Below the pieces are notes generated by a model. It was not told the origin of the DNA and ran no database searches. It saw only the letters and a list, made by a program, of their open reading frames with translations. From positions 1 to 52,423 of IMG/VR virus record IMGVR_UViG_3300001918_000036: a stretch of 52,423 bases of DNA. One strand, 5' to 3'. The DNA is from a virus. Shown one piece after another: positions 1 through 52,423 of the stretch. How positions within the stretch are numbered: position 1 is the first letter of the stretch; the number at the start of each line of letters is the position of its first letter. Made by a program: the position numbers and the translations under genes.

Positions 1-471
1 TTATACCGGGGCCGTTAGATCAAGACCTGGCAGATTTAAGCCAATGGATTCTAGCGTGCTACCCAGAAAGTCAATGTGCTCCTGGCTGAAGTCGTCCACC
101 CCTGCTTCATGCCGCAGAGCAAGCCGGAGTTGATTCCAGCCAAAAACGAGATCGTTTGGGTTGCGGGTGTTGGTGAGGGCGATTAGGAGGAAGCTAGCAC
201 AGCCATTGGCCCGCACGTTGGAGGTCATTGCCACCCAGATGTGTGCCCATAGGGCTGTTTCTCTGAGGGCTGCCTCAAGCTGCTGGATTTTGGCGGCGAT
301 CGCCGCTGGATCGTCCTCTTCTGGGGGATCCTGGAAATTTGTGTAGGTTGCGTGGGCTGCGGCTTGCTGTTCAGGTGTCGCCTCGAGAGCAAACCAGATG
401 GTGCCATCACTGGAAACTCCATCAATCGGGCAAACTGCGGCGATCGCCTGGTGTAATTTGCCAAGGTTCAT
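1..471 (-). CDS. Tail-distal small protein (fibre-associated or assembly candidate)
   Basis: This 156-residue protein is the last gene of the structural operon inside the window. Its ATG overlaps the stop of the fibre gene (ATGA), so it is probably translated by coupling. The N-terminus carries an AVCPIDGV stretch followed by ATPEQQAAAHATY, a pattern I associate with small proteins at the end of phage tail operons. A mid-protein segment is rich in D, E and A and looks helical. I infer a role as a fibre-associated or fibre-assembly factor from position only. No catalytic motif is visible. The stop codon occupies the first three bases of the window, so the gene is complete. Confidence 0.7.
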   Translation of the reverse strand: MNLGKLHQAIAAVCPIDGVSSDGTIWFALEATPEQQAAAHATYTNFQDPPEEDDPAAIAAKIQQLEAALRETALWAHIWVAMTSNVRANGCASFLLIALTNTRNPNDLVFGWNQLRLALRHEAGVDDFSQEHIDFLGSTLESIGLNLPGLDLTAPV

Positions 472-1511
472 GTTTCGATTACTCCTATGATTCCGTTTCC
501 TTGCGCACCTAGAAGGACCTGAAAAAGTGATGCTCCGTTGGTCATCCCTTCTTCAAGTTGCTGGAAGTAGTGATAGCCAATTCCTGGAGAGAATAAGCCG
601 AGAGCGTAGACCGTAAATTGGTCTGCGGTGTTTGCTCGATCGGTAACAATCTGAGCATCCTGAGCATTGGTTCTGTTCCAGCCGATTCCGGTTCTTCCTC
701 CAGGGACGGGGTTTGAATCGCTGGAATTGCAAGCCAGCCCAGCATCCAGCCTTACTGAAGTGCCAGCAATCCCAATAACACAACGAACCTGATTACTTGT
801 GTCGTTGTTGAGCGCTCTATATGCCAAGGTTCCGTAGGTGTATGTTGCAGCTCCAGGAATTCTTTGCCAGCTTCTAGAGATGCGATTTTCAGCATTCCAT
901 ACGTAGCGGTTTTGGGCTGAATCCTCGCACTGCCCTGCTGCAACTGTGCGAATGGTGCCCAGGTAACGCCTGTTATCGGAAGTTTTCACCCAGACCCCAT
1001 TGCGGCGACTGATAGCCAATGCCCTTGTAGATGTGCCAGCCCCGCTGCTAGACCACGCTACAGCTTGCAGGGTGAGTGTTCCGGCGTTATCGAAGATAAA
1101 GATGTCGTAGTTTGTATTGGCTAATAGGCCGCTTAGCGAAAGCGATCGCTCGGTAAACTGGCGGGCCTCCCATCGACTCACCGAAGCATTCCAAATGCTT
1201 ACGTAGTCGCCAATGTAGGGGGTATAGAAAATCGTCCCCTGGGCTGTGAGATCGCTCGAAGGTTGAGGGTTTCCGGTTGCAAGGGTCAACCTGCCTTGGG
1301 CAATCGCCGCAATCCCTACGGCTTGGAGTTGGGTGATGCTGTTCTGCGCTGCCGTATCAGGTGCAATCAGGTCGCGCAGATACTTATCCCGACTGGCGAG
1401 CTGCTTCAGTTGTAGGTTTGGGGCGTTGATTTCATTCCCGCCCAAGGCGATATCGGATACCTCGATCCGCTGAACGCCAGTAAATCCAAGATTGTCGTTA
1501 AGTTCTACCAT
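468..1511 (-). CDS. Tail fibre protein
   Basis: A 347-residue protein directly after the P2 gpI-like gene, the usual place for a receptor-binding fibre. The sequence is rich in G, S, T, N and A, has low charge and suggests beta-structure throughout. Short alternating hydrophobic stretches resemble fibre shafts (LSLSGLLANTNYDIF, for example). The first 40 residues, containing NLGFTGVQRIEV and NAPNLQLKQLASRDKYL, probably attach it to the baseplate. I infer host recognition from gene order and composition and cannot name a receptor. Its stop overlaps the start of the next gene. Confidence 0.75.
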   Translation of the reverse strand: MVELNDNLGFTGVQRIEVSDIALGGNEINAPNLQLKQLASRDKYLRDLIAPDTAAQNSITQLQAVGIAAIAQGRLTLATGNPQPSSDLTAQGTIFYTPYIGDYVSIWNASVSRWEARQFTERSLSLSGLLANTNYDIFIFDNAGTLTLQAVAWSSSGAGTSTRALAISRRNGVWVKTSDNRRYLGTIRTVAAGQCEDSAQNRYVWNAENRISRSWQRIPGAATYTYGTLAYRALNNDTSNQVRCVIGIAGTSVRLDAGLACNSSDSNPVPGGRTGIGWNRTNAQDAQIVTDRANTADQFTVYALGLFSPGIGYHYFQQLEEGMTNGASLFQVLLGAQGNGIIGVIET

Positions 1512-1546
1512 GCCGCCCTCTCAATCTGCGGTGAAAGTTCCCTAGA

Positions 1547-2146
1547 CTAGATATTTCGCTCGCCATCAAAAGTTTGTGCTCCGTTGTGGCTCCAGTTGCC
1601 GTCGTAAAGCAGTAGGTTGCTGAATAGGCTGATGCTGCCAATCCGCAAGTCTAGGAGCTGCGATCGCACATTTTTCCATTCCTCTATCAGGCTGACAATT
1701 TCCGTCACCAGGGTAGAGGAAACCTGGCTTTGTACTGGATCAAGAGTGACGATGAAGCCAAACCACCGGATCCCCGAGTAGCTCTCAATGCCGTCGTAAC
1801 TCCAGGCCCCGTTGTAGGTCAGCGGCGGGTTCTCCTGAACAGTTGTGTTGGGATAGCCCACGCTGGCCATCGCCAGTTTGATGGCATAGGGAGTTCCGGC
1901 CCGACGATGCAGCTCGATCGCCTGCTTCACCAGCTCCCGCCTCTCCGCCTCTGTGGTAGCCAGATTCCACCCGCGACGGCCCAGCACATTGAATTGCTCG
2001 GCCAGGTGAGGCAAGGCTTCTGCGTCTACGTTGTCGATGTCATAGATTCCAAGCACTCCCAGTGACAACCCACCAAGCAGGTTGATAACCTCCTGCATGG
2101 CCAAAAACCTCTCATCCCGTATAGCTGGAGGTAACAGGTCAGCCAT
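1547..2146 (-). CDS. Baseplate protein, P2 gpI-like
   Basis: A 199-residue protein beginning MADLLPPAIRDERF, typical of the P2 gpI / tail protein I family (LLPP near the start, then an aromatic/acidic helix). It also has the family's RRGWNLATTEAERRELVKQAIELHRRAGTP-like segment, which lies at about residues 75-105; only part of it is quoted here in sense. In P2-like tails gpI sits at the rim of the baseplate and connects fibres. Its start overlaps the end of the gpJ-like gene by a few bases, and the fibre gene follows, matching the J-I-H order of P2. Confidence 0.85.
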   Translation of the reverse strand: MADLLPPAIRDERFLAMQEVINLLGGLSLGVLGIYDIDNVDAEALPHLAEQFNVLGRRGWNLATTEAERRELVKQAIELHRRAGTPYAIKLAMASVGYPNTTVQENPPLTYNGAWSYDGIESYSGIRWFGFIVTLDPVQSQVSSTLVTEIVSLIEEWKNVRSQLLDLRIGSISLFSNLLLYDGNWSHNGAQTFDGERNI

Positions 2147-3248
2147 CGTTCGATCCCGTCACACTAATCGTTATGGAGGTGGCATTAGCCCACTCATTGC
2201 CAGCCACTACCACGTCGGCCACTGGTGAAGTCAAGGTGACGCTGTAGACTCCAGGCAAGCTGAGAGCGGCGATCGCCTGTGAGCGAATCACATCTCGCCC
2301 CAGGCCAGCCCTGAGGTTAGCCACATAAGTATCCGCAGCGGTATCGAGTTGGGTTGCGAGTGTGGCTGCATCGGCAGAGGTGTAGAGCACCACGCTGGCA
2401 GTAAGGGTGAAGTTCACCTCAGTGGGAGCCAGAACCGATAAGTCATCGGTCAGGGGTCTAATTTTTTCGTCATCCAGCACCGTCTCTACCTTTTCCAAGA
2501 TTTCGCTGGAGGGTAGTCCTGTATTCAGAAGGGGGTAGATAATCACCTGACCACGGTAAGGGTTCAAGATGGCCACATCAACAATTGAATTATCAGCGGT
2601 CAGTGCCCAGTAGCGGTAAGCCCCGACAGGGCCAGCCGTCGAAAACAGGTTCGGGGCGAGTTTGATCCGAGTCCTCAGCCGTTCATCGTCTTCGGCTGCT
2701 GCACCACCATTGCTCGTGGTGGTGTTACTCACACTGGCCACCAGGCTTACCGGATCCACCAGGATCACAATTTTGCCAGCGATGAGGCCGTTACCTGCTT
2801 CGCCAACCGCCTGGGCTTCAGCGATCGTCTCTCCAGTGGTTTGCCCTGCTGCAATGGTGAGATCTTCGAGAGTCGCGAATACCATACCGTCCTGAGTCTG
2901 GGTACGGGTGCCAGCAGGCACAACCACGCTGAGGGCTGTGGCCCCTGAATCCTTTGTAAATCGCAGCGTCACCAGCGCCGCCGCTGCATCTAGTCGCGTC
3001 ACACCCAGTAATGCCCCCAAGTGATCCAGGTTCACGCCACGGGCATAGTTCACCAGGTTTTGTTCGGCTGCATCCTGGATCGCCAGCCGTACCAAGGTTT
3101 CCCGGTAGTGCAGGACATTCAGCAGCAGGCGCTCTGGTTGGGCCGGGTAGAGCGTTTTCTGAGTCAGGGATTCGTAGAGTGCGATCGCCTCACTCTCCAC
3201 CACCGTCGCATCGCGCTCAATAAAATCGGGCATTGGTAAGTCGGTCAA
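2139..3248 (-). CDS. Baseplate J-like protein (P2 gpJ family)
   Basis: A 369-residue protein with the hallmarks of the baseplate J family: an acidic N-terminal helix region, the LGALLGVTRLDAA motif around residue 80, a VPAGTRTQTQDG beta-strand motif, and GEAGNGLIAGKI near residue 150. A variable beta-rich C-terminus ends in SITISVTGSNDG. In contractile tails gpJ forms the baseplate wedge with gpW and gpI. The first codon is a TTG overlapping the gpW stop. An ATG five codons later (MPDFIERD) is a possible alternative start. Confidence 0.9.
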   Translation of the reverse strand: MTDLPMPDFIERDATVVESEAIALYESLTQKTLYPAQPERLLLNVLHYRETLVRLAIQDAAEQNLVNYARGVNLDHLGALLGVTRLDAAAALVTLRFTKDSGATALSVVVPAGTRTQTQDGMVFATLEDLTIAAGQTTGETIAEAQAVGEAGNGLIAGKIVILVDPVSLVASVSNTTTSNGGAAAEDDERLRTRIKLAPNLFSTAGPVGAYRYWALTADNSIVDVAILNPYRGQVIIYPLLNTGLPSSEILEKVETVLDDEKIRPLTDDLSVLAPTEVNFTLTASVVLYTSADAATLATQLDTAADTYVANLRAGLGRDVIRSQAIAALSLPGVYSVTLTSPVADVVVAGNEWANATSITISVTGSNDG

Positions 3249-3625
3249 AGCGATACCTCCGCACTCTGCACCAGGCTGGAATCAAGGAGCTGCCAGGTTA
3301 TTCGGATGATGGCCTGGGCTGGCTCTGGAATATTTACGTTGGCCTCCACCACCAGCACCTCAATGCGCGGCTCCCATCTGGCGATCGCCTCGAAGGTTTC
3401 ACGCACGATATTAGGGATAGCTGAATTGGTGGGATGGTCGATGTAGTCGCGGATCCTGCTACCAAACTCGGGGCGATGGATGTCCTCGCCTGGGTAGGTT
3501 TTGAGGATGATAGCGATCGCCTGGTTCACGTCAGCGGCATCCGTCACCACCTCACCGTGGCTACCAACCTTGGGACTGAACCATTCAGCCGTTATTTCTG
3601 AAAGGGAAATGGGGCGTACGCTCAT
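3245..3625 (-). CDS. Baseplate wedge protein, P2 gpW / T4 gp25-like
   Basis: Starting at the ATG of MSVRPISLSE gives a 126-residue protein of normal length for the gpW/gp25 lysozyme-like baseplate family. It contains the usual IAIILKTYPGEDIHRPEFGS segment and the DYIDHPTN motif, then an RIEV strand. A longer reading frame begins at 3709, but its extra 28 residues are encoded by the GATGATC-type repeat described separately, so I reject that start. The gene overlaps the gpJ-like gene by four bases. The protein would be part of the inner baseplate wedge. Confidence 0.85.
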   Translation of the reverse strand: MSVRPISLSEITAEWFSPKVGSHGEVVTDAADVNQAIAIILKTYPGEDIHRPEFGSRIRDYIDHPTNSAIPNIVRETFEAIARWEPRIEVLVVEANVNIPEPAQAIIRITWQLLDSSLVQSAEVSL

Positions 3626-3650
3626 GCCCCAAGCATTCCCCCGTGATTTT

Positions 3651-3804
3651 TGTAAACGCTTGTAAAGCCAGGTTGGGGGGGTTAGGGCTTTAGAGATCAT
3701 CAAGATCATCAGCCTTCAAAAATTGGCTGAAATCGTTTCAGGCCAATGAATAGCTCTGATGATCTCAATGATCAATTGCGATCATCAGAGATCAGTGGCC
3801 CTCA
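3651..3804. repeat. GATGATC-type repeat block between PAAR and gpW genes
   Basis: The intergenic segment holds several GATCATC or GATGATC words in both orientations (near 3693-3710, 3757-3775 and 3779-3792). On the minus strand, GATGATCTTGATGATCTC (3693-3710) is followed by a C-rich tract and then CTTTACAAGCGTTTACAA. Nearly the same succession is found on the plus strand at 51648-51707, inside the primase gene. The block has no gene of its own and pushes the gpW reading frame upstream artificially. Confidence 0.75.
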
Positions 3805-4098
3805 TTAAGGCCCACAAAACACATTGTCGGAGCCAGTGGCGACCGAGCTACCACACGCCACGGGATCCCCAATGCGGCCCATCTGGAGACCGTTCACAAA
3901 GACGGTAGGGCTTCCGCTTGCCAGTACAGAAGCATGAGTTTCCGGAATATCTGGGCAGGTATGCGCGGCCCATGCATCAGACTGGCGATGCACAGCAATT
4001 CCATTACAAAAGACATTAGGACTGGCTCCGGTTGCTGGCCGGGGTGGCCAGCAACCATGACCTGTGCAGTCGTCCCCTAGCCTGGTTACTGCTGGCAT
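3805..4098 (-). CDS. PAAR-domain tail spike tip protein
   Basis: A 97-residue protein beginning MPAVTRLGDDCTGHGCWPPR with repeated VFCNG / VFVNGL elements and RIGDPVACGS, the layout of PAAR-repeat proteins. Histidines and cysteines (TGHGC, AAHTC, VACGS) are placed as in the metal-binding tip of the PAAR cone. Such proteins cap the gpV-like spike and sharpen it for membrane puncture. It lies directly downstream of the gpV-like gene in transcription order, which fits the role. The length matches a single stand-alone PAAR domain without a toxin extension. Confidence 0.9.
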   Translation of the reverse strand: MPAVTRLGDDCTGHGCWPPRPATGASPNVFCNGIAVHRQSDAWAAHTCPDIPETHASVLASGSPTVFVNGLQMGRIGDPVACGSSVATGSDNVFCGP

Positions 4099-4107
4099 TG
4101 TGGCCTC

Positions 4108-4578
4108 CTATGGGTTGAAGTCGATTCGAGTTGCTACTAGTTTAAGGTTGCCCCCGGCGATGATGTCGATGTCGCCAACGGTAACGATGGAAAGCTTGCC
4201 TGTGGTGCGGTTGAATTCCACCATCGTCCCGTCGCCAAAGGTGACGTGGTAGAGGTTGCGATCGCTCACTGGGGGTGGGTCGGTTTCGCTGTAGATAGCC
4301 CCCAGCACGCACCCAGCCTCAAGTTTTTCATCACACAAGATCCTCACCTGATCGTCGATATCAGGGAGCCAATAATCGCGGTTTCCAGCGCTTCCACGCT
4401 GCAAAACTTCCAGCCAGTAGCTCTCGACATTCCCCCGGCTGGGAACCCGCACCCTTACCCGGGCCTTGGCATCATCCACTTGGGTCACGATGCCCGTTTC
4501 AAATACTGGCCCTTTCTGTTCGCTTTTGCCGCTACTGCCCTTGCTCTGAGCTATTTTCGCCACTGGCCGCGCCTCCAC
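4108..4578 (-). CDS. Baseplate assembly/spike protein, P2 gpV-like
   Basis: A 156-residue OB-fold-type spike protein. After a Gln/Lys/Ser-rich leader it has GIVTQVDDAKARVRVRVP, then YWLPDIDDQVRILCDEK and GAIYSETDPPPV, the succession characteristic of gpV / gp45-type baseplate spikes. The C-terminus (DGTMVEFNRTTGKLSIVTVGD, read as separate short strands) forms the beta-helix needle. The gene starts inside the end of the gpD-like gene (46-base overlap) and is followed by the PAAR gene, so D-V-PAAR form one spike unit. Confidence 0.9.
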   Translation of the reverse strand: MEARPVAKIAQSKGSSGKSEQKGPVFETGIVTQVDDAKARVRVRVPSRGNVESYWLEVLQRGSAGNRDYWLPDIDDQVRILCDEKLEAGCVLGAIYSETDPPPVSDRNLYHVTFGDGTMVEFNRTTGKLSIVTVGDIDIIAGGNLKLVATRIDFNP

Positions 4579-5605
4579 TCGTCTTAATGCGCTCGATCTT
4601 CCGTAGCTTCAGCGTGCAGTCCCAACCTCGATTAAGGTTGATTTTGTGTGCTGCTTCGGATACCTGATATTTCCCGGAAAACAGGCCGTACCCATCGATC
4701 TGGATATTTACTCCGGCGATCGCCCAATTCCGGCCTTCCACTAAATCTATGGTGGGTTCCACCTGCTTGCGGTTGGCTTTCTTCAGAGCGGCCTTGCACT
4801 TTTCAATCGCCTGGGCCTGGCTCTCAACCCGGTCGTTCACCTTCAGGGTATCCCCCACTTCAATCTCCGGATCTACCTCAGTGTGGGTGATTTCCTTCTT
4901 CGTTTTGGGGTCCTGATAGGTCAGCGTGGCCTGCTTGTAGACAGAATCGGACTTCCAGGGAATTCGATAGCTCTTGATGTCGGCATCGGTCAGGGTAGCG
5001 ATGATGGGCCGTGCGTCCAGTTCATCCCAGGAATAGAAGATGAGTTTGTGGTTTTCGACCTTAACCACCAGGTCGTATTCCTCCGCCAGTTTGGTGATGA
5101 ACTGGAGGTCGGTTTCCTCATTCTGGGTGGCCCGGTCGATCTTCACCTCTGGCACTTCCCCTACCAGTTCAAGGTTGTGGCGTTTGGCAATATCCTCAGC
5201 GATCGCCCTGAGAGTCATTTTCTCGTAAGGTTCCGTGCGCTCTGTCCGTAGGTCAGCCGTGACATCAGTAGCCAGAAATCCCAGTGTCACCCTGTCCGGT
5301 GGCCCTGCGAAATCGGCATCGTCAAACTCAAACCGCCCCGCATCCAGCGGATCTTCATTTTCGTAACCGAACACCAGCAGGGCTTCATCACCCTTTGCCG
5401 GGAGCCACGTATCCATCCAACGGCGATCGCGGTTCTCACACACGATTTCCATGTCGGGACTCTGGGCGTGAAGGCGGTCAGTGTAATTGACGCTGGCCCC
5501 CACGTCAGCTAGGTCCTTGGAAATATCCACCCCCTCATAGGTCAGGGTGAAGGTTGGTTTCCGCACCGCTTGCGACTTGCGTGGGTTGCCTCCGGACTGC
5601 ACCAT
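4532..5605 (-). CDS. Late control D-like tail protein (P2 gpD family)
   Basis: A 357-residue protein with the family pattern: TLTYEGVDISKDL near the start, DRLHAQSPDMEIVCENRDRRW, and a central ITKLAEEYDLVVKVENHKLIFYSWDEL region where the protein recognises partner domains. A conserved SDSVYKQATLTYQDPK strand region follows. P2 gpD and T4 gp27 form the trimeric hub at the tail end on which the spike sits. Its end overlaps the gpV-like start and its ATG immediately follows the upstream gene, giving one translational unit. Confidence 0.9.
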   Translation of the reverse strand: MVQSGGNPRKSQAVRKPTFTLTYEGVDISKDLADVGASVNYTDRLHAQSPDMEIVCENRDRRWMDTWLPAKGDEALLVFGYENEDPLDAGRFEFDDADFAGPPDRVTLGFLATDVTADLRTERTEPYEKMTLRAIAEDIAKRHNLELVGEVPEVKIDRATQNEETDLQFITKLAEEYDLVVKVENHKLIFYSWDELDARPIIATLTDADIKSYRIPWKSDSVYKQATLTYQDPKTKKEITHTEVDPEIEVGDTLKVNDRVESQAQAIEKCKAALKKANRKQVEPTIDLVEGRNWAIAGVNIQIDGYGLFSGKYQVSEAAHKINLNRGWDCTLKLRKIERIKTSGGAASGENSSEQGQ

Positions 5606-5952
5606 TAGGCGACCGCCTGAGCTTCAATGATGGCGGTCGCACGCCGGGTTTCGAGCTTGGCTACGCTAAATTCGTTCAGCAGCAGGTTCAGCTCGATCTC
5701 GGCCTCCGTTGCCGTGTTGCGAGCCGCGCTGAGCGCGACAAGAAGTTTTTCATAATTCTCAGTTTGAAGCAGTTCCGCTCTCCGCACCTTGCGCTGAACG
5801 TCGTTCTTCAGATTTGCATCGAAAGCAACGGCTGAATCTACCGCAATCTCAGCCCGGGCAACCTGGATCTCCATCGCCTCCAGGTAGTCGCGAGCAAGCA
5901 TTCGACACTTTTGAGCACGGGCGATCGCTTCGGGATACTGATTTAGTTGCAT
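5605..5952 (-). CDS. Hypothetical coiled-coil protein upstream of gpD
   Basis: Starting at the ATG of MQLNQYPEAIAR gives 115 residues. The protein is almost entirely helical by composition, with heptad-like spacing of L, A and E (QRKVRRAELLQTENYEKLL), so a coiled coil is likely. It begins within the 3' end of the upstream gene and ends next to the gpD-like start. I do not recognise a family. Its place between the tail X/U region and the hub suggests a tail accessory or assembly factor, but this is inference. Confidence 0.6.
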   Translation of the reverse strand: MQLNQYPEAIARAQKCRMLARDYLEAMEIQVARAEIAVDSAVAFDANLKNDVQRKVRRAELLQTENYEKLLVALSAARNTATEAEIELNLLLNEFSVAKLETRRATAIIEAQAVA

Positions 5953-6214
5953 ATTTCTCACTTAATTTCTGCATAGCCTTCCGAAAAGCGTGGCGATTGA
6001 AGGCATAATCGTCGCGGCCCTCAATGCAGTGAAACACGGCATCATTGGCCATCTCTTCTATGCTGCCTTCTATCCAGGCCACCAGTGCATCCACCAGCCA
6101 TTCCACGGGATAGCATTGCCCTTCCTCATTGATGTAGTGGGCTTGCAATTGCACCGCTGCATCCTGCAAACATTCAATAGCGGTGTCTGTGATCTGTGGT
6201 CTGGTAGTAAGCAT
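5849..6214 (-). CDS. Hypothetical small tail-region protein
   Basis: A 121-residue ORF beginning MLTTRPQITDTAIECLQDAA, with a soluble helical first 85 residues containing EWLVDALVAWIEGSIEEM. The last 38 residues or so (rich in S, R, C, P, G) run through the start of the next gene in another frame and look like non-selected sequence. The functional protein may therefore end earlier, or the two ORFs may be joined by a frameshift I cannot show. No recognised family. It lies just downstream (in transcription) of the HEPN accessory insertion. Confidence 0.5.
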   Translation of the reverse strand: MLTTRPQITDTAIECLQDAAVQLQAHYINEEGQCYPVEWLVDALVAWIEGSIEEMANDAVFHCIEGRDDYAFNRHAFRKAMQKLSEKYATKSVSRSDRPCSKVSNACSRLPGGDGDPGCPG

Positions 6215-6269
6215 GGCGGATCCTCATCTGAGTTGAGGATTCACGCACTACACCCTCACCCGGATCACC

Positions 6270-6301
6270 TCACAGCACTCCGGAGATCCGGAGTGCTGTG
6301 A
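6270..6301. repeat. 32-bp near-perfect palindrome containing CTCCGGA-NN-TCCGGAG
   Basis: Two 15-base arms (TCACAGCACTCCGGA and its complement) flank a 2-base centre. The inner 16 bases are one of five copies of CTCCGGANNTCCGGAG in the window. It lies about 55 bases upstream of the HEPN gene and could act as a terminator for neither strand (no T-run), as an operator, or as a repeat insertion site. Confidence 0.7.
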
Positions 6302-6355
6302 GAACACAGTTAGCATCAATCTGATTAGGATAGGCTGAAGAATTTACTAATCAAG

Positions 6356-7534
6356 ATGATGAGTGAACCCAGCTCCTTCATTAAATTTTTGTCTATATCT
6401 TCCCTTGATGAATCGATAATATTCAATCCAGGCCGCACCACTCCTCTGACTTTTCAATGTGATGATCCACCAATTAAGGTGTCAATTCGGTCAGAGTCGA
6501 GAGAAGGAAGAGGTTTTCCTGGTATATATGACCTGGTTTGCCGACTTGAGTGCGAAATACCTGTTGACAGCAATTTAGCTTCTTTTGTCGAGGGCTTGGA
6601 GAGAGAGGTTTATGTCCCTGTCCCTGGTGCACCTCTCAGCGTTCCGCTGGAATTAAAGGGCAAAACATTAATTGATGCTGAAGGGAAGATACAAGCCGGG
6701 ATTGAGCTCTTTATGGAACACTGCCCTCCGCCGCTTGAAGAACTTTGCAACCGTGTCCTGCAAATGCTGATGGATCAACAGAACAGGTTTCTCAGATTGT
6801 TGAGATGGCGGCAGAATATTGATGCGCCTCACTTTGCAACGGCCTGGGAGCCCGCGCTTTATTTCTGTGTAACAGGGCCAAGCTACATCATTACTCCTAG
6901 GAGGCGTGGTGCTCCTTTGACTGGATACTCGCCAATGGGAATTAGATGGTCTACGAACCACGAAGATGCACTCAGAAATCTTTGGGTACAGGAGACCTTG
7001 GTTGAACCAGTGGCGCATGAAATATTGAGAGAGGCTATGTATTTACAAGAGTCTTCTCCACGTAGTTGCCTGGCAATGACAGCTACCGCCCTTGAGATAG
7101 GCGTAAAAGATCATGTGGGCCGAGCGAAGCCTGATACGGCTTGGCTTCTCTCAAAAATGCCATCTCCCCCTGTTTATAGAATTCTTCGAGAACTTCTACC
7201 TGTAATTCATCAGGGAAATCCTATTATTTCCGACTGGTCGAAGTTGAAGCCTTTTTGGAATACGTGTCAGAAAATTGCAGAAGACCGCAATTCCTTGGTT
7301 CATGCAGGAGTCGCTCCTTCACCAGCTATGCTCACAGGCTATTTATTTGCAACTAACGATGTTCTTTACCTTCTTGATATCCTAAATGGGCAAGAATGGG
7401 CTCGTGATTTTGTTAGTGACGAGCTTCGTGCATCTCAAGGCTGGCCTGAGCCGTTAGAAAGAAAAAACTTTATTAGTGTTTCTGCACCAATCTCTTTTTT
7501 AGAGATGGACCAGTATTTCCCTGACAGCGATTAG
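6356..7534 (+). CDS. HEPN-motif accessory protein (candidate defence RNase)
   Basis: A 392-residue protein encoded against the direction of the tail operon, more AT-rich than its neighbours and followed by a strong bidirectional terminator, so it behaves as an independently expressed accessory gene. Near the C-terminus EDRNSLVHAG gives an R-x4-H motif (R311, H316), the catalytic signature of HEPN ribonucleases, within a helical region (about 225-345). The N-terminal half looks beta-rich and lacks a motif I can name; the architecture is reminiscent of ApeA-type proteins (sensor domain plus C-terminal HEPN). An abortive-infection or superinfection-exclusion role is inference. Start is one of two adjacent ATG codons. 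Confidence 0.65.
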   Translation: MMSEPSSFIKFLSISSLDESIIFNPGRTTPLTFQCDDPPIKVSIRSESREGRGFPGIYDLVCRLECEIPVDSNLASFVEGLEREVYVPVPGAPLSVPLELKGKTLIDAEGKIQAGIELFMEHCPPPLEELCNRVLQMLMDQQNRFLRLLRWRQNIDAPHFATAWEPALYFCVTGPSYIITPRRRGAPLTGYSPMGIRWSTNHEDALRNLWVQETLVEPVAHEILREAMYLQESSPRSCLAMTATALEIGVKDHVGRAKPDTAWLLSKMPSPPVYRILRELLPVIHQGNPIISDWSKLKPFWNTCQKIAEDRNSLVHAGVAPSPAMLTGYLFATNDVLYLLDILNGQEWARDFVSDELRASQGWPEPLERKNFISVSAPISFLEMDQYFPDSD

Positions 7535-7537
7535 TCA

Positions 7538-7778
7538 CTGTCACACCTGGTCCAAACCCTTGCCTATCTGCCCAGTACGCAACTAGGCAAAACTAAGAAA
7601 ACCCCCAAAACCTTTGCCTGAGAGGTTTTGGGGGTTTTGCCGTGTCTTCTTTCACGCAACTGTCACACTCAGGCAGAATCAGGGTTTTCGTTCATAACCG
7701 AATAGCGATTAAGTCCAAAAATAGTCCACGATTTTTGGACTAAACTGTCACACCCCTGTCTGAGAAAAACTGTCACAC
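7538..7778 (+). repeat. Four CTGTCACAC repeats downstream of HEPN gene
   Basis: CTGTCACAC occurs at 7538-7546, 7660-7668, 7745-7753 and 7770-7778, all in the same orientation; the last overlaps the stop of the convergent gene. No gene lies in 7535-7772 apart from the terminator. The complement (GTGTGACAG) relates this cluster to the TGACAC cluster at 38.9-39.4 kb. Confidence 0.6.
7598..7638. terminator. Bidirectional rho-independent terminator
   Basis: A perfect 16-bp stem (AAAACCCCCAAAACCT and complement) around a 9-base loop gives T-runs on both strands. It ends the HEPN gene on the plus strand and would also act on minus-strand transcripts leaving the gene at 7773-8573. Confidence 0.85.
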
Positions 7779-8573
7779 TTCGCTTGACTTTTGGGACCGT
7801 GGTTTTCTCGCTTTCGTCGCTGGCTTCCGGGTGGCGCGAGTGGTTGTTTTCTTCTCCTCGGTTTTCTTGCCAGCCGTTGCAGCAGGTTTCCGGGTCGAAG
7901 TTTTGCGAGCCGGTTTGGTCGGAGCTTCAACAGGTGCTGGGGCGATCGCCGTTGCCGCCGTTCCATTTTGGGTAAAGCTGTCTTCGACCAGCAGGCCGCG
8001 CCGTTGCATTACTCGTTGCAAGCGGGATTTTTCAAACTGCTGATAGGCCAAAATAGCCATTTCTCCAGTTACCACTTCATCGTTTCCGTAGGGGATGACG
8101 ACGGCTCCATTACTTTCAAGCCACGTGCGAAGTTCGTCAACTCCTATTTCCAGGTCACTGGCTATTGCCTCCAGGTTCTGGCCGGGTAACCGCTTGTCGA
8201 TAGTTTTGGCGTTGGCCGTGGTGGAGCTTGGTCGGTCGAGGGTTGCTGTAGGCATAGGTTCAGGATCCACAGAAGTTTCCCCTGATTCTACTCCTTCAGA
8301 GAAAGGGGAAACCTCTGCCTCCCAAAGCAGTTCATTATTAAGCCAGAGTTTTACCGCCTCAACAGCAAGGATCAGACCGCTCGCCTTTGTGAGCAAAGCT
8401 CCGTAAACAATAGCCTCCGCTGCCACCTGCTGAGTTTCGCAGTGCAGGTTCAGGCAGTTATCCGAAATGCTGATGTGTTGCAGGCTGTCGGCTGCCAGAA
8501 CTGGAAAGCGATCGCGCCATCGCTTGATTTGTAGTCTACGAATTTGCCCAATGTCCCATGCGCTCAATTCCAC
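7773..8573 (-). CDS. Tail-region protein with histone H1-like C-terminus
   Basis: A 266-residue protein just after the tail X gene in transcription order. Residues 1-105 form an ordinary folded-looking domain (SAWDIGQIRRLQIKRWRDRF, then mixed strands). Residues 125-195 contain LEAIASDLEIGVDELRTWLES, reminiscent of a small helical DNA-binding or peptide-binding fold. The last 55 residues are almost only K, R, A, T, P and S, like histone H1 tails. I do not recognise the family. A DNA- or cell-envelope-binding role for the basic tail is inference. Confidence 0.65.
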   Translation of the reverse strand: MELSAWDIGQIRRLQIKRWRDRFPVLAADSLQHISISDNCLNLHCETQQVAAEAIVYGALLTKASGLILAVEAVKLWLNNELLWEAEVSPFSEGVESGETSVDPEPMPTATLDRPSSTTANAKTIDKRLPGQNLEAIASDLEIGVDELRTWLESNGAVVIPYGNDEVVTGEMAILAYQQFEKSRLQRVMQRRGLLVEDSFTQNGTAATAIAPAPVEAPTKPARKTSTRKPAATAGKKTEEKKTTTRATRKPATKARKPRSQKSSEV

Positions 8574-8604
8574 GGCGTTATCCTCAAAACTGCCGTGAGA
8601 GTTC

Positions 8605-8826
8605 CTATCGTCTCCAGGGTGGAAGCCCCTCTTTTGCCTTGGCTGGAGTTGTTTTCAAAACCGGGATTTGGAGTTTCACACCGCTGGGGAGTTGTGGCTC
8701 TCCTACCAGGCTAATGTTCGCTTCAACAATCGTGTTATAGGCGTAGGGGTTGCCGTAGTAGAGATAGGCCAGGGAATCCCAGCGATCGCCCTCCACGGTC
8801 AGGTGTTCCAGGAATTGAGTCATCAT
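8605..8826 (-). CDS. Tail protein X (LysM-type, P2 gpX-like)
   Basis: A 73-residue protein with the single LysM-like fold of P2 gpX: VEGDRWDSLAYLYYGNP followed by YNTIVEANISL and LPSGVKLQIPVL. The length is right for the family. In P2-like tails it connects tube and hub near the baseplate. Its start overlaps the stop of the gpU-like gene, and U-X-D order is conserved apart from the inserted genes between X and D. Confidence 0.9.
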   Translation of the reverse strand: MMTQFLEHLTVEGDRWDSLAYLYYGNPYAYNTIVEANISLVGEPQLPSGVKLQIPVLKTTPAKAKEGLPPWRR

Positions 8827-9293
8827 GCCCCCAGAAATGTTGAAGGATTTACACGGCTAACTTTTCGGAAGCCTTGGAATTTACTGGCTTTTGGTGCAAC
8901 TTCGCCCACCCATTCCTTCAGCTTTACCGTCACTTCAGCGCTGAGTAGGTTGGCCTGGGCATCAGTTACCCGATACACCAGGGGCATGGATTCAAGAATC
9001 CAGTAGCCGTGGAACTTGCCTCCAATGGTGAGGGGGATAGCTTCCTGGGTATCCCCCATTTTGCGGATTAGCTCGATCTCTTCTGCCGGATTACTGAAGT
9101 TGACATGAAAGCGCCACACAATCTCCCAGGTTTTGAGTTTGCCACCGACCTGTTGTAACAAGGGTTTGCCTTGGATGCGCTCATGTTGCACGTAGTTCCA
9201 CTCTTCGGTGGGCGTCATCTTGATGGGCGATCGCAGCCCTTGATAGGTTTGAGTGCCGAGCTGGCAGAAATCCTCAGCATTGAATTTGCTCAC
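8823..9293 (-). CDS. Tail protein, P2 gpU-like
   Basis: A 156-residue protein with the gpU-family features: an early GTQTYQGLRSP-like segment, EWNYVQHERIQGKPLLQ, LKTWEIVWRFH and MGDTQEAIPLTIGGKFHGYW. gpU belongs to the tail tip or terminator assemblies in P2/Mu-type tails. Translation starts at a GTG two bases after the tape-measure stop. It overlaps the X gene downstream. Confidence 0.88.
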   Translation of the reverse strand: MSKFNAEDFCQLGTQTYQGLRSPIKMTPTEEWNYVQHERIQGKPLLQQVGGKLKTWEIVWRFHVNFSNPAEEIELIRKMGDTQEAIPLTIGGKFHGYWILESMPLVYRVTDAQANLLSAEVTVKLKEWVGEVAPKASKFQGFRKVSRVNPSTFLGA

Positions 9294-9295
9294 GT

Positions 9296-11650
9296 CTAAG
9301 CCCCCGCATAGTTAATCCGGGCATCGCGCCGCTGCAAATCCTGCATCAATCGTCCGATTTCATCACGGTGCTCTTCGAGCATGGCTCTGAAATCCTGAGG
9401 ATTGGCACCAGGCCCAAGCGTTACCTGGGGGGCGTAGGTCAAGCTCATCCCCCCACTGGATCCCTGGGGGGCGATGCCCCCCCCAGAGTTGCCCAGTGGA
9501 ATTGGAGAAGCACTCGGTGCAGACATCATGCTCCCCACCGGACTCATTGCATTGCTCATCGCGCTTTGCAGTGGCCCTGGTACGATGCCGCTGGCGATCG
9601 AGTTCACGATATTGCCACCGGAACTCATGATGTCGGAGAGCGGTCCCCACTCGGGAGGGGAGAAAGGCAACGCGCCTCGGACCATACTTGCCACACTGCT
9701 AATGGCACTCCGCACCGCACCCGCACCGGACATAATCCCTTGTGCGATCGAGGTAACGATATTCCGCCCTGCGGCCACCATCTGCGATGCGATCGCCATC
9801 ACCGCTGATACCATCTGCGAACCCATTGCCCGCACCGCACCCACCGCAGCCGCCGTTCCTCCGGTGATAGCGGCCACCACCCCCTGGATAGCGGCTACCG
9901 CCTGGGCGCGAATCATAGCCCAGACCATTGCAAAGGCCATACCCATCGACTGGAAGGTGGCTGAAATCTGGGCAACAATTCCGGCAATCGTCGTTTGGAT
10001 GCCTTGGAAGGCCATCTGGGCGCTAAGACGTAAGTTAAAGAAAGCCATCTGCACTTGGAATAGCATGGCCTGGAAAATGGCGGCGATCGCTGCTGGGACT
10101 TGGGCAAGATTGGCTGGCATAGCGGCAAGGCTTGATTGGATTACTGCTATGAATTCCTGGAACGTGAAGGACGTTCCGGTGAGAGCTGCTCCGATTGAGA
10201 ACACGGCATACACCACACTCAGGAGAATGCCAGCCAGCGCTGCTGCTGAAGTGATCGCAGATACAATCCCACGAACAGCGTTGGCCGCAGCTACCAGGCC
10301 GGGATATTGGCCCGCTGCCAGTGCAAGTTGAAATGCTTGCCATGCCGCCATCGCACTCATCATTCCGCCAATAGCACTCACAACCATGCCGATTCCAATG
10401 ATGAGCGGCCCAATCGCGGCGGCTGCCAGGGCGATCGCTACTCCAACTTTGATGATGCCGGGATGAGCGGCTGCGAACTCAGCAAATCCAGAAACCAAGG
10501 GTGTAAGAGCGCTCAAGATTGAATTGATAGCAGGCAAGATTGCTGAACCAATGGAAGCTCCAAGGATGAACATTTGCGCTCGGAAGCTTTCCATCTGCGC
10601 CTGGGTGGTTTTCAGGCGGTTTTCGTAGCTAGCCTCCATTCCGCCAGATTGCACATTGCCGATAGATTCCAGCGTTGCTTTAAAGTTGTCCAGGTTTTGG
10701 GTCGCTGCCGTAAGTAAAGCCGAGTCTGAGCCAGTTCCAAATAGAGCCTGGAAAATGCCCGTATCGCCTGATTTTTGAGCGGCCTCCAGTAGGGTGGTAA
10801 TCGCGCCTGTCGCATCTTCGGCCACCATCTTCTCGAACTGGGCTGCTGGTAGATCGATACTTGCAAGCGCTTCCTGGAATCCCTCGGTTTGTTGGGTGGC
10901 ATTTTGCAATTTGGGAAGCATCGCGTTCATGGCCGTTCCCACCACTTCAGGTGGATACCCCAAATTTAGGAAGCCTGTGGCCAGGGCCGCGCCTTCTTCA
11001 TTCAGCAAGCCAAACATACGCATTGTCGAGCCGGAACGCTGCAACACACTGGCGATCGCCCTCTCGCTGGTTGCTCCAGTATCTGCCAGGTAGTTGATGG
11101 TATCCCCAAGCTGGCTGAGGCCCTGCAAGTCCACCATGCCAGTTTGTGAATCGAACAGGCCCATCACGTTGGTCAGGGTGGCTACGGCTCCCCCGGCCTC
11201 TTCCCCTGTCATGTCCCAGGCAACTCCCGCCTGGTTGACCAGTCGAGTATAGTCGCCAATCTGATTTCGAGCTACCCCCAATTTCCCGGCCTCTGCGTAG
11301 AAGTCGGCAATCGTTGTGGGCATTTGGCCCAACTCCGCAGAAAGCGCTACAACTTCAGCCTGAAGCGCCCGTGCTCCGTCTGTGTTCGGCTGCACTCCCA
11401 ACGCCTTATTGGTATCAGACATAGCCGATTCCAACTCGATCGCCGCATTTACCGAAGCCCCAAGCCCCTCCATAATGGGCCTGGAAACGTTATTGGTATA
11501 CTGCTGCCCAAAATTGGTGAGGCGCTCGCCCACCTCCAGGGTGTTGCGAGCGCGTTCCTGCATGCTTTCAATTTCTTGTGCAACGTCTCGAATTGGGCCG
11601 CTGGCTTCGTTAATGGCGCTGATCAAGATTTCGAGCTTTGATTGCGCCAT
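9296..11650 (-). CDS. Tail tape measure protein
   Basis: A 784-residue protein. Residues 70-390 resemble the TP901-type tape-measure core (AAIELESAMSD, FYAEAGKLGVARNQ, TNVMGLF, NLGYPPEVVG, FGTGSDSALLTA). Two hydrophobic stretches follow (about 400-430 and 455-500), then a long Ala/Met/Gln helical region and a Gly/Ser/Pro-rich C-terminus. These proteins set tail length and may form a channel in the inner membrane at injection. At about 0.15 nm per residue, the family rule, 784 residues imply a tail of roughly 110-120 nm. Position between chaperone and U is canonical. Confidence 0.93.
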   Translation of the reverse strand: MAQSKLEILISAINEASGPIRDVAQEIESMQERARNTLEVGERLTNFGQQYTNNVSRPIMEGLGASVNAAIELESAMSDTNKALGVQPNTDGARALQAEVVALSAELGQMPTTIADFYAEAGKLGVARNQIGDYTRLVNQAGVAWDMTGEEAGGAVATLTNVMGLFDSQTGMVDLQGLSQLGDTINYLADTGATSERAIASVLQRSGSTMRMFGLLNEEGAALATGFLNLGYPPEVVGTAMNAMLPKLQNATQQTEGFQEALASIDLPAAQFEKMVAEDATGAITTLLEAAQKSGDTGIFQALFGTGSDSALLTAATQNLDNFKATLESIGNVQSGGMEASYENRLKTTQAQMESFRAQMFILGASIGSAILPAINSILSALTPLVSGFAEFAAAHPGIIKVGVAIALAAAAIGPLIIGIGMVVSAIGGMMSAMAAWQAFQLALAAGQYPGLVAAANAVRGIVSAITSAAALAGILLSVVYAVFSIGAALTGTSFTFQEFIAVIQSSLAAMPANLAQVPAAIAAIFQAMLFQVQMAFFNLRLSAQMAFQGIQTTIAGIVAQISATFQSMGMAFAMVWAMIRAQAVAAIQGVVAAITGGTAAAVGAVRAMGSQMVSAVMAIASQMVAAGRNIVTSIAQGIMSGAGAVRSAISSVASMVRGALPFSPPEWGPLSDIMSSGGNIVNSIASGIVPGPLQSAMSNAMSPVGSMMSAPSASPIPLGNSGGGIAPQGSSGGMSLTYAPQVTLGPGANPQDFRAMLEEHRDEIGRLMQDLQRRDARINYAGA

Positions 11651-11655
11651 TACTG

Positions 11656-12083
11656 TTACTTCCCTTTACCCTTTGCAGCTTTCCAAAACTCTTCTACTTG
11701 CTCACACCAGTAGGCCACCTCATCGGCCTCCATCTCATCGATTTCTTTTAAACTCCAACCAGTCGTGTGAGCGAGAGCAATTATGCTTTGCCCGGTTGGG
11801 TATTTGATTCCCCCTTGCTTCCCTGTACCTCCTGAGCCAGGGTATTAAAATCATCCAGGTCAAGATCCATTACGTCCTCAAAGGTGAGGAAGGTTCCGTC
11901 TACTTCCACCAGCAAGGAAACCAGATAGTACACAACATCTTCGGGATGCTTCGGCCCAGCTTGCCGCTGAGCGTTTCTCAGATCGCGAGTTTTCGCGGTG
12001 TGCAATACCCGAAAGGTTCGGCCATCGGACAGCTTGGGAAGGGTGGCGATCGCCTCGCTCTGAGTCTCATTCGCTTTGGTCAT
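11656..12083 (-). CDS. Tail assembly chaperone, -1 frameshift fusion (G-T / E-E')
   Basis: Reading in the zero frame to the G-run at 11810-11814 and then slipping -1 gives an open frame to TAA at 11656-11658, a 142-residue fusion. The extension contains TGWSLKEIDEMEADEVAYWC and VEEFWKAAKGK, the short acidic/aromatic helix of gpE' / T-domain proteins. It has no separate start codon with a ribosome site. The candidate slip codon is GGG in AAG-GGG-GAA: Gly-tRNA can re-pair with GGG one base back. The fusion is followed four bases later by the tape-measure ATG. Confidence 0.8.
11781..12083 (-). CDS. Tail assembly chaperone, short product (gpE/G-like)
   Basis: The 100-residue zero-frame product starts MTKANETQSEAIATLPKLSDGR and has the usual helical LRNAQRQAG...VYYLVSLLVEVDG composition of the short tail chaperone. 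It ends shortly after a run of five G residues on the coding strand (11810-11814). It lies between the tube and tape-measure genes, where contractile- and long-tailed phages keep their chaperone pair. It would bind the tape measure during tail polymerisation. Confidence 0.85.
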   Translation of the reverse strand: MTKANETQSEAIATLPKLSDGRTFRVLHTAKTRDLRNAQRQAGPKHPEDVVYYLVSLLVEVDGTFLTFEDVMDLDLDDFNTLAQEVQGSKGESNTQPGKA

Positions 12084-12128
12084 GGTCTACTCCAAGGGAA
12101 CGTGGAACTAAATAAAAACTGAAAAGTT

Positions 12129-12638
12129 TTACAGGGCCAGGTTTTGGCGGAATCCGGCGAGTAGGTCTACTCCACCTGCCTTGTAGATGTTGTTGTGGGC
12201 ATCAAACTCGACAATGACCTCCCGGCCAAACACCTGCTTGACGTAATGCACCGCCAGTTCCGACTCAAATTCGGCCTGCTCTTTCTGGCTGTAGGTGCCC
12301 AGGGGGTTGACTTTAAAGATGGCCCGCATAGTTGTGACCAGGGCGGTGGTCGATTCCCGGCCTGTTTGGCCATAGGTTTCGACGCTGGCTCGCACCTGTA
12401 GCTCGACGGCCCGAGTGAAATCAGCCGCAAGCCGCGCCCACTCGGGATAGAAGCTATCCCAGGTAATGGTTGCCTCTAGCGGCTCAATGCCATCGACATA
12501 CTCTGGGGTGCCAAAAATGCCCAGGCTTTCTTGCTCAGATAGGGTCAGCTCAATATCCGGCAATTCAATTTCCTTTGCACGGCCTACAAAGTTGTTGCCG
12601 TTCATGTAGATATTGGCGTTGCTGATACGGTTGGGCAT
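12129..12638 (-). CDS. Major tail tube protein (P2 FII-like)
   Basis: A 169-residue protein starting MPNRISNANIYMNGNNFVGR, followed by ELPDIELTLSEQESLGIFG and YVDGIEPLEATITW, the order seen in the P2 FII tube family. It forms the rigid inner tube inside the sheath. It follows the sheath gene in transcription and precedes the chaperone pair, the standard sheath-tube-chaperone order. Length is normal for the family. Confidence 0.93.
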   Translation of the reverse strand: MPNRISNANIYMNGNNFVGRAKEIELPDIELTLSEQESLGIFGTPEYVDGIEPLEATITWDSFYPEWARLAADFTRAVELQVRASVETYGQTGRESTTALVTTMRAIFKVNPLGTYSQKEQAEFESELAVHYVKQVFGREVIVEFDAHNNIYKAGGVDLLAGFRQNLAL

Positions 12639-12690
12639 CGTGGGCCTCTTAAGGTGTCAGGTCAGAAGATAGAAGACAGAAGGTAGAAGG

Positions 12691-14148
12691 TTAGGCGTCA
12701 GCGAGCGATCGCCCTAACTGGTTCAAGAAAGTGATGTCAATCAGGCTCTCAAAGGTGATGCGCTCTGCTGGAGGCGGAGGCATGAAACTCAGACTGAAGG
12801 TGATGTGACCCAGAGCCAGTTCGGTTGCTGGGTTCAGGTCTGGGTTGTAGCTGCACTCGCCATCGATGAGTGCTCCACGCCCAATCAGGGTGCGGATGAA
12901 GGCGTTACAGGATTCGGTGATCGACTCGATCAGGGCGTTGTTGATGGGGCGATCGATGAACTGCAACATGCTGTATTCCAGCGACTCATGCAGGATGTCG
13001 GCCACCCGCCGAATATTGATGAAATTACGAGGTGCCGTCACCGTGGGCCATGCCGTTGAACGGTTCCCCCAGGTGCGGATGCCAGTCCCGAAATCCTTAA
13101 AGGTAGTAACGATGCCCTGCTCATTCAGCAGGTTCACCTCACTGGTATTGTCGTTGATCGAAGCCGTCAATCGACGCTCAACGCCAGTAATGCCATTGAT
13201 TTCGGTATTGGATGCGCTCCACCAGTAGCCGCGATCGTTGTCCTTCTTTGCCATTACCCCAGCCCAGTATGGGCTGAAGGGTACCAATTCCTCAGTGTTG
13301 GTGCTGATATTCAAGCGCTTCAGGTGGGGATAGCACGCTACCAAACGATCAGAACTGGTGTTGAAATCCACAGCTCCACCGACTCCACGGCTGGCGATCG
13401 CATTATCAAACGTAATGCTGACAGGCAGGTCGGCAACGGCGATCGCCCGTTCCTTCTCAGCGATTGTCACCATTTCAGTCCAGACGGCACGAGTACCGCT
13501 GAAGCCAGGAGCAATAAGCGTTTTGATGTGATAGCCGAAAGTGGGGTAGGCATCCAGGAACGCTTGCATCCCAGTGCGGTTGCCGCCAGCGTCTACCGTG
13601 CCGATGATTTCAGCATTGGTAACTTTGGTGGGATCCAGGTAGCTGTAATCCACCAGGATGCTTGTGCTGGTTGTGATAGCACTACCAGTCGCAGGTAGTG
13701 TCAGTTTGCCGTTGGTGGAATCCAGTGTGTAGTCTGTGTTTGCGACATAGGTAGGTGTTCCACCTGCGCCTGTTACCGTCACCGCCGAAACCTGCGAATG
13801 GGCCAGAGTGATTTCGCGATCATCCCCAAAGGTATGGGCCTCATCGGTAACAGTGGTGGTGTCGGTCGCCGTATCCAGGCAATTCACCACAATGCACAAA
13901 CCTGCGCCCTGGTCGAAGATGGCATCAAGGGCCTGCGGAATTGTGAAACCACTACGATCCTGGCCGAAGTAGCGCACCGCATCACGCTTGTTGGTGATGA
14001 GCTTCATGGTATTGAGGGTGCGATCGCCTGCTGCAACGTCCAGCATGGGAGCGCTGCCTACTAAACCAATCACCGCCGTCCGTACCTGTCGGATCGGAGT
14101 GAGGCCGCTATCAATTTCGATGGTTTCTACACCGTGCAAAAAGGTCAT
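12691..14148 (-). CDS. Contractile tail sheath protein
   Basis: A 485-residue sheath protein. The N-terminus MTFLHGVETIEIDSGLTPIR and VRTAVIGLVGSAP is diagnostic, as is the C-terminal half with PFSPYWAGVMAKKDNDRGYW, GIRTWGNRSTA and FINIRRVADILHESLEYSM. Contraction of this protein drives the tube through the envelope, so the virion is a myovirus. A less conserved insertion (about residues 115-185, beta-rich) is probably the surface domain. Its ATG overlaps the stop of the small preceding gene. Confidence 0.96.
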   Translation of the reverse strand: MTFLHGVETIEIDSGLTPIRQVRTAVIGLVGSAPMLDVAAGDRTLNTMKLITNKRDAVRYFGQDRSGFTIPQALDAIFDQGAGLCIVVNCLDTATDTTTVTDEAHTFGDDREITLAHSQVSAVTVTGAGGTPTYVANTDYTLDSTNGKLTLPATGSAITTSTSILVDYSYLDPTKVTNAEIIGTVDAGGNRTGMQAFLDAYPTFGYHIKTLIAPGFSGTRAVWTEMVTIAEKERAIAVADLPVSITFDNAIASRGVGGAVDFNTSSDRLVACYPHLKRLNISTNTEELVPFSPYWAGVMAKKDNDRGYWWSASNTEINGITGVERRLTASINDNTSEVNLLNEQGIVTTFKDFGTGIRTWGNRSTAWPTVTAPRNFINIRRVADILHESLEYSMLQFIDRPINNALIESITESCNAFIRTLIGRGALIDGECSYNPDLNPATELALGHITFSLSFMPPPPAERITFESLIDITFLNQLGRSLADA

Positions 14149-14369
14149 TGTGCGGCTTCCTCGGTTGATTTACTGGATTTGCGGGTGGGTTTTGCAGGGG
14201 CTTCCACCTTTGATAAAAACTTGTTGCAGACCATAGCCTGCACCTGGGAGTTATCCGCTGGCAGGTCATAGTCCTTGCCAGGGTGGAGGGTGATGTCGGT
14301 GACTGATTCTCCATCTCGCAGGGAGAGAGAACACACCGGGCCTTGATACTTAAACCGGGATACCGCCAA
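14145..14369 (-). CDS. Small protein upstream of sheath (Mu gp38/DUF2635 position)
   Basis: A 74-residue protein beginning MAVSRFKYQGPVCSLSLRDG with DITLHPGKDYDLPADNSQV and a basic, Ser/Lys-rich tail. Mu-like phages carry a small DUF2635 protein exactly here, between gp37 and sheath, with a similar beta-rich N-terminus and disordered tail. I did not see enough identity to claim the family outright. It overlaps both neighbours, indicating coupled translation. Confidence 0.65.
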   Translation of the reverse strand: MAVSRFKYQGPVCSLSLRDGESVTDITLHPGKDYDLPADNSQVQAMVCNKFLSKVEAPAKPTRKSSKSTEEAAQ

Positions 14370-14841
14370 CGGTCAATCCTCCAAAATCGTCAATTGCCTG
14401 GATCTGGGTGAGTAAGCTCCCCAGTTCATCACTTGCTGCCTCTACCACGTAGGCTTCGGCCACGTAAACTGCCTCGCAAACCCAGTAGTTTTCTAGCTGT
14501 CCTAAGAATTCCCGACTCTTTAAATAGAGCTTTTGGCAGTGCGGCGGCTGCCAACCGTACAGCAGCAGGTTTACCGCCTTCAACAAAGCCTCAGCCCCAG
14601 ATTCATCCCGCCATGAGGACGATCGCACCTCTATCCGCCAGTCCATCCGTACCGACTGGAACTGTAGGTCGGTCATTTCGGGAGCCTCTGGCCGATCCTC
14701 TTTCCAGAAGATCAGCACCTGTGGAGCGCCATTCAGCTCACCATATTCCTTCATCTTGTTGGGAAGGCCACGGACGATGACCCCAGCATCACGGATGGGG
14801 GCCAGCCGACTCACCAAAGCCTCTCGAATTTCGCTTAACAT
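14350..14841 (-). CDS. Tail/neck protein, Mu gp37-like
   Basis: A 163-residue protein beginning MLSEIREALVSRLAPIRDAG, with VLIFWKEDRPEAPEMTDLQ and WRIEVRSSSWRDESGAEALL, a composition like the gp37/DUF1834 proteins of Mu-like phages. Those are thought to terminate or complete the tail. It sits between the virion-morphogenesis gene and the sheath, as in Mu. The start overlaps a small ORF and the stop overlaps the next gene. Confidence 0.7.
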   Translation of the reverse strand: MLSEIREALVSRLAPIRDAGVIVRGLPNKMKEYGELNGAPQVLIFWKEDRPEAPEMTDLQFQSVRMDWRIEVRSSSWRDESGAEALLKAVNLLLYGWQPPHCQKLYLKSREFLGQLENYWVCEAVYVAEAYVVEAASDELGSLLTQIQAIDDFGGLTVGGIPV

Positions 14842-14947
14842 CAGGCAACTCCAGGCAGGTATTCAGGTGGGTGATGCGCTTGCGGAGGCGATCGCCCTTG
14901 CATAACAGGGGCCAATAGAGCAATGCCCACAGCCGAAATGTCCTCAT
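14789..14947 (-). CDS. Small ORF coupled to virion morphogenesis gene
   Basis: A 52-codon ORF whose ATG overlaps the stop of the upstream gene (ATGA) and which fills the otherwise empty 100 bases before the gp37-like gene. It begins MRTFRLWALLYWPLLCKGDR, so it has a short aromatic hydrophobic N-terminal segment followed by basic residues. The end overlaps the next gene by about 50 bases. Coupling and gap filling support it. No function is known to me; it could simply carry ribosomes to the next gene. Confidence 0.45.
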   Translation of the reverse strand: MRTFRLWALLYWPLLCKGDRLRKRITHLNTCLELPDVKRNSRGFGESAGPHP

Positions 14948-15360
14948 AGCGTCCCCAGATAGCTTTCAAAAATTCGTTCAATGGGTGGCTTGTGCCGTGC
15001 GGCAATGCCGATAAATGGCCGCGACACCATCTTGCTGGTACCAGTGGCGTGGAAGATGCCGTATCTCACACCCTCAGAGCGCACTCGCACGCTGCTGGCA
15101 CTGGCAGGTTCTTTGGCAATGCTGCCAGCCAGGGCGCTACTTTCCCTGAGGATGGCGCTACCACGCTTCTGGCGAAGTGTGGAGGGTTTCAGCGCGGCCC
15201 ACGGTTTTCCATCGGGATCTGATTGGCGTGCAAAATTAAGGCGGGTCTCCCTTTCCATGTAGAGGCCCGCTTCATCAAGTGGCTCCTGGAGGTTGTCCAG
15301 CCCTTCGCTAAGCCGATTTAGATCCGCTAAAACCTTCTCTGCCTTGATGCGAATCCTCAC
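14944..15360 (-). CDS. Phage virion morphogenesis protein (Mu gpG-like)
   Basis: A 138-residue protein with the Mu gpG / P2 gpS-type pattern: early helices with RLSEGLDNLQEPLDEAGLYM, then FARQSDPDGKPWAALKPSTL and the C-terminal VRYGIFHATGTSKMVSRPF. Such proteins complete tails or join heads to tails. The order (connector, G-like, gp37-like, sheath) is that of Mu. A plus-strand accessory gene lies just upstream. Confidence 0.88.
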   Translation of the reverse strand: MRIRIKAEKVLADLNRLSEGLDNLQEPLDEAGLYMERETRLNFARQSDPDGKPWAALKPSTLRQKRGSAILRESSALAGSIAKEPASASSVRVRSEGVRYGIFHATGTSKMVSRPFIGIAARHKPPIERIFESYLGTL

Positions 15361-15414
15361 TGCAAAAGCCTTGTAACGCTACATTTAGACAATTCCTATG
15401 GAGGTGATCGATTT

Positions 15415-15744
15415 ATGAAATGCGAACTGATGGTTACTGAAAATCAAGACGTTGAAGAAACCTTCCACTGGTTGAGGTCAATAGGAATTTATTTGGATAC
15501 ACCCGATGACATAATCGATTTTGTCCCTGTTATTTATCTTGAGCTAATAGAAATACCAACAGTTTTAGAGATTCTTGGGCAGAGTGGCGAGCTAATAGTC
15601 AAGAAAATTACAAGCCACGGAATTTTGTTCTACATCAGTCAGTTTTCTATTGAGGATCCAGAGTTGAAGCGCCGTGTGTTGGGTGATTTCGCTGACAAGG
15701 TTATCTTTTGTCCGATGAGCAATGTGAAAGCCATTTGGGTTTGA
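15415..15744 (+). CDS. AT-rich accessory gene (moron) of unknown function
   Basis: A 109-residue protein on the strand opposite the tail operon, with markedly lower GC than both neighbours and a textbook ribosome site (GGAGGTGAT, 6 bases before the ATG). Reads as a small soluble alpha/beta protein: VEETFHWLRSIGIYLDTP near the start and LGDFADKVIFCPMSNVKAIW at the end. No family recognised. Its isolation, orientation and composition are those of an autonomously expressed phage accessory gene. Confidence 0.7.
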   Translation: MKCELMVTENQDVEETFHWLRSIGIYLDTPDDIIDFVPVIYLELIEIPTVLEILGQSGELIVKKITSHGILFYISQFSIEDPELKRRVLGDFADKVIFCPMSNVKAIWV

Positions 15745-15751
15745 TTTGCCC

Positions 15752-16189
15752 CTACAGAAGCGCTTCACCCCAGTTCACTGTCTGGGTTAAATACCCTTCA
15801 ATTGGAGCACCCAGTGCCGCGCTAGTGCCGAAAGCGGAGGCGATCGCCATCTCCAGGTAGAAGTCTCCGGTGACGGGAGCTGCGAATCCGCCCAGGTCGT
15901 TGATAGTGGCTGTGGCCTTTGCCCCTACCTGCACCGTAGCAGGTAGGGCCGCTGGGATTCGCTCCACGCCACCCACCGAAACCGATACAATCCGGCCTTT
16001 TATGTAGATTCGCGGCATCTCTCCAGCTTCGACGGCTTTGGGCTGGGCTGTCCGGTTCTGCGCTCTGAGGTAGCACTGCACCACCCATTCCTCCACCATC
16101 GCCACGGGTTCTCCCAGGTCGTTGATGTCGGGTTCTCCAGTTGGCACCAGAAAGGTAAGGGTGGCATTAGCAGGAAACGGGCTGGCCAT
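15752..16189 (-). CDS. Head-tail joining/neck protein candidate
   Basis: A 145-residue beta-rich protein (MASPFPANATLTFLVPTGEP; GRIVSVSVGGVERIP; GDFYLEMAIASAFG). It lies between the lysis cassette and the morphogenesis gene, where neck proteins are expected, and has a good ribosome site (GAGGAG, 5 bases from ATG). The family is not recognised from sequence. Assignment as a neck or stopper protein is from order and size. Confidence 0.55.
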   Translation of the reverse strand: MASPFPANATLTFLVPTGEPDINDLGEPVAMVEEWVVQCYLRAQNRTAQPKAVEAGEMPRIYIKGRIVSVSVGGVERIPAALPATVQVGAKATATINDLGGFAAPVTGDFYLEMAIASAFGTSAALGAPIEGYLTQTVNWGEALL

Positions 16190-16191
16190 CG

Positions 16192-16293
16192 TTACTCCTC
16201 GGGATAGCGTGGGTCACGGTCCTGGCTCACAGCCCACACCATCGCAACGGGTGCAACTATCAGAAGACCACAGAGCAGAATCAGTATCGCCAT
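16192..16293 (-). CDS. 33-residue single-span membrane peptide (holin candidate)
   Basis: A short ORF MAILILLCGLLIVAPVAMVW followed by a charged tail ending YPEE, with AAGGA upstream of the ATG. It lies immediately after the lysozyme gene in transcription and five bases before the ATG of the neck gene. An in-frame upstream ATG at 16356 would extend it to 54 residues but has a poorer ribosome site. Because the lysozyme has no signal sequence, a membrane partner is expected nearby. Holin function is inference from topology and position. Confidence 0.5.
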   Translation of the reverse strand: MAILILLCGLLIVAPVAMVWAVSQDRDPRYPEE

Positions 16294-16362
16294 TCTTCCT
16301 TTTCCAGGATTAGGTGGATAGCAGTCAGGGCGATCGCCGCAACGACGATCGCCCATTCAGGT

Positions 16363-17043
16363 TTATTTCAGGTAGAGACTTCGTTCTTCCTGTCGCCTGC
16401 GGGTCAATCCGGGCAACACCCTTCCACCGCCTTTATTCCAAAGCAGGAAGGCGTCAGCAGCCCGTGCAAAGTCCCTCTGGTTGTGGAATTTCACTACACT
16501 GCTGCGGGCGATCGCCCCTGTGCCGATGTTGTAAGCAAGGCTGGTCAGAGCGTCGAACTGATTTTGGCTGGCTGGCACTTTCAGGCAGTCCAGTACGCCT
16601 TTCTCATAGCGCTGTACTTCCTTACGGAGGCGTTGAGCGGCTTCTGGCTCGCTAATCCACTGGCCTCTCAGGACTCCATGGGTACTGCCGTAGCCAATCG
16701 TCCACACCCCTGCCGGACAGAGGTAGGCGTTTGCTCTGAAGCCCTCGTACCGCTTGATCAGGCTCAGTCCTGTTTCTGAAATATGGGTGTCAATGTCCAG
16801 ATCGGCAACAATGGGCTGTTCAAATTCAATGTGAGATTTGAATACACACCAGGTGTTCCAGCGTTGCGAACCCAGGTTTTGAGCAAAGGTAACGGTCCAG
16901 TGGTTTCCCCCGGCCTCACGATAGGCTAAAACCTCAAAGACTTCACCTGTTTTTACATTTAGCTTGTGAGTATCCGGAACTTGGCTTGAAGGCAGAATGC
17001 TGTTTTTCTTGAAGATGGTCTGGTGAGTGATGAAGCCTTTCAC
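16363..17043 (-). CDS. Endolysin: SH3-like domain plus GH24 lysozyme (P1 Lyz-type active site)
   Basis: With the GTG at 17043, which has GGAGGA five bases upstream, the protein is 226 residues. Residues 1-75 look like an SH3-type wall-binding domain (ILPSSQVPD, KTGEVFEVLAYREAGGNHWT). The GH24 muramidase domain follows. Its active site is KRYEGFRANAYLCPAGVWTI with E100, C109 and T115, at the same spacing as the Glu-Cys-Thr set of P1 Lyz, and with IGYGSTHG behind it. It would cleave peptidoglycan at the end of infection. No signal peptide or SAR domain is seen, so release probably needs a holin. Confidence 0.92.
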   Translation of the reverse strand: MKGFITHQTIFKKNSILPSSQVPDTHKLNVKTGEVFEVLAYREAGGNHWTVTFAQNLGSQRWNTWCVFKSHIEFEQPIVADLDIDTHISETGLSLIKRYEGFRANAYLCPAGVWTIGYGSTHGVLRGQWISEPEAAQRLRKEVQRYEKGVLDCLKVPASQNQFDALTSLAYNIGTGAIARSSVVKFHNQRDFARAADAFLLWNKGGGRVLPGLTRRRQEERSLYLK

Positions 17044-17149
17044 GGCATTCCTCCGGATATTTTTTTGGGTCGCACGGTGGATTTTTCGCATGGGCAACCG
17101 ACGCCATTAATAGGGCTGTGGCGATCGCCAGCAGTAGAGTACGGATCAT
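16943..17149 (-). CDS. Small exported protein overlapping the lysozyme gene
   Basis: A 68-residue ORF with a clear signal peptide (MIRTLLLAIATALLMASVAH, likely cut after AHA) and a Cys-, Lys- and His-rich mature part (NPPCDPKKYPEECRERLHH). The ATG overlaps the stop of the connector gene (ATGA). The last 100 bases overlap the lysozyme in another frame. Overlap within a lysis cassette recalls spanin or accessory lysis genes, but there is no lipobox, so I call it only an exported lysis-associated candidate. Confidence 0.55.
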   Translation of the reverse strand: MIRTLLLAIATALLMASVAHAKNPPCDPKKYPEECRERLHHSPDHLQEKQHSAFKPSSGYSQAKCKNR

Positions 17150-17523
17150 GGCCTGAAAGCCGCTGAGTAGGATCGAGGAATGCGTCGGTTGCTGGCAGTT
17201 CCGGAGCTAGAGCCAGCCTCAAAGCCAGGAGGGGGTGTAACACCGTTGGCGGTATCGTAGGCCAGTTGTAGAGCCAAAAGGGATGCGATTGGCGTGGCCA
17301 TGCCAGTGAATTTAGCTCCATCGGCCTCGCTGATGGACTGATCAGGCCGGTTCTGTTCAAGCCACTTCGCAGCCACGTAGAACGGCCTGTAGTGCTTCAC
17401 CCCGCTAGTGTCTAGCCCTGCTGATAGCTCCAGTAATTCACCCATGTAGGCGTCAGCACTGGCGGGAGCGGTTGCCCTTTCTTTGGCACGGGTCAGGGCT
17501 TCAGAAAGTACGGTATAAGCCAC
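17146..17523 (-). CDS. Head-tail connector candidate
   Basis: A 125-residue protein with helical N-terminus (LSEALTRAKERATAPASADA) and an HYRPFYVAAKWLEQNRPDQ segment typical of small head-completion proteins. A Ser/Gly-rich C-terminus ends in AAFRP. It lies two genes after the major capsid gene, matching the position of Mu gp36/DUF1320-like connectors. Specific family membership is uncertain. Its stop overlaps the next start. Confidence 0.6.
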   Translation of the reverse strand: MAYTVLSEALTRAKERATAPASADAYMGELLELSAGLDTSGVKHYRPFYVAAKWLEQNRPDQSISEADGAKFTGMATPIASLLALQLAYDTANGVTPPPGFEAGSSSGTASNRRIPRSYSAAFRP

Positions 17524-17525
17524 AG

Positions 17526-17945
17526 CTATGCCTCACCCTCAGGGAACTGCCATTGGGCGATCGCATCCCAGTCCACCAACTTGTCACCCAGCATTGAAGC
17601 GGCCTGGTCAAGGCTCAGGTACCCATACTCAGGCCGTTTTGTCAGGAGCTTCGCCCCACGGCCCGCCCCGATGCTGGGTAAGGGTTTCAGGTCATCAGCC
17701 GTGATGGCGGTGTTGAGCAGAAGCAGAGCATCGGAGATGGGGATGGTGTCAGGCTCCGGAGTTCCGGAGTCATTGGAGGGAAGCTCCACCTCGTTTAGTT
17801 GGTTCCCCGTTTGAGGTGGAGCAATTTCGTCATGAGTTGATGCACCCAAACCGAGCGCCGCTGCCAGATCAGCAGGAATGTCGCGATCGCCCTTTGGGTA
17901 AAGGCGACCACGCCAGAGCTTATCTTCGGTCAGGTGAGTTTTCAT
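17526..17945 (-). CDS. Head-completion protein with helix-hairpin-helix-like motif
   Basis: A 139-residue protein that starts within the capsid stop (TAATG). The second half contains LKPLPSIGAGRGAKLLTKRP, a helix-hairpin-helix-like element (LP-IG-GRG-K) seen in DNA-binding proteins. The middle is a P/S/T/E-rich linker encoded partly by one copy of the CTCCGGA palindrome. A DNA-contacting role at the portal vertex is a reasonable guess. The family is not recognised. Confidence 0.6.
   Translation of the reverse strand: MKTHLTEDKLWRGRLYPKGDRDIPADLAAALGLGASTHDEIAPPQTGNQLNEVELPSNDSGTPEPDTIPISDALLLLNTAITADDLKPLPSIGAGRGAKLLTKRPEYGYLSLDQAASMLGDKLVDWDAIAQWQFPEGEA
17754..17769. repeat. CTCCGGA-GT-TCCGGAG palindrome copy (inside CDS)
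   Basis: A 16-bp palindrome lying in the linker of the HhH-like protein, where on the minus strand it encodes part of DSGTPEP. One of five copies in the window. Confidence 0.8.
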
Positions 17946-19123
17946 TAGGCAGTGGGCCGTAGAACTTGAATCACGAAAATGGCATCAGGCTCGGTGATGA
18001 CGGGCAATCCGGCCTGATATGCTTCGCCGTACAACCCCTGAGGCTTACGGTTTTGGGGTTCTGTCAGTACCGTGCGACCACTGGAGGACTGCCCTACGTT
18101 GCGACCTACACCGTAGTAGCCCAGGGTATTCGACAAGACGATCGCCTGGTCGCTGAAAGAGCTGGTGTCAATTCCTTCAACTCGGCTGGCATAATCGGTC
18201 TTCATGTCCCATTGACGCTGCGAGCGGCCCAACATGATCAGGTAATCGCGATCGCCATCGGGGGCATCCAGGAACCGCTTAAACCCGGTGGCCGACTCAT
18301 AACCGCCGTTGTAGGACGTAAAGGGAGGAAGGCCATTATCAGAGTTGATCTGATTGAGTTCAGCCATTGAAATCTGAGAGCTGAGGCTGGTGATCTGCCC
18401 GGAAGCATTGACCACTACAGAGCTGTTACGCTTGGCGACTTCGGCATTCTTCCGCATCACCGAAAACAGCTTCGGCGTCAGGATCATGTCGGTCACCATA
18501 TAGCCCAGGTCTTCCAGCTTTTCCTTGCCAGCGAAGATGTCGTCGTAAGGATCGTAGGTGTTGCTGTACCAACCTTCAGGCGTGCCAGCAGTCCCACCGC
18601 TTACCTCAGGACGATGGCCGACTGGCTTGTGGTAATTCACCACTTCCGAATATCCATTGCTGCCTTTGCGGGTAACTTGCCCCTGAATGATGGCTTCCCA
18701 ACGCTGCAATTCGTTCTTGATGGTGTGAGGCCGTACCAGGGTGCTATCACTCCAGCGGATTAGTTGGGCGATCGCCTCTTCTTCTCCGTCGCGCATCAGT
18801 AGCTTGATCACGCCGTCATGGTCTTGTCCAGTGAACTGGGAAGCCGTGTCGGTGTTTCCCAGGTCCACTTTGAAGCTCCCCACTAGCGCACCATTGCTTT
18901 GGAGTTGAGCGGGACTGTAGCGGGTACCATCGAGGGCGGGCATGGAGCGGTAACGCACCTGCGTTTCTTCGTAGCTGTTCTCGCCTACCAGAACTTCAGG
19001 CAGGTAGCGAGCGCCCAGGAGGGGTTGATCCTCAGAGCCAAATTGAGCCAGTGGATTGAGGGCTACCCGATGAAAGTAGCGGTCCTCATCCAGTTGGCGG
19101 TAAAGTTCGAGCCAGGTTTTCAT
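17945..19123 (-). CDS. Major capsid protein (phage capsid E-like)
   Basis: A 392-residue protein resembling the gpE-type HK97-fold capsid family: an N-terminal strand region with PLLGARYLPEVLVGENSYEE, a TRYSPAQLQSNGALVGSFKV region, the long helix RWEAIIQGQVTRKG, DDIFAGKEKLEDLGYMVTDM, and the terminal EAYQAGLPVITEPDAIFVIQ. It forms the shell. It follows scaffold and decoration genes in transcription, the lambda-like order protease/scaffold-D-E. No separate protease gene was recognised upstream. Confidence 0.9.
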   Translation of the reverse strand: MKTWLELYRQLDEDRYFHRVALNPLAQFGSEDQPLLGARYLPEVLVGENSYEETQVRYRSMPALDGTRYSPAQLQSNGALVGSFKVDLGNTDTASQFTGQDHDGVIKLLMRDGEEEAIAQLIRWSDSTLVRPHTIKNELQRWEAIIQGQVTRKGSNGYSEVVNYHKPVGHRPEVSGGTAGTPEGWYSNTYDPYDDIFAGKEKLEDLGYMVTDMILTPKLFSVMRKNAEVAKRNSSVVVNASGQITSLSSQISMAELNQINSDNGLPPFTSYNGGYESATGFKRFLDAPDGDRDYLIMLGRSQRQWDMKTDYASRVEGIDTSSFSDQAIVLSNTLGYYGVGRNVGQSSSGRTVLTEPQNRKPQGLYGEAYQAGLPVITEPDAIFVIQVLRPTA

Positions 19124-19179
19124 AGGTCAGGGATTTTCCTTGATGGGTTGGTCTTAGCGAATCACGAAGGAGCTATCAG

Positions 19180-19833
19180 TTAGCCAGCACTGGCGATGCA
19201 GCGATAGCGGGTGCGAATAGCAGTTTTTGCTGTAGTGCTTAAACCTGCCCATCCCGGCAGTTTGTCCTCGTAAATCAACGTTCCGTGCTTCAGCAGGGTC
19301 ACGTCTGCATTAATCAGCGCATCATCAACAGCAAAGGCCGTGAGGAAAAGCTCATCATCAGGCGTGGCAACATCGGGAGTTCCAAACCCTGTACCAGCGC
19401 CCCGCTCGGTGAATGTGCGACCTACCAGAATGCCGCTTGCAACAGGCTTCCGCATTACAGTGCCGATGTAAGTGGCCACATCCGCATCCACTAGGGCCGT
19501 CACCAGGGCGCGTACCGTCAGCGAGGTTGCAGCGAGGTTGACCGCTGCGGTCAGTGTGGCGTACTTATCGCCACCGAAATCGAGCACCGCCTCCACGGGA
19601 ATCACGGGATCCGCTTTGGTGCTGATGGGGTTCAAGCGAGTAATGGCAACAGGTACGCTGGTGGCGTCTACGGCTGCACCCGCCGCGCCTACGTCTACCT
19701 GCACCGCATCAAGATAGGGGAATGCAGAGGCGACCAACTTAGCGCCTCCTGGCATCAATTTCTCAGGGGTTAGTTCCTCCGCCGCCCAAGCAGGCATTGC
19801 AAAGCTGGAGGTCGAAAAACTCATTTGGGCCAT
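19180..19833 (-). CDS. Head decoration protein candidate
   Basis: A 217-residue protein immediately before the capsid gene. It is rich in A, V, T, G and predicted beta-rich, with ITRLNPISTKADPVIPVEAV and LKHGTLIYEDKLPGW. The position scaffold-decoration-capsid and the composition match gpD-type or larger decoration proteins that stabilise expanded shells. I do not see an exact family signature. A ribosome-site-bearing 55-base gap separates it from the capsid gene. Confidence 0.65.
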   Translation of the reverse strand: MAQMSFSTSSFAMPAWAAEELTPEKLMPGGAKLVASAFPYLDAVQVDVGAAGAAVDATSVPVAITRLNPISTKADPVIPVEAVLDFGGDKYATLTAAVNLAATSLTVRALVTALVDADVATYIGTVMRKPVASGILVGRTFTERGAGTGFGTPDVATPDDELFLTAFAVDDALINADVTLLKHGTLIYEDKLPGWAGLSTTAKTAIRTRYRCIASAG

Positions 19834-19944
19834 TTGGCTAAGCCTCTAGCAAAAAGTTCTGTGTACGCCTCACGCCTTCAATGCGGAGGGGCGATCGCCC
19901 ACAACCCCACCAGGGAATTGCAACGATCTGTCATTTCGGATCTG

Positions 19945-20655
19945 TTATTTCGAGGATTCCCCCGGCACAAAAGCCTTGAAGCCGCTGTAAGCCCTGTCCA
20001 TGTAGGTCTTTGCTGGGTCAGACTTTGTTTCTTCTGTCTTGCCCTGCGGAGAACCACCCGGAAGCTTCGGCGGGGCTTTGGTGTCGGTCGATTTCGTGTC
20101 TGTGGTGCTGGTGGTGGGAAATAGCGCTGCCTCAAAAAGCTTCAAGCCCTCATCGGCTGCGATCGCCTCCTTCAAGGGCTTCTCGCCCAACTTCACCACA
20201 CGGGCCTCACCTTCGCCTTCCACCTTCAGTTGGTCAAATTTGTCGCCTAAAAGCTTCTCAAGTACCGCTGGATTAGCGCCCGCAACAGTTGCGATTTCAG
20301 CCAGTTTGCTTTTGCGTTCAGCGGCCTGCACCTTGCCCTCCGCTTCAGTGGCACGGGTTTCCAGTGCGGTTTTGTCGGTGCGGAGCTGGGTCGCTTCGGT
20401 GGCCAGTGCCCGGATCTTCGGCTCTGCACCAGCCAGAATCGCCTCCAGATCACCTTCCACTCCTGCTGCGGTGGCGATAGCCTTCATCGCCGTTTCGAGT
20501 GTCGCCACCCGCGAAGTTGATTGCCGCTTCTCGCCAATCACCTCAAAATTCTTGCCTTCCAGCCGCGATACTTCACCCTCAATGGCCGAGATCAACTCGT
20601 CTTTGCCCTCCAGATCCAGTCCTTTGAGCTTTGCCAGGGCTGCTTTGAAATCCAT
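19945..20655 (-). CDS. Capsid scaffolding protein candidate
   Basis: A 236-residue highly charged helical protein: a KGLDLEGKDELISAIEGEV start, a long coiled coil (about 20-120, with LRTDKTALETRATEAEGKVQ), and a disordered T/K/D-rich segment before a C-terminal helix (YMDRAYSGFKAFVPG). Composition and location before decoration and capsid genes are typical of scaffolds, which nucleate procapsid assembly and are then removed. No protease domain is evident. Confidence 0.8.
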   Translation of the reverse strand: MDFKAALAKLKGLDLEGKDELISAIEGEVSRLEGKNFEVIGEKRQSTSRVATLETAMKAIATAAGVEGDLEAILAGAEPKIRALATEATQLRTDKTALETRATEAEGKVQAAERKSKLAEIATVAGANPAVLEKLLGDKFDQLKVEGEGEARVVKLGEKPLKEAIAADEGLKLFEAALFPTTSTTDTKSTDTKAPPKLPGGSPQGKTEETKSDPAKTYMDRAYSGFKAFVPGESSK

Positions 20656-20691
20656 ACGGAAACCCGCGATACATCGCTCGCAGAGTTCCCA

Positions 20692-21132
20692 CTACTGCAA
20701 GGTTCCGTCTGGATTGAAAACCAGCCCCAGGAGGTTGTGCTCATTGGCCGATTGCTGCCACTCTGGTACGTTTGCAGACTGGTCGGCGGCCACCGCAATC
20801 AGGTCGTTCCAAAGAATTTTGATGATTGCTACGTCCGGCGCATCCACGATCAACGCTGGCATCACGCAGGCGAATTCTCCAGGGTGCGATCGCCGCAGCG
20901 CAATGATAGAAGGAAGTGCCAAGAACTTGCGCCGGAATTCTGGCCAGAAGGGGATTGGTGAGGGAGGATCGTAAACTGCCGGGGGAATTTCGGCTAAATC
21001 AGTGTAAAAAATTGCCCGTCCGTTTGGGTGGGCCGGAGATGGCAACTCCACCCTGACTTGCAGCGTCCCTGATGGTTCTGGGGGCACTTTCAGTTTTCCG
21101 TTTTCATCGAAGATTAATTCCTGGATTATCAC
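20692..21132 (-). CDS. Hypothetical head-region protein
   Basis: A 146-residue protein between fibre-like genes and scaffold. It starts MIIQELIFDENGKLKVPPEP, a strand-rich segment, and carries PSPIPFWPEFRRKFLALPS and EWQQSANEHNLLGLVFNPDG. The short spacing (three bases) to the preceding gene supports co-translation. I do not recognise it; it may belong with the capsid-fibre set. Confidence 0.55.
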   Translation of the reverse strand: MIIQELIFDENGKLKVPPEPSGTLQVRVELPSPAHPNGRAIFYTDLAEIPPAVYDPPSPIPFWPEFRRKFLALPSIIALRRSHPGEFACVMPALIVDAPDVAIIKILWNDLIAVAADQSANVPEWQQSANEHNLLGLVFNPDGTLQ

Positions 21133-21135
21133 GGG

Positions 21136-21777
21136 TTACGCTCCTACGGTTGTGGTGGGGCGGTAGTGGCAAAGCGCCAGGTTTTCGAGCCACCAGGCTC
21201 CAATGTCACCCACCACGCACTGAACGATGATTTGTACCGGATTAGCCGAGTAATCGAAAGAAACACGGTCCTGCACGGTACTGGTCGTTGTGAAGCTGGC
21301 GTTGTTGTTAGTGTCTAGCGGCAACATTAGGTTGTTGGACAGGAAAACTAATTGATAAAGGCCGCAAAAATGGCCTGAAAAAAACGGCGTACTCATCCAC
21401 CGCTTTGCAACGTTGCTGGATCCAACCGACTCATTAACATAGCCTTCCACACGAACGTTGAGGCCGTTTCCAACACGGACCCCAAAGTTGAGATAACACT
21501 GCAAATAATCGCCAGCCTCAAACGTTCCGGCTGGAAATGTATGGTCGAACAGGGGCAAGTATTGAGACCCGGAAACGGAAGTTGTAAATTCGGTAGTGGG
21601 CCGTTGAAGGCTATTAATAATCGGCCCACCGCCCGCTGGAAGGTTTTTGATGGCTGCCGCATCAAGGCGATCGCTATCAGTAAGGCCGCTCAGCAGATCG
21701 CGCACAGCGACCCGCGAAGTGACCTCGCTCATCATCTCGTCTTTGCCAGTGCTACCAACGCGAACTAGCCGTGTCAT
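21136..21777 (-). CDS. Capsid-fibre-like protein B
   Basis: A 213-residue protein whose first 50 residues share a pattern with the preceding gene: a GSTGKDEMMSEVTS-type start followed by LTDSDRLDAAAIKNLP (compare the DGRLDPTLMP of the neighbour). The rest is a beta-sandwich-like domain (SGSQYLPLFDHTFPAGTFEA; VRVGNGLNVRVEGYV). The common N-terminus suggests one virion-attachment module carrying different outer domains. Its start overlaps the neighbour's stop. Confidence 0.6.
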   Translation of the reverse strand: MTRLVRVGSTGKDEMMSEVTSRVAVRDLLSGLTDSDRLDAAAIKNLPAGGGPIINSLQRPTTEFTTSVSGSQYLPLFDHTFPAGTFEAGDYLQCYLNFGVRVGNGLNVRVEGYVNESVGSSNVAKRWMSTPFFSGHFCGLYQLVFLSNNLMLPLDTNNNASFTTTSTVQDRVSFDYSANPVQIIVQCVVGDIGAWWLENLALCHYRPTTTVGA

Positions 21778-22289
21778 TACGCAATCAGGGTGGGGGAGTT
21801 GAATACGAACAGGATTTCAGTCGCGTCACTGGCATACCCTAGCGATTGAATTAACTGCGCTGGGGCGGCAACTGCTGGTGTCGCCGTTACTGCGCCGTTG
21901 TTACCCAGGAAGTATTCGGTGCCAGGAGTAAGAGCCGAAAGAGCAGTATTTGTTCCAGTCTTGTAAACCGTTGCAGTCTGCCCAGAAGAAAAGTTGGCAA
22001 TCACAAAACCGTGGGCGGGCCTCCCATTATCCACAGCGGCCTTCCGGCAGTTGCGAGTGCCCGTATTATCGTAAAGATTGATAAAATCCCCAGCCAGCAA
22101 AGCTTCCGAGGTTAACACTGCCTCAGTTTCCGCCCCAATTCCTGTAGGCATTAGCGTGGGATCCAGGCGTCCGTCCGTACCAGTTGAAACAATTTTGCTT
22201 GCATCTCCCGCTCCGGCAGAGCTGGCGATCGCTGTCGTCAGTGTGTCTTTTCCGGAAGCGCTAATGGTCAAAAATTTGTTGGTGCTCAT
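21777..22289 (-). CDS. Capsid-fibre-like protein A
   Basis: A 170-residue protein with an attachment-like start (FLTISASGKDTLTTAIASS, then DGRLDPTLMPTGIG) and a C-terminal domain with LLAGDFINLYDNTGTRNCRK, AAVDNGRPAHGFVIANF and LTPGTEYFLGNNGAVTA. That C-terminal layout recurs in phage head-fibre and decoration proteins, as I recall it. It overlaps both neighbours by one to four bases. A surface role on the capsid is inferred. Confidence 0.65.
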   Translation of the reverse strand: MSTNKFLTISASGKDTLTTAIASSAGAGDASKIVSTGTDGRLDPTLMPTGIGAETEAVLTSEALLAGDFINLYDNTGTRNCRKAAVDNGRPAHGFVIANFSSGQTATVYKTGTNTALSALTPGTEYFLGNNGAVTATPAVAAPAQLIQSLGYASDATEILFVFNSPTLIA

Positions 22290-23128
22290 AACAAGATTGC
22301 CTCTCCAGGATTAAACGAAAGAGTTGTTTGGTTGACTGGCTCTGCGACGCTTCGCAGAAACGCCCCGTCGAGAGGCGGGGTTTGGGTTGGTAGGCCATTG
22401 GCCCCTAGCCAAATTGACTCTCCAGACCAGTTCCAGGAAGGATCGGTGTATACGCCAGCGTTATAGGCCGTGGCCAAAGCCCCTAAATCAACCGCTGCCG
22501 ACACAAACCACAACGGCAAACTGGCGTGAGCAAGCGTGTTGCAATCGGCATAGACGAATTGCCCACCCACAACACACACCACCCGCAATGCTGAAATGCT
22601 CTGGCCAGCCGTAGCAGAGTAGGCGATCGCACCCGCCCCACCAATCAGGCCCGGTAACTCAGCAGGGGTCACGTACTGGGGGTGTGGATCTGCGTCCAGT
22701 AGGTGCTGATCCATCACCGACCGTTGCACCGTACCCGTGCTGGCTGTGGGAGTGCTGGCGACAATCGTGAGCTTGCCCTGGTAGGTGATTGGCTCACCCC
22801 CTACTGGCGTAATTTCCAGATCCCATGTGGCTTCCTTGCCCAGGCCACTCACTGGGAGCGAGGCCGTGAGGTCCCCATCGAGCACAAAGCTGATACCTAG
22901 CCCACTGGCCGATTCGCTGGTGATAGTGATCTGGGCTGCTGCCCTAGTGAGGGTGCAGATGTGCTGCCAACCCGTTCCGGCCCGCATTGCCATCACGAAG
23001 CGCACCGCAGCCCCCACCAGGCTGGTATCAGAAGTGATGGTGGCCGACACTAAACGGCCATCGCCAGCAATGAGGCGATCGCCATCCAGTTGATTGAGCG
23101 TGCGTTGATAAATGAGCGGAGTGGGCAC
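22286..23128 (-). CDS. Fibre-like protein with DxHLLDADPHPQY motif
   Basis: A 280-residue protein in three parts: an N-terminal Ig/BppU-like beta domain (about 1-130; TWDLEITPVGGEPITYQGKL), a hinge with DQHLLDADPHPQYVT, a motif common in phage fibres, and a C-terminal domain (GQSISALRVVCVVGGQFVYA; GESIWLGANGLPTQ) similar in layout to the adjacent 170-residue protein. It heads the transcriptional group after the accessory island. A capsid or neck fibre is likely. Confidence 0.7.
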   Translation of the reverse strand: MPTPLIYQRTLNQLDGDRLIAGDGRLVSATITSDTSLVGAAVRFVMAMRAGTGWQHICTLTRAAAQITITSESASGLGISFVLDGDLTASLPVSGLGKEATWDLEITPVGGEPITYQGKLTIVASTPTASTGTVQRSVMDQHLLDADPHPQYVTPAELPGLIGGAGAIAYSATAGQSISALRVVCVVGGQFVYADCNTLAHASLPLWFVSAAVDLGALATAYNAGVYTDPSWNWSGESIWLGANGLPTQTPPLDGAFLRSVAEPVNQTTLSFNPGEAILL

Positions 23129-23213
23129 TCTGGAGCCTCAATATCTGTGGGGAAGGTTCCCCAATGGCTCCGGAAATGCCCTCTAAAATATGCCGAGGAA
23201 AACACTTTGTATG

Positions 23214-24248
23214 CTACTTGCCCCTAGATATAGAGGTTAAGCGTAATCCTTGTTCCAAAAAGTACTTATTTAGAGCAGAAGTGTATTGCTCATCTGGCTC
23301 TATCTCAACAATGTTTGATAGCTCCTTACCTGCGTTGGACAAGCACACACCATACACCTTGAGGAGCCTGTCTGGTTGCCAATCACCAGGATTATCTGGG
23401 ACAAGCCCCCAGAGCGAACCTCCATATCTCAGGCAACATCCCACCGTATTGTTGTGCGCGATTGCAGGCCCGTAATTCATAAAAGAGTTGTAGTCAGAAA
23501 TTATCAAGCCATACTCTTGCAAAACATTGAGTTCCCCAAAGCTCAATCCATATCGCGAAAGGGAGTTCTGGGCAGCACTGCCAAATGAGGGTACACGGCA
23601 ATCAAGCATATAGATATTATTTTCCATCACTACGGATAAAGAACATAGTCGACGGAAGAGATTTGCAGCTCGACTGTCTAGCTGGCCCATGAGTTTCACC
23701 GTTCTAATTGAGAAGGACTCAGGCTTCTTGATTTCTCCGGCGAGAATTTTGCCAAACAGAATTTGCATTTCTTCGCTGCTCTTACCGCATGCCTCTTTGC
23801 TGAAGCTATCCAGCCAATCGTCACTCATTTGGGGCCCTTTCTCATCCTCCTCAATCTCTGAACTTTTAGCTTGAGATGCTGTCGAAGAGAGTTCTTGAGC
23901 GGCAACGTTGCACACCTTGTCAAGGTTGATTTGCTCTTGAATAACCCGCTGAGTATACTTAGCCGCAGCAATGCGAGCATATGCAGGGTCTACGCTCATT
24001 TGGCTGGCTACCTGCTCTGCACTGGTGTTTATTAACATAGTACGAGCTTGGGATTCAGCACGCGCCTCTGCGGCTTTTCCTTCCATAATGGCTGCGGGCC
24101 AGTCAGCAGCGGCTGAACAGAGTTGCCCAAAAGCTTTCCAAAAATTTTTACGTATTGGGGCTGGTAATGCTGTTGCTCCATCAACCACTAAGTCAGCAAC
24201 AGCGTCAGTGATTTTGGATAAAGCACCTGTGGTTTGTTCCTCACTCAT
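23214..24248 (-). CDS. DUF2806-like accessory protein
   Basis: From the ATG of MSEEQTTGAL the protein is 344 residues. Features that I associate with DUF2806 are the region LPAPIRKNFWKAFGQL, a repeated-helix stretch with EARAESQARTML and AAAKYTQRVIQEQINLDK, and the DWLDSFSKEACGKSSEEMQI / FGKILAGEIKKPESFSIRTV block. Family members appear in accessory contexts and their function is unknown. The AT-rich gene separates the MuF block from the fibre genes. An upstream start at 24284 would lie inside a 38-bp palindrome and is less likely. Confidence 0.65.
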   Translation of the reverse strand: MSEEQTTGALSKITDAVADLVVDGATALPAPIRKNFWKAFGQLCSAAADWPAAIMEGKAAEARAESQARTMLINTSAEQVASQMSVDPAYARIAAAKYTQRVIQEQINLDKVCNVAAQELSSTASQAKSSEIEEDEKGPQMSDDWLDSFSKEACGKSSEEMQILFGKILAGEIKKPESFSIRTVKLMGQLDSRAANLFRRLCSLSVVMENNIYMLDCRVPSFGSAAQNSLSRYGLSFGELNVLQEYGLIISDYNSFMNYGPAIAHNNTVGCCLRYGGSLWGLVPDNPGDWQPDRLLKVYGVCLSNAGKELSNIVEIEPDEQYTSALNKYFLEQGLRLTSISRGK

Positions 24249-24278
24249 GTCTTGAAACCTAGAATTAGTGCAGTTAGA

Positions 24279-24316
24279 AGACAAGCAATTGAGGCGATCG
24301 CCTCAATTGCTTGTCT
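24279..24316. repeat. 38-bp perfect palindrome centred on HIP1
   Basis: Nineteen-base arms starting AGACAAGCAATTGAGGCGA meet at GCGATCGC with no loop. It sits between the DUF2806-like gene and the small ORFs upstream. It may terminate or cruciform; there is no strong T-run, so it is listed as a repeat. Confidence 0.85.
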
Positions 24317-24349
24317 GATCGAACTCTCGGAGCGAAACCAGTTGTATCC

Positions 24350-24526
24350 TTATAAGCTAAGTGCTGGCCCCGCCAGCTTTGAAAATAACGGAGCCAGTAT
24401 GCCAAAAAGCGCCGCTAATACTAGCGGCGCTTTATCGTTATTTCGGTTCGGATCTTGACCGGAACCGTCGTCCGGCCAATACGGACGTGCTTCGTAACCG
24501 TGCGAACTCGTTTGATCATGACTCAT
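24350..24526 (-). CDS. Small single-span membrane protein (frame A of nested pair)
   Basis: MSHDQTSSHGYEARPYWPDD begins a 58-residue ORF with a hydrophilic N-terminus and a hydrophobic C-terminus (LVLAALFGILAPLFSKLAGP). A GTG at 24550 would add eight residues. Its ATG has AGGAGG only one base upstream, a poor spacing, and the hairpin terminator lies within the coding region. Either this or the overlapping frame B peptide, or both, may be translated. Confidence 0.4.
   Translation of the reverse strand: MSHDQTSSHGYEARPYWPDDGSGQDPNRNNDKAPLVLAALFGILAPLFSKLAGPALSL
24404..24430 (-). terminator. Rho-independent terminator after small ORFs
   Basis: A perfect 9-bp stem (GCGCCGCTA and complement) with a four-base loop is followed on the minus strand by TTTTT. 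Confidence 0.8.
24421..24519 (-). CDS. 32-residue basic peptide (frame B of nested pair)
   Basis: MIKRVRTVTKHVRIGRTTVP begins a 32-residue peptide that is very rich in K, R, T and V. Its ATG lies eight bases after AGGAGG, ideal spacing, and the stop codon falls inside the terminator hairpin, the normal ending of a small gene. On these grounds it is at least as likely as the overlapping membrane ORF. A nucleic-acid-binding role would suit the charge but is a guess. Confidence 0.45.
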   Translation of the reverse strand: MIKRVRTVTKHVRIGRTTVPVKIRTEITIKRR

Positions 24527-24550
24527 GCCTCCTTGAGACAGAGATAACAC

Positions 24551-24704
24551 CTTGCTGGATTGCAGGATACCGCGATCTTAATCAATAGACTTAAAAACGA
24601 TCAAGATTTAAGTTATAAGTTTTATTAATTAAATTTGGTCAGCCAATGGCAAAATTGTAGATATGATGTGGTCTTACGATGTGTGATGTCTAATTTTTTA
24701 AATT
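24551..24704. promoter_or_regulatory. AT-rich divergent control region
   Basis: The 150 bases between the minus-strand small ORFs and the plus-strand MerR-like gene are strongly AT-rich and contain TATGAT (24662-24667) as a plausible -10 element for the plus strand. No -35 at standard spacing is convincing. No gene is seen here. Confidence 0.4.
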
Positions 24705-25217
24705 ATGAGTAACGTAATTGATGGTTTTACAAGACAGGAGACACTAGCTTTAACCGGGACAACCCCAAATCAGCTCTTTTATCTTGAAAAGACTGGCTTG
24801 ATCATCCCGACTCGGATTGGCAGTAATAAACGCCCGACAGTCATATTTTCCTGGGAACAAATCCTTGAAATTCGCGCTATCAGGAGCCTTCGCTCTGATA
24901 CCTCGCTCCAAAGCATCAGGAAGGTAATCGATTATTTAAATGAATACGGATTTGAAGACCAGCTTAGAGACAAGCTCTTGGTTGCGGTAGATGATCAGGT
25001 CTTCTGGATTCGCTCTGACTGGAGTGACTTTCACAAGCAGAAAGAAATGAAAGCTCTTGTTGTAGCTAGCAAAGGGAACAAGGGGCTTGGCCAATACACT
25101 CTGACAGTTCTCCCGTCATTTAAAGACATCGTTGAGGAAATCTGGAGAGCTGCGGAATCCTCAAGCGTTGTTGATTTTGAAAGCTTTAAAGCAAGGGCAA
25201 AGGCAAAGCCAGCCTGA
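24705..25217 (+). CDS. MerR-like / VapB45-type HTH regulator
   Basis: A 170-residue protein. Residues 5-75 form a MerR-type winged helix (FTRQETLALTGTTPNQLFYL; EKTGLIIPTRIG; FSWEQILEIRAIRSLR). The C-terminal part (QLRDKLLVAVDDQVFWIRSD; VLPSFKDIVEEIWRA) resembles the DUF433-type region of VapB45-like antitoxins of cyanobacteria. A VapC45-like toxin would be expected next, but none is recognisable downstream. It could therefore be an orphan antitoxin or the regulator of this island. AT-rich and on the opposite strand to the structural operon. Confidence 0.65.
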   Translation: MSNVIDGFTRQETLALTGTTPNQLFYLEKTGLIIPTRIGSNKRPTVIFSWEQILEIRAIRSLRSDTSLQSIRKVIDYLNEYGFEDQLRDKLLVAVDDQVFWIRSDWSDFHKQKEMKALVVASKGNKGLGQYTLTVLPSFKDIVEEIWRAAESSSVVDFESFKARAKAKPA

Positions 25218-25957
25218 TTTTGGCAAGCCCATTTTTAGATACCGTTTCAGCGCTCATCGTCAGCATGCAGAGGAAGTTTCAGGTCTTTCCCTGCACTGTA
25301 ATGGGTTGCTCGCCCATCGATACTATTCCAAGATCAAACTGCGCTTTGCTTTCTACTCGCCTCAGAGATAGACATATAATGACTCGCTTTATGTAGCCGA
25401 GATCGTTGCAGGCATAAGCATTTGAGCGATTGCACTTCTCGCGCTTCAATCGGCCACACCCTTTGCGCTATAGGGCTTTTTGGTTATAGAGGGTCAGGAT
25501 TTTAACCGATTTTCATGAAGTTGACGGCGATCGCCCTCCCATACGGAGGCGCGATTATATGTGCCCAGGTGTACTACTTTTTCGGTACAGTTCGCGGGGC
25601 CAAAAGTAGCACCAGGACATCACTTCACGAAGCCTTCACGCAACTTTGCCACCAGTTGATCGAAACGACCTCATTCGTGACACTTTCGCAATACTCGCCG
25701 AAACCCTAGCAAACAATAAGGTTGTGGGCGATCGCCCCTCGTTTAAATCAGTTGTTTTAATTGCTGAAACCTGCCAGGGATAAGCAATACACAACAGTCG
25801 GCGTACTGATCGGCTACGAGAGAATGCGGGTTTGAGCGATCGCCCCTTTGAATCGTTTTGCAAAAGCCTTGCTGTAAGCGAGTTTGGGCGATTTTACGAA
25901 ACGGGTTGACGCGCCGAAAATAGAGGTGTTGTTTACCTCGTTAGGAGGCACCCCATC
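25218..25957. other. 740-base stretch without a convincing gene
   Basis: Only short ORFs occur here (for example 25515-25709 on plus and 25636-25863 on minus), and none has a good ribosome site or a protein-like composition. Several HIP1 octamers are present. It may hold the decayed remains of a gene following the MerR-like regulator, such as its toxin partner, but I cannot show this. Confidence 0.5.
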
Positions 25958-26341
25958 ATGTCCGGTCTCGAAATCGTTCTCGACATCACCGTTTCCGTCG
26001 TCCTGCTCTGGCTCTGCGGAGAATCCCGCAAGCGGGAGTACGTTTCCCCCGTTCCGGTTGTGGAGCCACAGGCCCCCGCCGAAGTGGCAGAGGTGGCGAT
26101 CGCCCCTGTGCCACCTGCACCCATCACCCCCGCCCCTGTTCTCGACCTCAGCCTGGAGGAAATCGAGGCGGAGGAAGCCCGCTTCCCAGTTCTCTCCACC
26201 CGCCCCATCCGGGCCACTAATGGCCGCAAGCGGGTAGACGACCTACTCGCCCGGATACACGCCCAGCAGGAGGTGGAGGCCGTCTGGGATGCCGCCGCCC
26301 TAGCCACAGCCCAGGTAGCTGTCACCGCCCTGCGAAGGTAG
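25958..26341 (+). CDS. Membrane-anchored Pro/Glu-rich protein
   Basis: A 127-residue protein with AGGAGG nine bases before the ATG. The N-terminus (VLDITVSVVLLWLCGESRKR) is one transmembrane segment with basic residues inside. A P/V/A-rich linker follows (about 30-65), then a helical charged part (RKRVDDLLARIHAQQEVEAV). It ends just before a very strong HIP1-centred terminator. It is high in GC and unlike its AT-rich neighbours. Function unknown; an envelope-facing accessory such as a superinfection-exclusion factor is possible but unsupported. Confidence 0.6.
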   Translation: MSGLEIVLDITVSVVLLWLCGESRKREYVSPVPVVEPQAPAEVAEVAIAPVPPAPITPAPVLDLSLEEIEAEEARFPVLSTRPIRATNGRKRVDDLLARIHAQQEVEAVWDAAALATAQVAVTALRR

Positions 26342-26355
26342 CAGGGCTACGCAAC

Positions 26356-26399
26356 AAAAAAGTGGGGGGGGTGGCGATCGCCACCCCCCCCACTTTTTT
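26356..26399. terminator. Bidirectional terminator centred on HIP1
   Basis: A 44-bp perfect palindrome: A6-GTG8-TGGCGA meets its complement at GCGATCGC and ends in T6. It separates the plus-strand accessory gene from the convergent MuF unit and provides T-runs on both strands. Confidence 0.85.
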
Positions 26400-26402
26400 T
26401 GG

Positions 26403-26582
26403 CTATCTCTCCAGTAGGCTTTCGATTCCTCCGTCTACCAGGAATGCCTCAATTAGGTCGCCAATCTTCGAGGCTTCCTCCTCAGATTCAGCCTGATCAG
26501 CCAAACCCTCCAACTCCTCTAAGGCTGCCTCGCTACGGTCGCTACCCCGTACAATTTCTAGCGCTTTTTCAAGGTTTGTCAT
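26403..26582 (-). CDS. 59-residue acidic protein coupled to MuF-zincin gene
   Basis: MTNLEKALEIVRGSDRSEAA begins a 59-residue, very acidic helical protein (LADQAESEEEASKI; LIEAFLVDGGIESLLER). Its ATG overlaps the MuF stop (ATGA), and the gene ends at the strong palindromic terminator, so it belongs to the same transcript. Size, acidity and position after a protein with an extra enzymatic C-terminus suggest an inhibitor or immunity partner, but a simple head-assembly helper is equally possible. Not assigned to a family. Confidence 0.6.
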   Translation of the reverse strand: MTNLEKALEIVRGSDRSEAALEELEGLADQAESEEEASKIGDLIEAFLVDGGIESLLER

Positions 26583-28294
26583 TCGAGCCTTCTAGGGGCG
26601 GATACCGCCTGGTTAACAGCATTTTCAATAAATTCAGCTCCAACCGGATCATATCTCCGATACTCGTCAGCATCCAGCATCCAGGCAGTAAAGTGTTCTG
26701 CAAACCATTCCCTATCGTTGGTTTGAGAATATTCGCTGAGATTCTTTGCAGCTCCCGGTCGTGGTGGTGTGCCAGCCGTGAAATGTACCTGATGACCCAT
26801 CTCGTGCAGGTAGGTCACGAAATTTTGAGAATCTACGGCGCTGACTGAGTCACTCTGCCCCCTAGCTGCCGATGATGCCGACCAGCGAAGTTTGCTCTCG
26901 GAGTCACGAACTAAGGTTTGCACAACCTGCCTGAGCCGTGCAGGGTCGGGGGTGAAATCACTGCCTTGTCCAGCAGAATTAGTGGATACAACTACATGCC
27001 GAAACACATTAGCAGTAAAACCATTGGAACCGCTCTTGGGAGCGATCGCAATAGGCATCACCTTTTTGTTATTGAATCCCTTTTGATAGCGAAGTTGCTG
27101 CAACGCAAGCGTGACCTGCCTGGCTCGTGATTGCGAGCTATCCCATAGAAAAACCTGAAGATCTTGCTGTTGAACAAACTGTCGAAACAGGCCAACTCTC
27201 CCACTCGCCCCAGGAGTATCGATTGAATCCAGTGCTGAATCCAACGAATTTGGCTTAAAGCGTTGATTTAGCGTTATGACATGACCTTCAGGCATAGCAG
27301 AAGGTGAGGTTACGCTGCCCCTGTTCTGCGATCTCCCGCTTTGCTGTGGTGGATTTAGGCGAGCTTGCCCCGGTTTCCAGATTGGCTCAGGTGCGGTGGT
27401 GAGACCTGCTGCCCGCTCAAAGGGTGATGGGCCATAGTTAGGACTTCCGCCATCCCGTTCCAGGTCGCGGAGGCGATCGCTCACGTATTGAGCCATGAAT
27501 TCATCGTCAGTATCCCAGGAAGCTTTCCAGGGAACCGGGATGCATCTGCACCGGGGGTGTGCTGGGATGCGGATTTTTCCGGTTTCATACACCCGACCAT
27601 TACGGGCCACGCAAAAAGGGCACACCTCGCCAACTGACACCACCCACTGCACCCCTTCAACGCCACCCTGCTGGTATCGCCGTTGCGCGGCATCGTTCAG
27701 GGCTGACATAGTTTCTGTGCGTGCGATCGTCTCCGCACGGAACCGGGTGATGCCCAGTTGCCCTCTCAACTGCTCTGTGGCCCTGCGTGGTCCCCACCCC
27801 TGGATGAGCGATTGCTCGATGATGCCGCTTGCTCTCCCCCGGAACTCCTCATTCCAGCGATACAGTCGCCGCACCCCATCACGGGCCTGCAACGCTACTG
27901 CCTCAATCGGGATAGCCGTGTACTGGCGAAGGTCACTGTTAGGGGCGATCGCCGCTGCCAGTTCCCCAGCCATCTCTGCCCCCAGGGCTTCAGCCTCTTG
28001 CAGCATGGCCTCAAACCTTTGCGTGTATGCCTCTTCCTGGCTGGGGTCGATGATGTCGAGTAGTGGCCCCAGCTCCGACATCAGGGCTGCTGCCTGCGCC
28101 CGTGCGGTGAGGCTCAACTGCTCATCCTGCATCCGGCTGTACAACCGCACAAATTCTGCTTCCAGGTCGTCGTAGGCTGCCAGCAGCGAGGCATCGAGCG
28201 ACCGCACAACGTTGTCTTCCAGGTCGTTCGCTACTCCGTCGTACCGTTGGATTAGCCGTAGCGCTTCCTCATTCACTCCGTCACCTTCAGCCAA
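26579..28294 (-). CDS. MuF/SPP1 gp7-type minor head protein fused to zincin-like domain
   Basis: A 571-residue protein. The central MuF domain shows the helix RFRAETIARTETMSALNDAA and the cysteine cluster VCPFCVARNG...HPRCRC with IPAHPRCRCIPVPW. After a linker the C-terminal 200 residues form an added domain. It has HEMGH at 497-501 (HExxH) and an EWFAEHFTAW element at 529-538 that could supply the third zinc ligand, the arrangement of zincin metallopeptidases. MuF proteins are packaged in the head and injected; fused toxin or effector domains are known in this family. Whether this one is an injected protease, a prohead maturation protease or a toxin is open. Confidence 0.85.
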   Translation of the reverse strand: MAEGDGVNEEALRLIQRYDGVANDLEDNVVRSLDASLLAAYDDLEAEFVRLYSRMQDEQLSLTARAQAAALMSELGPLLDIIDPSQEEAYTQRFEAMLQEAEALGAEMAGELAAAIAPNSDLRQYTAIPIEAVALQARDGVRRLYRWNEEFRGRASGIIEQSLIQGWGPRRATEQLRGQLGITRFRAETIARTETMSALNDAAQRRYQQGGVEGVQWVVSVGEVCPFCVARNGRVYETGKIRIPAHPRCRCIPVPWKASWDTDDEFMAQYVSDRLRDLERDGGSPNYGPSPFERAAGLTTAPEPIWKPGQARLNPPQQSGRSQNRGSVTSPSAMPEGHVITLNQRFKPNSLDSALDSIDTPGASGRVGLFRQFVQQQDLQVFLWDSSQSRARQVTLALQQLRYQKGFNNKKVMPIAIAPKSGSNGFTANVFRHVVVSTNSAGQGSDFTPDPARLRQVVQTLVRDSESKLRWSASSAARGQSDSVSAVDSQNFVTYLHEMGHQVHFTAGTPPRPGAAKNLSEYSQTNDREWFAEHFTAWMLDADEYRRYDPVGAEFIENAVNQAVSAPRRLE

Positions 28295-28506
28295 AACTCA
28301 ACCTTCGCCTCAGGGTTGGAGCCGCTCAGGTGAAAGGCTAAGGCCAGAAATTCTTCCATCTCCAGGGGGCGATCGCCGCTCTGCACCATCACCTCGCAGC
28401 CTGGAATCACAAAGTTACGCCGCTGCGGGGGTTGGATTTGGGTCTCTGGTTCCGTTTGCGGGGGCTGGGTCTTCCGTTTGCTGTTGCCTTTGCCTGCTGC
28501 TGCCAT
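28273..28506 (-). CDS. Small protein between portal and MuF
   Basis: A 77-residue ORF overlapping the portal 3' end (92 bases) and the MuF start (22 bases). The first half is a K/Q/P-rich tail; the second half looks folded (NFVIPGCEVMVQSGDRPLEM; EEFLALAFHLSGSNPEAKVE). The overlap with both neighbours suggests coupled expression. Unknown family; the N-terminal part may be read only because it overlaps the disordered portal tail. Confidence 0.5.
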   Translation of the reverse strand: MAAAGKGNSKRKTQPPQTEPETQIQPPQRRNFVIPGCEVMVQSGDRPLEMEEFLALAFHLSGSNPEAKVEFWLKVTE

Positions 28507-29878
28507 TGCCGTTATCTCCTAGCCCCATCGGGTCTGGGGGTGTGCGTCGTGCGGTCTGGGTTCGCTTCTCCTCATCGATGAGGGCTATCTCTGCGTCGGG
28601 GTCATCGGCCAGTCCAGATTTGGCGATCGCCGACGCTCGGCTCAATAGTCCGGCCTGATAGTCGGCCCGAATCTCAGCACGTTCTGGTGCACTAAGCTTT
28701 CCAGTCGTGATGCTTAGTTCCACCACAGCTTCAAGGTCCTCATAGCCAAGAATCCTCAGCACGATATTCAGGGTGTTGGCGATCGCCGACTCAATGGGGC
28801 GTTTCCAGCCGCGCAGATGCAGCTCAAACCCTGCACGGGCCTGAAGCCGGGATTCGCCTGATAAGCCGCCGTCGCCCGTGCTCAGTAGGTGCCCCTGGCG
28901 AAATTCCAGGTAGAGCAGGGTGCGGTTGATTTGGATGGATTGCTCAAAGGTCGAAATCTGTACTGGCTGCGATTCGTAGATAGATGGGCTGGTGTAGCTG
29001 GGGTTCTGCTCGTCCCCGCTGGGGATGCCGTAAAGGTATTGGTCGATTCCAGGGCCGCGCTCCACCTCAATCGGGTTGCCGTCCTCATCCTGAGGAAATT
29101 CTGCATTCAGTAGGGTGCGCTCGCGAAACCCGGCAATTTCCTGATTTCGCACCATCATGGTCAGCGAATGGCAGATGGCCCCCTGCTTCTGCTTTGCGCT
29201 GGGGGTCAGTAGTGATGGCATACGGATGGACTGGCAGAGCCAGCGGCCACCCGTATCAAGGGTTATAGGCTCTGCGCCAGTCCCATCTGCAATGACGAGT
29301 TTCCGGTCCTCGTTAAATTGCTGGGTTTCCGTTCCCTGAGCGTGGCTGTAGGTGAGCTTATCCACAAAGCCATCCATACCCCTGGTCACCTGCACAGAAC
29401 CCGCCTTGGGGGCGTGCAGATGAATCCTGTGGAGCGGGTCTGGATCATTGGAAAAACGTTCTGGTTGCCACAACCGCAGCGAACCCTCGCCTGTAACTCC
29501 GACGGATAAAACAAATTCGCTCCACGGGTCGGACTGCTGGAAATTGGTGGCCAGTGGGTCAATTTCTAAGCTCTGCTGCTCTACCCAATCGATCCACCGT
29601 TGCAGTAGGCCCTCTGCCTGGGTGACGCGATCGCCCTCTGCCCTCTGCCCTGTGCTGTCTTTCAGATGCCAGGTAAATGGCTCCGAGATGAGGCCGTCCT
29701 TCCAATTGCCCACCAGCTCTGCCACCACGTTGTGGCCCTGAAAAACGCGCCTCAGGGCTGCCATGCGATCGGTGTATTTGGGATCGCGCGGGTTGAACGT
29801 AGGCCCGATCCAGGCCACGTTGAACAGGTCATCCCCCTTGTAATAGGCAATATTCTCTTGGATTAAGTTGGAGGCCAT
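28415..29878 (-). CDS. Portal protein
   Basis: A 487-residue protein between large terminase and MuF, the standard place. It starts MASNLIQENIAYYKGDDLFN and contains RMAALRRVFQGHNVVAELVG, GVTGEGSLRLWQPERF, and a helical wing/crown region with ERTLLNAEFPQDEDG and LEFRQGHLLSTGDGGLSGES. The last 60 residues are disordered (Q, N, P rich). Portals form the dodecameric DNA channel at one vertex and bind terminase. I identify it from order, size and this layout and cannot name the Pfam subfamily. Confidence 0.85.
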   Translation of the reverse strand: MASNLIQENIAYYKGDDLFNVAWIGPTFNPRDPKYTDRMAALRRVFQGHNVVAELVGNWKDGLISEPFTWHLKDSTGQRAEGDRVTQAEGLLQRWIDWVEQQSLEIDPLATNFQQSDPWSEFVLSVGVTGEGSLRLWQPERFSNDPDPLHRIHLHAPKAGSVQVTRGMDGFVDKLTYSHAQGTETQQFNEDRKLVIADGTGAEPITLDTGGRWLCQSIRMPSLLTPSAKQKQGAICHSLTMMVRNQEIAGFRERTLLNAEFPQDEDGNPIEVERGPGIDQYLYGIPSGDEQNPSYTSPSIYESQPVQISTFEQSIQINRTLLYLEFRQGHLLSTGDGGLSGESRLQARAGFELHLRGWKRPIESAIANTLNIVLRILGYEDLEAVVELSITTGKLSAPERAEIRADYQAGLLSRASAIAKSGLADDPDAEIALIDEEKRTQTARRTPPDPMGLGDNGNGSSRQRQQQTEDPAPANGTRDPNPTPAAA

Positions 29879-29927
29879 GTGGGAATACGCAGGCGATCGC
29901 TACGGCCTGAGTATTCCTGAGAGACGC

Positions 29928-31271
29928 TTATCCCCAGTTAGAGGCAGATCTAGCCCTGTGACCCTTGGCTGGTTTCCGTGCCTTCATGACGGGTTCAAGA
30001 GCATAGCGGAGCGCATCGATGAGGTGGTTGTGCGCGTCGATAATGATGGGCAACACGTCTCCACTAAGGCGATCGACCTTGTAGCTGTAAAGCCGCGCCT
30101 CTTCAATAGCGTGCTTACACCTGGGATGGAACACAATCTGCTCGTAACTCCGCAGATGGGCGATGCCATCCTCCACAGAACCTGCCCCTTTCACAGCTCC
30201 AACCAGTTGCGGGATTGCAGGGCATCCAGCATCGTTACCCGATGGCGATCGCCCCTTTCGCACATGATTGATGGACTCAGGCCGTGAGCTGTCGGCCCTC
30301 ACTGGGTAACGGTCGATTTCCGGAATATCAGCCAGCCACAGTGCCCCTACATCATCCAACTCCAGGCTGTGGGCATAGCTCTCGCGCTCCACGTACAGCT
30401 TCCGGCCATAAATCCAGCAGCGCACCGCTGTGGTCGGGTCAGAGCCAAAACCCCAGTCGCCTCCGTGGTAGGGGCCATCCCAATCAGCACCAGGCTCAAA
30501 CTCTGCGATCGCCCACTTGCCATTCAGAATCTGAGCATGCGACCGCACCCAGAAACCGCCTTCCCAAATGTGTTGGTAAGCATCTGGATCGGTCGCAGCC
30601 ATCTCGCGCCGCTCCTCATCCAGCACCGATGGGAAATGGGGGTTTTCGTCCCAGTTGACTCGCCGCACATAGGCATTCTGGCGAGTTTTGGCTACTAGCT
30701 CCTGATAGACCGTATCCGCTTCATTTAATGGGTTAAAGGAAACCCAAACCTCGCTCCCCTCCTCTCGAATGGTGGGGATGACGGTTCTCCAGGATTCCTG
30801 GCTGATGGTCTGCGCCTCCTCAAACCAGCAGTGAGTAATGCCAGCCATCGATTTGATGCTGGAGACGTTGTGCCTCACCCCTTTAAACAGGAACTGGGAG
30901 CCATTCAGGCCAATGATGGTATCCGTCTGCACCCGGTAGAAATCATCCAGGCCCAGCTCAGAAATCCGCTCCTTGAGTAGGGCATGAACCGATTCCTTGA
31001 TGGATTCCTGGAACTCGCGAGCGCACAGCACACGGATTTTGCGAGCCAGGCCCGTGATGAGCAGCGCATCGGCGATCGCATAACTCTTACCACTGCCACG
31101 GCCCCCGTAGAGGCACTTGTAACGAGCCGGGTCGAATAGGGGTCGTGCCCACTCCACAATTGCTGCTGCTAGCCGTGCAGCATCTTCTGGGCGATCGCTC
31201 CCCTCGGCAATGCCCAACTCCGCCTCTAATCCTTCAACAAAATCCTGCTTTAGGCTCGCTGCTGTTGCCAC
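29928..31271 (-). CDS. terL: Terminase large subunit
   Basis: A 447-residue ATPase-nuclease. Walker A is GGRGSGKS (residues 56-63), Walker B-like WFEEA follows ITHC, and SFNPLNEAD resembles the coupling motif. The C-terminal RNase H-like nuclease shows the acidic positions GGDWGFGSDP, VRADSSRPE and IDAHNHLIDALRYAL. The layout is that of the PBSX/terminase-3 family. It pumps and cuts DNA at the portal. It overlaps the small subunit by 22 bases. Confidence 0.95.
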   Translation of the reverse strand: MATAASLKQDFVEGLEAELGIAEGSDRPEDAARLAAAIVEWARPLFDPARYKCLYGGRGSGKSYAIADALLITGLARKIRVLCAREFQESIKESVHALLKERISELGLDDFYRVQTDTIIGLNGSQFLFKGVRHNVSSIKSMAGITHCWFEEAQTISQESWRTVIPTIREEGSEVWVSFNPLNEADTVYQELVAKTRQNAYVRRVNWDENPHFPSVLDEERREMAATDPDAYQHIWEGGFWVRSHAQILNGKWAIAEFEPGADWDGPYHGGDWGFGSDPTTAVRCWIYGRKLYVERESYAHSLELDDVGALWLADIPEIDRYPVRADSSRPESINHVRKGRSPSGNDAGCPAIPQLVGAVKGAGSVEDGIAHLRSYEQIVFHPRCKHAIEEARLYSYKVDRLSGDVLPIIIDAHNHLIDALRYALEPVMKARKPAKGHRARSASNWG

Positions 31272-31759
31272 TGCCGTCTCAACTCAGCAGCAAATTCCTG
31301 GGGCGAGTAGCCGAGGGCGATCGCCCGTTCTGCTAAGGCTTCAGCCGTAGGTGGGGCCAGTTTTAACCGCAACTCAATCAACTTACAAAGGGCGCTGGCT
31401 AGGCTCGCCATATCCCGACCGCTGATCAGTGTGATTGGGCCATCATCCCCCACGCATTCCCGGCCTGCCATCATGCCACTTACGTCAGTCAGGGCCAGGT
31501 CTACAAGCTCTAACGGCTTAAAATCTTCAGGCTTCTGCGATCGCCTCGATCGAGTGGTGTTATCCTCTCTGGCTGCGCGGGCTTCGCTGATACCCACGAC
31601 CTTCCGAGCGGTCTTAAGGTCAGTCCATTTACCCTCTTCATCCTCCGTAGCCCAACGCTCTACTGTACGCCTGCTCACGCCAAGCTTTTGGGCTATCGCA
31701 TCCATCGATAGCCCTTCATTTAGGTACAGCCGCTTGCCTTCCGATCTGTTGTCCGACAC
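31250..31759 (-). CDS. terS: Terminase small subunit
   Basis: A 169-residue protein with an N-terminal helix-turn-helix (LNEGLSMDAIAQKLGVSRRT, followed by VERWATEDEEGKW) and a helical C-terminal half for oligomerisation and terminase binding. It lies directly upstream of and overlaps the large subunit gene. It would recognise the packaging site. This is the first gene of the structural operon. Confidence 0.85.
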   Translation of the reverse strand: MSDNRSEGKRLYLNEGLSMDAIAQKLGVSRRTVERWATEDEEGKWTDLKTARKVVGISEARAAREDNTTRSRRSQKPEDFKPLELVDLALTDVSGMMAGRECVGDDGPITLISGRDMASLASALCKLIELRLKLAPPTAEALAERAIALGYSPQEFAAELRRQWQQQRA

Positions 31760-31864
31760 GTTCCGACATATTCCGATCCGACATTCTCAGAGTTCCCTCT
31801 GTGCTTGTGTTTCGTGGTTTGTCGGAGCGTGAGATTTCTGACATTAGAGGACGATTGGGCAAGT

Positions 31865-32137
31865 TTATTCCACTACCCAAAAAGTTATGGCACGGGCACC
31901 CTCTGCTTCTTCTTCAACATATTCAAAGGGGTAAAACACGCCTTCCTGAGGATCTTCAACGGTTGCCACGTAGCTGTGAACTACTCTCCCCTCAGGTGGC
32001 TTGCCATACTCCGCCTCAATAGCGGATAGAAACTGCTCTGGATCGTGTTTGCCATAGGAGTAGTACCGGATAAACCTATCCTCTGAGCTAGGTTTAGTCA
32101 GTTCGAGGGGGTTTAATTCATTGCCTGTATTCATCAC
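31865..32137 (-). CDS. Hypothetical protein upstream of terminase
   Basis: A 90-residue ORF (MMNTGNELNPLELTKPSSED; AIEAEYGKPPEGRVVHSYVA; FYPFEYVEEEAEGARAITFW), acidic and mixed alpha/beta, with normal codon use. It is about 100 bases upstream of the small terminase start and reads the same way, so it may be the first gene of the late operon. No family recognised. The first ATG is followed by a second one, either of which may be used. Confidence 0.55.
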   Translation of the reverse strand: MMNTGNELNPLELTKPSSEDRFIRYYSYGKHDPEQFLSAIEAEYGKPPEGRVVHSYVATVEDPQEGVFYPFEYVEEEAEGARAITFWVVE

Positions 32138-32221
32138 AGTTCACTTGAAAGGTTACTCCGCCAGTGTCTTCTATCCCCAAAACTTTCTTCAAGACAAGCT
32201 TAGGCTTGTCTTGACAGCGCT

Positions 32222-32244
32222 AAAAAAGCCCCCTTTTGGGGGCT
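32222..32244 (-). terminator. Rho-independent terminator of HU gene
   Basis: GCCCCC-TTTT-GGGGGC hairpin; on the minus strand it is followed by TTTTTT. It lies 35 bases past the HU stop. Confidence 0.85.
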
Positions 32245-32278
32245 CGCATAGCTGTTGAGGAGGAGAACATTGAGGTCG

Positions 32279-32557
32279 TTATTCCGGAGATACCATCTCC
32301 TTGAAAAGTTTGCCTGCGCTGAATCCAGGAACCGTTGTGGCCGGGATTTCTATCGTTTCTCCTGTTTTTGGATTGCGGCCTTCGCGGGCCTTGCGCTCGC
32401 GGGGCTCGAAAGAACCGAAGCCTACCAGAACGACCTTTTCGCCCTGGGATACAGCTTCCATGATGGACTCCATCGCAGCAGTCACGATGCCTTCAGCAAC
32501 CTTCTTTGTGACATTGGCTTTCTCAGCCACTTTGTCCACCAGTTCACCTTTGTTCAT
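32279..32557 (-). CDS. HU-family DNA-bending protein
   Basis: A 92-residue HU/IHF-like protein: MNKGELVDKVAEKANVTKKV at the start, VVLVGFGSFEPRERKAREGR with the conserved GFGSF turn and basic arm, NPKTGETIEIPA as the DNA-intercalating arm, and FSAGKLFKEMV at the end. Length is exactly that of cyanobacterial HU. Placed next to the integrase and with its own ribosome site and terminator, it may assist site-specific recombination or packaging, or substitute for host HU during infection. Confidence 0.95.
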   Translation of the reverse strand: MNKGELVDKVAEKANVTKKVAEGIVTAAMESIMEAVSQGEKVVLVGFGSFEPRERKAREGRNPKTGETIEIPATTVPGFSAGKLFKEMVSPE

Positions 32558-32686
32558 AGTCAGATCTCCGAAAGGCTTGATTCAGGGGAATTGTAGCAAC
32601 AGTTCAGAAGTTTGAGACATGTTTGAGTTTTTTCTGCTTTTGGCTGCGATCGCCCTAACCACAAGCCTTTTCCTGGATTCTGCCAC

Positions 32687-33487
32687 TCACAACCCCAGAT
32701 AGTTGCTGCTGGAGTCGTCTGGAGAGGCTTCCAGGTATACGTTCGTCACCGCAATGCTGCTGTGGCCCAGAGTATCGCGCACCAACTGTAGAGGGGCACC
32801 CCCAGCTAGCGAGTGTTGGGCATGAGCGTGCCGGAGCCAGTGCGGAGATACGTTCTCACCCAATCCAGCACGTCTGGCCGCTGCCTTCACCACAGCCCAC
32901 AGCGTAAACCGTGTCAGTCCGAAAACTGGGGCCGTTTGGGGGCGATCGCCCCGCAACTGACGTACCAAACCCCACACCTGCTCTGGCAACAGTACCACCC
33001 GCGATTTGCCGCCCTTGCCCTGGAGTCGGCACTGCACCGCACCGCCGTCGCGTTCCTGAAGGTCAGCCCAGGTAAGGCTGCACACCTCAGAGGCTCTAGC
33101 ACCCGTGCCATACAGCAGGGCCAGCACTGCTTTATCCTGAGCTTCCGGCACGTCCAGTAGTGCTCGCACTTGGTCACGGCTGAGAATTCTCCCAGCCAGA
33201 TTCATCCGGCCTACTTTCAGCTTCACCGCAGCAGCCGGAGATTTGGGAAGTGCCCCCACCTCCACAGCAAAGGCCAGAAAGCTTTTCAGGGCTGCCAGCT
33301 TGTTGCGGCGCGTGGTGTGTTTTAGGTGGCCCAGGCTATCGCTCCACGCCTGGACATCCTCCAAGCTCACTTCCGCCAGAGGCTTTTTCACAAACTCTTT
33401 AAACTGCCGGATCGATAGGGCGTAGTTGTTCTGGGTGGTGGTTGGGCGATCGTGCAACCACTGCTCAATCAGTTTCTGCTCTTGCAT
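32687..33487 (-). CDS. int: Tyrosine recombinase (phage integrase)
   Basis: From MQEQKLIEQWLHDRP, which has GGAGGA upstream, the protein is 266 residues. A SAM-like N-terminal core-binding domain (1-95) precedes the catalytic domain with R131 in TGARASEVCSL, K161 in GKGGKSRVV, H216-x-x-R219 in PHWLRHAH, H242 in LGHSSIAVT and Y251 in TNVYLEA: the full active set. It resembles XerC-type recombinases. It would integrate or excise the element or resolve dimers. A longer frame starts at 33520 but lacks a ribosome site. attP could not be identified. Confidence 0.93.
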   Translation of the reverse strand: MQEQKLIEQWLHDRPTTTQNNYALSIRQFKEFVKKPLAEVSLEDVQAWSDSLGHLKHTTRRNKLAALKSFLAFAVEVGALPKSPAAAVKLKVGRMNLAGRILSRDQVRALLDVPEAQDKAVLALLYGTGARASEVCSLTWADLQERDGGAVQCRLQGKGGKSRVVLLPEQVWGLVRQLRGDRPQTAPVFGLTRFTLWAVVKAAARRAGLGENVSPHWLRHAHAQHSLAGGAPLQLVRDTLGHSSIAVTNVYLEASPDDSSSNYLGL

Positions 33488-33716
33488 TTTCGGGTTCCTC
33501 CACTGATGGGGTTCCCGCACACAACTGGGGTTGTGTTGAAACTGTTGAGAGTTTTGTTTAGAAGTTTTGTGAAGTTGGGAGGTTTTTTCCGTGGATCCTC
33601 GCGTATGCCTTTAGGCGTAGATGGCTACGCTTGGATCAGCAATTTACGATCGGAAATTGCTGACTCGCTTCGCCTCACCTCACTACCCTGACGGTTCGCC
33701 GTTCCTGAAAATCCGT
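33488..33716. promoter_or_regulatory. Divergent region between integrase and sigma factor
   Basis: About 230 bases with T/G-rich tracts and an imperfect hairpin near 33600-33640 (GCGTATGCC...GGCGTA, and TACGC). No gene is seen. It must hold the promoters of both neighbours and could contain the attachment site, but no core is recognisable without the host junction. Confidence 0.4.
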
Positions 33717-34508
33717 ATGCCATCTATTCATGTCTGCGAGCGCGCCTGGGCGGAGGTCAGGCGTGTTAACCCAAAGCAGGCAAACCCAAAGCAGAAGACA
33801 GCAGAGCTTTTTGCCCTCTACCTGGAAACCCGTTCCACTCTTCTACGCAATCAAATCTCCCTTATCAACCAGGGCCTGGTGGTGGCGATCGCTGAGCGAT
33901 ATGCCGCCCATTGTTCGCTTCCCCTGGAAGATCTGATTCAGCTAGGCCACATCGGCCTGATCCGCGCCATTGAGAAGTTCGATCCCGCTGAGGGAGTTGC
34001 CTTTAGCAGTTTTGCGGTGCCCTATATCAAGGGTGAGATGCAACATTTTCAACGGGATAAGAAAAACCTGGCTAAGGTGCCCCGCCGCTGGCAGGAAACC
34101 AGCGATAGCGCCCGAATGCTGCAATCCAAGCTGGCCAAAGCTGGCCGCGCTGACCTGAGCCTGGATGAAGTTGCCCATAAGGGTCTAAATCTCCCCCCTG
34201 ATCAGTGGAAGGCCATTCATCAGGCAACACAAAGCCAGGTCTGGATCAGTCTGGACGAAGAGAACCACGATTTAGCGGCTACCCCTGGCCTATCCCTGGA
34301 AGCTCGCGAACAGATCGAAGCAATGCAGGATGCAGCCATTGCAGCCCTGGATTCTTTGCCAGAGTTGGAGCGGGCCTGTTTATTGGAGCGCTTCTGGGGA
34401 GAGTTGGGTGAAGACGTTATTGGGAAGCGACATCGCATCAGCACCGTTGAGGTGCAGCAGGCGATCGCCAGTGGTTTGCAACACTTACGGGAGATTGCCG
34501 CCGTATGA
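33717..34508 (+). CDS. Phage-encoded sigma-70-family factor
   Basis: Starting at MPSIHVCERAW gives 263 residues. Region 2 lies at about 45-115 with NQGLVVAIAERYAAH, LEDLIQLGHIGLIRAIEKFD and VAFSSFAVPYIKGEMQHF, the core-binding and -10-recognition part. Region 3 follows (120-170) and region 4 at 205-263 (ALDSLPELERACLLERFWGE; then a helix-turn-helix). Overall this resembles cyanobacterial group 3 sigma factors. It is coupled to the next gene by ATGA and is divergent from the integrase. It may redirect host polymerase to phage promoters. Confidence 0.88.
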   Translation: MPSIHVCERAWAEVRRVNPKQANPKQKTAELFALYLETRSTLLRNQISLINQGLVVAIAERYAAHCSLPLEDLIQLGHIGLIRAIEKFDPAEGVAFSSFAVPYIKGEMQHFQRDKKNLAKVPRRWQETSDSARMLQSKLAKAGRADLSLDEVAHKGLNLPPDQWKAIHQATQSQVWISLDEENHDLAATPGLSLEAREQIEAMQDAAIAALDSLPELERACLLERFWGELGEDVIGKRHRISTVEVQQAIASGLQHLREIAAV

Positions 34509-35230
34509 TGACTATCGAAATTTTGACCGTCAGCGAGCAGAATGAACTGAGCCGCCTGGAGGAACGCATCGCCCTTTCCTTCTACGAAGCAGGGCGGGCA
34601 TTGGCGGCAATCCGCGACAGGAAGCTCTATCGAGCTACTCACTCAAGCTTTGAAGCTTACTGTGATGGTCGCTGGAAATTTAGCCGCCAGCAGGCTTACC
34701 GCCTCATTGATGCCGCTGAAGTGGCCGAAGATCTGTCACCAATTGGTGACACTGGCACTCCCCAGCCAGTCAACGAGGCTCAATGCAGATCGCTCACACC
34801 GCTGGCACCGGAGCAACGGCGCGAAGCCTGGGTAGAAGCCGTCAACTCAGCCGAGGGCGATCGCCCCACCGCAGCCGAGGTGAAACAGGCCGTCGATAGG
34901 TTGCAACGTCGCAACAATGCCCTGACCCCTGGAAGCCGTGCCCTAGTCGTGGCCGGAGAGCACAAGGGCAAAGAAGTAGTGGTGGGGAAGGTAGAGAATG
35001 GGGCGATCGCCCACAGTGCTCTACCCGATGAAGGTTCTTACCCATTCATGGTTGGGGAACTGGAGGTGGTAGAACTGGCACCGGCTCCGGAGCCTGCACC
35101 TAAGAAACCCAGCCTCAAAGACGAGTGTGATGCACTGAAATCCCTGCTACGTCAGGTTTATGAGGCGTTCGTTGACGATCGAGAGCTAGATGAAGATCTG
35201 GTAGTGGCCATCGAACGCGCCCTGGCGTAG
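34505..35230 (+). CDS. ParB-like/HTH DNA-binding protein
   Basis: A 241-residue protein whose ATG overlaps the sigma stop. Residues 5-75 (LSRLEERIALSFYEAGRALA; YRATHSSFEAYCDGRWKFSR; QQAYRLIDAAEV) form the helical DNA-binding-type module frequent in phage and plasmid ParB-like proteins, followed by SLTPLAPEQRREAWVEAV. The C-terminal half has an SH3/KOW-like stretch (LVVAGEHKGKEVVVGKVENG) and an acidic helix. Partition, regulation or replication roles are all possible. The link to a sigma factor suggests regulation. Confidence 0.65.
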   Translation: MMTIEILTVSEQNELSRLEERIALSFYEAGRALAAIRDRKLYRATHSSFEAYCDGRWKFSRQQAYRLIDAAEVAEDLSPIGDTGTPQPVNEAQCRSLTPLAPEQRREAWVEAVNSAEGDRPTAAEVKQAVDRLQRRNNALTPGSRALVVAGEHKGKEVVVGKVENGAIAHSALPDEGSYPFMVGELEVVELAPAPEPAPKKPSLKDECDALKSLLRQVYEAFVDDRELDEDLVVAIERALA

Positions 35231-35263
35231 GGGAACGTTCCGGGGGAGAGCGGAGTACCCCCA

Positions 35264-35497
35264 ATGGCCTCAAAATCCTGGCACCAGAAGCTTCTGTGCA
35301 CTGAAACTACCTTTCATACGCTGGCCATAGCCTGTGTGTTGAAGGCACTTACGGCTCCTTCTGGAGAGGCAATGGCCTGGATTGCTGCGGCTGGAAGTGT
35401 TTCGGCACTGGGGCGATCGATGCCAACCGAGAAGGTGGACGATGCACTCTCAATTCCACTGGTGAAACCCCAGGAAAACAGCCCTCCTGAGTTCTAG
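35264..35497 (+). CDS. Small hypothetical protein with one hydrophobic stretch
   Basis: A 77-residue protein with GGAG upstream. The middle (TFHTLAIACVLKALTAPSGE; AMAWIAAAGSVSALG) is hydrophobic and could be one membrane span, followed by a polar tail. It is co-directional with the sigma operon. No family recognised. Confidence 0.5.
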   Translation: MASKSWHQKLLCTETTFHTLAIACVLKALTAPSGEAMAWIAAAGSVSALGRSMPTEKVDDALSIPLVKPQENSPPEF

Positions 35498-35506
35498 GAG
35501 GTGTCT

Positions 35507-36037
35507 GTGCAGAAATCCCAGAAACCATTGCGCCCCGGCCTGATTTGCGAATTCACTGGGGAGCTTCCACTGACCAAAGGTAGGGCCACCCATGCATTCC
35601 GAGGATTCAAGCTTAATCGCGCCACACCACTACGCCCAGATCTCAAAGAGGATCGAGGCATCGTTGCGGCGGTACTCCGCCAAGAACCCTCCATTGACCG
35701 CAAAAAGTTGGCCGATCGCCTCTTCTATAGCCGCCCTACTCACTGGGTCAGTTTTGAGGCCCAAATTCTTGGCAATCCTCAGCGGCGCGTATCACTCCTG
35801 AAACTAGCCCTGGCCCTGGATGAACCGGGCCGCGACAGCAATTCCCTGTTGCATAAGATGCTCAAATTCTGCGCATTCCAGGCCACTGAGTTGCAGCAAG
35901 GAGTTCTGATCTTCAACGACGGACCTTTCAAGATCTACGAAGAATCACTCCTGATGACCGGAGGACCTCTTACAAAGCTCTACTGGACTACTTCTCTTCT
36001 CATCAAATTCGAGGATTTGCTTCAACCTCCTCTATAA
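35507..36037 (+). CDS. Hypothetical protein at the end of the sigma operon
   Basis: The GTG at 35507 has AGGAGG five bases upstream and gives 176 residues; a GTG two codons earlier is too close to the ribosome site. The protein is basic at the N-terminus (KSQKPLRPGLICEFTGELPL; KGRATHAFRGFKLN) and alpha/beta afterwards (FYSRPTHWVSFEAQILGNPQ; LQQGVLIFNDGPFKIYEESL). It is followed directly by a strong terminator. I do not recognise the family. Confidence 0.6.
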   Translation: MQKSQKPLRPGLICEFTGELPLTKGRATHAFRGFKLNRATPLRPDLKEDRGIVAAVLRQEPSIDRKKLADRLFYSRPTHWVSFEAQILGNPQRRVSLLKLALALDEPGRDSNSLLHKMLKFCAFQATELQQGVLIFNDGPFKIYEESLLMTGGPLTKLYWTTSLLIKFEDLLQPPL

Positions 36038-36040
36038 CAG

Positions 36041-36081
36041 CCAAACAAAAGCCCCCGGCATGGCTGGGGGCTTTTGTTTGG
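36041..36081. terminator. Bidirectional rho-independent terminator
   Basis: A 16-bp perfect stem (CCAAACAAAAGCCCCC and complement) with a nine-base loop. It ends the sigma operon on plus and the repressor unit on minus. Confidence 0.9.
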
Positions 36082-36086
36082 TGACA

Positions 36087-36102
36087 CTCCGGAACTCCGG
36101 AG
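36087..36102. repeat. CTCCGGA-AC-TCCGGAG palindrome copy (intergenic)
   Basis: A 16-bp palindrome just beyond the terminator; one of five dispersed copies. Outer bases (CACTCCGG...CCGGAGTGC) extend the symmetry slightly, as at 6270-6301. Confidence 0.8.
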
Positions 36103-36106
36103 TGCA

Positions 36107-36307
36107 TCACTTGAAGCTTTCAGGGTTATCTCTCACCCAGGCTATCGATTGCTCAATCGTGTAACTGAGAGCATTTGCCAGCACCGCCTGAATCTCAGGG
36201 TGCGGATTCTTACTCGCAATCTTGAGCAGGCATTGCGCCTGGTACTGCCGAAGATTGGCGATCGCCTCTGACTGGGTAATGCTGAGGGGATTCACAAGAT
36301 CACTCAT
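36107..36307 (-). CDS. Small protein coupled to repressor
   Basis: MSDLVNPLSITQSEAIANLR begins a 66-residue helical protein. The ATG overlaps the stop of the HTH gene (ATGAGTGA). The body (QYQAQCLLKIASKNPHPEIQ; NALSYTIEQSIAWVRDNP) has no known motif. It could be a co-regulator or anti-repressor. Confidence 0.55.
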   Translation of the reverse strand: MSDLVNPLSITQSEAIANLRQYQAQCLLKIASKNPHPEIQAVLANALSYTIEQSIAWVRDNPESFK

Positions 36308-36563
36308 TAAGCTGCACAAGCTCTGAAAGCGTGCAAACACCAAAATCTTCTTGACTCAAATCAGTAATAGCAACGCGAATCTCCTCGATCGCATCACCTC
36401 CAATCTCAGGAAGCGTATCCTGCGCTTTCAACCTGGCAATAGTCGTGGGATGCTTCCCCAGTCGCTCAGCCAAAGCCTTGTTTGTAATCTTCCTGCGGGC
36501 CATCGTTTCACGCAGAAGCCAGGATACCTTGCTCACTTCCGATGCACTTAAAACAGCATTCAT
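36300..36563 (-). CDS. Cro/CI-type HTH regulator
   Basis: An 87-residue protein with an XRE-type helix-turn-helix: VSWLLRETMARRKITNKALA, then ERLGKHPTTIARLKAQDTLP. GGAG lies seven bases before the ATG. It is divergent from the small early genes, and the region between holds three operator-like repeats, so it probably represses that promoter and its own. Short for a CI, right for a Cro/C.AhdI-like regulator. Confidence 0.8.
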   Translation of the reverse strand: MNAVLSASEVSKVSWLLRETMARRKITNKALAERLGKHPTTIARLKAQDTLPEIGGDAIEEIRVAITDLSQEDFGVCTLSELVQLNE

Positions 36564-36618
36564 CAGTATCTCCCGATAGCAACAATTTGCTACAAATATA
36601 GCTCCAAAAGCCTTTTAT

Positions 36619-36714
36619 ATAGCGCTTAACGCAATCAGCATCGCTAATGGCGCAGCAGGTAACGATAAGATTTTTGAATGCGTTCAGCGCTATTTCGATA
36701 GCGTTCAGCGCTAT
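36619..36714. promoter_or_regulatory. Three operator-like repeats GCGTTMAGCGCTAT
   Basis: GCGTTCAGCGCTAT occurs at 36680-36693 and 36701-36714, 21 bases apart (two helical turns), and an inverted copy (as ATAGCGCTTAACGC) at 36619-36632. TATACT at 36712-36717 overlaps the last copy and is a plausible -10 element for the plus strand. The layout fits binding of the adjacent HTH regulator to control both directions. Confidence 0.7.
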
Positions 36715-36806
36715 ACTTTAGACACAAGAGAGGGCGATCGCCCAGTGCGTAGGAAACACAGCGATCGCCCTCTCCAAAACAAACCACCAAAGAGGTGATA
36801 AATCCG

Positions 36807-37019
36807 ATGGTATCTCAAATCCTCGAAAAGCCAATTACGGAAACTGCTACATTTGCTCCTGTTTGTGGGCAGTGTGCGTACTTTGTGGAGGCTCGGATGC
36901 GGGGCTCTCAGCTTCGCCCCTCCTACTGCCGCCTGTTGATGATGGCCGATTGCGACGACTACCGCAAAGCTGCCTCTGACAAGGTTTGCAGCCAGTACGG
37001 CGAGGCAGTGCCCTTCTAA
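36807..37019 (+). CDS. Small Cys-rich protein
   Basis: Start at the ATG of MVSQILEKPI, with GAGGTGAT upstream, gives 70 residues. Four cysteines (PVCGQCAYFVEAR; SYCRLLMMADCDDYR; DKVCSQYG) suggest a small zinc- or iron-binding fold. First gene under the operator region, so probably an immediate early product. Confidence 0.65.
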   Translation: MVSQILEKPITETATFAPVCGQCAYFVEARMRGSQLRPSYCRLLMMADCDDYRKAASDKVCSQYGEAVPF

Positions 37020-37030
37020 AGTCCATTGCT

Positions 37031-37055
37031 GGGAGCCTTTCGGCTCCCTTTCGTT
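37031..37055 (+). terminator. Hairpin GGGAGCC-TTTC-GGCTCCC with T-rich tail
   Basis: A 7-bp stem and short T-rich tract (TTTCGTT) downstream of the Cys-rich gene; may attenuate rather than end transcription, as genes in the same direction follow closely. Confidence 0.6.
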
Positions 37056-37084
37056 ACTCCGCAGTCGTTTCAGGAATTACGGAA

Positions 37085-37288
37085 ATGCTCACACTATCTC
37101 AAGTTGGCTACATCAAAACCCAGATTCAACGCCTCGAAAGTGGGCGCTACGATGCCGATGATTGTCTGTGGCGTATCGCCAGCGCCGCCGACCTGATTGC
37201 GCCTGACGCCGAACTCGACAGCAGCAGCCGGGAGTACATCCAGCGCTGGATCGACGGCTTTAAACAGCAGTTCAGCCACGTTATGTAG
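37085..37288 (+). CDS. Small helical hypothetical protein
   Basis: MLTLSQVGYIKTQIQRLESG begins a 67-residue helical protein (DADDCLWRIASAADLIAP; SREYIQRWIDGFKQQF). AGGA lies upstream of the ATG. An upstream frame from 36986 overlaps the hairpin and is rejected. Part of the cluster of small early genes; unknown function. Confidence 0.6.
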   Translation: MLTLSQVGYIKTQIQRLESGRYDADDCLWRIASAADLIAPDAELDSSSREYIQRWIDGFKQQFSHVM

Positions 37289-37365
37289 TCGAGTGCGATC
37301 GCCCCCACCAGACAGCAGAGGGCGATCGCCATCCTCTGAAACCCTAAGCCCTACAGGAGTTCCGC

Positions 37366-37560
37366 ATGATGGCATCGATTTACGAGTGGGTAATTGGCAA
37401 AGGCAAGCGTGCCGAGATTGATCGGACTGGAGGAACACCCCAACTGCTCATCAAGCACGCTTTGTTTGAGCATCACCTGGAGGTCGTCGCTATCCAGAGC
37501 AAACAGGAAGCCGAGCTGCTCATTCGTGCCCTGAAGCAAGCCAAAGAATATCTACCCTAA
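37366..37560 (+). CDS. Small hypothetical protein
   Basis: A 64-residue alpha/beta protein (IYEWVIGKGKRAEIDRTGG; LLIKHALFEHHLEVVAIQSK; LLIRALKQAKEYLP) with AGGAG six bases before an ATG-ATG start. Unknown family. Confidence 0.6.
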   Translation: MMASIYEWVIGKGKRAEIDRTGGTPQLLIKHALFEHHLEVVAIQSKQEAELLIRALKQAKEYLP

Positions 37561-37591
37561 TTTCTGCAAAGCCTTATCTGGAGAAGCTTTC

Positions 37592-37816
37592 ATGCTCAGT
37601 TGTTTCTGTCGCGACATCGAAGAGATCTATGCGGCCCTAATGGATTCCGAATCCGATGACCTGGACACGATGGGCAATGCGCTCACAGCCCTGGTAGCGA
37701 TCGCCCGTGAACAACAGGCAGAAATCAAACGTCTAAAGCGCGTTGAAACTGAATACGGAGAGGCCATCTTTGAGCTGAAGCAGCAGGTCAAAGCCCTCCA
37801 AGAACTCAGCCACTAA
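37592..37816 (+). CDS. Small coiled-coil protein
   Basis: A 74-residue protein with GGAG nine bases upstream. The second half (IAREQQAEIKRLKRVETEYG; FELKQQVKALQELS) has heptad spacing, so a short coiled coil is likely. Unknown function; it precedes the larger 186-residue gene. Confidence 0.6.
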   Translation: MLSCFCRDIEEIYAALMDSESDDLDTMGNALTALVAIAREQQAEIKRLKRVETEYGEAIFELKQQVKALQELSH

Positions 37817-37880
37817 CCCACCCGATCGCCCCTTGTGCCCTCGCCTGGGGGCGATCGCACACCCTCACCCTTGACCCACC

Positions 37881-38441
37881 ATGACACAGACTCTAGATTC
37901 AACAGACCTGGCCAACATTCTGGCCTCTGCCCTCGCAGAGCAGAGCCACTTGCTGCAACAGATCCTCCTCAAACTCGATCGCCCACAGTTGGGCTTCCAC
38001 TACGGCGGTGGGCCGTTGCGGGTTTACTGCAACCGCAGCAACGGAGGACTGTGGTACACGATGGCAGGTGACCAGCCTCAACTCATTCCCCAAACGGCCC
38101 TCACTGGCTACCTGAAGGAGATCAGCTTCCCTAAGGTGGAGCGCCGGGGAAAAGAGTGCATCAAGCTTCAGGCCGTGATTGTGGGCGATCGCCCCTACAT
38201 CCTCGAAGCTGGCCACGATAGCCACTTCAGCAAGGGGTTTCTGAGCGCAGTGGCCCTGCTGCTACCTGCTCAGGTAAGCCAGCCACTTACAATCGCACCC
38301 CAGGCCGGAGAAGATGAGGCGGTGCTATTCTGCCGGGTCTACTCCGGTGGCAGCTTGGTAAAAGGCCCATACGATGAGGGTACTGACTTCAGGCTGGTGG
38401 CCCAGGCGGCGATCGCCGCCGTTCGTGGTAGCCAGCGATAG
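37881..38441 (+). CDS. Conserved-looking protein, possible ssDNA-binding fold
   Basis: A 186-residue protein. After a helical start (LANILASALAEQSHLLQQIL) the body is beta-rich with aromatic residues (YCNRSNGGLWYTMAGDQPQL; GKECIKLQAVIVGDRPYILE; AGHDSHFSKGFLSAVALLLP). The alternation of aromatics and basic residues would suit an OB-type nucleic-acid-binding protein, which this early region otherwise lacks, but I cannot confirm it. No good ribosome site is visible before the ATG. Confidence 0.6.
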   Translation: MTQTLDSTDLANILASALAEQSHLLQQILLKLDRPQLGFHYGGGPLRVYCNRSNGGLWYTMAGDQPQLIPQTALTGYLKEISFPKVERRGKECIKLQAVIVGDRPYILEAGHDSHFSKGFLSAVALLLPAQVSQPLTIAPQAGEDEAVLFCRVYSGGSLVKGPYDEGTDFRLVAQAAIAAVRGSQR

Positions 38442-38453
38442 CCACAGACCAAC

Positions 38454-38499
38454 AAAGCGAAGCCCCCAGCAGCCTATCGGTTGCTGGGGGCTTCGCTTT
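38454..38499. terminator. Bidirectional rho-independent terminator
   Basis: An 18-bp perfect stem (AAAGCGAAGCCCCCAGCA and complement) and ten-base loop between convergent genes. Confidence 0.85.
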
Positions 38500-38507
38500 G
38501 GGGTGGA

Positions 38508-38795
38508 TCACTCAGCCTCGTCGTCTTCAACGGCTCCAGTGAATCCAGACTTCTGCAATAGCTCTGCCTTCAGTTCGTCCACGCTGATTCCACGGTCAGA
38601 GGCCATCTCCGCAAGCATTTCCTCAATCAAGTCCTTGTTGTGCTCAATCCTGGCCTGGAGAGTGTTCTGGGCCAGTCCAGTTTTTGAGGTGCCCTTACAG
38701 GCCGCCCACCAGATCAGACGCTTCTCATGCCAGGGAGGCAACTTGATAGGAAACCGTTTTGCAGCCACTTCTGTACCTTCATCAATCCTCCCCAT
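38508..38795 (-). CDS. Ribbon-helix-helix-like regulator
   Basis: A 95-residue protein with a short strand (KRFPIKLPPWHEKRLI) then two helices (WWAACKGTSKTGLAQNTLQA; RIEHNKDLIEEMLAEMASDR) as in ribbon-helix-helix repressors, and an acidic end. It is divergent from the 39-kb operon, with an inverted repeat between them, suggesting it represses that operon and itself. Confidence 0.6.
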   Translation of the reverse strand: MGRIDEGTEVAAKRFPIKLPPWHEKRLIWWAACKGTSKTGLAQNTLQARIEHNKDLIEEMLAEMASDRGISVDELKAELLQKSGFTGAVEDDEAE

Positions 38796-38835
38796 ATTGC
38801 CGTGAGCCTCCAGGTTTTTCTAGATGGTTCTAATC

Positions 38836-38867
38836 TAGCTACAAATAAGGCTACAAGGAAGTAGCTA
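38836..38867. promoter_or_regulatory. Inverted repeat TAGCTAC-N18-GTAGCTA
   Basis: Seven-base arms with GCTACAA repeated inside (38838 and 38850). The ten-base word GCTACAAATA also occurs in the other divergent regulatory region near 36588-36600. TATGCT at 38886-38891 could be a -10 element for the plus-strand operon. Probable operator of the RHH-like protein. Confidence 0.5.
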
Positions 38868-38903
38868 AATCAGAATCACCCGTGCTATGCTCACCCTCAG
38901 AAA

Positions 38904-39077
38904 GTGACACGGAGATGACACGACAATGACAGCCGCCAAACCTATAGGATTTTCAAGGACTGCAAGAATTCGTGACTACCAAAACCGCCGCAACTACGGC
39001 AAAGGAAATGACAACGTGACACAAGAGAATGACAGCTTAGTGACAAAAATTCAGGCCGGTGACACCGAGAATGTCAC
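38904..39077 (+). repeat. TGACA/TGACAC word cluster
   Basis: TGACA begins at 38905, 38916, 38927, 39009, 39017, 39030, 39041 and 39060, with one inverted TGTCAC near 39072. Further copies lie at about 39351 and 39431. The cluster spans the untranslated leader and the first 50 codons, so it is not explained by a protein repeat alone. Confidence 0.65.
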
Positions 39078-39648
39078 CTTCCGCCAAATCGCTGAATGGC
39101 TCGACGAAAAATCCAACACGGTCAGTGCCCGCTACTTTCCAAAGGTCGTAATGGCACACGAAGGGCTGAAAGGCCACCCCAGCCTTCAATCGGCCCCCGG
39201 AAAACCCACCGGATACGCCGCCAAGTGCATCGCTGAGTACCTGGACATGAACAAAGACTTTGAGGGCTTTGTCACCGTCCTGAAAGGTAGATACAGCAAG
39301 CCTCTCGCTGCCGTCGATGGCGATGTTGTCATCGCTGAAGTGATGGACGATGACACGCTTCAGGTAAGTGGTGGGGGCGATCGCCGCGAGATTGCCGGGA
39401 AACTCGCTCTACGCAAGCAACAGAGCGAAGATGACACGGACGGAATGCTGGGGGAACTGGCGGTTACCGTCCAGCAGTTCAAGGAGCAGGACCAGGATTT
39501 TTTCGGAAGCGAAGACGAGCGGCTCTATCAGGAAGCGTACCAGCGCAAACTAGCCGAACTGGGAAAAGGGCTAAAGCGCAAGATGATCGAGCGCAAAGCC
39601 GAACTGGACGCAGAGAAAGCTTTCAAGGAGTTGATGGAGGAATCGTAA
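38926..39648 (+). CDS. Hypothetical protein with TGACAC-rich coding sequence
   Basis: A 240-residue protein. Residues 45-125 contain a winged-helix-like part (TFRQIAEWLDEKSNTVSARY; KPTGYAAKCIAEYLDMNK; GFVTVLKGRYSKPL). The C-terminus is a charged helix (YQRKLAELGKGLKRKMIERK). The coding strand has about ten TGACA words, clustered from just before the start codon to 39064. It opens the operon that leads to the membrane ATPase. A regulatory DNA-binding role is possible. Family unknown. Confidence 0.6.
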   Translation: MTAAKPIGFSRTARIRDYQNRRNYGKGNDNVTQENDSLVTKIQAGDTENVTFRQIAEWLDEKSNTVSARYFPKVVMAHEGLKGHPSLQSAPGKPTGYAAKCIAEYLDMNKDFEGFVTVLKGRYSKPLAAVDGDVVIAEVMDDDTLQVSGGGDRREIAGKLALRKQQSEDDTDGMLGELAVTVQQFKEQDQDFFGSEDERLYQEAYQRKLAELGKGLKRKMIERKAELDAEKAFKELMEES

Positions 39649-39656
39649 TTCTCGCT

Positions 39657-39767
39657 TTGGTGCTGGCCTTCCTGGCCACCGCCATTTCCCTGGTGGGGCT
39701 GTTTGCCCTCATGCGTCAGCAAGCCCCACCTCCTGTAAACCCTACGCAAACGGAGAATCTTGGATGA
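39657..39767 (+). CDS. 36-residue membrane peptide
   Basis: An ORF reading VLAFLATAISLVGLFALMRQ then a Pro-rich tail, stopping in the start codon of the next gene (ATGA). GGAGGA lies at the end of the preceding gene. The start is uncertain: TTG at 39657 or GTG at 39660, both rather far from the ribosome site. Overlap coupling and the clean single span support it. Too short for most gene callers. Confidence 0.45.
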   Translation: MVLAFLATAISLVGLFALMRQQAPPPVNPTQTENLG

Positions 39768-39958
39768 CTACTAATGACTACGCTTGCCTGGCTGATTTTT
39801 CATGGCGCTGCTTCCGCACCTGGGATAGCTTCTACCGCCGTGCCAAAGATCCGCAGGATGCCCATCAGTTTCGCATACAGGCCCGTTACTTTCGCCGCTG
39901 TGCAATTCGGTGGGAGGCCCGATTGCTCAGATCTACCAATCAAGTCAAAGCCGCATGA
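39764..39958 (+). CDS. Small basic, aromatic-rich protein
   Basis: A 64-residue protein rich in R, W, F and Y (LADFSWRCFRTWDSFYRRAK; HQFRIQARYFRRCAIRWEAR). It overlaps both neighbouring membrane-peptide genes by ATGA, so the three are translated together. The composition suggests an RNA-, DNA- or lipid-surface-binding helix pair. Unknown family. Confidence 0.6.
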   Translation: MTTNDYACLADFSWRCFRTWDSFYRRAKDPQDAHQFRIQARYFRRCAIRWEARLLRSTNQVKAA

Positions 39959-40092
39959 AAAGTCTATTCGACGATTTCTTTGCTGGGTTGGGATTGGCTC
40001 TAGCTGCCTACTTTTTCCTCAACGGCCTGGGCCTTTGGCCAGAGCCACCAAAGCCCTTCCCCCAGCAAACCCACCAAACTCCCAAAGGGTAA
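39955..40092 (+). CDS. 45-residue single-span membrane protein
   Basis: MKSLFDDFFAGLGLALAAYF begins the ORF, giving one transmembrane helix and a Pro/Gln-rich tail (PEPPKPFPQQTHQTP). The ATG overlaps the preceding stop. Its topology (short span plus Pro-rich tail) repeats that of the peptide at 39657. Confidence 0.55.
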   Translation: MKSLFDDFFAGLGLALAAYFFLNGLGLWPEPPKPFPQQTHQTPKG

Positions 40093-40159
40093 GCGATCGC
40101 CCTAGTTTCTCAGGCCACGGCGATCGCCCCCTATCCCTTCTGCAAAGGACATTTAAACC

Positions 40160-40549
40160 ATGACACAAACAGCCACCAAAGACCTCACACTGCAAGAATT
40201 TCAGCAGGATATGGGAGCCGAGCGAATCACCGACAGCTCGCACCTGATGCCCGTCGCCAACTTCACCGATTGCAAACAGGCCGCTGCCCTGGTGGAGAAG
40301 TTTGGCGATAAGGATTTGGCAAAGCTCTCCGACATTGACCAGGCCGCATTGCTCTGTATCCTCTCTGCCATCGTCTACCGGGATGTATGCACCACTGGCA
40401 AGCAGCCGCTCACTATCTGGGAAGCCGCCGATCGCGCCATTCCTGAGGATGAGGATCACACCTCAGAGGCAATGGAAGACGCTCTGGAGGCGCTCGAAGG
40501 CATTGACCCGGATGATGCGATCGCCCTGATTCAGTTTTTGGTGCAGTGA
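40160..40549 (+). CDS. Hypothetical acidic helical protein
   Basis: A 129-residue soluble protein with AAGGA upstream (KDLTLQEFQQDMGAERITDS; AAALVEKFGDKDLAKLSDID; MEDALEALEGIDPDDAIALI). It is acidic and helical. It lies in the same operon as the membrane proteins, one base before the next ORF region. Unknown family. Confidence 0.6.
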   Translation: MTQTATKDLTLQEFQQDMGAERITDSSHLMPVANFTDCKQAAALVEKFGDKDLAKLSDIDQAALLCILSAIVYRDVCTTGKQPLTIWEAADRAIPEDEDHTSEAMEDALEALEGIDPDDAIALIQFLVQ

Positions 40550-40550
40550 T

Positions 40551-41057
40551 ATGGATCAGCTTTTCAATCCTCTTACTTCGCCTGGAACGACGATTTTGCT
40601 AGGGCTGAGTGCCGTAGCCGGGGGCGTATCTCTTTCGATGGTGCGATTGGAAACGGCAATGGCAGAACGAACCCACACGCAGATAGCGCTGCAACGTGCT
40701 GAGGTCTGCCGGATTTTGCCCCCCACTGAGAAGTTGGAGCTGGGAGCCTACTACTTCCAGCCCACTACCTTCAATCCAGACGGAGGCCGTAGCGGCGTCC
40801 TTTTGGAGGAAGGGCGTTACGTGTGCGATCGCTTTGGTGCTACCGCCCGCATTGAGCGCGGTGGGTACGCGCAATTCATGGCGATCGCTGCGGATATCAC
40901 CGCATTCAATAGGGTGCTTCAGATACGCCTGGACGATCCGGCTAATCCGGATGCCAACCAGGAAACTCAGGTGCAACGCGCCCACAACATGGGGGTCTGG
41001 AAAGAACCCCCGCAGGCTACCGAGCCTGAAAAGCCCGATTTCTTTGATGTTCAATAA
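40551..41057 (+). CDS. Membrane-anchored protein of ATPase operon
   Basis: A 168-residue protein. Residues 11-28 (TTILLGLSAVAGGVSLSM) are one transmembrane helix near the N-terminus, and the remainder (CRILPPTEKLELGAYYFQPT; GVLLEEGRYVCDRFGATARI; AADITAFNRVLQIRLDDP) forms one soluble alpha/beta domain. The short N-terminal span leaves the bulk on one face of the membrane. It directly precedes the four-span protein and the ATPase, so a complex of the three is likely. No family recognised. Confidence 0.65.
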   Translation: MDQLFNPLTSPGTTILLGLSAVAGGVSLSMVRLETAMAERTHTQIALQRAEVCRILPPTEKLELGAYYFQPTTFNPDGGRSGVLLEEGRYVCDRFGATARIERGGYAQFMAIAADITAFNRVLQIRLDDPANPDANQETQVQRAHNMGVWKEPPQATEPEKPDFFDVQ

Positions 41058-41071
41058 ACGGAGAATTAACT

Positions 41072-41782
41072 ATGGCAGTTCGTAGAAAGCCCAAGCCTCA
41101 AGCCGCCAAGCCTGAAGCCCCACCCTCAGCCGATCCCTTTGCCAGTGAGGAGAAGGAGGATCAAGGCATCATCCTGAAGCTTGCCAAGCTTATGCAAGAC
41201 ATCTTCAGTCACAAGGGGATGTTTTGGTTGGGTGTGTCGGTTGCAGTTGTCTGCTTCTTAGGGAACCTCTGGTTTTACTACAGCCTCTTTGGGGAGTTAA
41301 CCGAATATGCAATCTGGCAGTGTGCAGGGCTAGCCCTGCTCGTATCATGCTCAACCACCTTGTTTGAGCTAATGCCAGTCATCATGACCCAGGGGCGGCG
41401 AAACCGACTTCGCCAAATTCTTCACGCTGGGGCCAAGCCTCGGGATCTTCCAGAACTGAATCCAAAGGTCGTAGGCGATGCCGAGGATCTAATGAAGGCA
41501 TACCGGAACAGCGACAAAGAAACCAAAGAGTTTTTCGAGATGGGCCGATGGATCGCCATCTTCCTCGAAGCCATAGTGGGCTTCATCTTCATGGGATCTT
41601 TAGGGTCCGGTTTCGGTGCCCTCATCAGCTTGGGCCTATTCATCGCCTCGATCTTTGGGTGCGAGTGGGGAGTTTCGCTTGCTCTCCGGGCCGCTGAATG
41701 GGAGTTGCCCCCGGCTATTCGCCAACAACTCGATGAACTCCTTGCCAATGCTGGCAAAGCCCTGAATTTGAAGCGCATCTAA
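41072..41782 (+). CDS. Four-span membrane protein of ATPase operon
   Basis: A 236-residue protein. After a Pro/Ala/Lys-rich cytoplasmic start it has spans at about 50-70, 80-104, 160-178 and 181-203 (GMFWLGVSVAVVCFLG; LALLVSCSTTLFELMPVI; IAIFLEAIVGFIFMGSL; GLFIASIFGCEWGVSL). A basic loop of about 55 residues (QGRRNRLRQILHAGAKPRDL) lies between spans 2 and 3. GGAG precedes the ATG. It could form the membrane base for the downstream ATPase. It ends at a terminator-like hairpin. Not assignable to a known channel or secretion family by eye. Confidence 0.7.
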   Translation: MAVRRKPKPQAAKPEAPPSADPFASEEKEDQGIILKLAKLMQDIFSHKGMFWLGVSVAVVCFLGNLWFYYSLFGELTEYAIWQCAGLALLVSCSTTLFELMPVIMTQGRRNRLRQILHAGAKPRDLPELNPKVVGDAEDLMKAYRNSDKETKEFFEMGRWIAIFLEAIVGFIFMGSLGSGFGALISLGLFIASIFGCEWGVSLALRAAEWELPPAIRQQLDELLANAGKALNLKRI

Positions 41783-41799
41783 CCCTCAAATAGCTACGA

Positions 41800-41829
41800 A
41801 AAAGGCGTGAGGGGCAACTCACGCCTTTT
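41800..41829 (+). terminator. Hairpin AAAAGGCGTGA / TCACGCCTTTT
   Basis: An 11-bp stem with an eight-base loop and T-run in the gap before the ATPase gene. It may reduce readthrough, so the ATPase level may differ from that of the membrane proteins. Confidence 0.75.
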
Positions 41830-41856
41830 ATTTGCCCATTACCACAGGAACTTAGT

Positions 41857-43785
41857 ATGAGCATTCGTCGTAATCGTAACCGCGATCGCCAGAATGAAGC
41901 CGTAGCAGAGCCACTCATTCAACCCACCACACCCCCGCCCCGGATCGAGCGCCGCAAGCCTAATGAACGGAATGGCTACCTCGATCCAGACCAAACCCTG
42001 GTGAACTTCGCCATTCGCGAAAAAGGGATGACCTTTGAACAACTCATCGCAGAAGACCCCAGCCGCTTACTCCGAACCTGGCTGAAGCTCTACAGAAAAG
42101 CCAGGGCGACGGCGATCGCCACCGCAGTACTGGGCGCTGCTGCGACGGTGGTGGGGGTGGGAGTTGGGGCCACACCGCTGATGGTCGCCGGAATCGCCAC
42201 CATCGGCGGGTCTGGAATGCTGGCAAAGCACCACAACGCTGGGGTGAAGGCGTGCGAGCTGGAAGCCGAGATTTTAGACGAAATCCGGCCCATCCTGGAA
42301 CTGTTTCACACACTGGAAACCCGTGGGGCAAACCCCTCCGACCTGGTAAGCCTGTACGACAGATTGATCCGTCAGTACGCTGCACAAAACCCCGTATTCG
42401 GGGCCATCGGGGATCCCGCTGGGCTGAAAGAATTCTTCGAGGTGGAGCTAGCCAAGCACCTCACCGTTTCGAGCGTTGCAGCCACCCAGACAGGGTTTGC
42501 TGCTGCTGCCAAACCTCAGCCACCAGCGATCGCCCCCGCAGCTCCACCACCTGTCCAACCTCCCTCGCCTTCTGTTGCACCAGTGATTCATGGGCAGCCA
42601 GAAGCACCCATCGCCCAATCTGCCCATGAATCATCGACTGAAATTCAGGTTGCGACCGAAATTCAGACCGTGGAAGCGGAGGTGGAGGTGGAGGTGCCCA
42701 CCACTGACCTGGCAGGTGTATTGGCAGAGCAGTTGAAGTCTCTGGTGATTGCGGCTTTCCCACGCACTGGCAAAGGCATCACCGTAGCCCACGGAGGCCG
42801 CAGAGTGAAGGAGATGTACCCCGACCTGGAGATCTGGCTACTTGACCCAAAGAATGAGGCGAGTGAAAGCGGCTACTGGTCGTTCGTTGACCTGGATAAA
42901 AGGATTCATTTCGACCTAAGGGATTTCTGCTTGGACATTCCGAAGACCGAAACCCTGGTCAATGACTTCCTGACTCGGTTCAACAATTCGACCGCAGTGG
43001 CCAAGCTCCTGATTGTGGACGAATTCGTGGCCTTGAATGCTCGACTCTCCAGTGAGTTCATGAAACGCCTAAAAGATTTTCTGGTGGCCATTTCCTCTTC
43101 TGGGGAATCCAGCTCGGGTGACGCAAGCCAGAAGCCTCAAGGCAAGTTTGCCTGGGTAATCACTCAATCCCCCTACGTTGCAGATCTGGGCTTCCGCACC
43201 AAAGGACAGCGAGCGGCCTTCAACCGAATTCTGCTATTCAATGACACCAATCAGGGCTATCTAACACTGGCTGAAGGGGCTGATTTTTGCCCAAAGATTA
43301 GAGACGAAGAAAAGCAGAAATTGTTGTCTTCAACAGGCCGCGCTTTCTACTACTCACTGGGCGATCGCTGGGGTGCAATTTGCAACTACCAAGGATTTGC
43401 GCCGGATGCTAGGACTTCACCCAATTCGCACCCGTTCAGCGCTCAACCCGTGGTCAACCAGCAAGCAACTGAAGCTGAGGTAGAAGTAGCCACAGAGGAA
43501 GTAGCAACAGCGGTTTTTGATACAGAAGAAATCGCTGCAAAACTCCTCAACTGGCTTAAAGGCAGAGGGCAAGAGTTTTTCACGGATGGATTCATTTCTG
43601 GCCCTGTTATTGTCAAAAACTTTGGGTACTGGAACAAGGGTAAAACTTATAGGGTTTCCAAGCCAGAACTCACCCAGCTTGTAATGCATTTAGTTCATAT
43701 CAAAGAAGTGGAAGTTGTCGCAGGGAAAGGAGTAAGACTGCTCTCATTTGAGGATGAGTTGGGCCTGTTCGATGATGTGGCGTAA
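41857..43785 (+). CDS. VirD4/TraD/FtsK-like membrane-associated ATPase
   Basis: A 642-residue protein with AGGA seven bases before the ATG. Hydrophobic residues 83-125 (ATAVLGAAATVVGVGVGA; LMVAGIATIGGSG) form a membrane hairpin. A P/A/Q-rich linker follows. The ATPase domain has Walker A AAFPRTGKG (299-307) and Walker B LLIVDEF (D388, E389), with a WVITQSP sensor-like strand, the order seen in coupling-protein and FtsK/HerA ATPases. The C-terminal 80 residues look like a winged helix (LLNWLKGRGQEFFTDGF). It would move DNA or protein at the membrane. No relaxase or pilus gene is visible, so the role is unclear. Confidence 0.75.
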   Translation: MSIRRNRNRDRQNEAVAEPLIQPTTPPPRIERRKPNERNGYLDPDQTLVNFAIREKGMTFEQLIAEDPSRLLRTWLKLYRKARATAIATAVLGAAATVVGVGVGATPLMVAGIATIGGSGMLAKHHNAGVKACELEAEILDEIRPILELFHTLETRGANPSDLVSLYDRLIRQYAAQNPVFGAIGDPAGLKEFFEVELAKHLTVSSVAATQTGFAAAAKPQPPAIAPAAPPPVQPPSPSVAPVIHGQPEAPIAQSAHESSTEIQVATEIQTVEAEVEVEVPTTDLAGVLAEQLKSLVIAAFPRTGKGITVAHGGRRVKEMYPDLEIWLLDPKNEASESGYWSFVDLDKRIHFDLRDFCLDIPKTETLVNDFLTRFNNSTAVAKLLIVDEFVALNARLSSEFMKRLKDFLVAISSSGESSSGDASQKPQGKFAWVITQSPYVADLGFRTKGQRAAFNRILLFNDTNQGYLTLAEGADFCPKIRDEEKQKLLSSTGRAFYYSLGDRWGAICNYQGFAPDARTSPNSHPFSAQPVVNQQATEAEVEVATEEVATAVFDTEEIAAKLLNWLKGRGQEFFTDGFISGPVIVKNFGYWNKGKTYRVSKPELTQLVMHLVHIKEVEVVAGKGVRLLSFEDELGLFDDVA

Positions 43786-43935
43786 TGGCGTAAGGAAGGT
43801 GCTGTTTTCCGGCGTAAGGTGGCGTAAGGCCAGCGTAAGGGAGCCTGTAAGGCCCATTCTTCCGTTCACTGGCGTAAGGATTGTAAGGCCAGTGTAAGGA
43901 TTGTAAGGCCAGCGTAAGGGATGTCATTACGCCAC
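43777..43935. repeat. Iteron-like array of ten GTAAGG units in inverted 10-bp ends
   Basis: Between 43790 and 43919 GTAAGG occurs ten times in one orientation, mostly preceded by GC or T (GGCGTAAGG, AGCGTAAGG, TTGTAAGG) at irregular 8-25 base spacing. The array is bounded by GTGGCGTAAT (43777-43786) and its exact complement ATTACGCCAC (43926-43935). The ATPase stop codon lies in the left end. No convincing gene covers it. Iteron-type replication origins and partition sites have this look. Confidence 0.8.
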
Positions 43936-44049
43936 CATCACGCCCAAGAATCTATTAGTTAATCCAGGAATTCAGGCTGAGAAAAATGAACAAACCTAAG
44001 CCATTCAGGCAAAGCTACAATCGAAGCAGAGATGATACACCCTGAAGAC
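43936..44049. other. Short AT-rich spacer with a 19-codon ORF
   Basis: MNKPKPFRQSYNRSRDDTP is encoded at 43986-44045 and ends just before the terminator. It has no clear ribosome site, so I do not call it a gene. An AT-rich stretch next to an iteron-like array would suit a melting region. Confidence 0.3.
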
Positions 44050-44081
44050 AAAAGCCCCCAGCTCTACACCGGGGGCTTTTT
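44050..44081. terminator. Rho-independent terminator
   Basis: AAAAGCCCCC and its complement around an 11-base loop, followed by TTTTT on plus and a T-run on minus; separates the array from the convergent gene. Confidence 0.85.
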
Positions 44082-44119
44082 CATTATTTAGCTTGAGAGA
44101 GATCGCTCCTTTTGCGGTA

Positions 44120-44836
44120 TCAACGCGGCTTAATTGTGAGGGTAAAGATTCCCATTTCCTTAATCACGTTGAGAGTTGCCTGTTTATCAGAAAAAGTTGT
44201 AGATGCTTCGGTTGAAGCGCCATTAGCCATTGCCACAATTTGGTCGTTGAACCAGGTCGGACCATCTATCCATTCGGGAGCGGCGTGTTTAATAAAACCC
44301 AAAGTGTAGGCAACGTTTAAATTTCTTGCCTGAGTATCATCATTAGGGATGCCAATCAAGATTGAAGCGCTTACCAATTCACTGGATGGGCCAATGAGTT
44401 CAATCGTTGCCAAACGATTACGAGAAGTTCCCATCACTCGTGGTTGGCTAGCCACGCTGGAGGACGATTCAAACGTAAATCCTATTTCTGATTGCTCAAA
44501 AATAGACTGAATGGCCGTTCGGCTGACGCCAATTCCAGGCGATCGCACCACCTGAGGTGTTGGTGAAGGTGCAACAGAAGGCGAGGGAGGTGCTGCGGTT
44601 GTAGCAGGTGAGGCCACTACGACTGGTTGAGGAGATGCTGTTGTAGATGGAGGCTCAGACTTAGGGGCGGTAAGGCCCGTGAGCAGCAATGACGCGAAAA
44701 AAGTACCACCCCAAACTTTCATGGATAACTGTCGAGTGGGCTTTTCAACCTTAGGAAGAACCCAGCGAGGCTTAATTAAACCAACGAAAAATGTCGGAAC
44801 CGAGGCTAGAAAAATCAAGGCAAAAAGAGAAGCCAC
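44120..44836 (-). CDS. Membrane-anchored protein with Pro/Ser/Thr-rich linker
   Basis: A 238-residue protein. It has two hydrophobic stretches near the N-terminus (ALIFLASVPTFFVGLI, about 5-21; FFASLLLTGLT, about 46-58), a linker of P, S, T, A and V (about 60-98), and a C-terminal soluble domain (AIQSIFEQSEIGFTFESSSS; GTSRNRLATIELIGPSSELV; AYTLGFIKHAAPEW) that looks like a small sensor or binding domain. Similar layouts are common in cyanobacterial exported proteins. Function unknown; a lysogeny-expressed envelope modifier is possible. Confidence 0.65.
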   Translation of the reverse strand: MASLFALIFLASVPTFFVGLIKPRWVLPKVEKPTRQLSMKVWGGTFFASLLLTGLTAPKSEPPSTTASPQPVVVASPATTAAPPSPSVAPSPTPQVVRSPGIGVSRTAIQSIFEQSEIGFTFESSSSVASQPRVMGTSRNRLATIELIGPSSELVSASILIGIPNDDTQARNLNVAYTLGFIKHAAPEWIDGPTWFNDQIVAMANGASTEASTTFSDKQATLNVIKEMGIFTLTIKPR

Positions 44837-44904
44837 AGCCTTACCTCTCAGGGGTTTGTTTGCTGCCCTTTAAAGTGCCCAATCACCAGAAACTCTAACG
44901 GCCA

Positions 44905-44926
44905 TAAAAAGGGAGCGATCGCCCCC
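44905..44926 (-). terminator. HIP1-containing terminator-like hairpin
   Basis: On the minus strand GGGGGCGATCGCTCCC is followed by TTTTT. The stem is built around GCGATCGC with a one-base asymmetry. It would end transcripts of the two genes at 45.05-45.9 kb. Confidence 0.6.
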
Positions 44927-45053
44927 AAACAACCGCCCCAACAAACAAGCCCCCTTTTGGGTACCTCAATACTACCCGCCCTCACTGGGTTGCTCACGGT
45001 CTACTGGAGGAACCGATGCCTGGGGGCGAAAGACGGCGGTGGCGATCGCCCCT

Positions 45054-45269
45054 TCAACAGTCATCACAATCGCTATTTACAAGAGCTTCAAGCTGTGACC
45101 GTTGAAACGGACCTAAAACACCACGGCGGTAAGCATTGTTCAATATGGCGATCGCAGCGCTGATGGCGTGCGCTTCCCACAGTTCTATCTGCTCCTGTCC
45201 AGTAGAGATTTTGTAGAACCCATTTGCTGTACTAACTACAAGCTCCCCATCAATCCAGATGTCATTCAT
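45054..45269 (-). CDS. Small hypothetical protein
   Basis: A 71-residue protein (MNDIWIDGELVVSTANGFYK; LWEAHAISAAIAILNNAYRR; LEALVNSDCDDC) with a beta start and a helical end. It is 12 bases after the stop of the TPR-like gene and probably in one unit with it. Confidence 0.6.
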   Translation of the reverse strand: MNDIWIDGELVVSTANGFYKISTGQEQIELWEAHAISAAIAILNNAYRRGVLGPFQRSQLEALVNSDCDDC

Positions 45270-45281
45270 AGCGATCGCCTC

Positions 45282-45917
45282 TCACCCCTTCTTCAGCTTT
45301 TTCTCACACCGCTCTATCCGCTTCTCCCAATCCCCCGCCCAGCCTTGCTCCTGAGCCAGCCTGCAAATCTGAATGGCACTGGCATAATCCTTCTGCTTTT
45401 CCAGAATGATCGCCAATTGCTCAAACCCTACATGGGTAGGCAGGTTGAAGACACTCTCAGGCAATCGCTCATCAGAATGTTTAGCGAGATCCCTCGCTTC
45501 TTTTTGAAACAACTTGGCTACCTGGGGAGCAATGGCAACTTGTTTTCTACATGCATCAATTGCTATTTCTAGGGCCGCTGGATCTTCACGGTCTTTGTAG
45601 TAGACCTGCACCACCTGCTGATAGGTGAAGTGCAGCCCCATCAAATCATTCTCCGTCAGGCTCACTTCCTCAGCTTTGGCCAGGATACGTCGGACGATCG
45701 AGCGATCGCCCGGCTTCTTAAACCACGTTGCCAAGCCTGAAAACAACATAGCTGGGCTGATCGTCCTGCCACTGATCTTGCCCTGGCTTAACGGTCGCGA
45801 TCCTGGTTCACCCCCCAGCGGCTGGTAAACCTGCTCAATGTACTCTCTCTCTGCTGCGGTGAAGGTGGAAAGCCACCAGTCAGTCAGGCCGTAATACTCA
45901 ATCTGCCCAGCGATCAT
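45282..45917 (-). CDS. TPR-like hypothetical protein
   Basis: From MIAGQIEYYGLTDWWLSTFT the protein is 211 residues. The N-terminal EYYGLTDWWLSTFTAAEREY and EQVYQPLGG pattern is frequent in uncharacterised bacterial proteins of this type. The C-terminal half has two to three helical hairpins resembling tetratricopeptide repeats (GFEQLAIILEKQKDYASAIQ; CRLAQEQGWAGDWEKRIERC). A longer start at 45962 is possible. A protein-protein interaction role is likely. It lies in the probable lysogeny region. Confidence 0.65.
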   Translation of the reverse strand: MIAGQIEYYGLTDWWLSTFTAAEREYIEQVYQPLGGEPGSRPLSQGKISGRTISPAMLFSGLATWFKKPGDRSIVRRILAKAEEVSLTENDLMGLHFTYQQVVQVYYKDREDPAALEIAIDACRKQVAIAPQVAKLFQKEARDLAKHSDERLPESVFNLPTHVGFEQLAIILEKQKDYASAIQICRLAQEQGWAGDWEKRIERCEKKLKKG

Positions 45918-46163
45918 AATCTGATATAAAAAACAGGTTTTAGTTAGTTGATATCTTGTCAACTTGTTACCAAGTTATTGTCTAAATCTTGACTCGAAAA
46001 TTATGCGCTTTCACTGCTAGATTCTTTACCCTGTAAGACATTGGAAACTTCTTTCTCTTAAGAAAAGCCGTTTTTTCCATAAGTAAGAGTAGAATATTCT
46101 TTCCCCTGACGTGTGTTCCCTCCTTGTTCGGTTACGCCCCTAACCTGAAAGTTGTGATGGAGT

Positions 46164-46412
46164 ATGGATCCTGCAAAGTCACTTGCTGTCTCTTTGGGAC
46201 TGCCGTTCTTAGCTGATTGCAAGATTTCTGAAGAGACTGAAAAACTGATAATTTCACCCCCCAACAGCAGCATCTACCAGAAAGTTTTAGACCACGGGGA
46301 AGCTATCCTTAAGGCCGCTCAAAGTAAGGGTCAGAGCTTGATTGTCCAGTACAGAGATTGCGACGGCGACCACACTGTTCGCTGGCCTATAAATCAGAGA
46401 TTACGCACTTGA
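46164..46412 (+). CDS. Small hypothetical protein in immunity region
   Basis: An 82-residue ORF (MDPAKSLAVSLGLPFLADCK; NSSIYQKVLDHGEAILKAAQ; LIVQYRDCDGDHTVRWPI). It is convergent with and overlaps the end of the CI-like gene by 12 bases. GGAG is too near the ATG for ideal spacing. Protein-like composition but unknown function. Confidence 0.45.
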   Translation: MDPAKSLAVSLGLPFLADCKISEETEKLIISPPNSSIYQKVLDHGEAILKAAQSKGQSLIVQYRDCDGDHTVRWPINQRLRT

Positions 46413-46955
46413 ATTAGGCAAGGGTGCATCCTCTGCCATTCCATAAGCACGCCCTAAGGGCAACGGATTTCCATCCTCAAAAAGAACGCCCATTCTTAGA
46501 AGCTGGCCCACAGTAGGCCGTTGCCCTGAAAGAATCGCTTCGAGATCTCTGGGCTTCATACTGAGCTTTTTTGCAAAGTCCTCAACACTCTGCCTTCCTT
46601 TCTTTTTCAGCAATAGTGCTACAGCCTCTGGATAGGCAGTTTTTGCCGGGTCTGGAGTTGCTAATGCTGGTGGCTGCTTCATCTCACACGCAATCTCATT
46701 GAAGTCCTGTGCAGTCAAAGGGTTTCCCTCGTTGTCTGTAAACAGCTTCAATTCAGCGATCGCAAAAATCAGGTCAAGCCGCAAATACGTAGCCTTGCCA
46801 CCTACAAGCCTGTGAATGGCATCATTATTTGTCTTGAAGCCAATCGCAGCAAGCCGATCAACCAGGTCTATCTGTTGTAAATCAGCTTCCTCCAATTGCC
46901 TTCGCAAATATGCACCTAAGACACGGACTCCTTCTGGTGTGATGTTCCGTCCCAT
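46401..46955 (-). CDS. CI-like repressor candidate with HTH regions
   Basis: A 184-residue protein. The N-terminal half is a helical DNA-binding-like domain (GVRVLGAYLRRQLEEADLQQ; IDLVDRLAAIGFKTNNDAIH). The C-terminal half contains a second HTH-like element (GRQSVEDFAKKLSMKPRDLE; AILSGQRPTVGQLLRMGVLF). It is divergent from the replication operon with 160 bases between, the layout of a lysogeny repressor. No LexA-type protease domain is present, so induction would work differently from lambda CI. Confidence 0.6.
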   Translation of the reverse strand: MGRNITPEGVRVLGAYLRRQLEEADLQQIDLVDRLAAIGFKTNNDAIHRLVGGKATYLRLDLIFAIAELKLFTDNEGNPLTAQDFNEIACEMKQPPALATPDPAKTAYPEAVALLLKKKGRQSVEDFAKKLSMKPRDLEAILSGQRPTVGQLLRMGVLFEDGNPLPLGRAYGMAEDAPLPNSSA

Positions 46956-47114
46956 GTACAGCCCCGAACAGCACAGCTACATCAGAATAATCTTTCACTA
47001 ATTACTGTCCTCGTAAGGTGTAGATTGCTGATCTTTTGCTTGCTAATTGCATATTTCTGATCTACGATCGCCTCAGCGCAAATGCACAAAAACACAAGCG
47101 CACAAGGAGGCAAG
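46956..47114. promoter_or_regulatory. Divergent early promoter region, promoter at 47040-47068
   Basis: Plus strand: TTGCTA (47040-47045), 17 bases, TACGAT (47063-47068), a plausible sigma-70 promoter for the replication operon. The region is AT-rich. One GTAAGG word lies at about 47014. It separates the CI-like gene from the RHH gene and should hold the operators. Confidence 0.5.
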
Positions 47115-47285
47115 GTGAGTAGCTCAAGACTTCACGTTCAGGTACCTGAAGACTTAGACCGGGAAATTCGCATTTATGCGGCCAGCAATCGCATGAGGTT
47201 GAACGAGGTCGCGACCGAAGCCTTTGAGATGTATCTCAACGCAAAAAAGCCCCCACAGGAAGCACCGATCTCGATCGCTTCCTAG
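47115..47285 (+). CDS. Ribbon-helix-helix (CopG/Arc-like) protein
   Basis: The GTG at 47115 has AAGGAGG four bases upstream and gives 56 residues. SRLHVQVPEDLDREIRIYAA then SNRMRLNEVATEAFEMYLNA is a strand followed by two helices, a complete ribbon-helix-helix fold. It is the first gene of the early operon, so an autoregulator or Cro-equivalent is likely. A longer frame from 47082 lacks a ribosome site. Confidence 0.75.
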   Translation: MSSSRLHVQVPEDLDREIRIYAASNRMRLNEVATEAFEMYLNAKKPPQEAPISIAS

Positions 47286-47318
47286 GACAATCCCAACCTG
47301 CAAAAAAGCTCAAAAAAC

Positions 47319-47359
47319 AGAGATAGCCGCCCACTTCCCCAAGCGTTGCGGCTATCTCT
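47319..47359 (+). terminator. Hairpin AGAGATAGCCGC / GCGGCTATCTCT (attenuator)
   Basis: A 12-bp stem with a 17-base loop but no following T-run. It lies between the RHH gene and the next gene and may attenuate transcription or stabilise the first message. Confidence 0.55.
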
Positions 47360-47390
47360 TCATCCCCCAGCTACAACAACCAGAGGATTT

Positions 47391-47615
47391 ATGCAATTAA
47401 CAGAAGTACATACAACTGTATCACCTCAGGTCTCGGATGGGTTGCAGCCCGTTCAACGGACTCTAGAAAACCTGCTGGCACTTTCTGATCTTGACGAATA
47501 CGAGAGAACGCTACTGACCTGGCTCTGTTACCGCCCCGACCCCCTCATCAAAGTGGATGAGCTGATGGCGATCGCCAAGATTCGGGATATCCACATGGGG
47601 AGGGGTGAGCAATGA
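47391..47615 (+). CDS. Small hypothetical early protein
   Basis: From MQLTEVHTTVSPQVSDGLQP (AGAGGA upstream) the protein is 74 residues, ending in a helical LTWLCYRPDPLIKVDELMAI segment. Its stop overlaps the start of the zinc-finger gene (ATGA). Unknown family. Confidence 0.6.
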   Translation: MQLTEVHTTVSPQVSDGLQPVQRTLENLLALSDLDEYERTLLTWLCYRPDPLIKVDELMAIAKIRDIHMGRGEQ

Positions 47616-48445
47616 CTTGGGACCGCGCCCCCATGCTACAGCGCTGCTGCACATGCCTGGAATTACGGCAAATCGTCCGATGGAAGGGTAATCGCAAGTT
47701 CTGCAAGGGTTGTGCAGATGAACGCGATCGCCTTGCCTGTCGAAGCTACACAGACCCCAGCGTCATCCAACCCTATAACACCCAGCGGCGAAGCACCAAC
47801 GATCTTCCGACCGCTACAGCTTTCGCCAACAAACCCAAGGAGTCTGCCATGAGTAAGCCTCGGAAAACCGAAGCCGAGATCCGCGCGGCTATTCAAGACG
47901 CTCTGACAGAGCTATCAGCAGAGGGAAAACCCTTCAACCTCTACCAACTCTCTGGCAGAGCAGGTATCGCCAATTCTCTGCTGTTCGACAAGAAATACGC
48001 CGACCTGAAGAAACAGGCCCGAGAAGTCATCGATCAACTCGGTGGCAAAAAGAAGGTCAATCAGCCCGTGGAAGATCCCACCTACACGGCCCTTCAAGAG
48101 GAATTGGAGGCAACCCGCCAACGCAATGCAGAGCTGCGGCAACAGTTGGCTGAGATGCAGGAGCAATTGCAGTCCAAACCCGGAGTGGAGGCGGTTGAAG
48201 TATTCCGCCCTACCACCTGGCTGGAAGGCCAAGCCCAGGCGTGGAAGGATGCGATCGCCGATTACGAGCAGGAGTTGGAAGTTATTCAATCCGACCTCGA
48301 ATCAGCCAGGTCGAACCTCGCCGCAGTCGAGCGGTTACTGGAACTAACCGAAGTGCCAGAGGCAGTGGTAACGATGGAGGCCATCAATGCCGCTCTGGGC
48401 AACTATCCCAACGGCAAAGCCACAACCGCAGACCTTGAATCTTAA
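47612..48445 (+). CDS. Zinc-finger, winged-helix and coiled-coil protein
   Basis: A 277-residue protein. Residues 1-45 have two cysteine pairs (LQRCCTCLELRQIVRWKGNR; FCKGCADERDRL), a treble-clef-like finger. From residue 80 (MSKPRKTEAEIRAA) a helical/HTH part follows (FNLYQLSGRAGIANSLLFDK) and then a long coiled coil (about 150-250; LRQQLAEMQEQLQS). AAGGAG six bases before the Met-80 codon (47849) indicates a possible internal start making a finger-less form. The layout recalls transposon- and phage-linked DUF6262-like proteins. Likely a DNA-binding factor acting with the primase next to it. Confidence 0.65.
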   Translation: MTWDRAPMLQRCCTCLELRQIVRWKGNRKFCKGCADERDRLACRSYTDPSVIQPYNTQRRSTNDLPTATAFANKPKESAMSKPRKTEAEIRAAIQDALTELSAEGKPFNLYQLSGRAGIANSLLFDKKYADLKKQAREVIDQLGGKKKVNQPVEDPTYTALQEELEATRQRNAELRQQLAEMQEQLQSKPGVEAVEVFRPTTWLEGQAQAWKDAIADYEQELEVIQSDLESARSNLAAVERLLELTEVPEAVVTMEAINAALGNYPNGKATTADLES

Positions 48446-48531
48446 ACCTTGCTGGGGCGACACACTCACACCACTTGCCGCGATCGCCCCTTTCCTCTTC
48501 GTTCGTTTTCAGTTCGTTTGGAGTTCCCCTC

Positions 48532-51500
48532 ATGACCTACACCGGATCGCAGGAGATTAGACAGGAAGCATCTTCCTCAGTTCCCTGTCCTCTTTGCGAA
48601 CGTGATCATTACTGCTACCTGTTCCTGGATGTGCAGGGGCAGGTTTTTAAGAGCATTTGTCAGTGGACCGACCACCCACCCGAGGGTTGGGATAGGGTGG
48701 GTACCGCCAAGGATAACCGTGGCATTTTCTGCCGACAGGGCTACAACCGTAGCCAGCGGCGCACATTCCCTGATTACCTCACTTTGAGTCCTCGCGACTT
48801 TGGGGATATTCCCCAGTGGCAACCGACTGACCCTGGCGATCGCCCCATTATTGCGGGTGACTTGGTTCTCTTCCACTCCGGAGTTCCGGAGGGTGTCTGG
48901 GTGGTAGTGAAAACTCGCGGGGGTAAACACCAGGGGCAGCACCAAATCCTGGTCACAGTTCGCCGCCCTGATACCCATCACGGTGGCATGGAGGTACCAG
49001 AGTCGGATTTGGCGATCGCCACCACTGATCCAACCACTGGGGCCGTTGAGCACTTCATTGAGTACCACTACCACGGAGCAGATCTGCTGCCACTGGGAAA
49101 AGTCGTGCGTACCCAGTGGACTGACCGACGGCGGGCATATGAAAAATTCCGCAAGTCAAAGCAGATTCGCCCCTATCACTGGCTTGGCTCCCAGGCTGAA
49201 GGCTTCTGGAGTTCTGGAAAGGGCGATCGACCTTGGCCCCTGTACCGTGAAATTGAGGCCAAAGATGAAATCCTCAGAGGTGGAGTCGTGTTCGCCGTCG
49301 CGGGTGAACAGGCTGTGGAAACATACCGTGCTATGGGGCTGGTTGCAACCTCCTGCCAGGGTGGCGAATCGAACTTTAAGGACTTCATTGAGCGACTAGA
49401 AGCTGTATTCCAGGAAGCTAAGGGCTTACAACTCAAGCCCGTTTTGGTAATTCACCCCGACCACGACCTTACGGGTGAAACCAAGTTTGCGGAGTTACTG
49501 AAGGAATGCGAATTCAAGAAGATTCCAGCGGTGATGCTCGAACCGCTGGATCTCTGGAATGAGCTTCCCCCTGGGGGCGACATCTGGGATGTCGTCAATC
49601 GCAGCGGCATGAATACCGCCACGATCTTGCAACGGCTCGAAGGTGCGGTGGATGAAGCCATTGATAGGCAGGAAGGCGAGATATTCGCCCGCCAACAGCG
49701 TGAGCGCTGGCAGGCCCCTGAAGTCTACCGGGGGGAGTTGGGCTACTGGCGTGAGGATAAAGAGACTGGGAAGCGGTACTTTCGACCCCAGGCTGATTTT
49801 GATTTTCAGGTGGAGCGCGAGCTGATTTCTGAAGACGGCGGTGGGTTGGTGCTCCAAATCAAACGCACCGACGATTCCAGCCAGCGCCGGGTTTACATCA
49901 AATCCGCAGAGTATAGCTCCACTCAGCTTTTCACCAACGCCCTGAAACGAAGCCTGGGTGGTGGTGTGGTGTGCAACCTATCCAGCGATCGCCTGCAAGC
50001 CCTCATCCGTGTGCGGCTGCACGAATACCGCACCACACGCAGGGGCAAAGCTTATCGACTCATCGACCGCATCGGCCAGCAACCAGACGGTTGCTGGGTT
50101 TTTGAGCACATCCAATTCACCAAACACGGTGAGTCAACTAATGAAGATAGGAGTTTGTGGGTGTTTAATCCAGAAATCACGGGCAACAATGCCCATTTCA
50201 AACCACCAGCTATCCCACCGCATGACCCAGGAGCATTGCCCAAACTCGTTGCTGCAATGCAACGGGCCTTCGGCTCCAACTTTGCCCCGGCCATGCTGAC
50301 GTTGGGCTATGCCGCCGCCGCCTGCCACTATCAGGAGATTCAGGAGAAAGAGGGAGCCTTCCCCATCCTGAACCTGTACGGTGACCCAGGGAGCGGCAAA
50401 ACCACCGCTGCTGAATGTGCCCTTTCCCTGGTGGGCCAGCACAAGGAAGGCATGATGGTCGAGGTTTCAGTTTCAGCCGCCTACGAGCGACTGAAACTTG
50501 CTGGGGGCCTGCTGCACTGCCTGGATGACCCAAAGCGTGATGAGCTGCTGGATGAGTTCCTGAAGGGCTTCTACAACGCCAAAGCCAGGGTGGTCAGGGG
50601 CAAAGATGCCGCTGGTTTCAACACTCAGAAACCACATAGCCCCCTAATGGTGACTTCAAACCATGCGTGTGGGGAGAACAGCGCGGCCACCCAGAGCCGC
50701 CTGGTTCGTCTTTTCTTCCCCAAGACAACTGACGGCGATGGCTCCGCATTTCGGGAGCTGCCACGACTTCAGGAAGAGGCCAGCGCCTGCTTCACTGACC
50801 TGGTGAAACTGGGCTATCCAGCAGAGGCCATCTACGAGCTGGAACAAGAAATTGCAGAGCATGTCCCCAATGCCCACTTAAGGATCGCCAAATCCCTGGC
50901 TTTGGTACTTTGCTATGCCATGCGGGTTGCAGCTCTGGCTGGAATCGACGGTCAAATCCTGAAGGACTACGTGATGAACGTAGTCGCCGCCCAGGTGAAC
51001 GACCCTGATGAATCTGGGGATTCGCTGAGAGACTTCCTGGAGAAGGTATTCACCCTGGAGTCCGAGGCCAAAATTGGTGAGTGGAATTTCCGGTGGGTGG
51101 AAAAGAAGGATGGCGATCGCGCCCTCACCATCTACATGCCTGGTGTATGGGCGGCTCTTGATAAGAATTTCAAGGTTTCCTACAACAAGCGCATCATTGA
51201 AGCCCTGCTGCAATCGAAGGGACTGAGCAAGACACGGGGCAACTTCGACAGTGACGAGGATCAATCCCGGCACTACAAACGGATGAAGCTCACCATGAAT
51301 GAGGAGAGCTTAGCCGACTGCAAGCCAGAGCGAACCACCCGATGGTGCTACGAACTTCCTGCTTCCCTCCTGAAGGAGTACAGCGAAAAGTCTGGAAGCT
51401 CACAAAAAAGATCATCAAGATCATCAGCCGATTTTGAAGAGCCTCAAGGCATTGATACGCCTAGCGAGGAGGTTGATGATCTAAAAGATCATCAGAGATC

Positions 51501-52041
51501 ATCAGAGATCATCAAGGCCCCCACGCCTGAAAATGCCGCCCAGGGGTCTGATGATCTTTTTGCCCCCGTGATGACATCTGATGATCTCATAGATCATCAA
51601 CCTCAACCCCAAGCAGAGCATGGGGTTGATGCCTCTCAAAAGGACGTGATGATCTTGATGATCTCAAATACGCCTACCCCCCAACCTAGCTTTACAACCG
51701 TTAACAATCCCTCAGCAAGCTCCGGAACTCCGGAGGCGATCGCCACAGAGATCGCCCCTGGTGACTTCGTTGTGATTTCAGCCAGTGGAAGTTGGATTAA
51801 GGCCGGGAGCGATCGCATCGAATGGAACGACATTCCCCACGGCTTCCGTGACCGGGAAACGAAGGAAGTACCCCTGAGCCGCTTCGAGGATATGGAGTTG
51901 CTGCAAGAACTGACAGACCGCTCGCTGGTGATTGGCATCTCTGAGGATGGCAAGCGGGTGAGGGTTCGTAACTGCACCACGAACCGAATCAGCGTGTTTG
52001 GGCGAGGGTTTGTCCACCTAATCAAGAAAGGAGGCTCCTGA
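48532..52041 (+). CDS. Primase-helicase-like replication protein (zinc, TOPRIM-like, SF3-type ATPase)
   Basis: From MTYTGSQEIRQEASS (GGAG upstream) the protein is 1169 residues. A cysteine cluster (C19, C22, C28, C43) resembles a primase zinc finger. A TOPRIM/DUF3854-like region lies at about 245-340 (VVFAVAGEQAVETYRAMGL; VLVIHPDHD). A DUF927/D5-like ATPase has Walker A GDPGSGKTT (617 on) and a CLDD acidic pair near 665, followed by MVTSNHACGEN as a sensor-like motif. Residues about 955-1045 are a linker coded by GATGATC repeats. A small domain closes the protein (FVVISASGSWIKAGSDRIEW). It would initiate or unwind DNA for phage replication. No phage polymerase was found, so host polymerase is probably used. 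Confidence 0.8.
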   Translation: MTYTGSQEIRQEASSSVPCPLCERDHYCYLFLDVQGQVFKSICQWTDHPPEGWDRVGTAKDNRGIFCRQGYNRSQRRTFPDYLTLSPRDFGDIPQWQPTDPGDRPIIAGDLVLFHSGVPEGVWVVVKTRGGKHQGQHQILVTVRRPDTHHGGMEVPESDLAIATTDPTTGAVEHFIEYHYHGADLLPLGKVVRTQWTDRRRAYEKFRKSKQIRPYHWLGSQAEGFWSSGKGDRPWPLYREIEAKDEILRGGVVFAVAGEQAVETYRAMGLVATSCQGGESNFKDFIERLEAVFQEAKGLQLKPVLVIHPDHDLTGETKFAELLKECEFKKIPAVMLEPLDLWNELPPGGDIWDVVNRSGMNTATILQRLEGAVDEAIDRQEGEIFARQQRERWQAPEVYRGELGYWREDKETGKRYFRPQADFDFQVERELISEDGGGLVLQIKRTDDSSQRRVYIKSAEYSSTQLFTNALKRSLGGGVVCNLSSDRLQALIRVRLHEYRTTRRGKAYRLIDRIGQQPDGCWVFEHIQFTKHGESTNEDRSLWVFNPEITGNNAHFKPPAIPPHDPGALPKLVAAMQRAFGSNFAPAMLTLGYAAAACHYQEIQEKEGAFPILNLYGDPGSGKTTAAECALSLVGQHKEGMMVEVSVSAAYERLKLAGGLLHCLDDPKRDELLDEFLKGFYNAKARVVRGKDAAGFNTQKPHSPLMVTSNHACGENSAATQSRLVRLFFPKTTDGDGSAFRELPRLQEEASACFTDLVKLGYPAEAIYELEQEIAEHVPNAHLRIAKSLALVLCYAMRVAALAGIDGQILKDYVMNVVAAQVNDPDESGDSLRDFLEKVFTLESEAKIGEWNFRWVEKKDGDRALTIYMPGVWAALDKNFKVSYNKRIIEALLQSKGLSKTRGNFDSDEDQSRHYKRMKLTMNEESLADCKPERTTRWCYELPASLLKEYSEKSGSSQKRSSRSSADFEEPQGIDTPSEEVDDLKDHQRSSEIIKAPTPENAAQGSDDLFAPVMTSDDLIDHQPQPQAEHGVDASQKDVMILMISNTPTPQPSFTTVNNPSASSGTPEAIATEIAPGDFVVISASGSWIKAGSDRIEWNDIPHGFRDRETKEVPLSRFEDMELLQELTDRSLVIGISEDGKRVRVRNCTTNRISVFGRGFVHLIKKGGS
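48876..48891. repeat. CTCCGGA-GT-TCCGGAG palindrome copy (inside primase)
   Basis: A 16-bp palindrome encoding part of HSGVPEGV near residue 115-122 of the primase-like protein; one of five copies. Confidence 0.8.
51405..51697. repeat. GATGATC/GATCATC repeat cluster inside primase linker
   Basis: At least ten GATCATC or GATGATC words lie in about 260 bases, in both orientations. They are read in different frames, giving KRSSRSS, DDLKDHQ, RSSEIIK and MILMIS. The last unit (51648-51665) plus the C-rich and TTTACAA segment (51677-51697) matches the minus strand of 3651-3710. Confidence 0.8.
51720..51735. repeat. CTCCGGA-AC-TCCGGAG palindrome copy (inside primase)
   Basis: Encodes part of SSGTPEAI just after the GATGATC cluster and just before a HIP1 site; one of five copies. 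Confidence 0.8.
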
Positions 52042-52042
52042 T

Positions 52043-52423
52043 ATGCCGATGGAGCGCGATCGCTACCCGCGTCAGTGGCGAAAGATCGCCCGTGCCTATA
52101 AGACCTTGCGGGAGTGGAGGTGTGAGGACTGTGGCCGGGAATGTCGATGCCCAACTGAGGACTTTTCAGACTTCATTGAGCGAATTCGTACAGCCCGGAT
52201 GTCTGAATGTCCTGTAGTGGCTGAATTCTTCGAGGCCCCCACCCGATTTGTTCTTACGGTTGCCCATCTGAATCAAGACCCAGGTGACAACCGCATGGCC
52301 AATCTCCGTGCCCTTTGCTCCGTTTGCCATCTCCGTTATGATGCGCCGTTTCGTGAAGCCAACCGGATGGCAAAGCGAGAACGGCATGGCCAGTTAACAC
52401 TTCCCCTCTCTGAAAACCTATGA
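52043..52423 (+). CDS. HNH endonuclease-like protein
   Basis: A 126-residue protein one base after the primase stop. It has CEDCGREC (C27, C30) and the HNH core VAHLNQDPGDN with H75, N87 in MANLRALC and CSVCH (C92, C95, H96), so the zinc and catalytic positions are in place. Small HNH proteins next to phage replication or packaging genes may nick DNA for replication, packaging or host genome attack. The central insertion (about 35-65) is longer than in minimal HNH proteins. The stop is the last codon of the window. Confidence 0.8.
   Translation: MPMERDRYPRQWRKIARAYKTLREWRCEDCGRECRCPTEDFSDFIERIRTARMSECPVVAEFFEAPTRFVLTVAHLNQDPGDNRMANLRALCSVCHLRYDAPFREANRMAKRERHGQLTLPLSENL

Follow-up and report, generated by a model that had tools for sequence, protein, structure and literature searches.

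FtsK and SpoIIIE carry a C-terminal winged helix that reads oriented, G-rich 8-mers (KOPS/SRS). In the literature cited here, FtsK-type pumps that read an array lying beside their own gene have been described from Streptomyces plasmids. TraA of pWTY27 is a 688-aa protein with two membrane spans and its clt locus comprises the last 16 bp of traA together with 159 bp containing 7-bp repeats (PMC3583192). TraB recognizes 8-bp repeats through a C-terminal HTH (PMC5365140). Here we compare these systems with a membrane-ATPase operon that is closed by an array of short repeats.

The operon is found in a 52,423-nucleotide stretch of viral DNA (the window), a linear record that ends at gene ends and is that of a cyanobacterial myophage with terminase, capsid, sheath and baseplate genes. 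Its replication protein shares 41.5% identity over 79% with a protein from a plasmid, and the presence of structural genes and a plasmid-type replication gene in the same window satisfies one criterion for a phage-plasmid. We infer that the phage genome is possibly plasmid-like and extrachromosomal as a lysogen. The first-pass annotation had raised this idea, which is strengthened by the replication protein and by a gene order common to plasmids; the extrachromosomal state itself has not been shown.

All operon parts listed by that annotation, from two tiny single-span proteins to the terminal array, are present (Table 1). Small acidic proteins also occupy the position of the 129-aa acidic protein in plasmid loci. 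A family search with the 240-aa protein at the operon head gave no match, and comparing its profile with that of the HTH protein found at other loci lends no support to its identification as a fused HTH/coil counterpart. The structure model of the one-span protein was too poor for a fold search. Terminator-like hairpins, one of which follows the array, are no more numerous in a scan of the region than expected by chance.

Table 1. Coordinates of the operon, its array and two further genes of the phage window.
Feature	Coordinates	Strand	Basis or remarks
XerD-like tyrosine recombinase	32687..33520	-	relatives on module-carrying plasmids
240-aa protein of no known family, operon head	38926..39648	+	ORF; possible HTH and C-terminal coiled coil, unproven
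36-aa single-span protein, Pro-rich tail	39657..39767	+	ORF
64-aa basic protein	39764..39958	+	ORF
60-aa single-span protein, Pro-rich tail	39910..40092	+	ORF
129-aa acidic protein	40160..40549	+	ORF; counterpart in the same place in phage contig L012
168-aa one-span protein, core gene 1	40551..41057	+	conserved Cys pair in soluble part
236-aa four-span membrane protein, core gene 2	41072..41782	+	spans by hydropathy
642-aa membrane ATPase, core gene 3	41857..43785	+	motifs, structure model, fold match, relatives
Array of ten same-strand GTAAGG units	43779..43935	+	mostly (G)GCGTAAGG; bounded by GGCGTAAT and its inverse ATTACGCC
Terminator-like hairpin with T run, 3' of array	44051..44081	+	sequence and scan
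1188-aa primase/helicase-type replication protein	48475..52041	+	related to cyanobacterial plasmid replication proteins

The ATPase consists of an N-terminal hydrophobic hairpin (residues ~86-121), an FtsK-HerA motor (279-521) and a C-terminal winged-helix-like tail (~555-625). Its motifs are P302-R-T-G-K-G307, LLDPK332, LLIVDE389 and ITQSP439, and across 12 members G305, K306, G307, P331, K332, D388, E389 and Q437 do not vary. Walker A, Walker B (DE), DPK and TQ elements follow the order typical of the FtsK-HerA superfamily and meet the motif criterion for it. In a fold search, modelled residues 279-521 matched the B204 packaging ATPase best (Z 13.6), with VirB4/TrwK (12.7), FtsK (12.4), TcpA (12.2) and HerA (12.0) among the other matches. 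A predicted motor of FtsK-HerA type with a RecA-like fold is therefore supported at the level of the model, with Rho-type proteins also close (Z 12.6). No curated profile from Pfam, PHROG or NCBIfam matches the window ATPase, the FtsK-type members have no Pfam FtsK match, and a DUF87 match is found only in the L007-type relative. Despite the lack of profile matches, the initial wording VirD4/TraD/FtsK-like is correct at superfamily level as judged by fold. Matches to curated FtsK, TraG, VirD4 or HerA profiles are an annotation aid and do not define the superfamily. The proposed winged-helix-like end is backed by sequence pattern and comparison but not by the structure model, which is not confident for the tail (pLDDT about 25-45).

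The cassette of one-span, four-span and ATPase genes recurs on dozens of plasmids and in further cyanobacterial phage contigs. The same gene order, which the first-pass annotation had suggested looking for, is found on cyanobacterial plasmids and in another phage whose capsid protein is 66% identical. The view that ATPases of this kind are not usual in phages is somewhat too strict, as several cyanobacterial phage contigs encode relatives and Nodularia phage kac65v161 a distant one. These relatives were reached only by profile and plasmid searches; direct searches with the ATPase sequence (phage collection, PHROGs, Pfam, single-protein scans of viral and genome contigs) returned nothing, and a search for viral relatives closer to the window-like ATPase found none. 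On plasmids, genes for a ParM-like actin and a ParR-like protein often lie upstream of the cassette. Open-access literature on cyanobacterial plasmid ParM, HerA and TraB contained no description of the cassette, which is weak evidence as most journals were outside the search.

Directly 3' of the ATPase stop codon, the ten GTAAGG units of the window fall within 130 bp (43790-43919) with a spacing of mostly 9-12 bp. They represent the densest 6-mer cluster of the window, where GTAAGG occurs 28 times on both strands compared with 15.8 expected. The iteron-like array noted at first reading proves to be a general feature of the system that keeps its position in the relatives, whose arrays are dense and built from element-specific 6-8-bp repeats. 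A repeat search with a 14-nt minimum missed these arrays because of their short units, and a GTAAGG pattern search was uninformative because cyanobacterial chromosomes carry short tandem repeats of GTAAGG. Among loci whose ATPase has a C-terminal (winged) HTH tail, 19 of 20 carry an array at the gene's 3' end, compared with 0 of 22 loci lacking such a tail (Fisher, 4.5e-11), a value that overstates independence because the loci are related and tail classes were assigned partly by eye. The pattern was seen in the first loci and then met in new loci and named plasmids. No array accompanies the short or HTH-like tails of three loci (L002, L012, L234), and the array of L007 is no more than weak. 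The type of upstream partner, actin versus HTH/coil, had also been considered as a predictor of the array (11/14 versus 0/25); it was dropped in favor of the ATPase tail, with which the exceptions L225, G380, L230, L004, L011 and L226 could be accounted for.

About 12 unrelated iteron sequences are found among the loci, and their distribution supports, from sequence comparison, the conclusion that the repeat follows the C-terminal domain of the ATPase and not the motor, ParM or ParR, with apparent natural domain swaps changing the repeat. Pairs of loci with the same iteron have similar tails in 11 of 11 cases (14.5% expected; 0 of 20,000 shuffles), while their cores are no more similar than expected. 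Loci L243 and L254 have cores that are 78% identical, unrelated tails and different repeats (GACAGA and TGCCGT), and L252 and L003 have unrelated cores, tails that are 67% identical and the same repeat, TGTGGC. ParR was rejected as the repeat reader: L252 and L017 share ParM (69%) and ParR (54%) but not the iteron. Most likely, the ATPase tail reads the neighboring repeats to recognize its own DNA, a reading for which there are no binding data. The window array is likewise a candidate cis recognition site without binding data, and the pairing of the window tail with GTAAGG can be inferred only by analogy because this tail has no close relative.

Overall, we consider it probable, if by no means secure, that the module is a membrane-anchored DNA translocase that is loaded at its own cis array and moves or segregates a plasmid-like phage genome. 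By binding several repeats, the tail would bring together the motor hexamer at the membrane, on double-stranded DNA of the element itself; the motor would then pump that DNA through a pore or septum, aided by the one-span and four-span proteins. These steps are inferred, without binding, ATPase or transfer data. In the window phage the module would act on an extrachromosomal, plasmid-like lysogenic genome; for the many plasmids whose operon also encodes ParM and ParR, positioning driven by filaments would come on top. The earlier suggestion of a DNA-transfer or maintenance module is upheld by the FtsK-HerA fold, the plasmid gene order, the plasmid-like replication protein, the ParM/ParR linkage on plasmids and the conserved array, but which of the two functions applies is unresolved. 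Spread of the phage genome to neighboring cells of a filament is conceivable at somewhat less than even chances, and delivery of genome copies to both daughters through the septum as it closes can be put forward only tentatively.

A partition system, with the array as a parC-like centromere and the membrane ATPase serving to anchor or resolve plasmid copies, which stay in the lineage without transfer, is possible, and we would not regard it as the expected outcome. In many loci the operon starts with genes for a ParM-like actin and a ParR-like protein, arrays with repeats spaced by about a helical turn resemble parC, and in locus G356b the same repeat also occurs between the actin and ParR genes. 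Against this, the repeat follows the ATPase tail, neither actin nor ParR was found in the window by profiles, and family searches of the window found no ParA, as first reported. A ParA-family gene is also present on several module plasmids, where a plain partition role would therefore be redundant. Iterons are typical of plasmid origins and the window encodes a plasmid-type replication protein, so that the array could be a replication origin or an operator unrelated to the ATPase, adjoining it by chance or for copy-number control. We consider this improbable: 4.5 kb separate the array from the replication gene, nearly all tail-bearing loci have an array at the ATPase 3' end that follows tail type across replicons, and the array of six to seven loci falls within the end of the ATPase coding sequence. 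HerA-family ATPases occur in defense systems, the fold matches include a SIR2/HerA structure, and relatives are found on phages and plasmids alike. A membrane-linked exclusion or defense module that recognizes competing DNA and then clears or blocks it is nonetheless very improbable, with no nuclease, toxin or NADase genes seen traveling with the cassette in gene neighborhoods and every array located on the element's own DNA, where it would mark self. A virion packaging or genome-ejection ATPase is hardly tenable in spite of the B204 match and the location of the cassette a few genes upstream of terminase in L013, L015 and L018, as the phage has its own TerL and most cassette copies are on plasmids without capsid genes.

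The preferred reading, a translocase loaded at its own array, can be extended to an undescribed modular DNA-movement machine common to cyanobacterial plasmids and phages, although we think it unlikely that this holds in full. Such a machine would combine interchangeable C-terminal DNA-reading heads and cognate arrays at their own gene ends with at least two motor lineages (FtsK-like and HerA/DUF87-like), would often be actin-coupled, and would let a plasmid-state phage spread along a filament without lysis. If such a logic of interchangeable reading heads and matched arrays does operate in cyanobacteria, plasmids and phages of multicellular photosynthetic bacteria would have a widespread means, so far overlooked, of recognizing and moving their own DNA. 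With the twelve or so natural head/repeat pairs, a recognition code can be tested directly; for the phage, the question arises whether a virus in the lysogenic state could move through a filament without making particles.

Compared with ParMRC partition systems, the module has tandem short repeats and, upstream on many plasmids, ParM-like and ParR-like genes, but its repeat follows the ATPase tail and not ParR, and the pair is present in several relatives and absent from the window. The Thermus transjugation ATPase TdtA is also an FtsK-HerA DNA pump, with a role in cell-to-cell DNA donation; it has a NurA partner and no detected DNA-binding tail or array (PMC5365140). TcpA of pCW3 and VirD4/TraG coupling proteins share the superfamily fold and membrane anchoring. 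The module differs from them in its array and proposed tail-based self-recognition, and no relaxase, mating-pair or type IV secretion genes were recognized among window ORFs and in family searches, in line with the relaxase absence noted initially, with the caveat that the record may be incomplete. FtsK/SpoIIIE share the RecA-type DNA motor but rely on genome-wide polar motifs instead of one compact, element-encoded array. By analogy, the logic of the module is that of Streptomyces Tra/clt conjugation, without detectable family membership: an hhalign comparison of the ATPase with pIJ101 Tra gave a probability of 35% over the Walker A to DE stretch only, a similarity at superfamily level. Like the Tra/TraB-clt systems of pSVH1, pIJ101 and pWTY27, the module has an FtsK-type motor of about 650-690 aa with N-terminal spans and a putative C-terminal winged HTH (PMC3583192, PMC5365140, PMC4170104). 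The 7-8-bp repeats of those systems lie at or near the tra gene, overlapping the traA end in pWTY27, and the window array meets this trait of repeats at the motor gene end. Accessory membrane proteins (Spd) and mycelial or filamentous hosts are further parallels, and the one-span and four-span proteins may assist the translocase as Spd proteins do for Streptomyces Tra from clt. What sets the module apart is its conserved one-span and four-span partners, the ParM/ParR genes in the operon on plasmids and its occurrence in cyanobacterial plasmids and phages.

The operon reported by the first-pass annotation, all of whose elements are located where it had placed them, lies between the phage and recombinase part of the 52,423-base virus record and the primase/helicase-type gene at its right end. 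Family searches place contractile-tailed phage genes in the first 32 kb. The best named relatives of the primase/helicase-type protein are plasmid proteins from Nostoc (41.5% over 79%) and Gloeothece. The XerD-like recombinase gene is found mid-record, not at a prophage end, and its product resembles recombinases of plasmids carrying the module. Both record ends (1 and 52423) coincide exactly with gene ends, as if trimmed, and completeness is not established.

Coordinates of features in the virus record and in compared sequences
Sequence	Feature	Position	Strand
Virus record	Terminase, portal, head morphogenesis, major capsid, sheath, tape measure, baseplate genes	first 32 kb	minus
Virus record	Seemingly misplaced gene in or beside structural block; possible cargo or defence gene	6356-7534	+
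Virus record	Seemingly misplaced gene in or beside structural block; possible cargo or defence gene	23214-24284	-
Virus record	HU protein, XerD-like recombinase, SigF-like sigma factor	around 32-36 kb	
Virus record	XerD-like recombinase, with HU-like and SigF-like genes	32279-34508	
Virus record	1188-aa primase/helicase-type protein	right end	
Virus record	GATCATCA repeat run near replication gene end	51410-51514	
L265 (Nodularia phage kac65v161)	gp140, distant ATPase relative	37825-39963	
L014 (compared locus)	Second, shortened ATPase-like ORF, upstream of full copy, seemingly without Walker A motif	1731-2219	
G667:C186 (genome contig)	Two ATPase copies, equal score, about 20 kb apart	35488-36498; 55815-56825	
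G356b (joined loci L054 and L055)	Second GACAGA cluster, between actin and ParR genes	about 21103-21203	

The annotation had proposed looking for the same gene order elsewhere, and the core order of one-span protein, four-span protein and ATPase was found on cyanobacterial plasmids and phage contigs and is kept across relatives. Plasmid tblastn matched 16 cyanobacterial plasmids, profile scans matched five and then six viral contigs, and of the 386 and 391 cyanobacterial genomes searched, 17 and 40, respectively, gave matches, many of them weak. Two sets of upstream partners occur: one consists of a ParM-like actin (Pfam ALP_N) accompanied by a ParR-like protein and small acidic proteins, the other of an HTH protein plus a 210-aa protein. 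A second phage of this sort (contig L012 and its remainder L245) shares a 66% identical capsid protein and three 33-43% identical core genes. The cassette lies a few genes ahead of terminase in three loci (L013, L015, L018), and a 36.6-kb record with a close TerL relative (85%) lacks the ATPase. Within the plasmid collection, which also includes unicellular cyanobacterial plasmids, FtsK-type and DUF87-type cassettes were found only in filamentous genera, a suggestive pattern that does not rest on a controlled count. The cultured Nodularia phage kac65v161 encodes gp140, which has a winged-helix-like end, small membrane proteins upstream and no array beside it, and thus indicates wider use of the motor by phages of filamentous cyanobacteria.

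The description of the ATPase as VirD4/TraD/FtsK-like with Walker A and B motifs holds at the level of FtsK-HerA fold and motifs, without a curated family match in family searches. Walker A (G-K-G), the PK of the DPK motif, DE and the Q of TQSP are invariant in the alignment with relatives. An AlphaFold2 model built from eight sequences is good at residues about 280-510 and poor elsewhere, and its core matches the B204 packaging ATPase (Z 13.6), VirB4/TrwK (12.7), FtsK (12.4), TcpA (12.2) and HerA (12.0). Because Rho reaches 12.6, fold alone is insufficient to fix the family; modelled fold and motifs together identify an FtsK-HerA type ATPase. Two hydrophobic helices are N-terminal to the core. 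The proposed winged-helix-like end is supported by sequence pattern only, in a part where the model is poor.

Directly past the ATPase stop, ten same-strand GTAAGG copies occupy 130 bp. Quite different 6-8-mers, mostly in both orientations, cluster at the equivalent position in other loci, including TGTGGC, TGCCGT, CATCTAC, GACAGA, TGTAGC, CTGTGGG, GGTCAG, GTGTGA, GCGGAAC, GGTTCA, CGAAAC/CTGAAAC, GTCCCGAA and TCTAGATA; one group carries them inside the ATPase coding end, between motor and tail. The array idea was tested on 20 new regions and eight named plasmid loci outside those that suggested it. With loci scored by the count of their best 6-mer in 200 bp close to the ATPase stop, 19 of 20 with a C-terminal HTH tail and 0 of 22 others reached at least 5 (Fisher 4.5e-11, with tails sorted partly by eye and loci not independent). 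A profile of the 'other'-class tail itself matched 17 loci. Three loci (L002, L012, L234) have short or HTH-like tails and no array. Among the eight plasmid loci, two (L258, L259) score only 4 with arrays visible by eye and one (L256) is ambiguous. Short GTAAGGGT tandem repeats dispersed over the chromosome in four cyanobacterial genomes (G028, G046, G332, G344) are unrelated to the module.

Repeat identity follows the tail. Across 23 non-redundant loci, tail similarity accompanies the shared repeat in all 11 same-repeat pairs; shuffling gives 14.5%, and 0 of 20,000 shuffles reached the observed value. Similarity in the rest of the ATPase is not above chance in these pairs (27% vs 53%). Swaps that occurred in nature carry the argument. 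In loci L243 and L254, 78% of the motor region is shared, yet the tails are unrelated and the repeats differ; conversely, L003 and L252 carry one and the same repeat and tails that are 67% identical, although their motors are unrelated. FtsK-type G356b and DUF87/HerA-type L243/L244 have a common tail and GACAGA without motor similarity. ParR is argued against as the reader since L252 and L017 share ParM (69%) and ParR (54%) and differ in repeat. The ATPase tail of the virus record has no close relative, so its pairing with GTAAGG is inferred from the tail-repeat rule.

Comparison thus shows what type of motor this is, that its membrane partners are conserved, that the array keeps its position and that the tail-repeat rule holds. 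By inference, the tail would bind the repeats, a hexamer would load and DNA would be pumped. As to purpose, likewise inferred, transfer along the filament and septal segregation are both possible, transfer being only slightly favoured. Plain partition, for which the ParM/ParR linkage speaks, is less needed because several cassette plasmids also have ParA-family genes.

In Streptomyces, a single FtsK-like Tra with membrane spans moves double-stranded plasmid DNA, its C-terminal winged HTH reads 7-9-bp repeats in clt and Spd membrane proteins aid spread through septa (PMC3583192; PMC5365140; PMC4170104). The clt of pWTY27 overlaps the final 16 bp of traA and runs on for another 159 bp (PMC3583192). 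Similarity of pIJ101 Tra to our ATPase is at superfamily level only, and membership of the cassette in the Tra/clt family is not shown. While the cyanobacterial operon differs in its other membrane proteins and, on plasmids, in ParM/ParR, the layout is the same, and by analogy the cassette likely works like Tra/clt.
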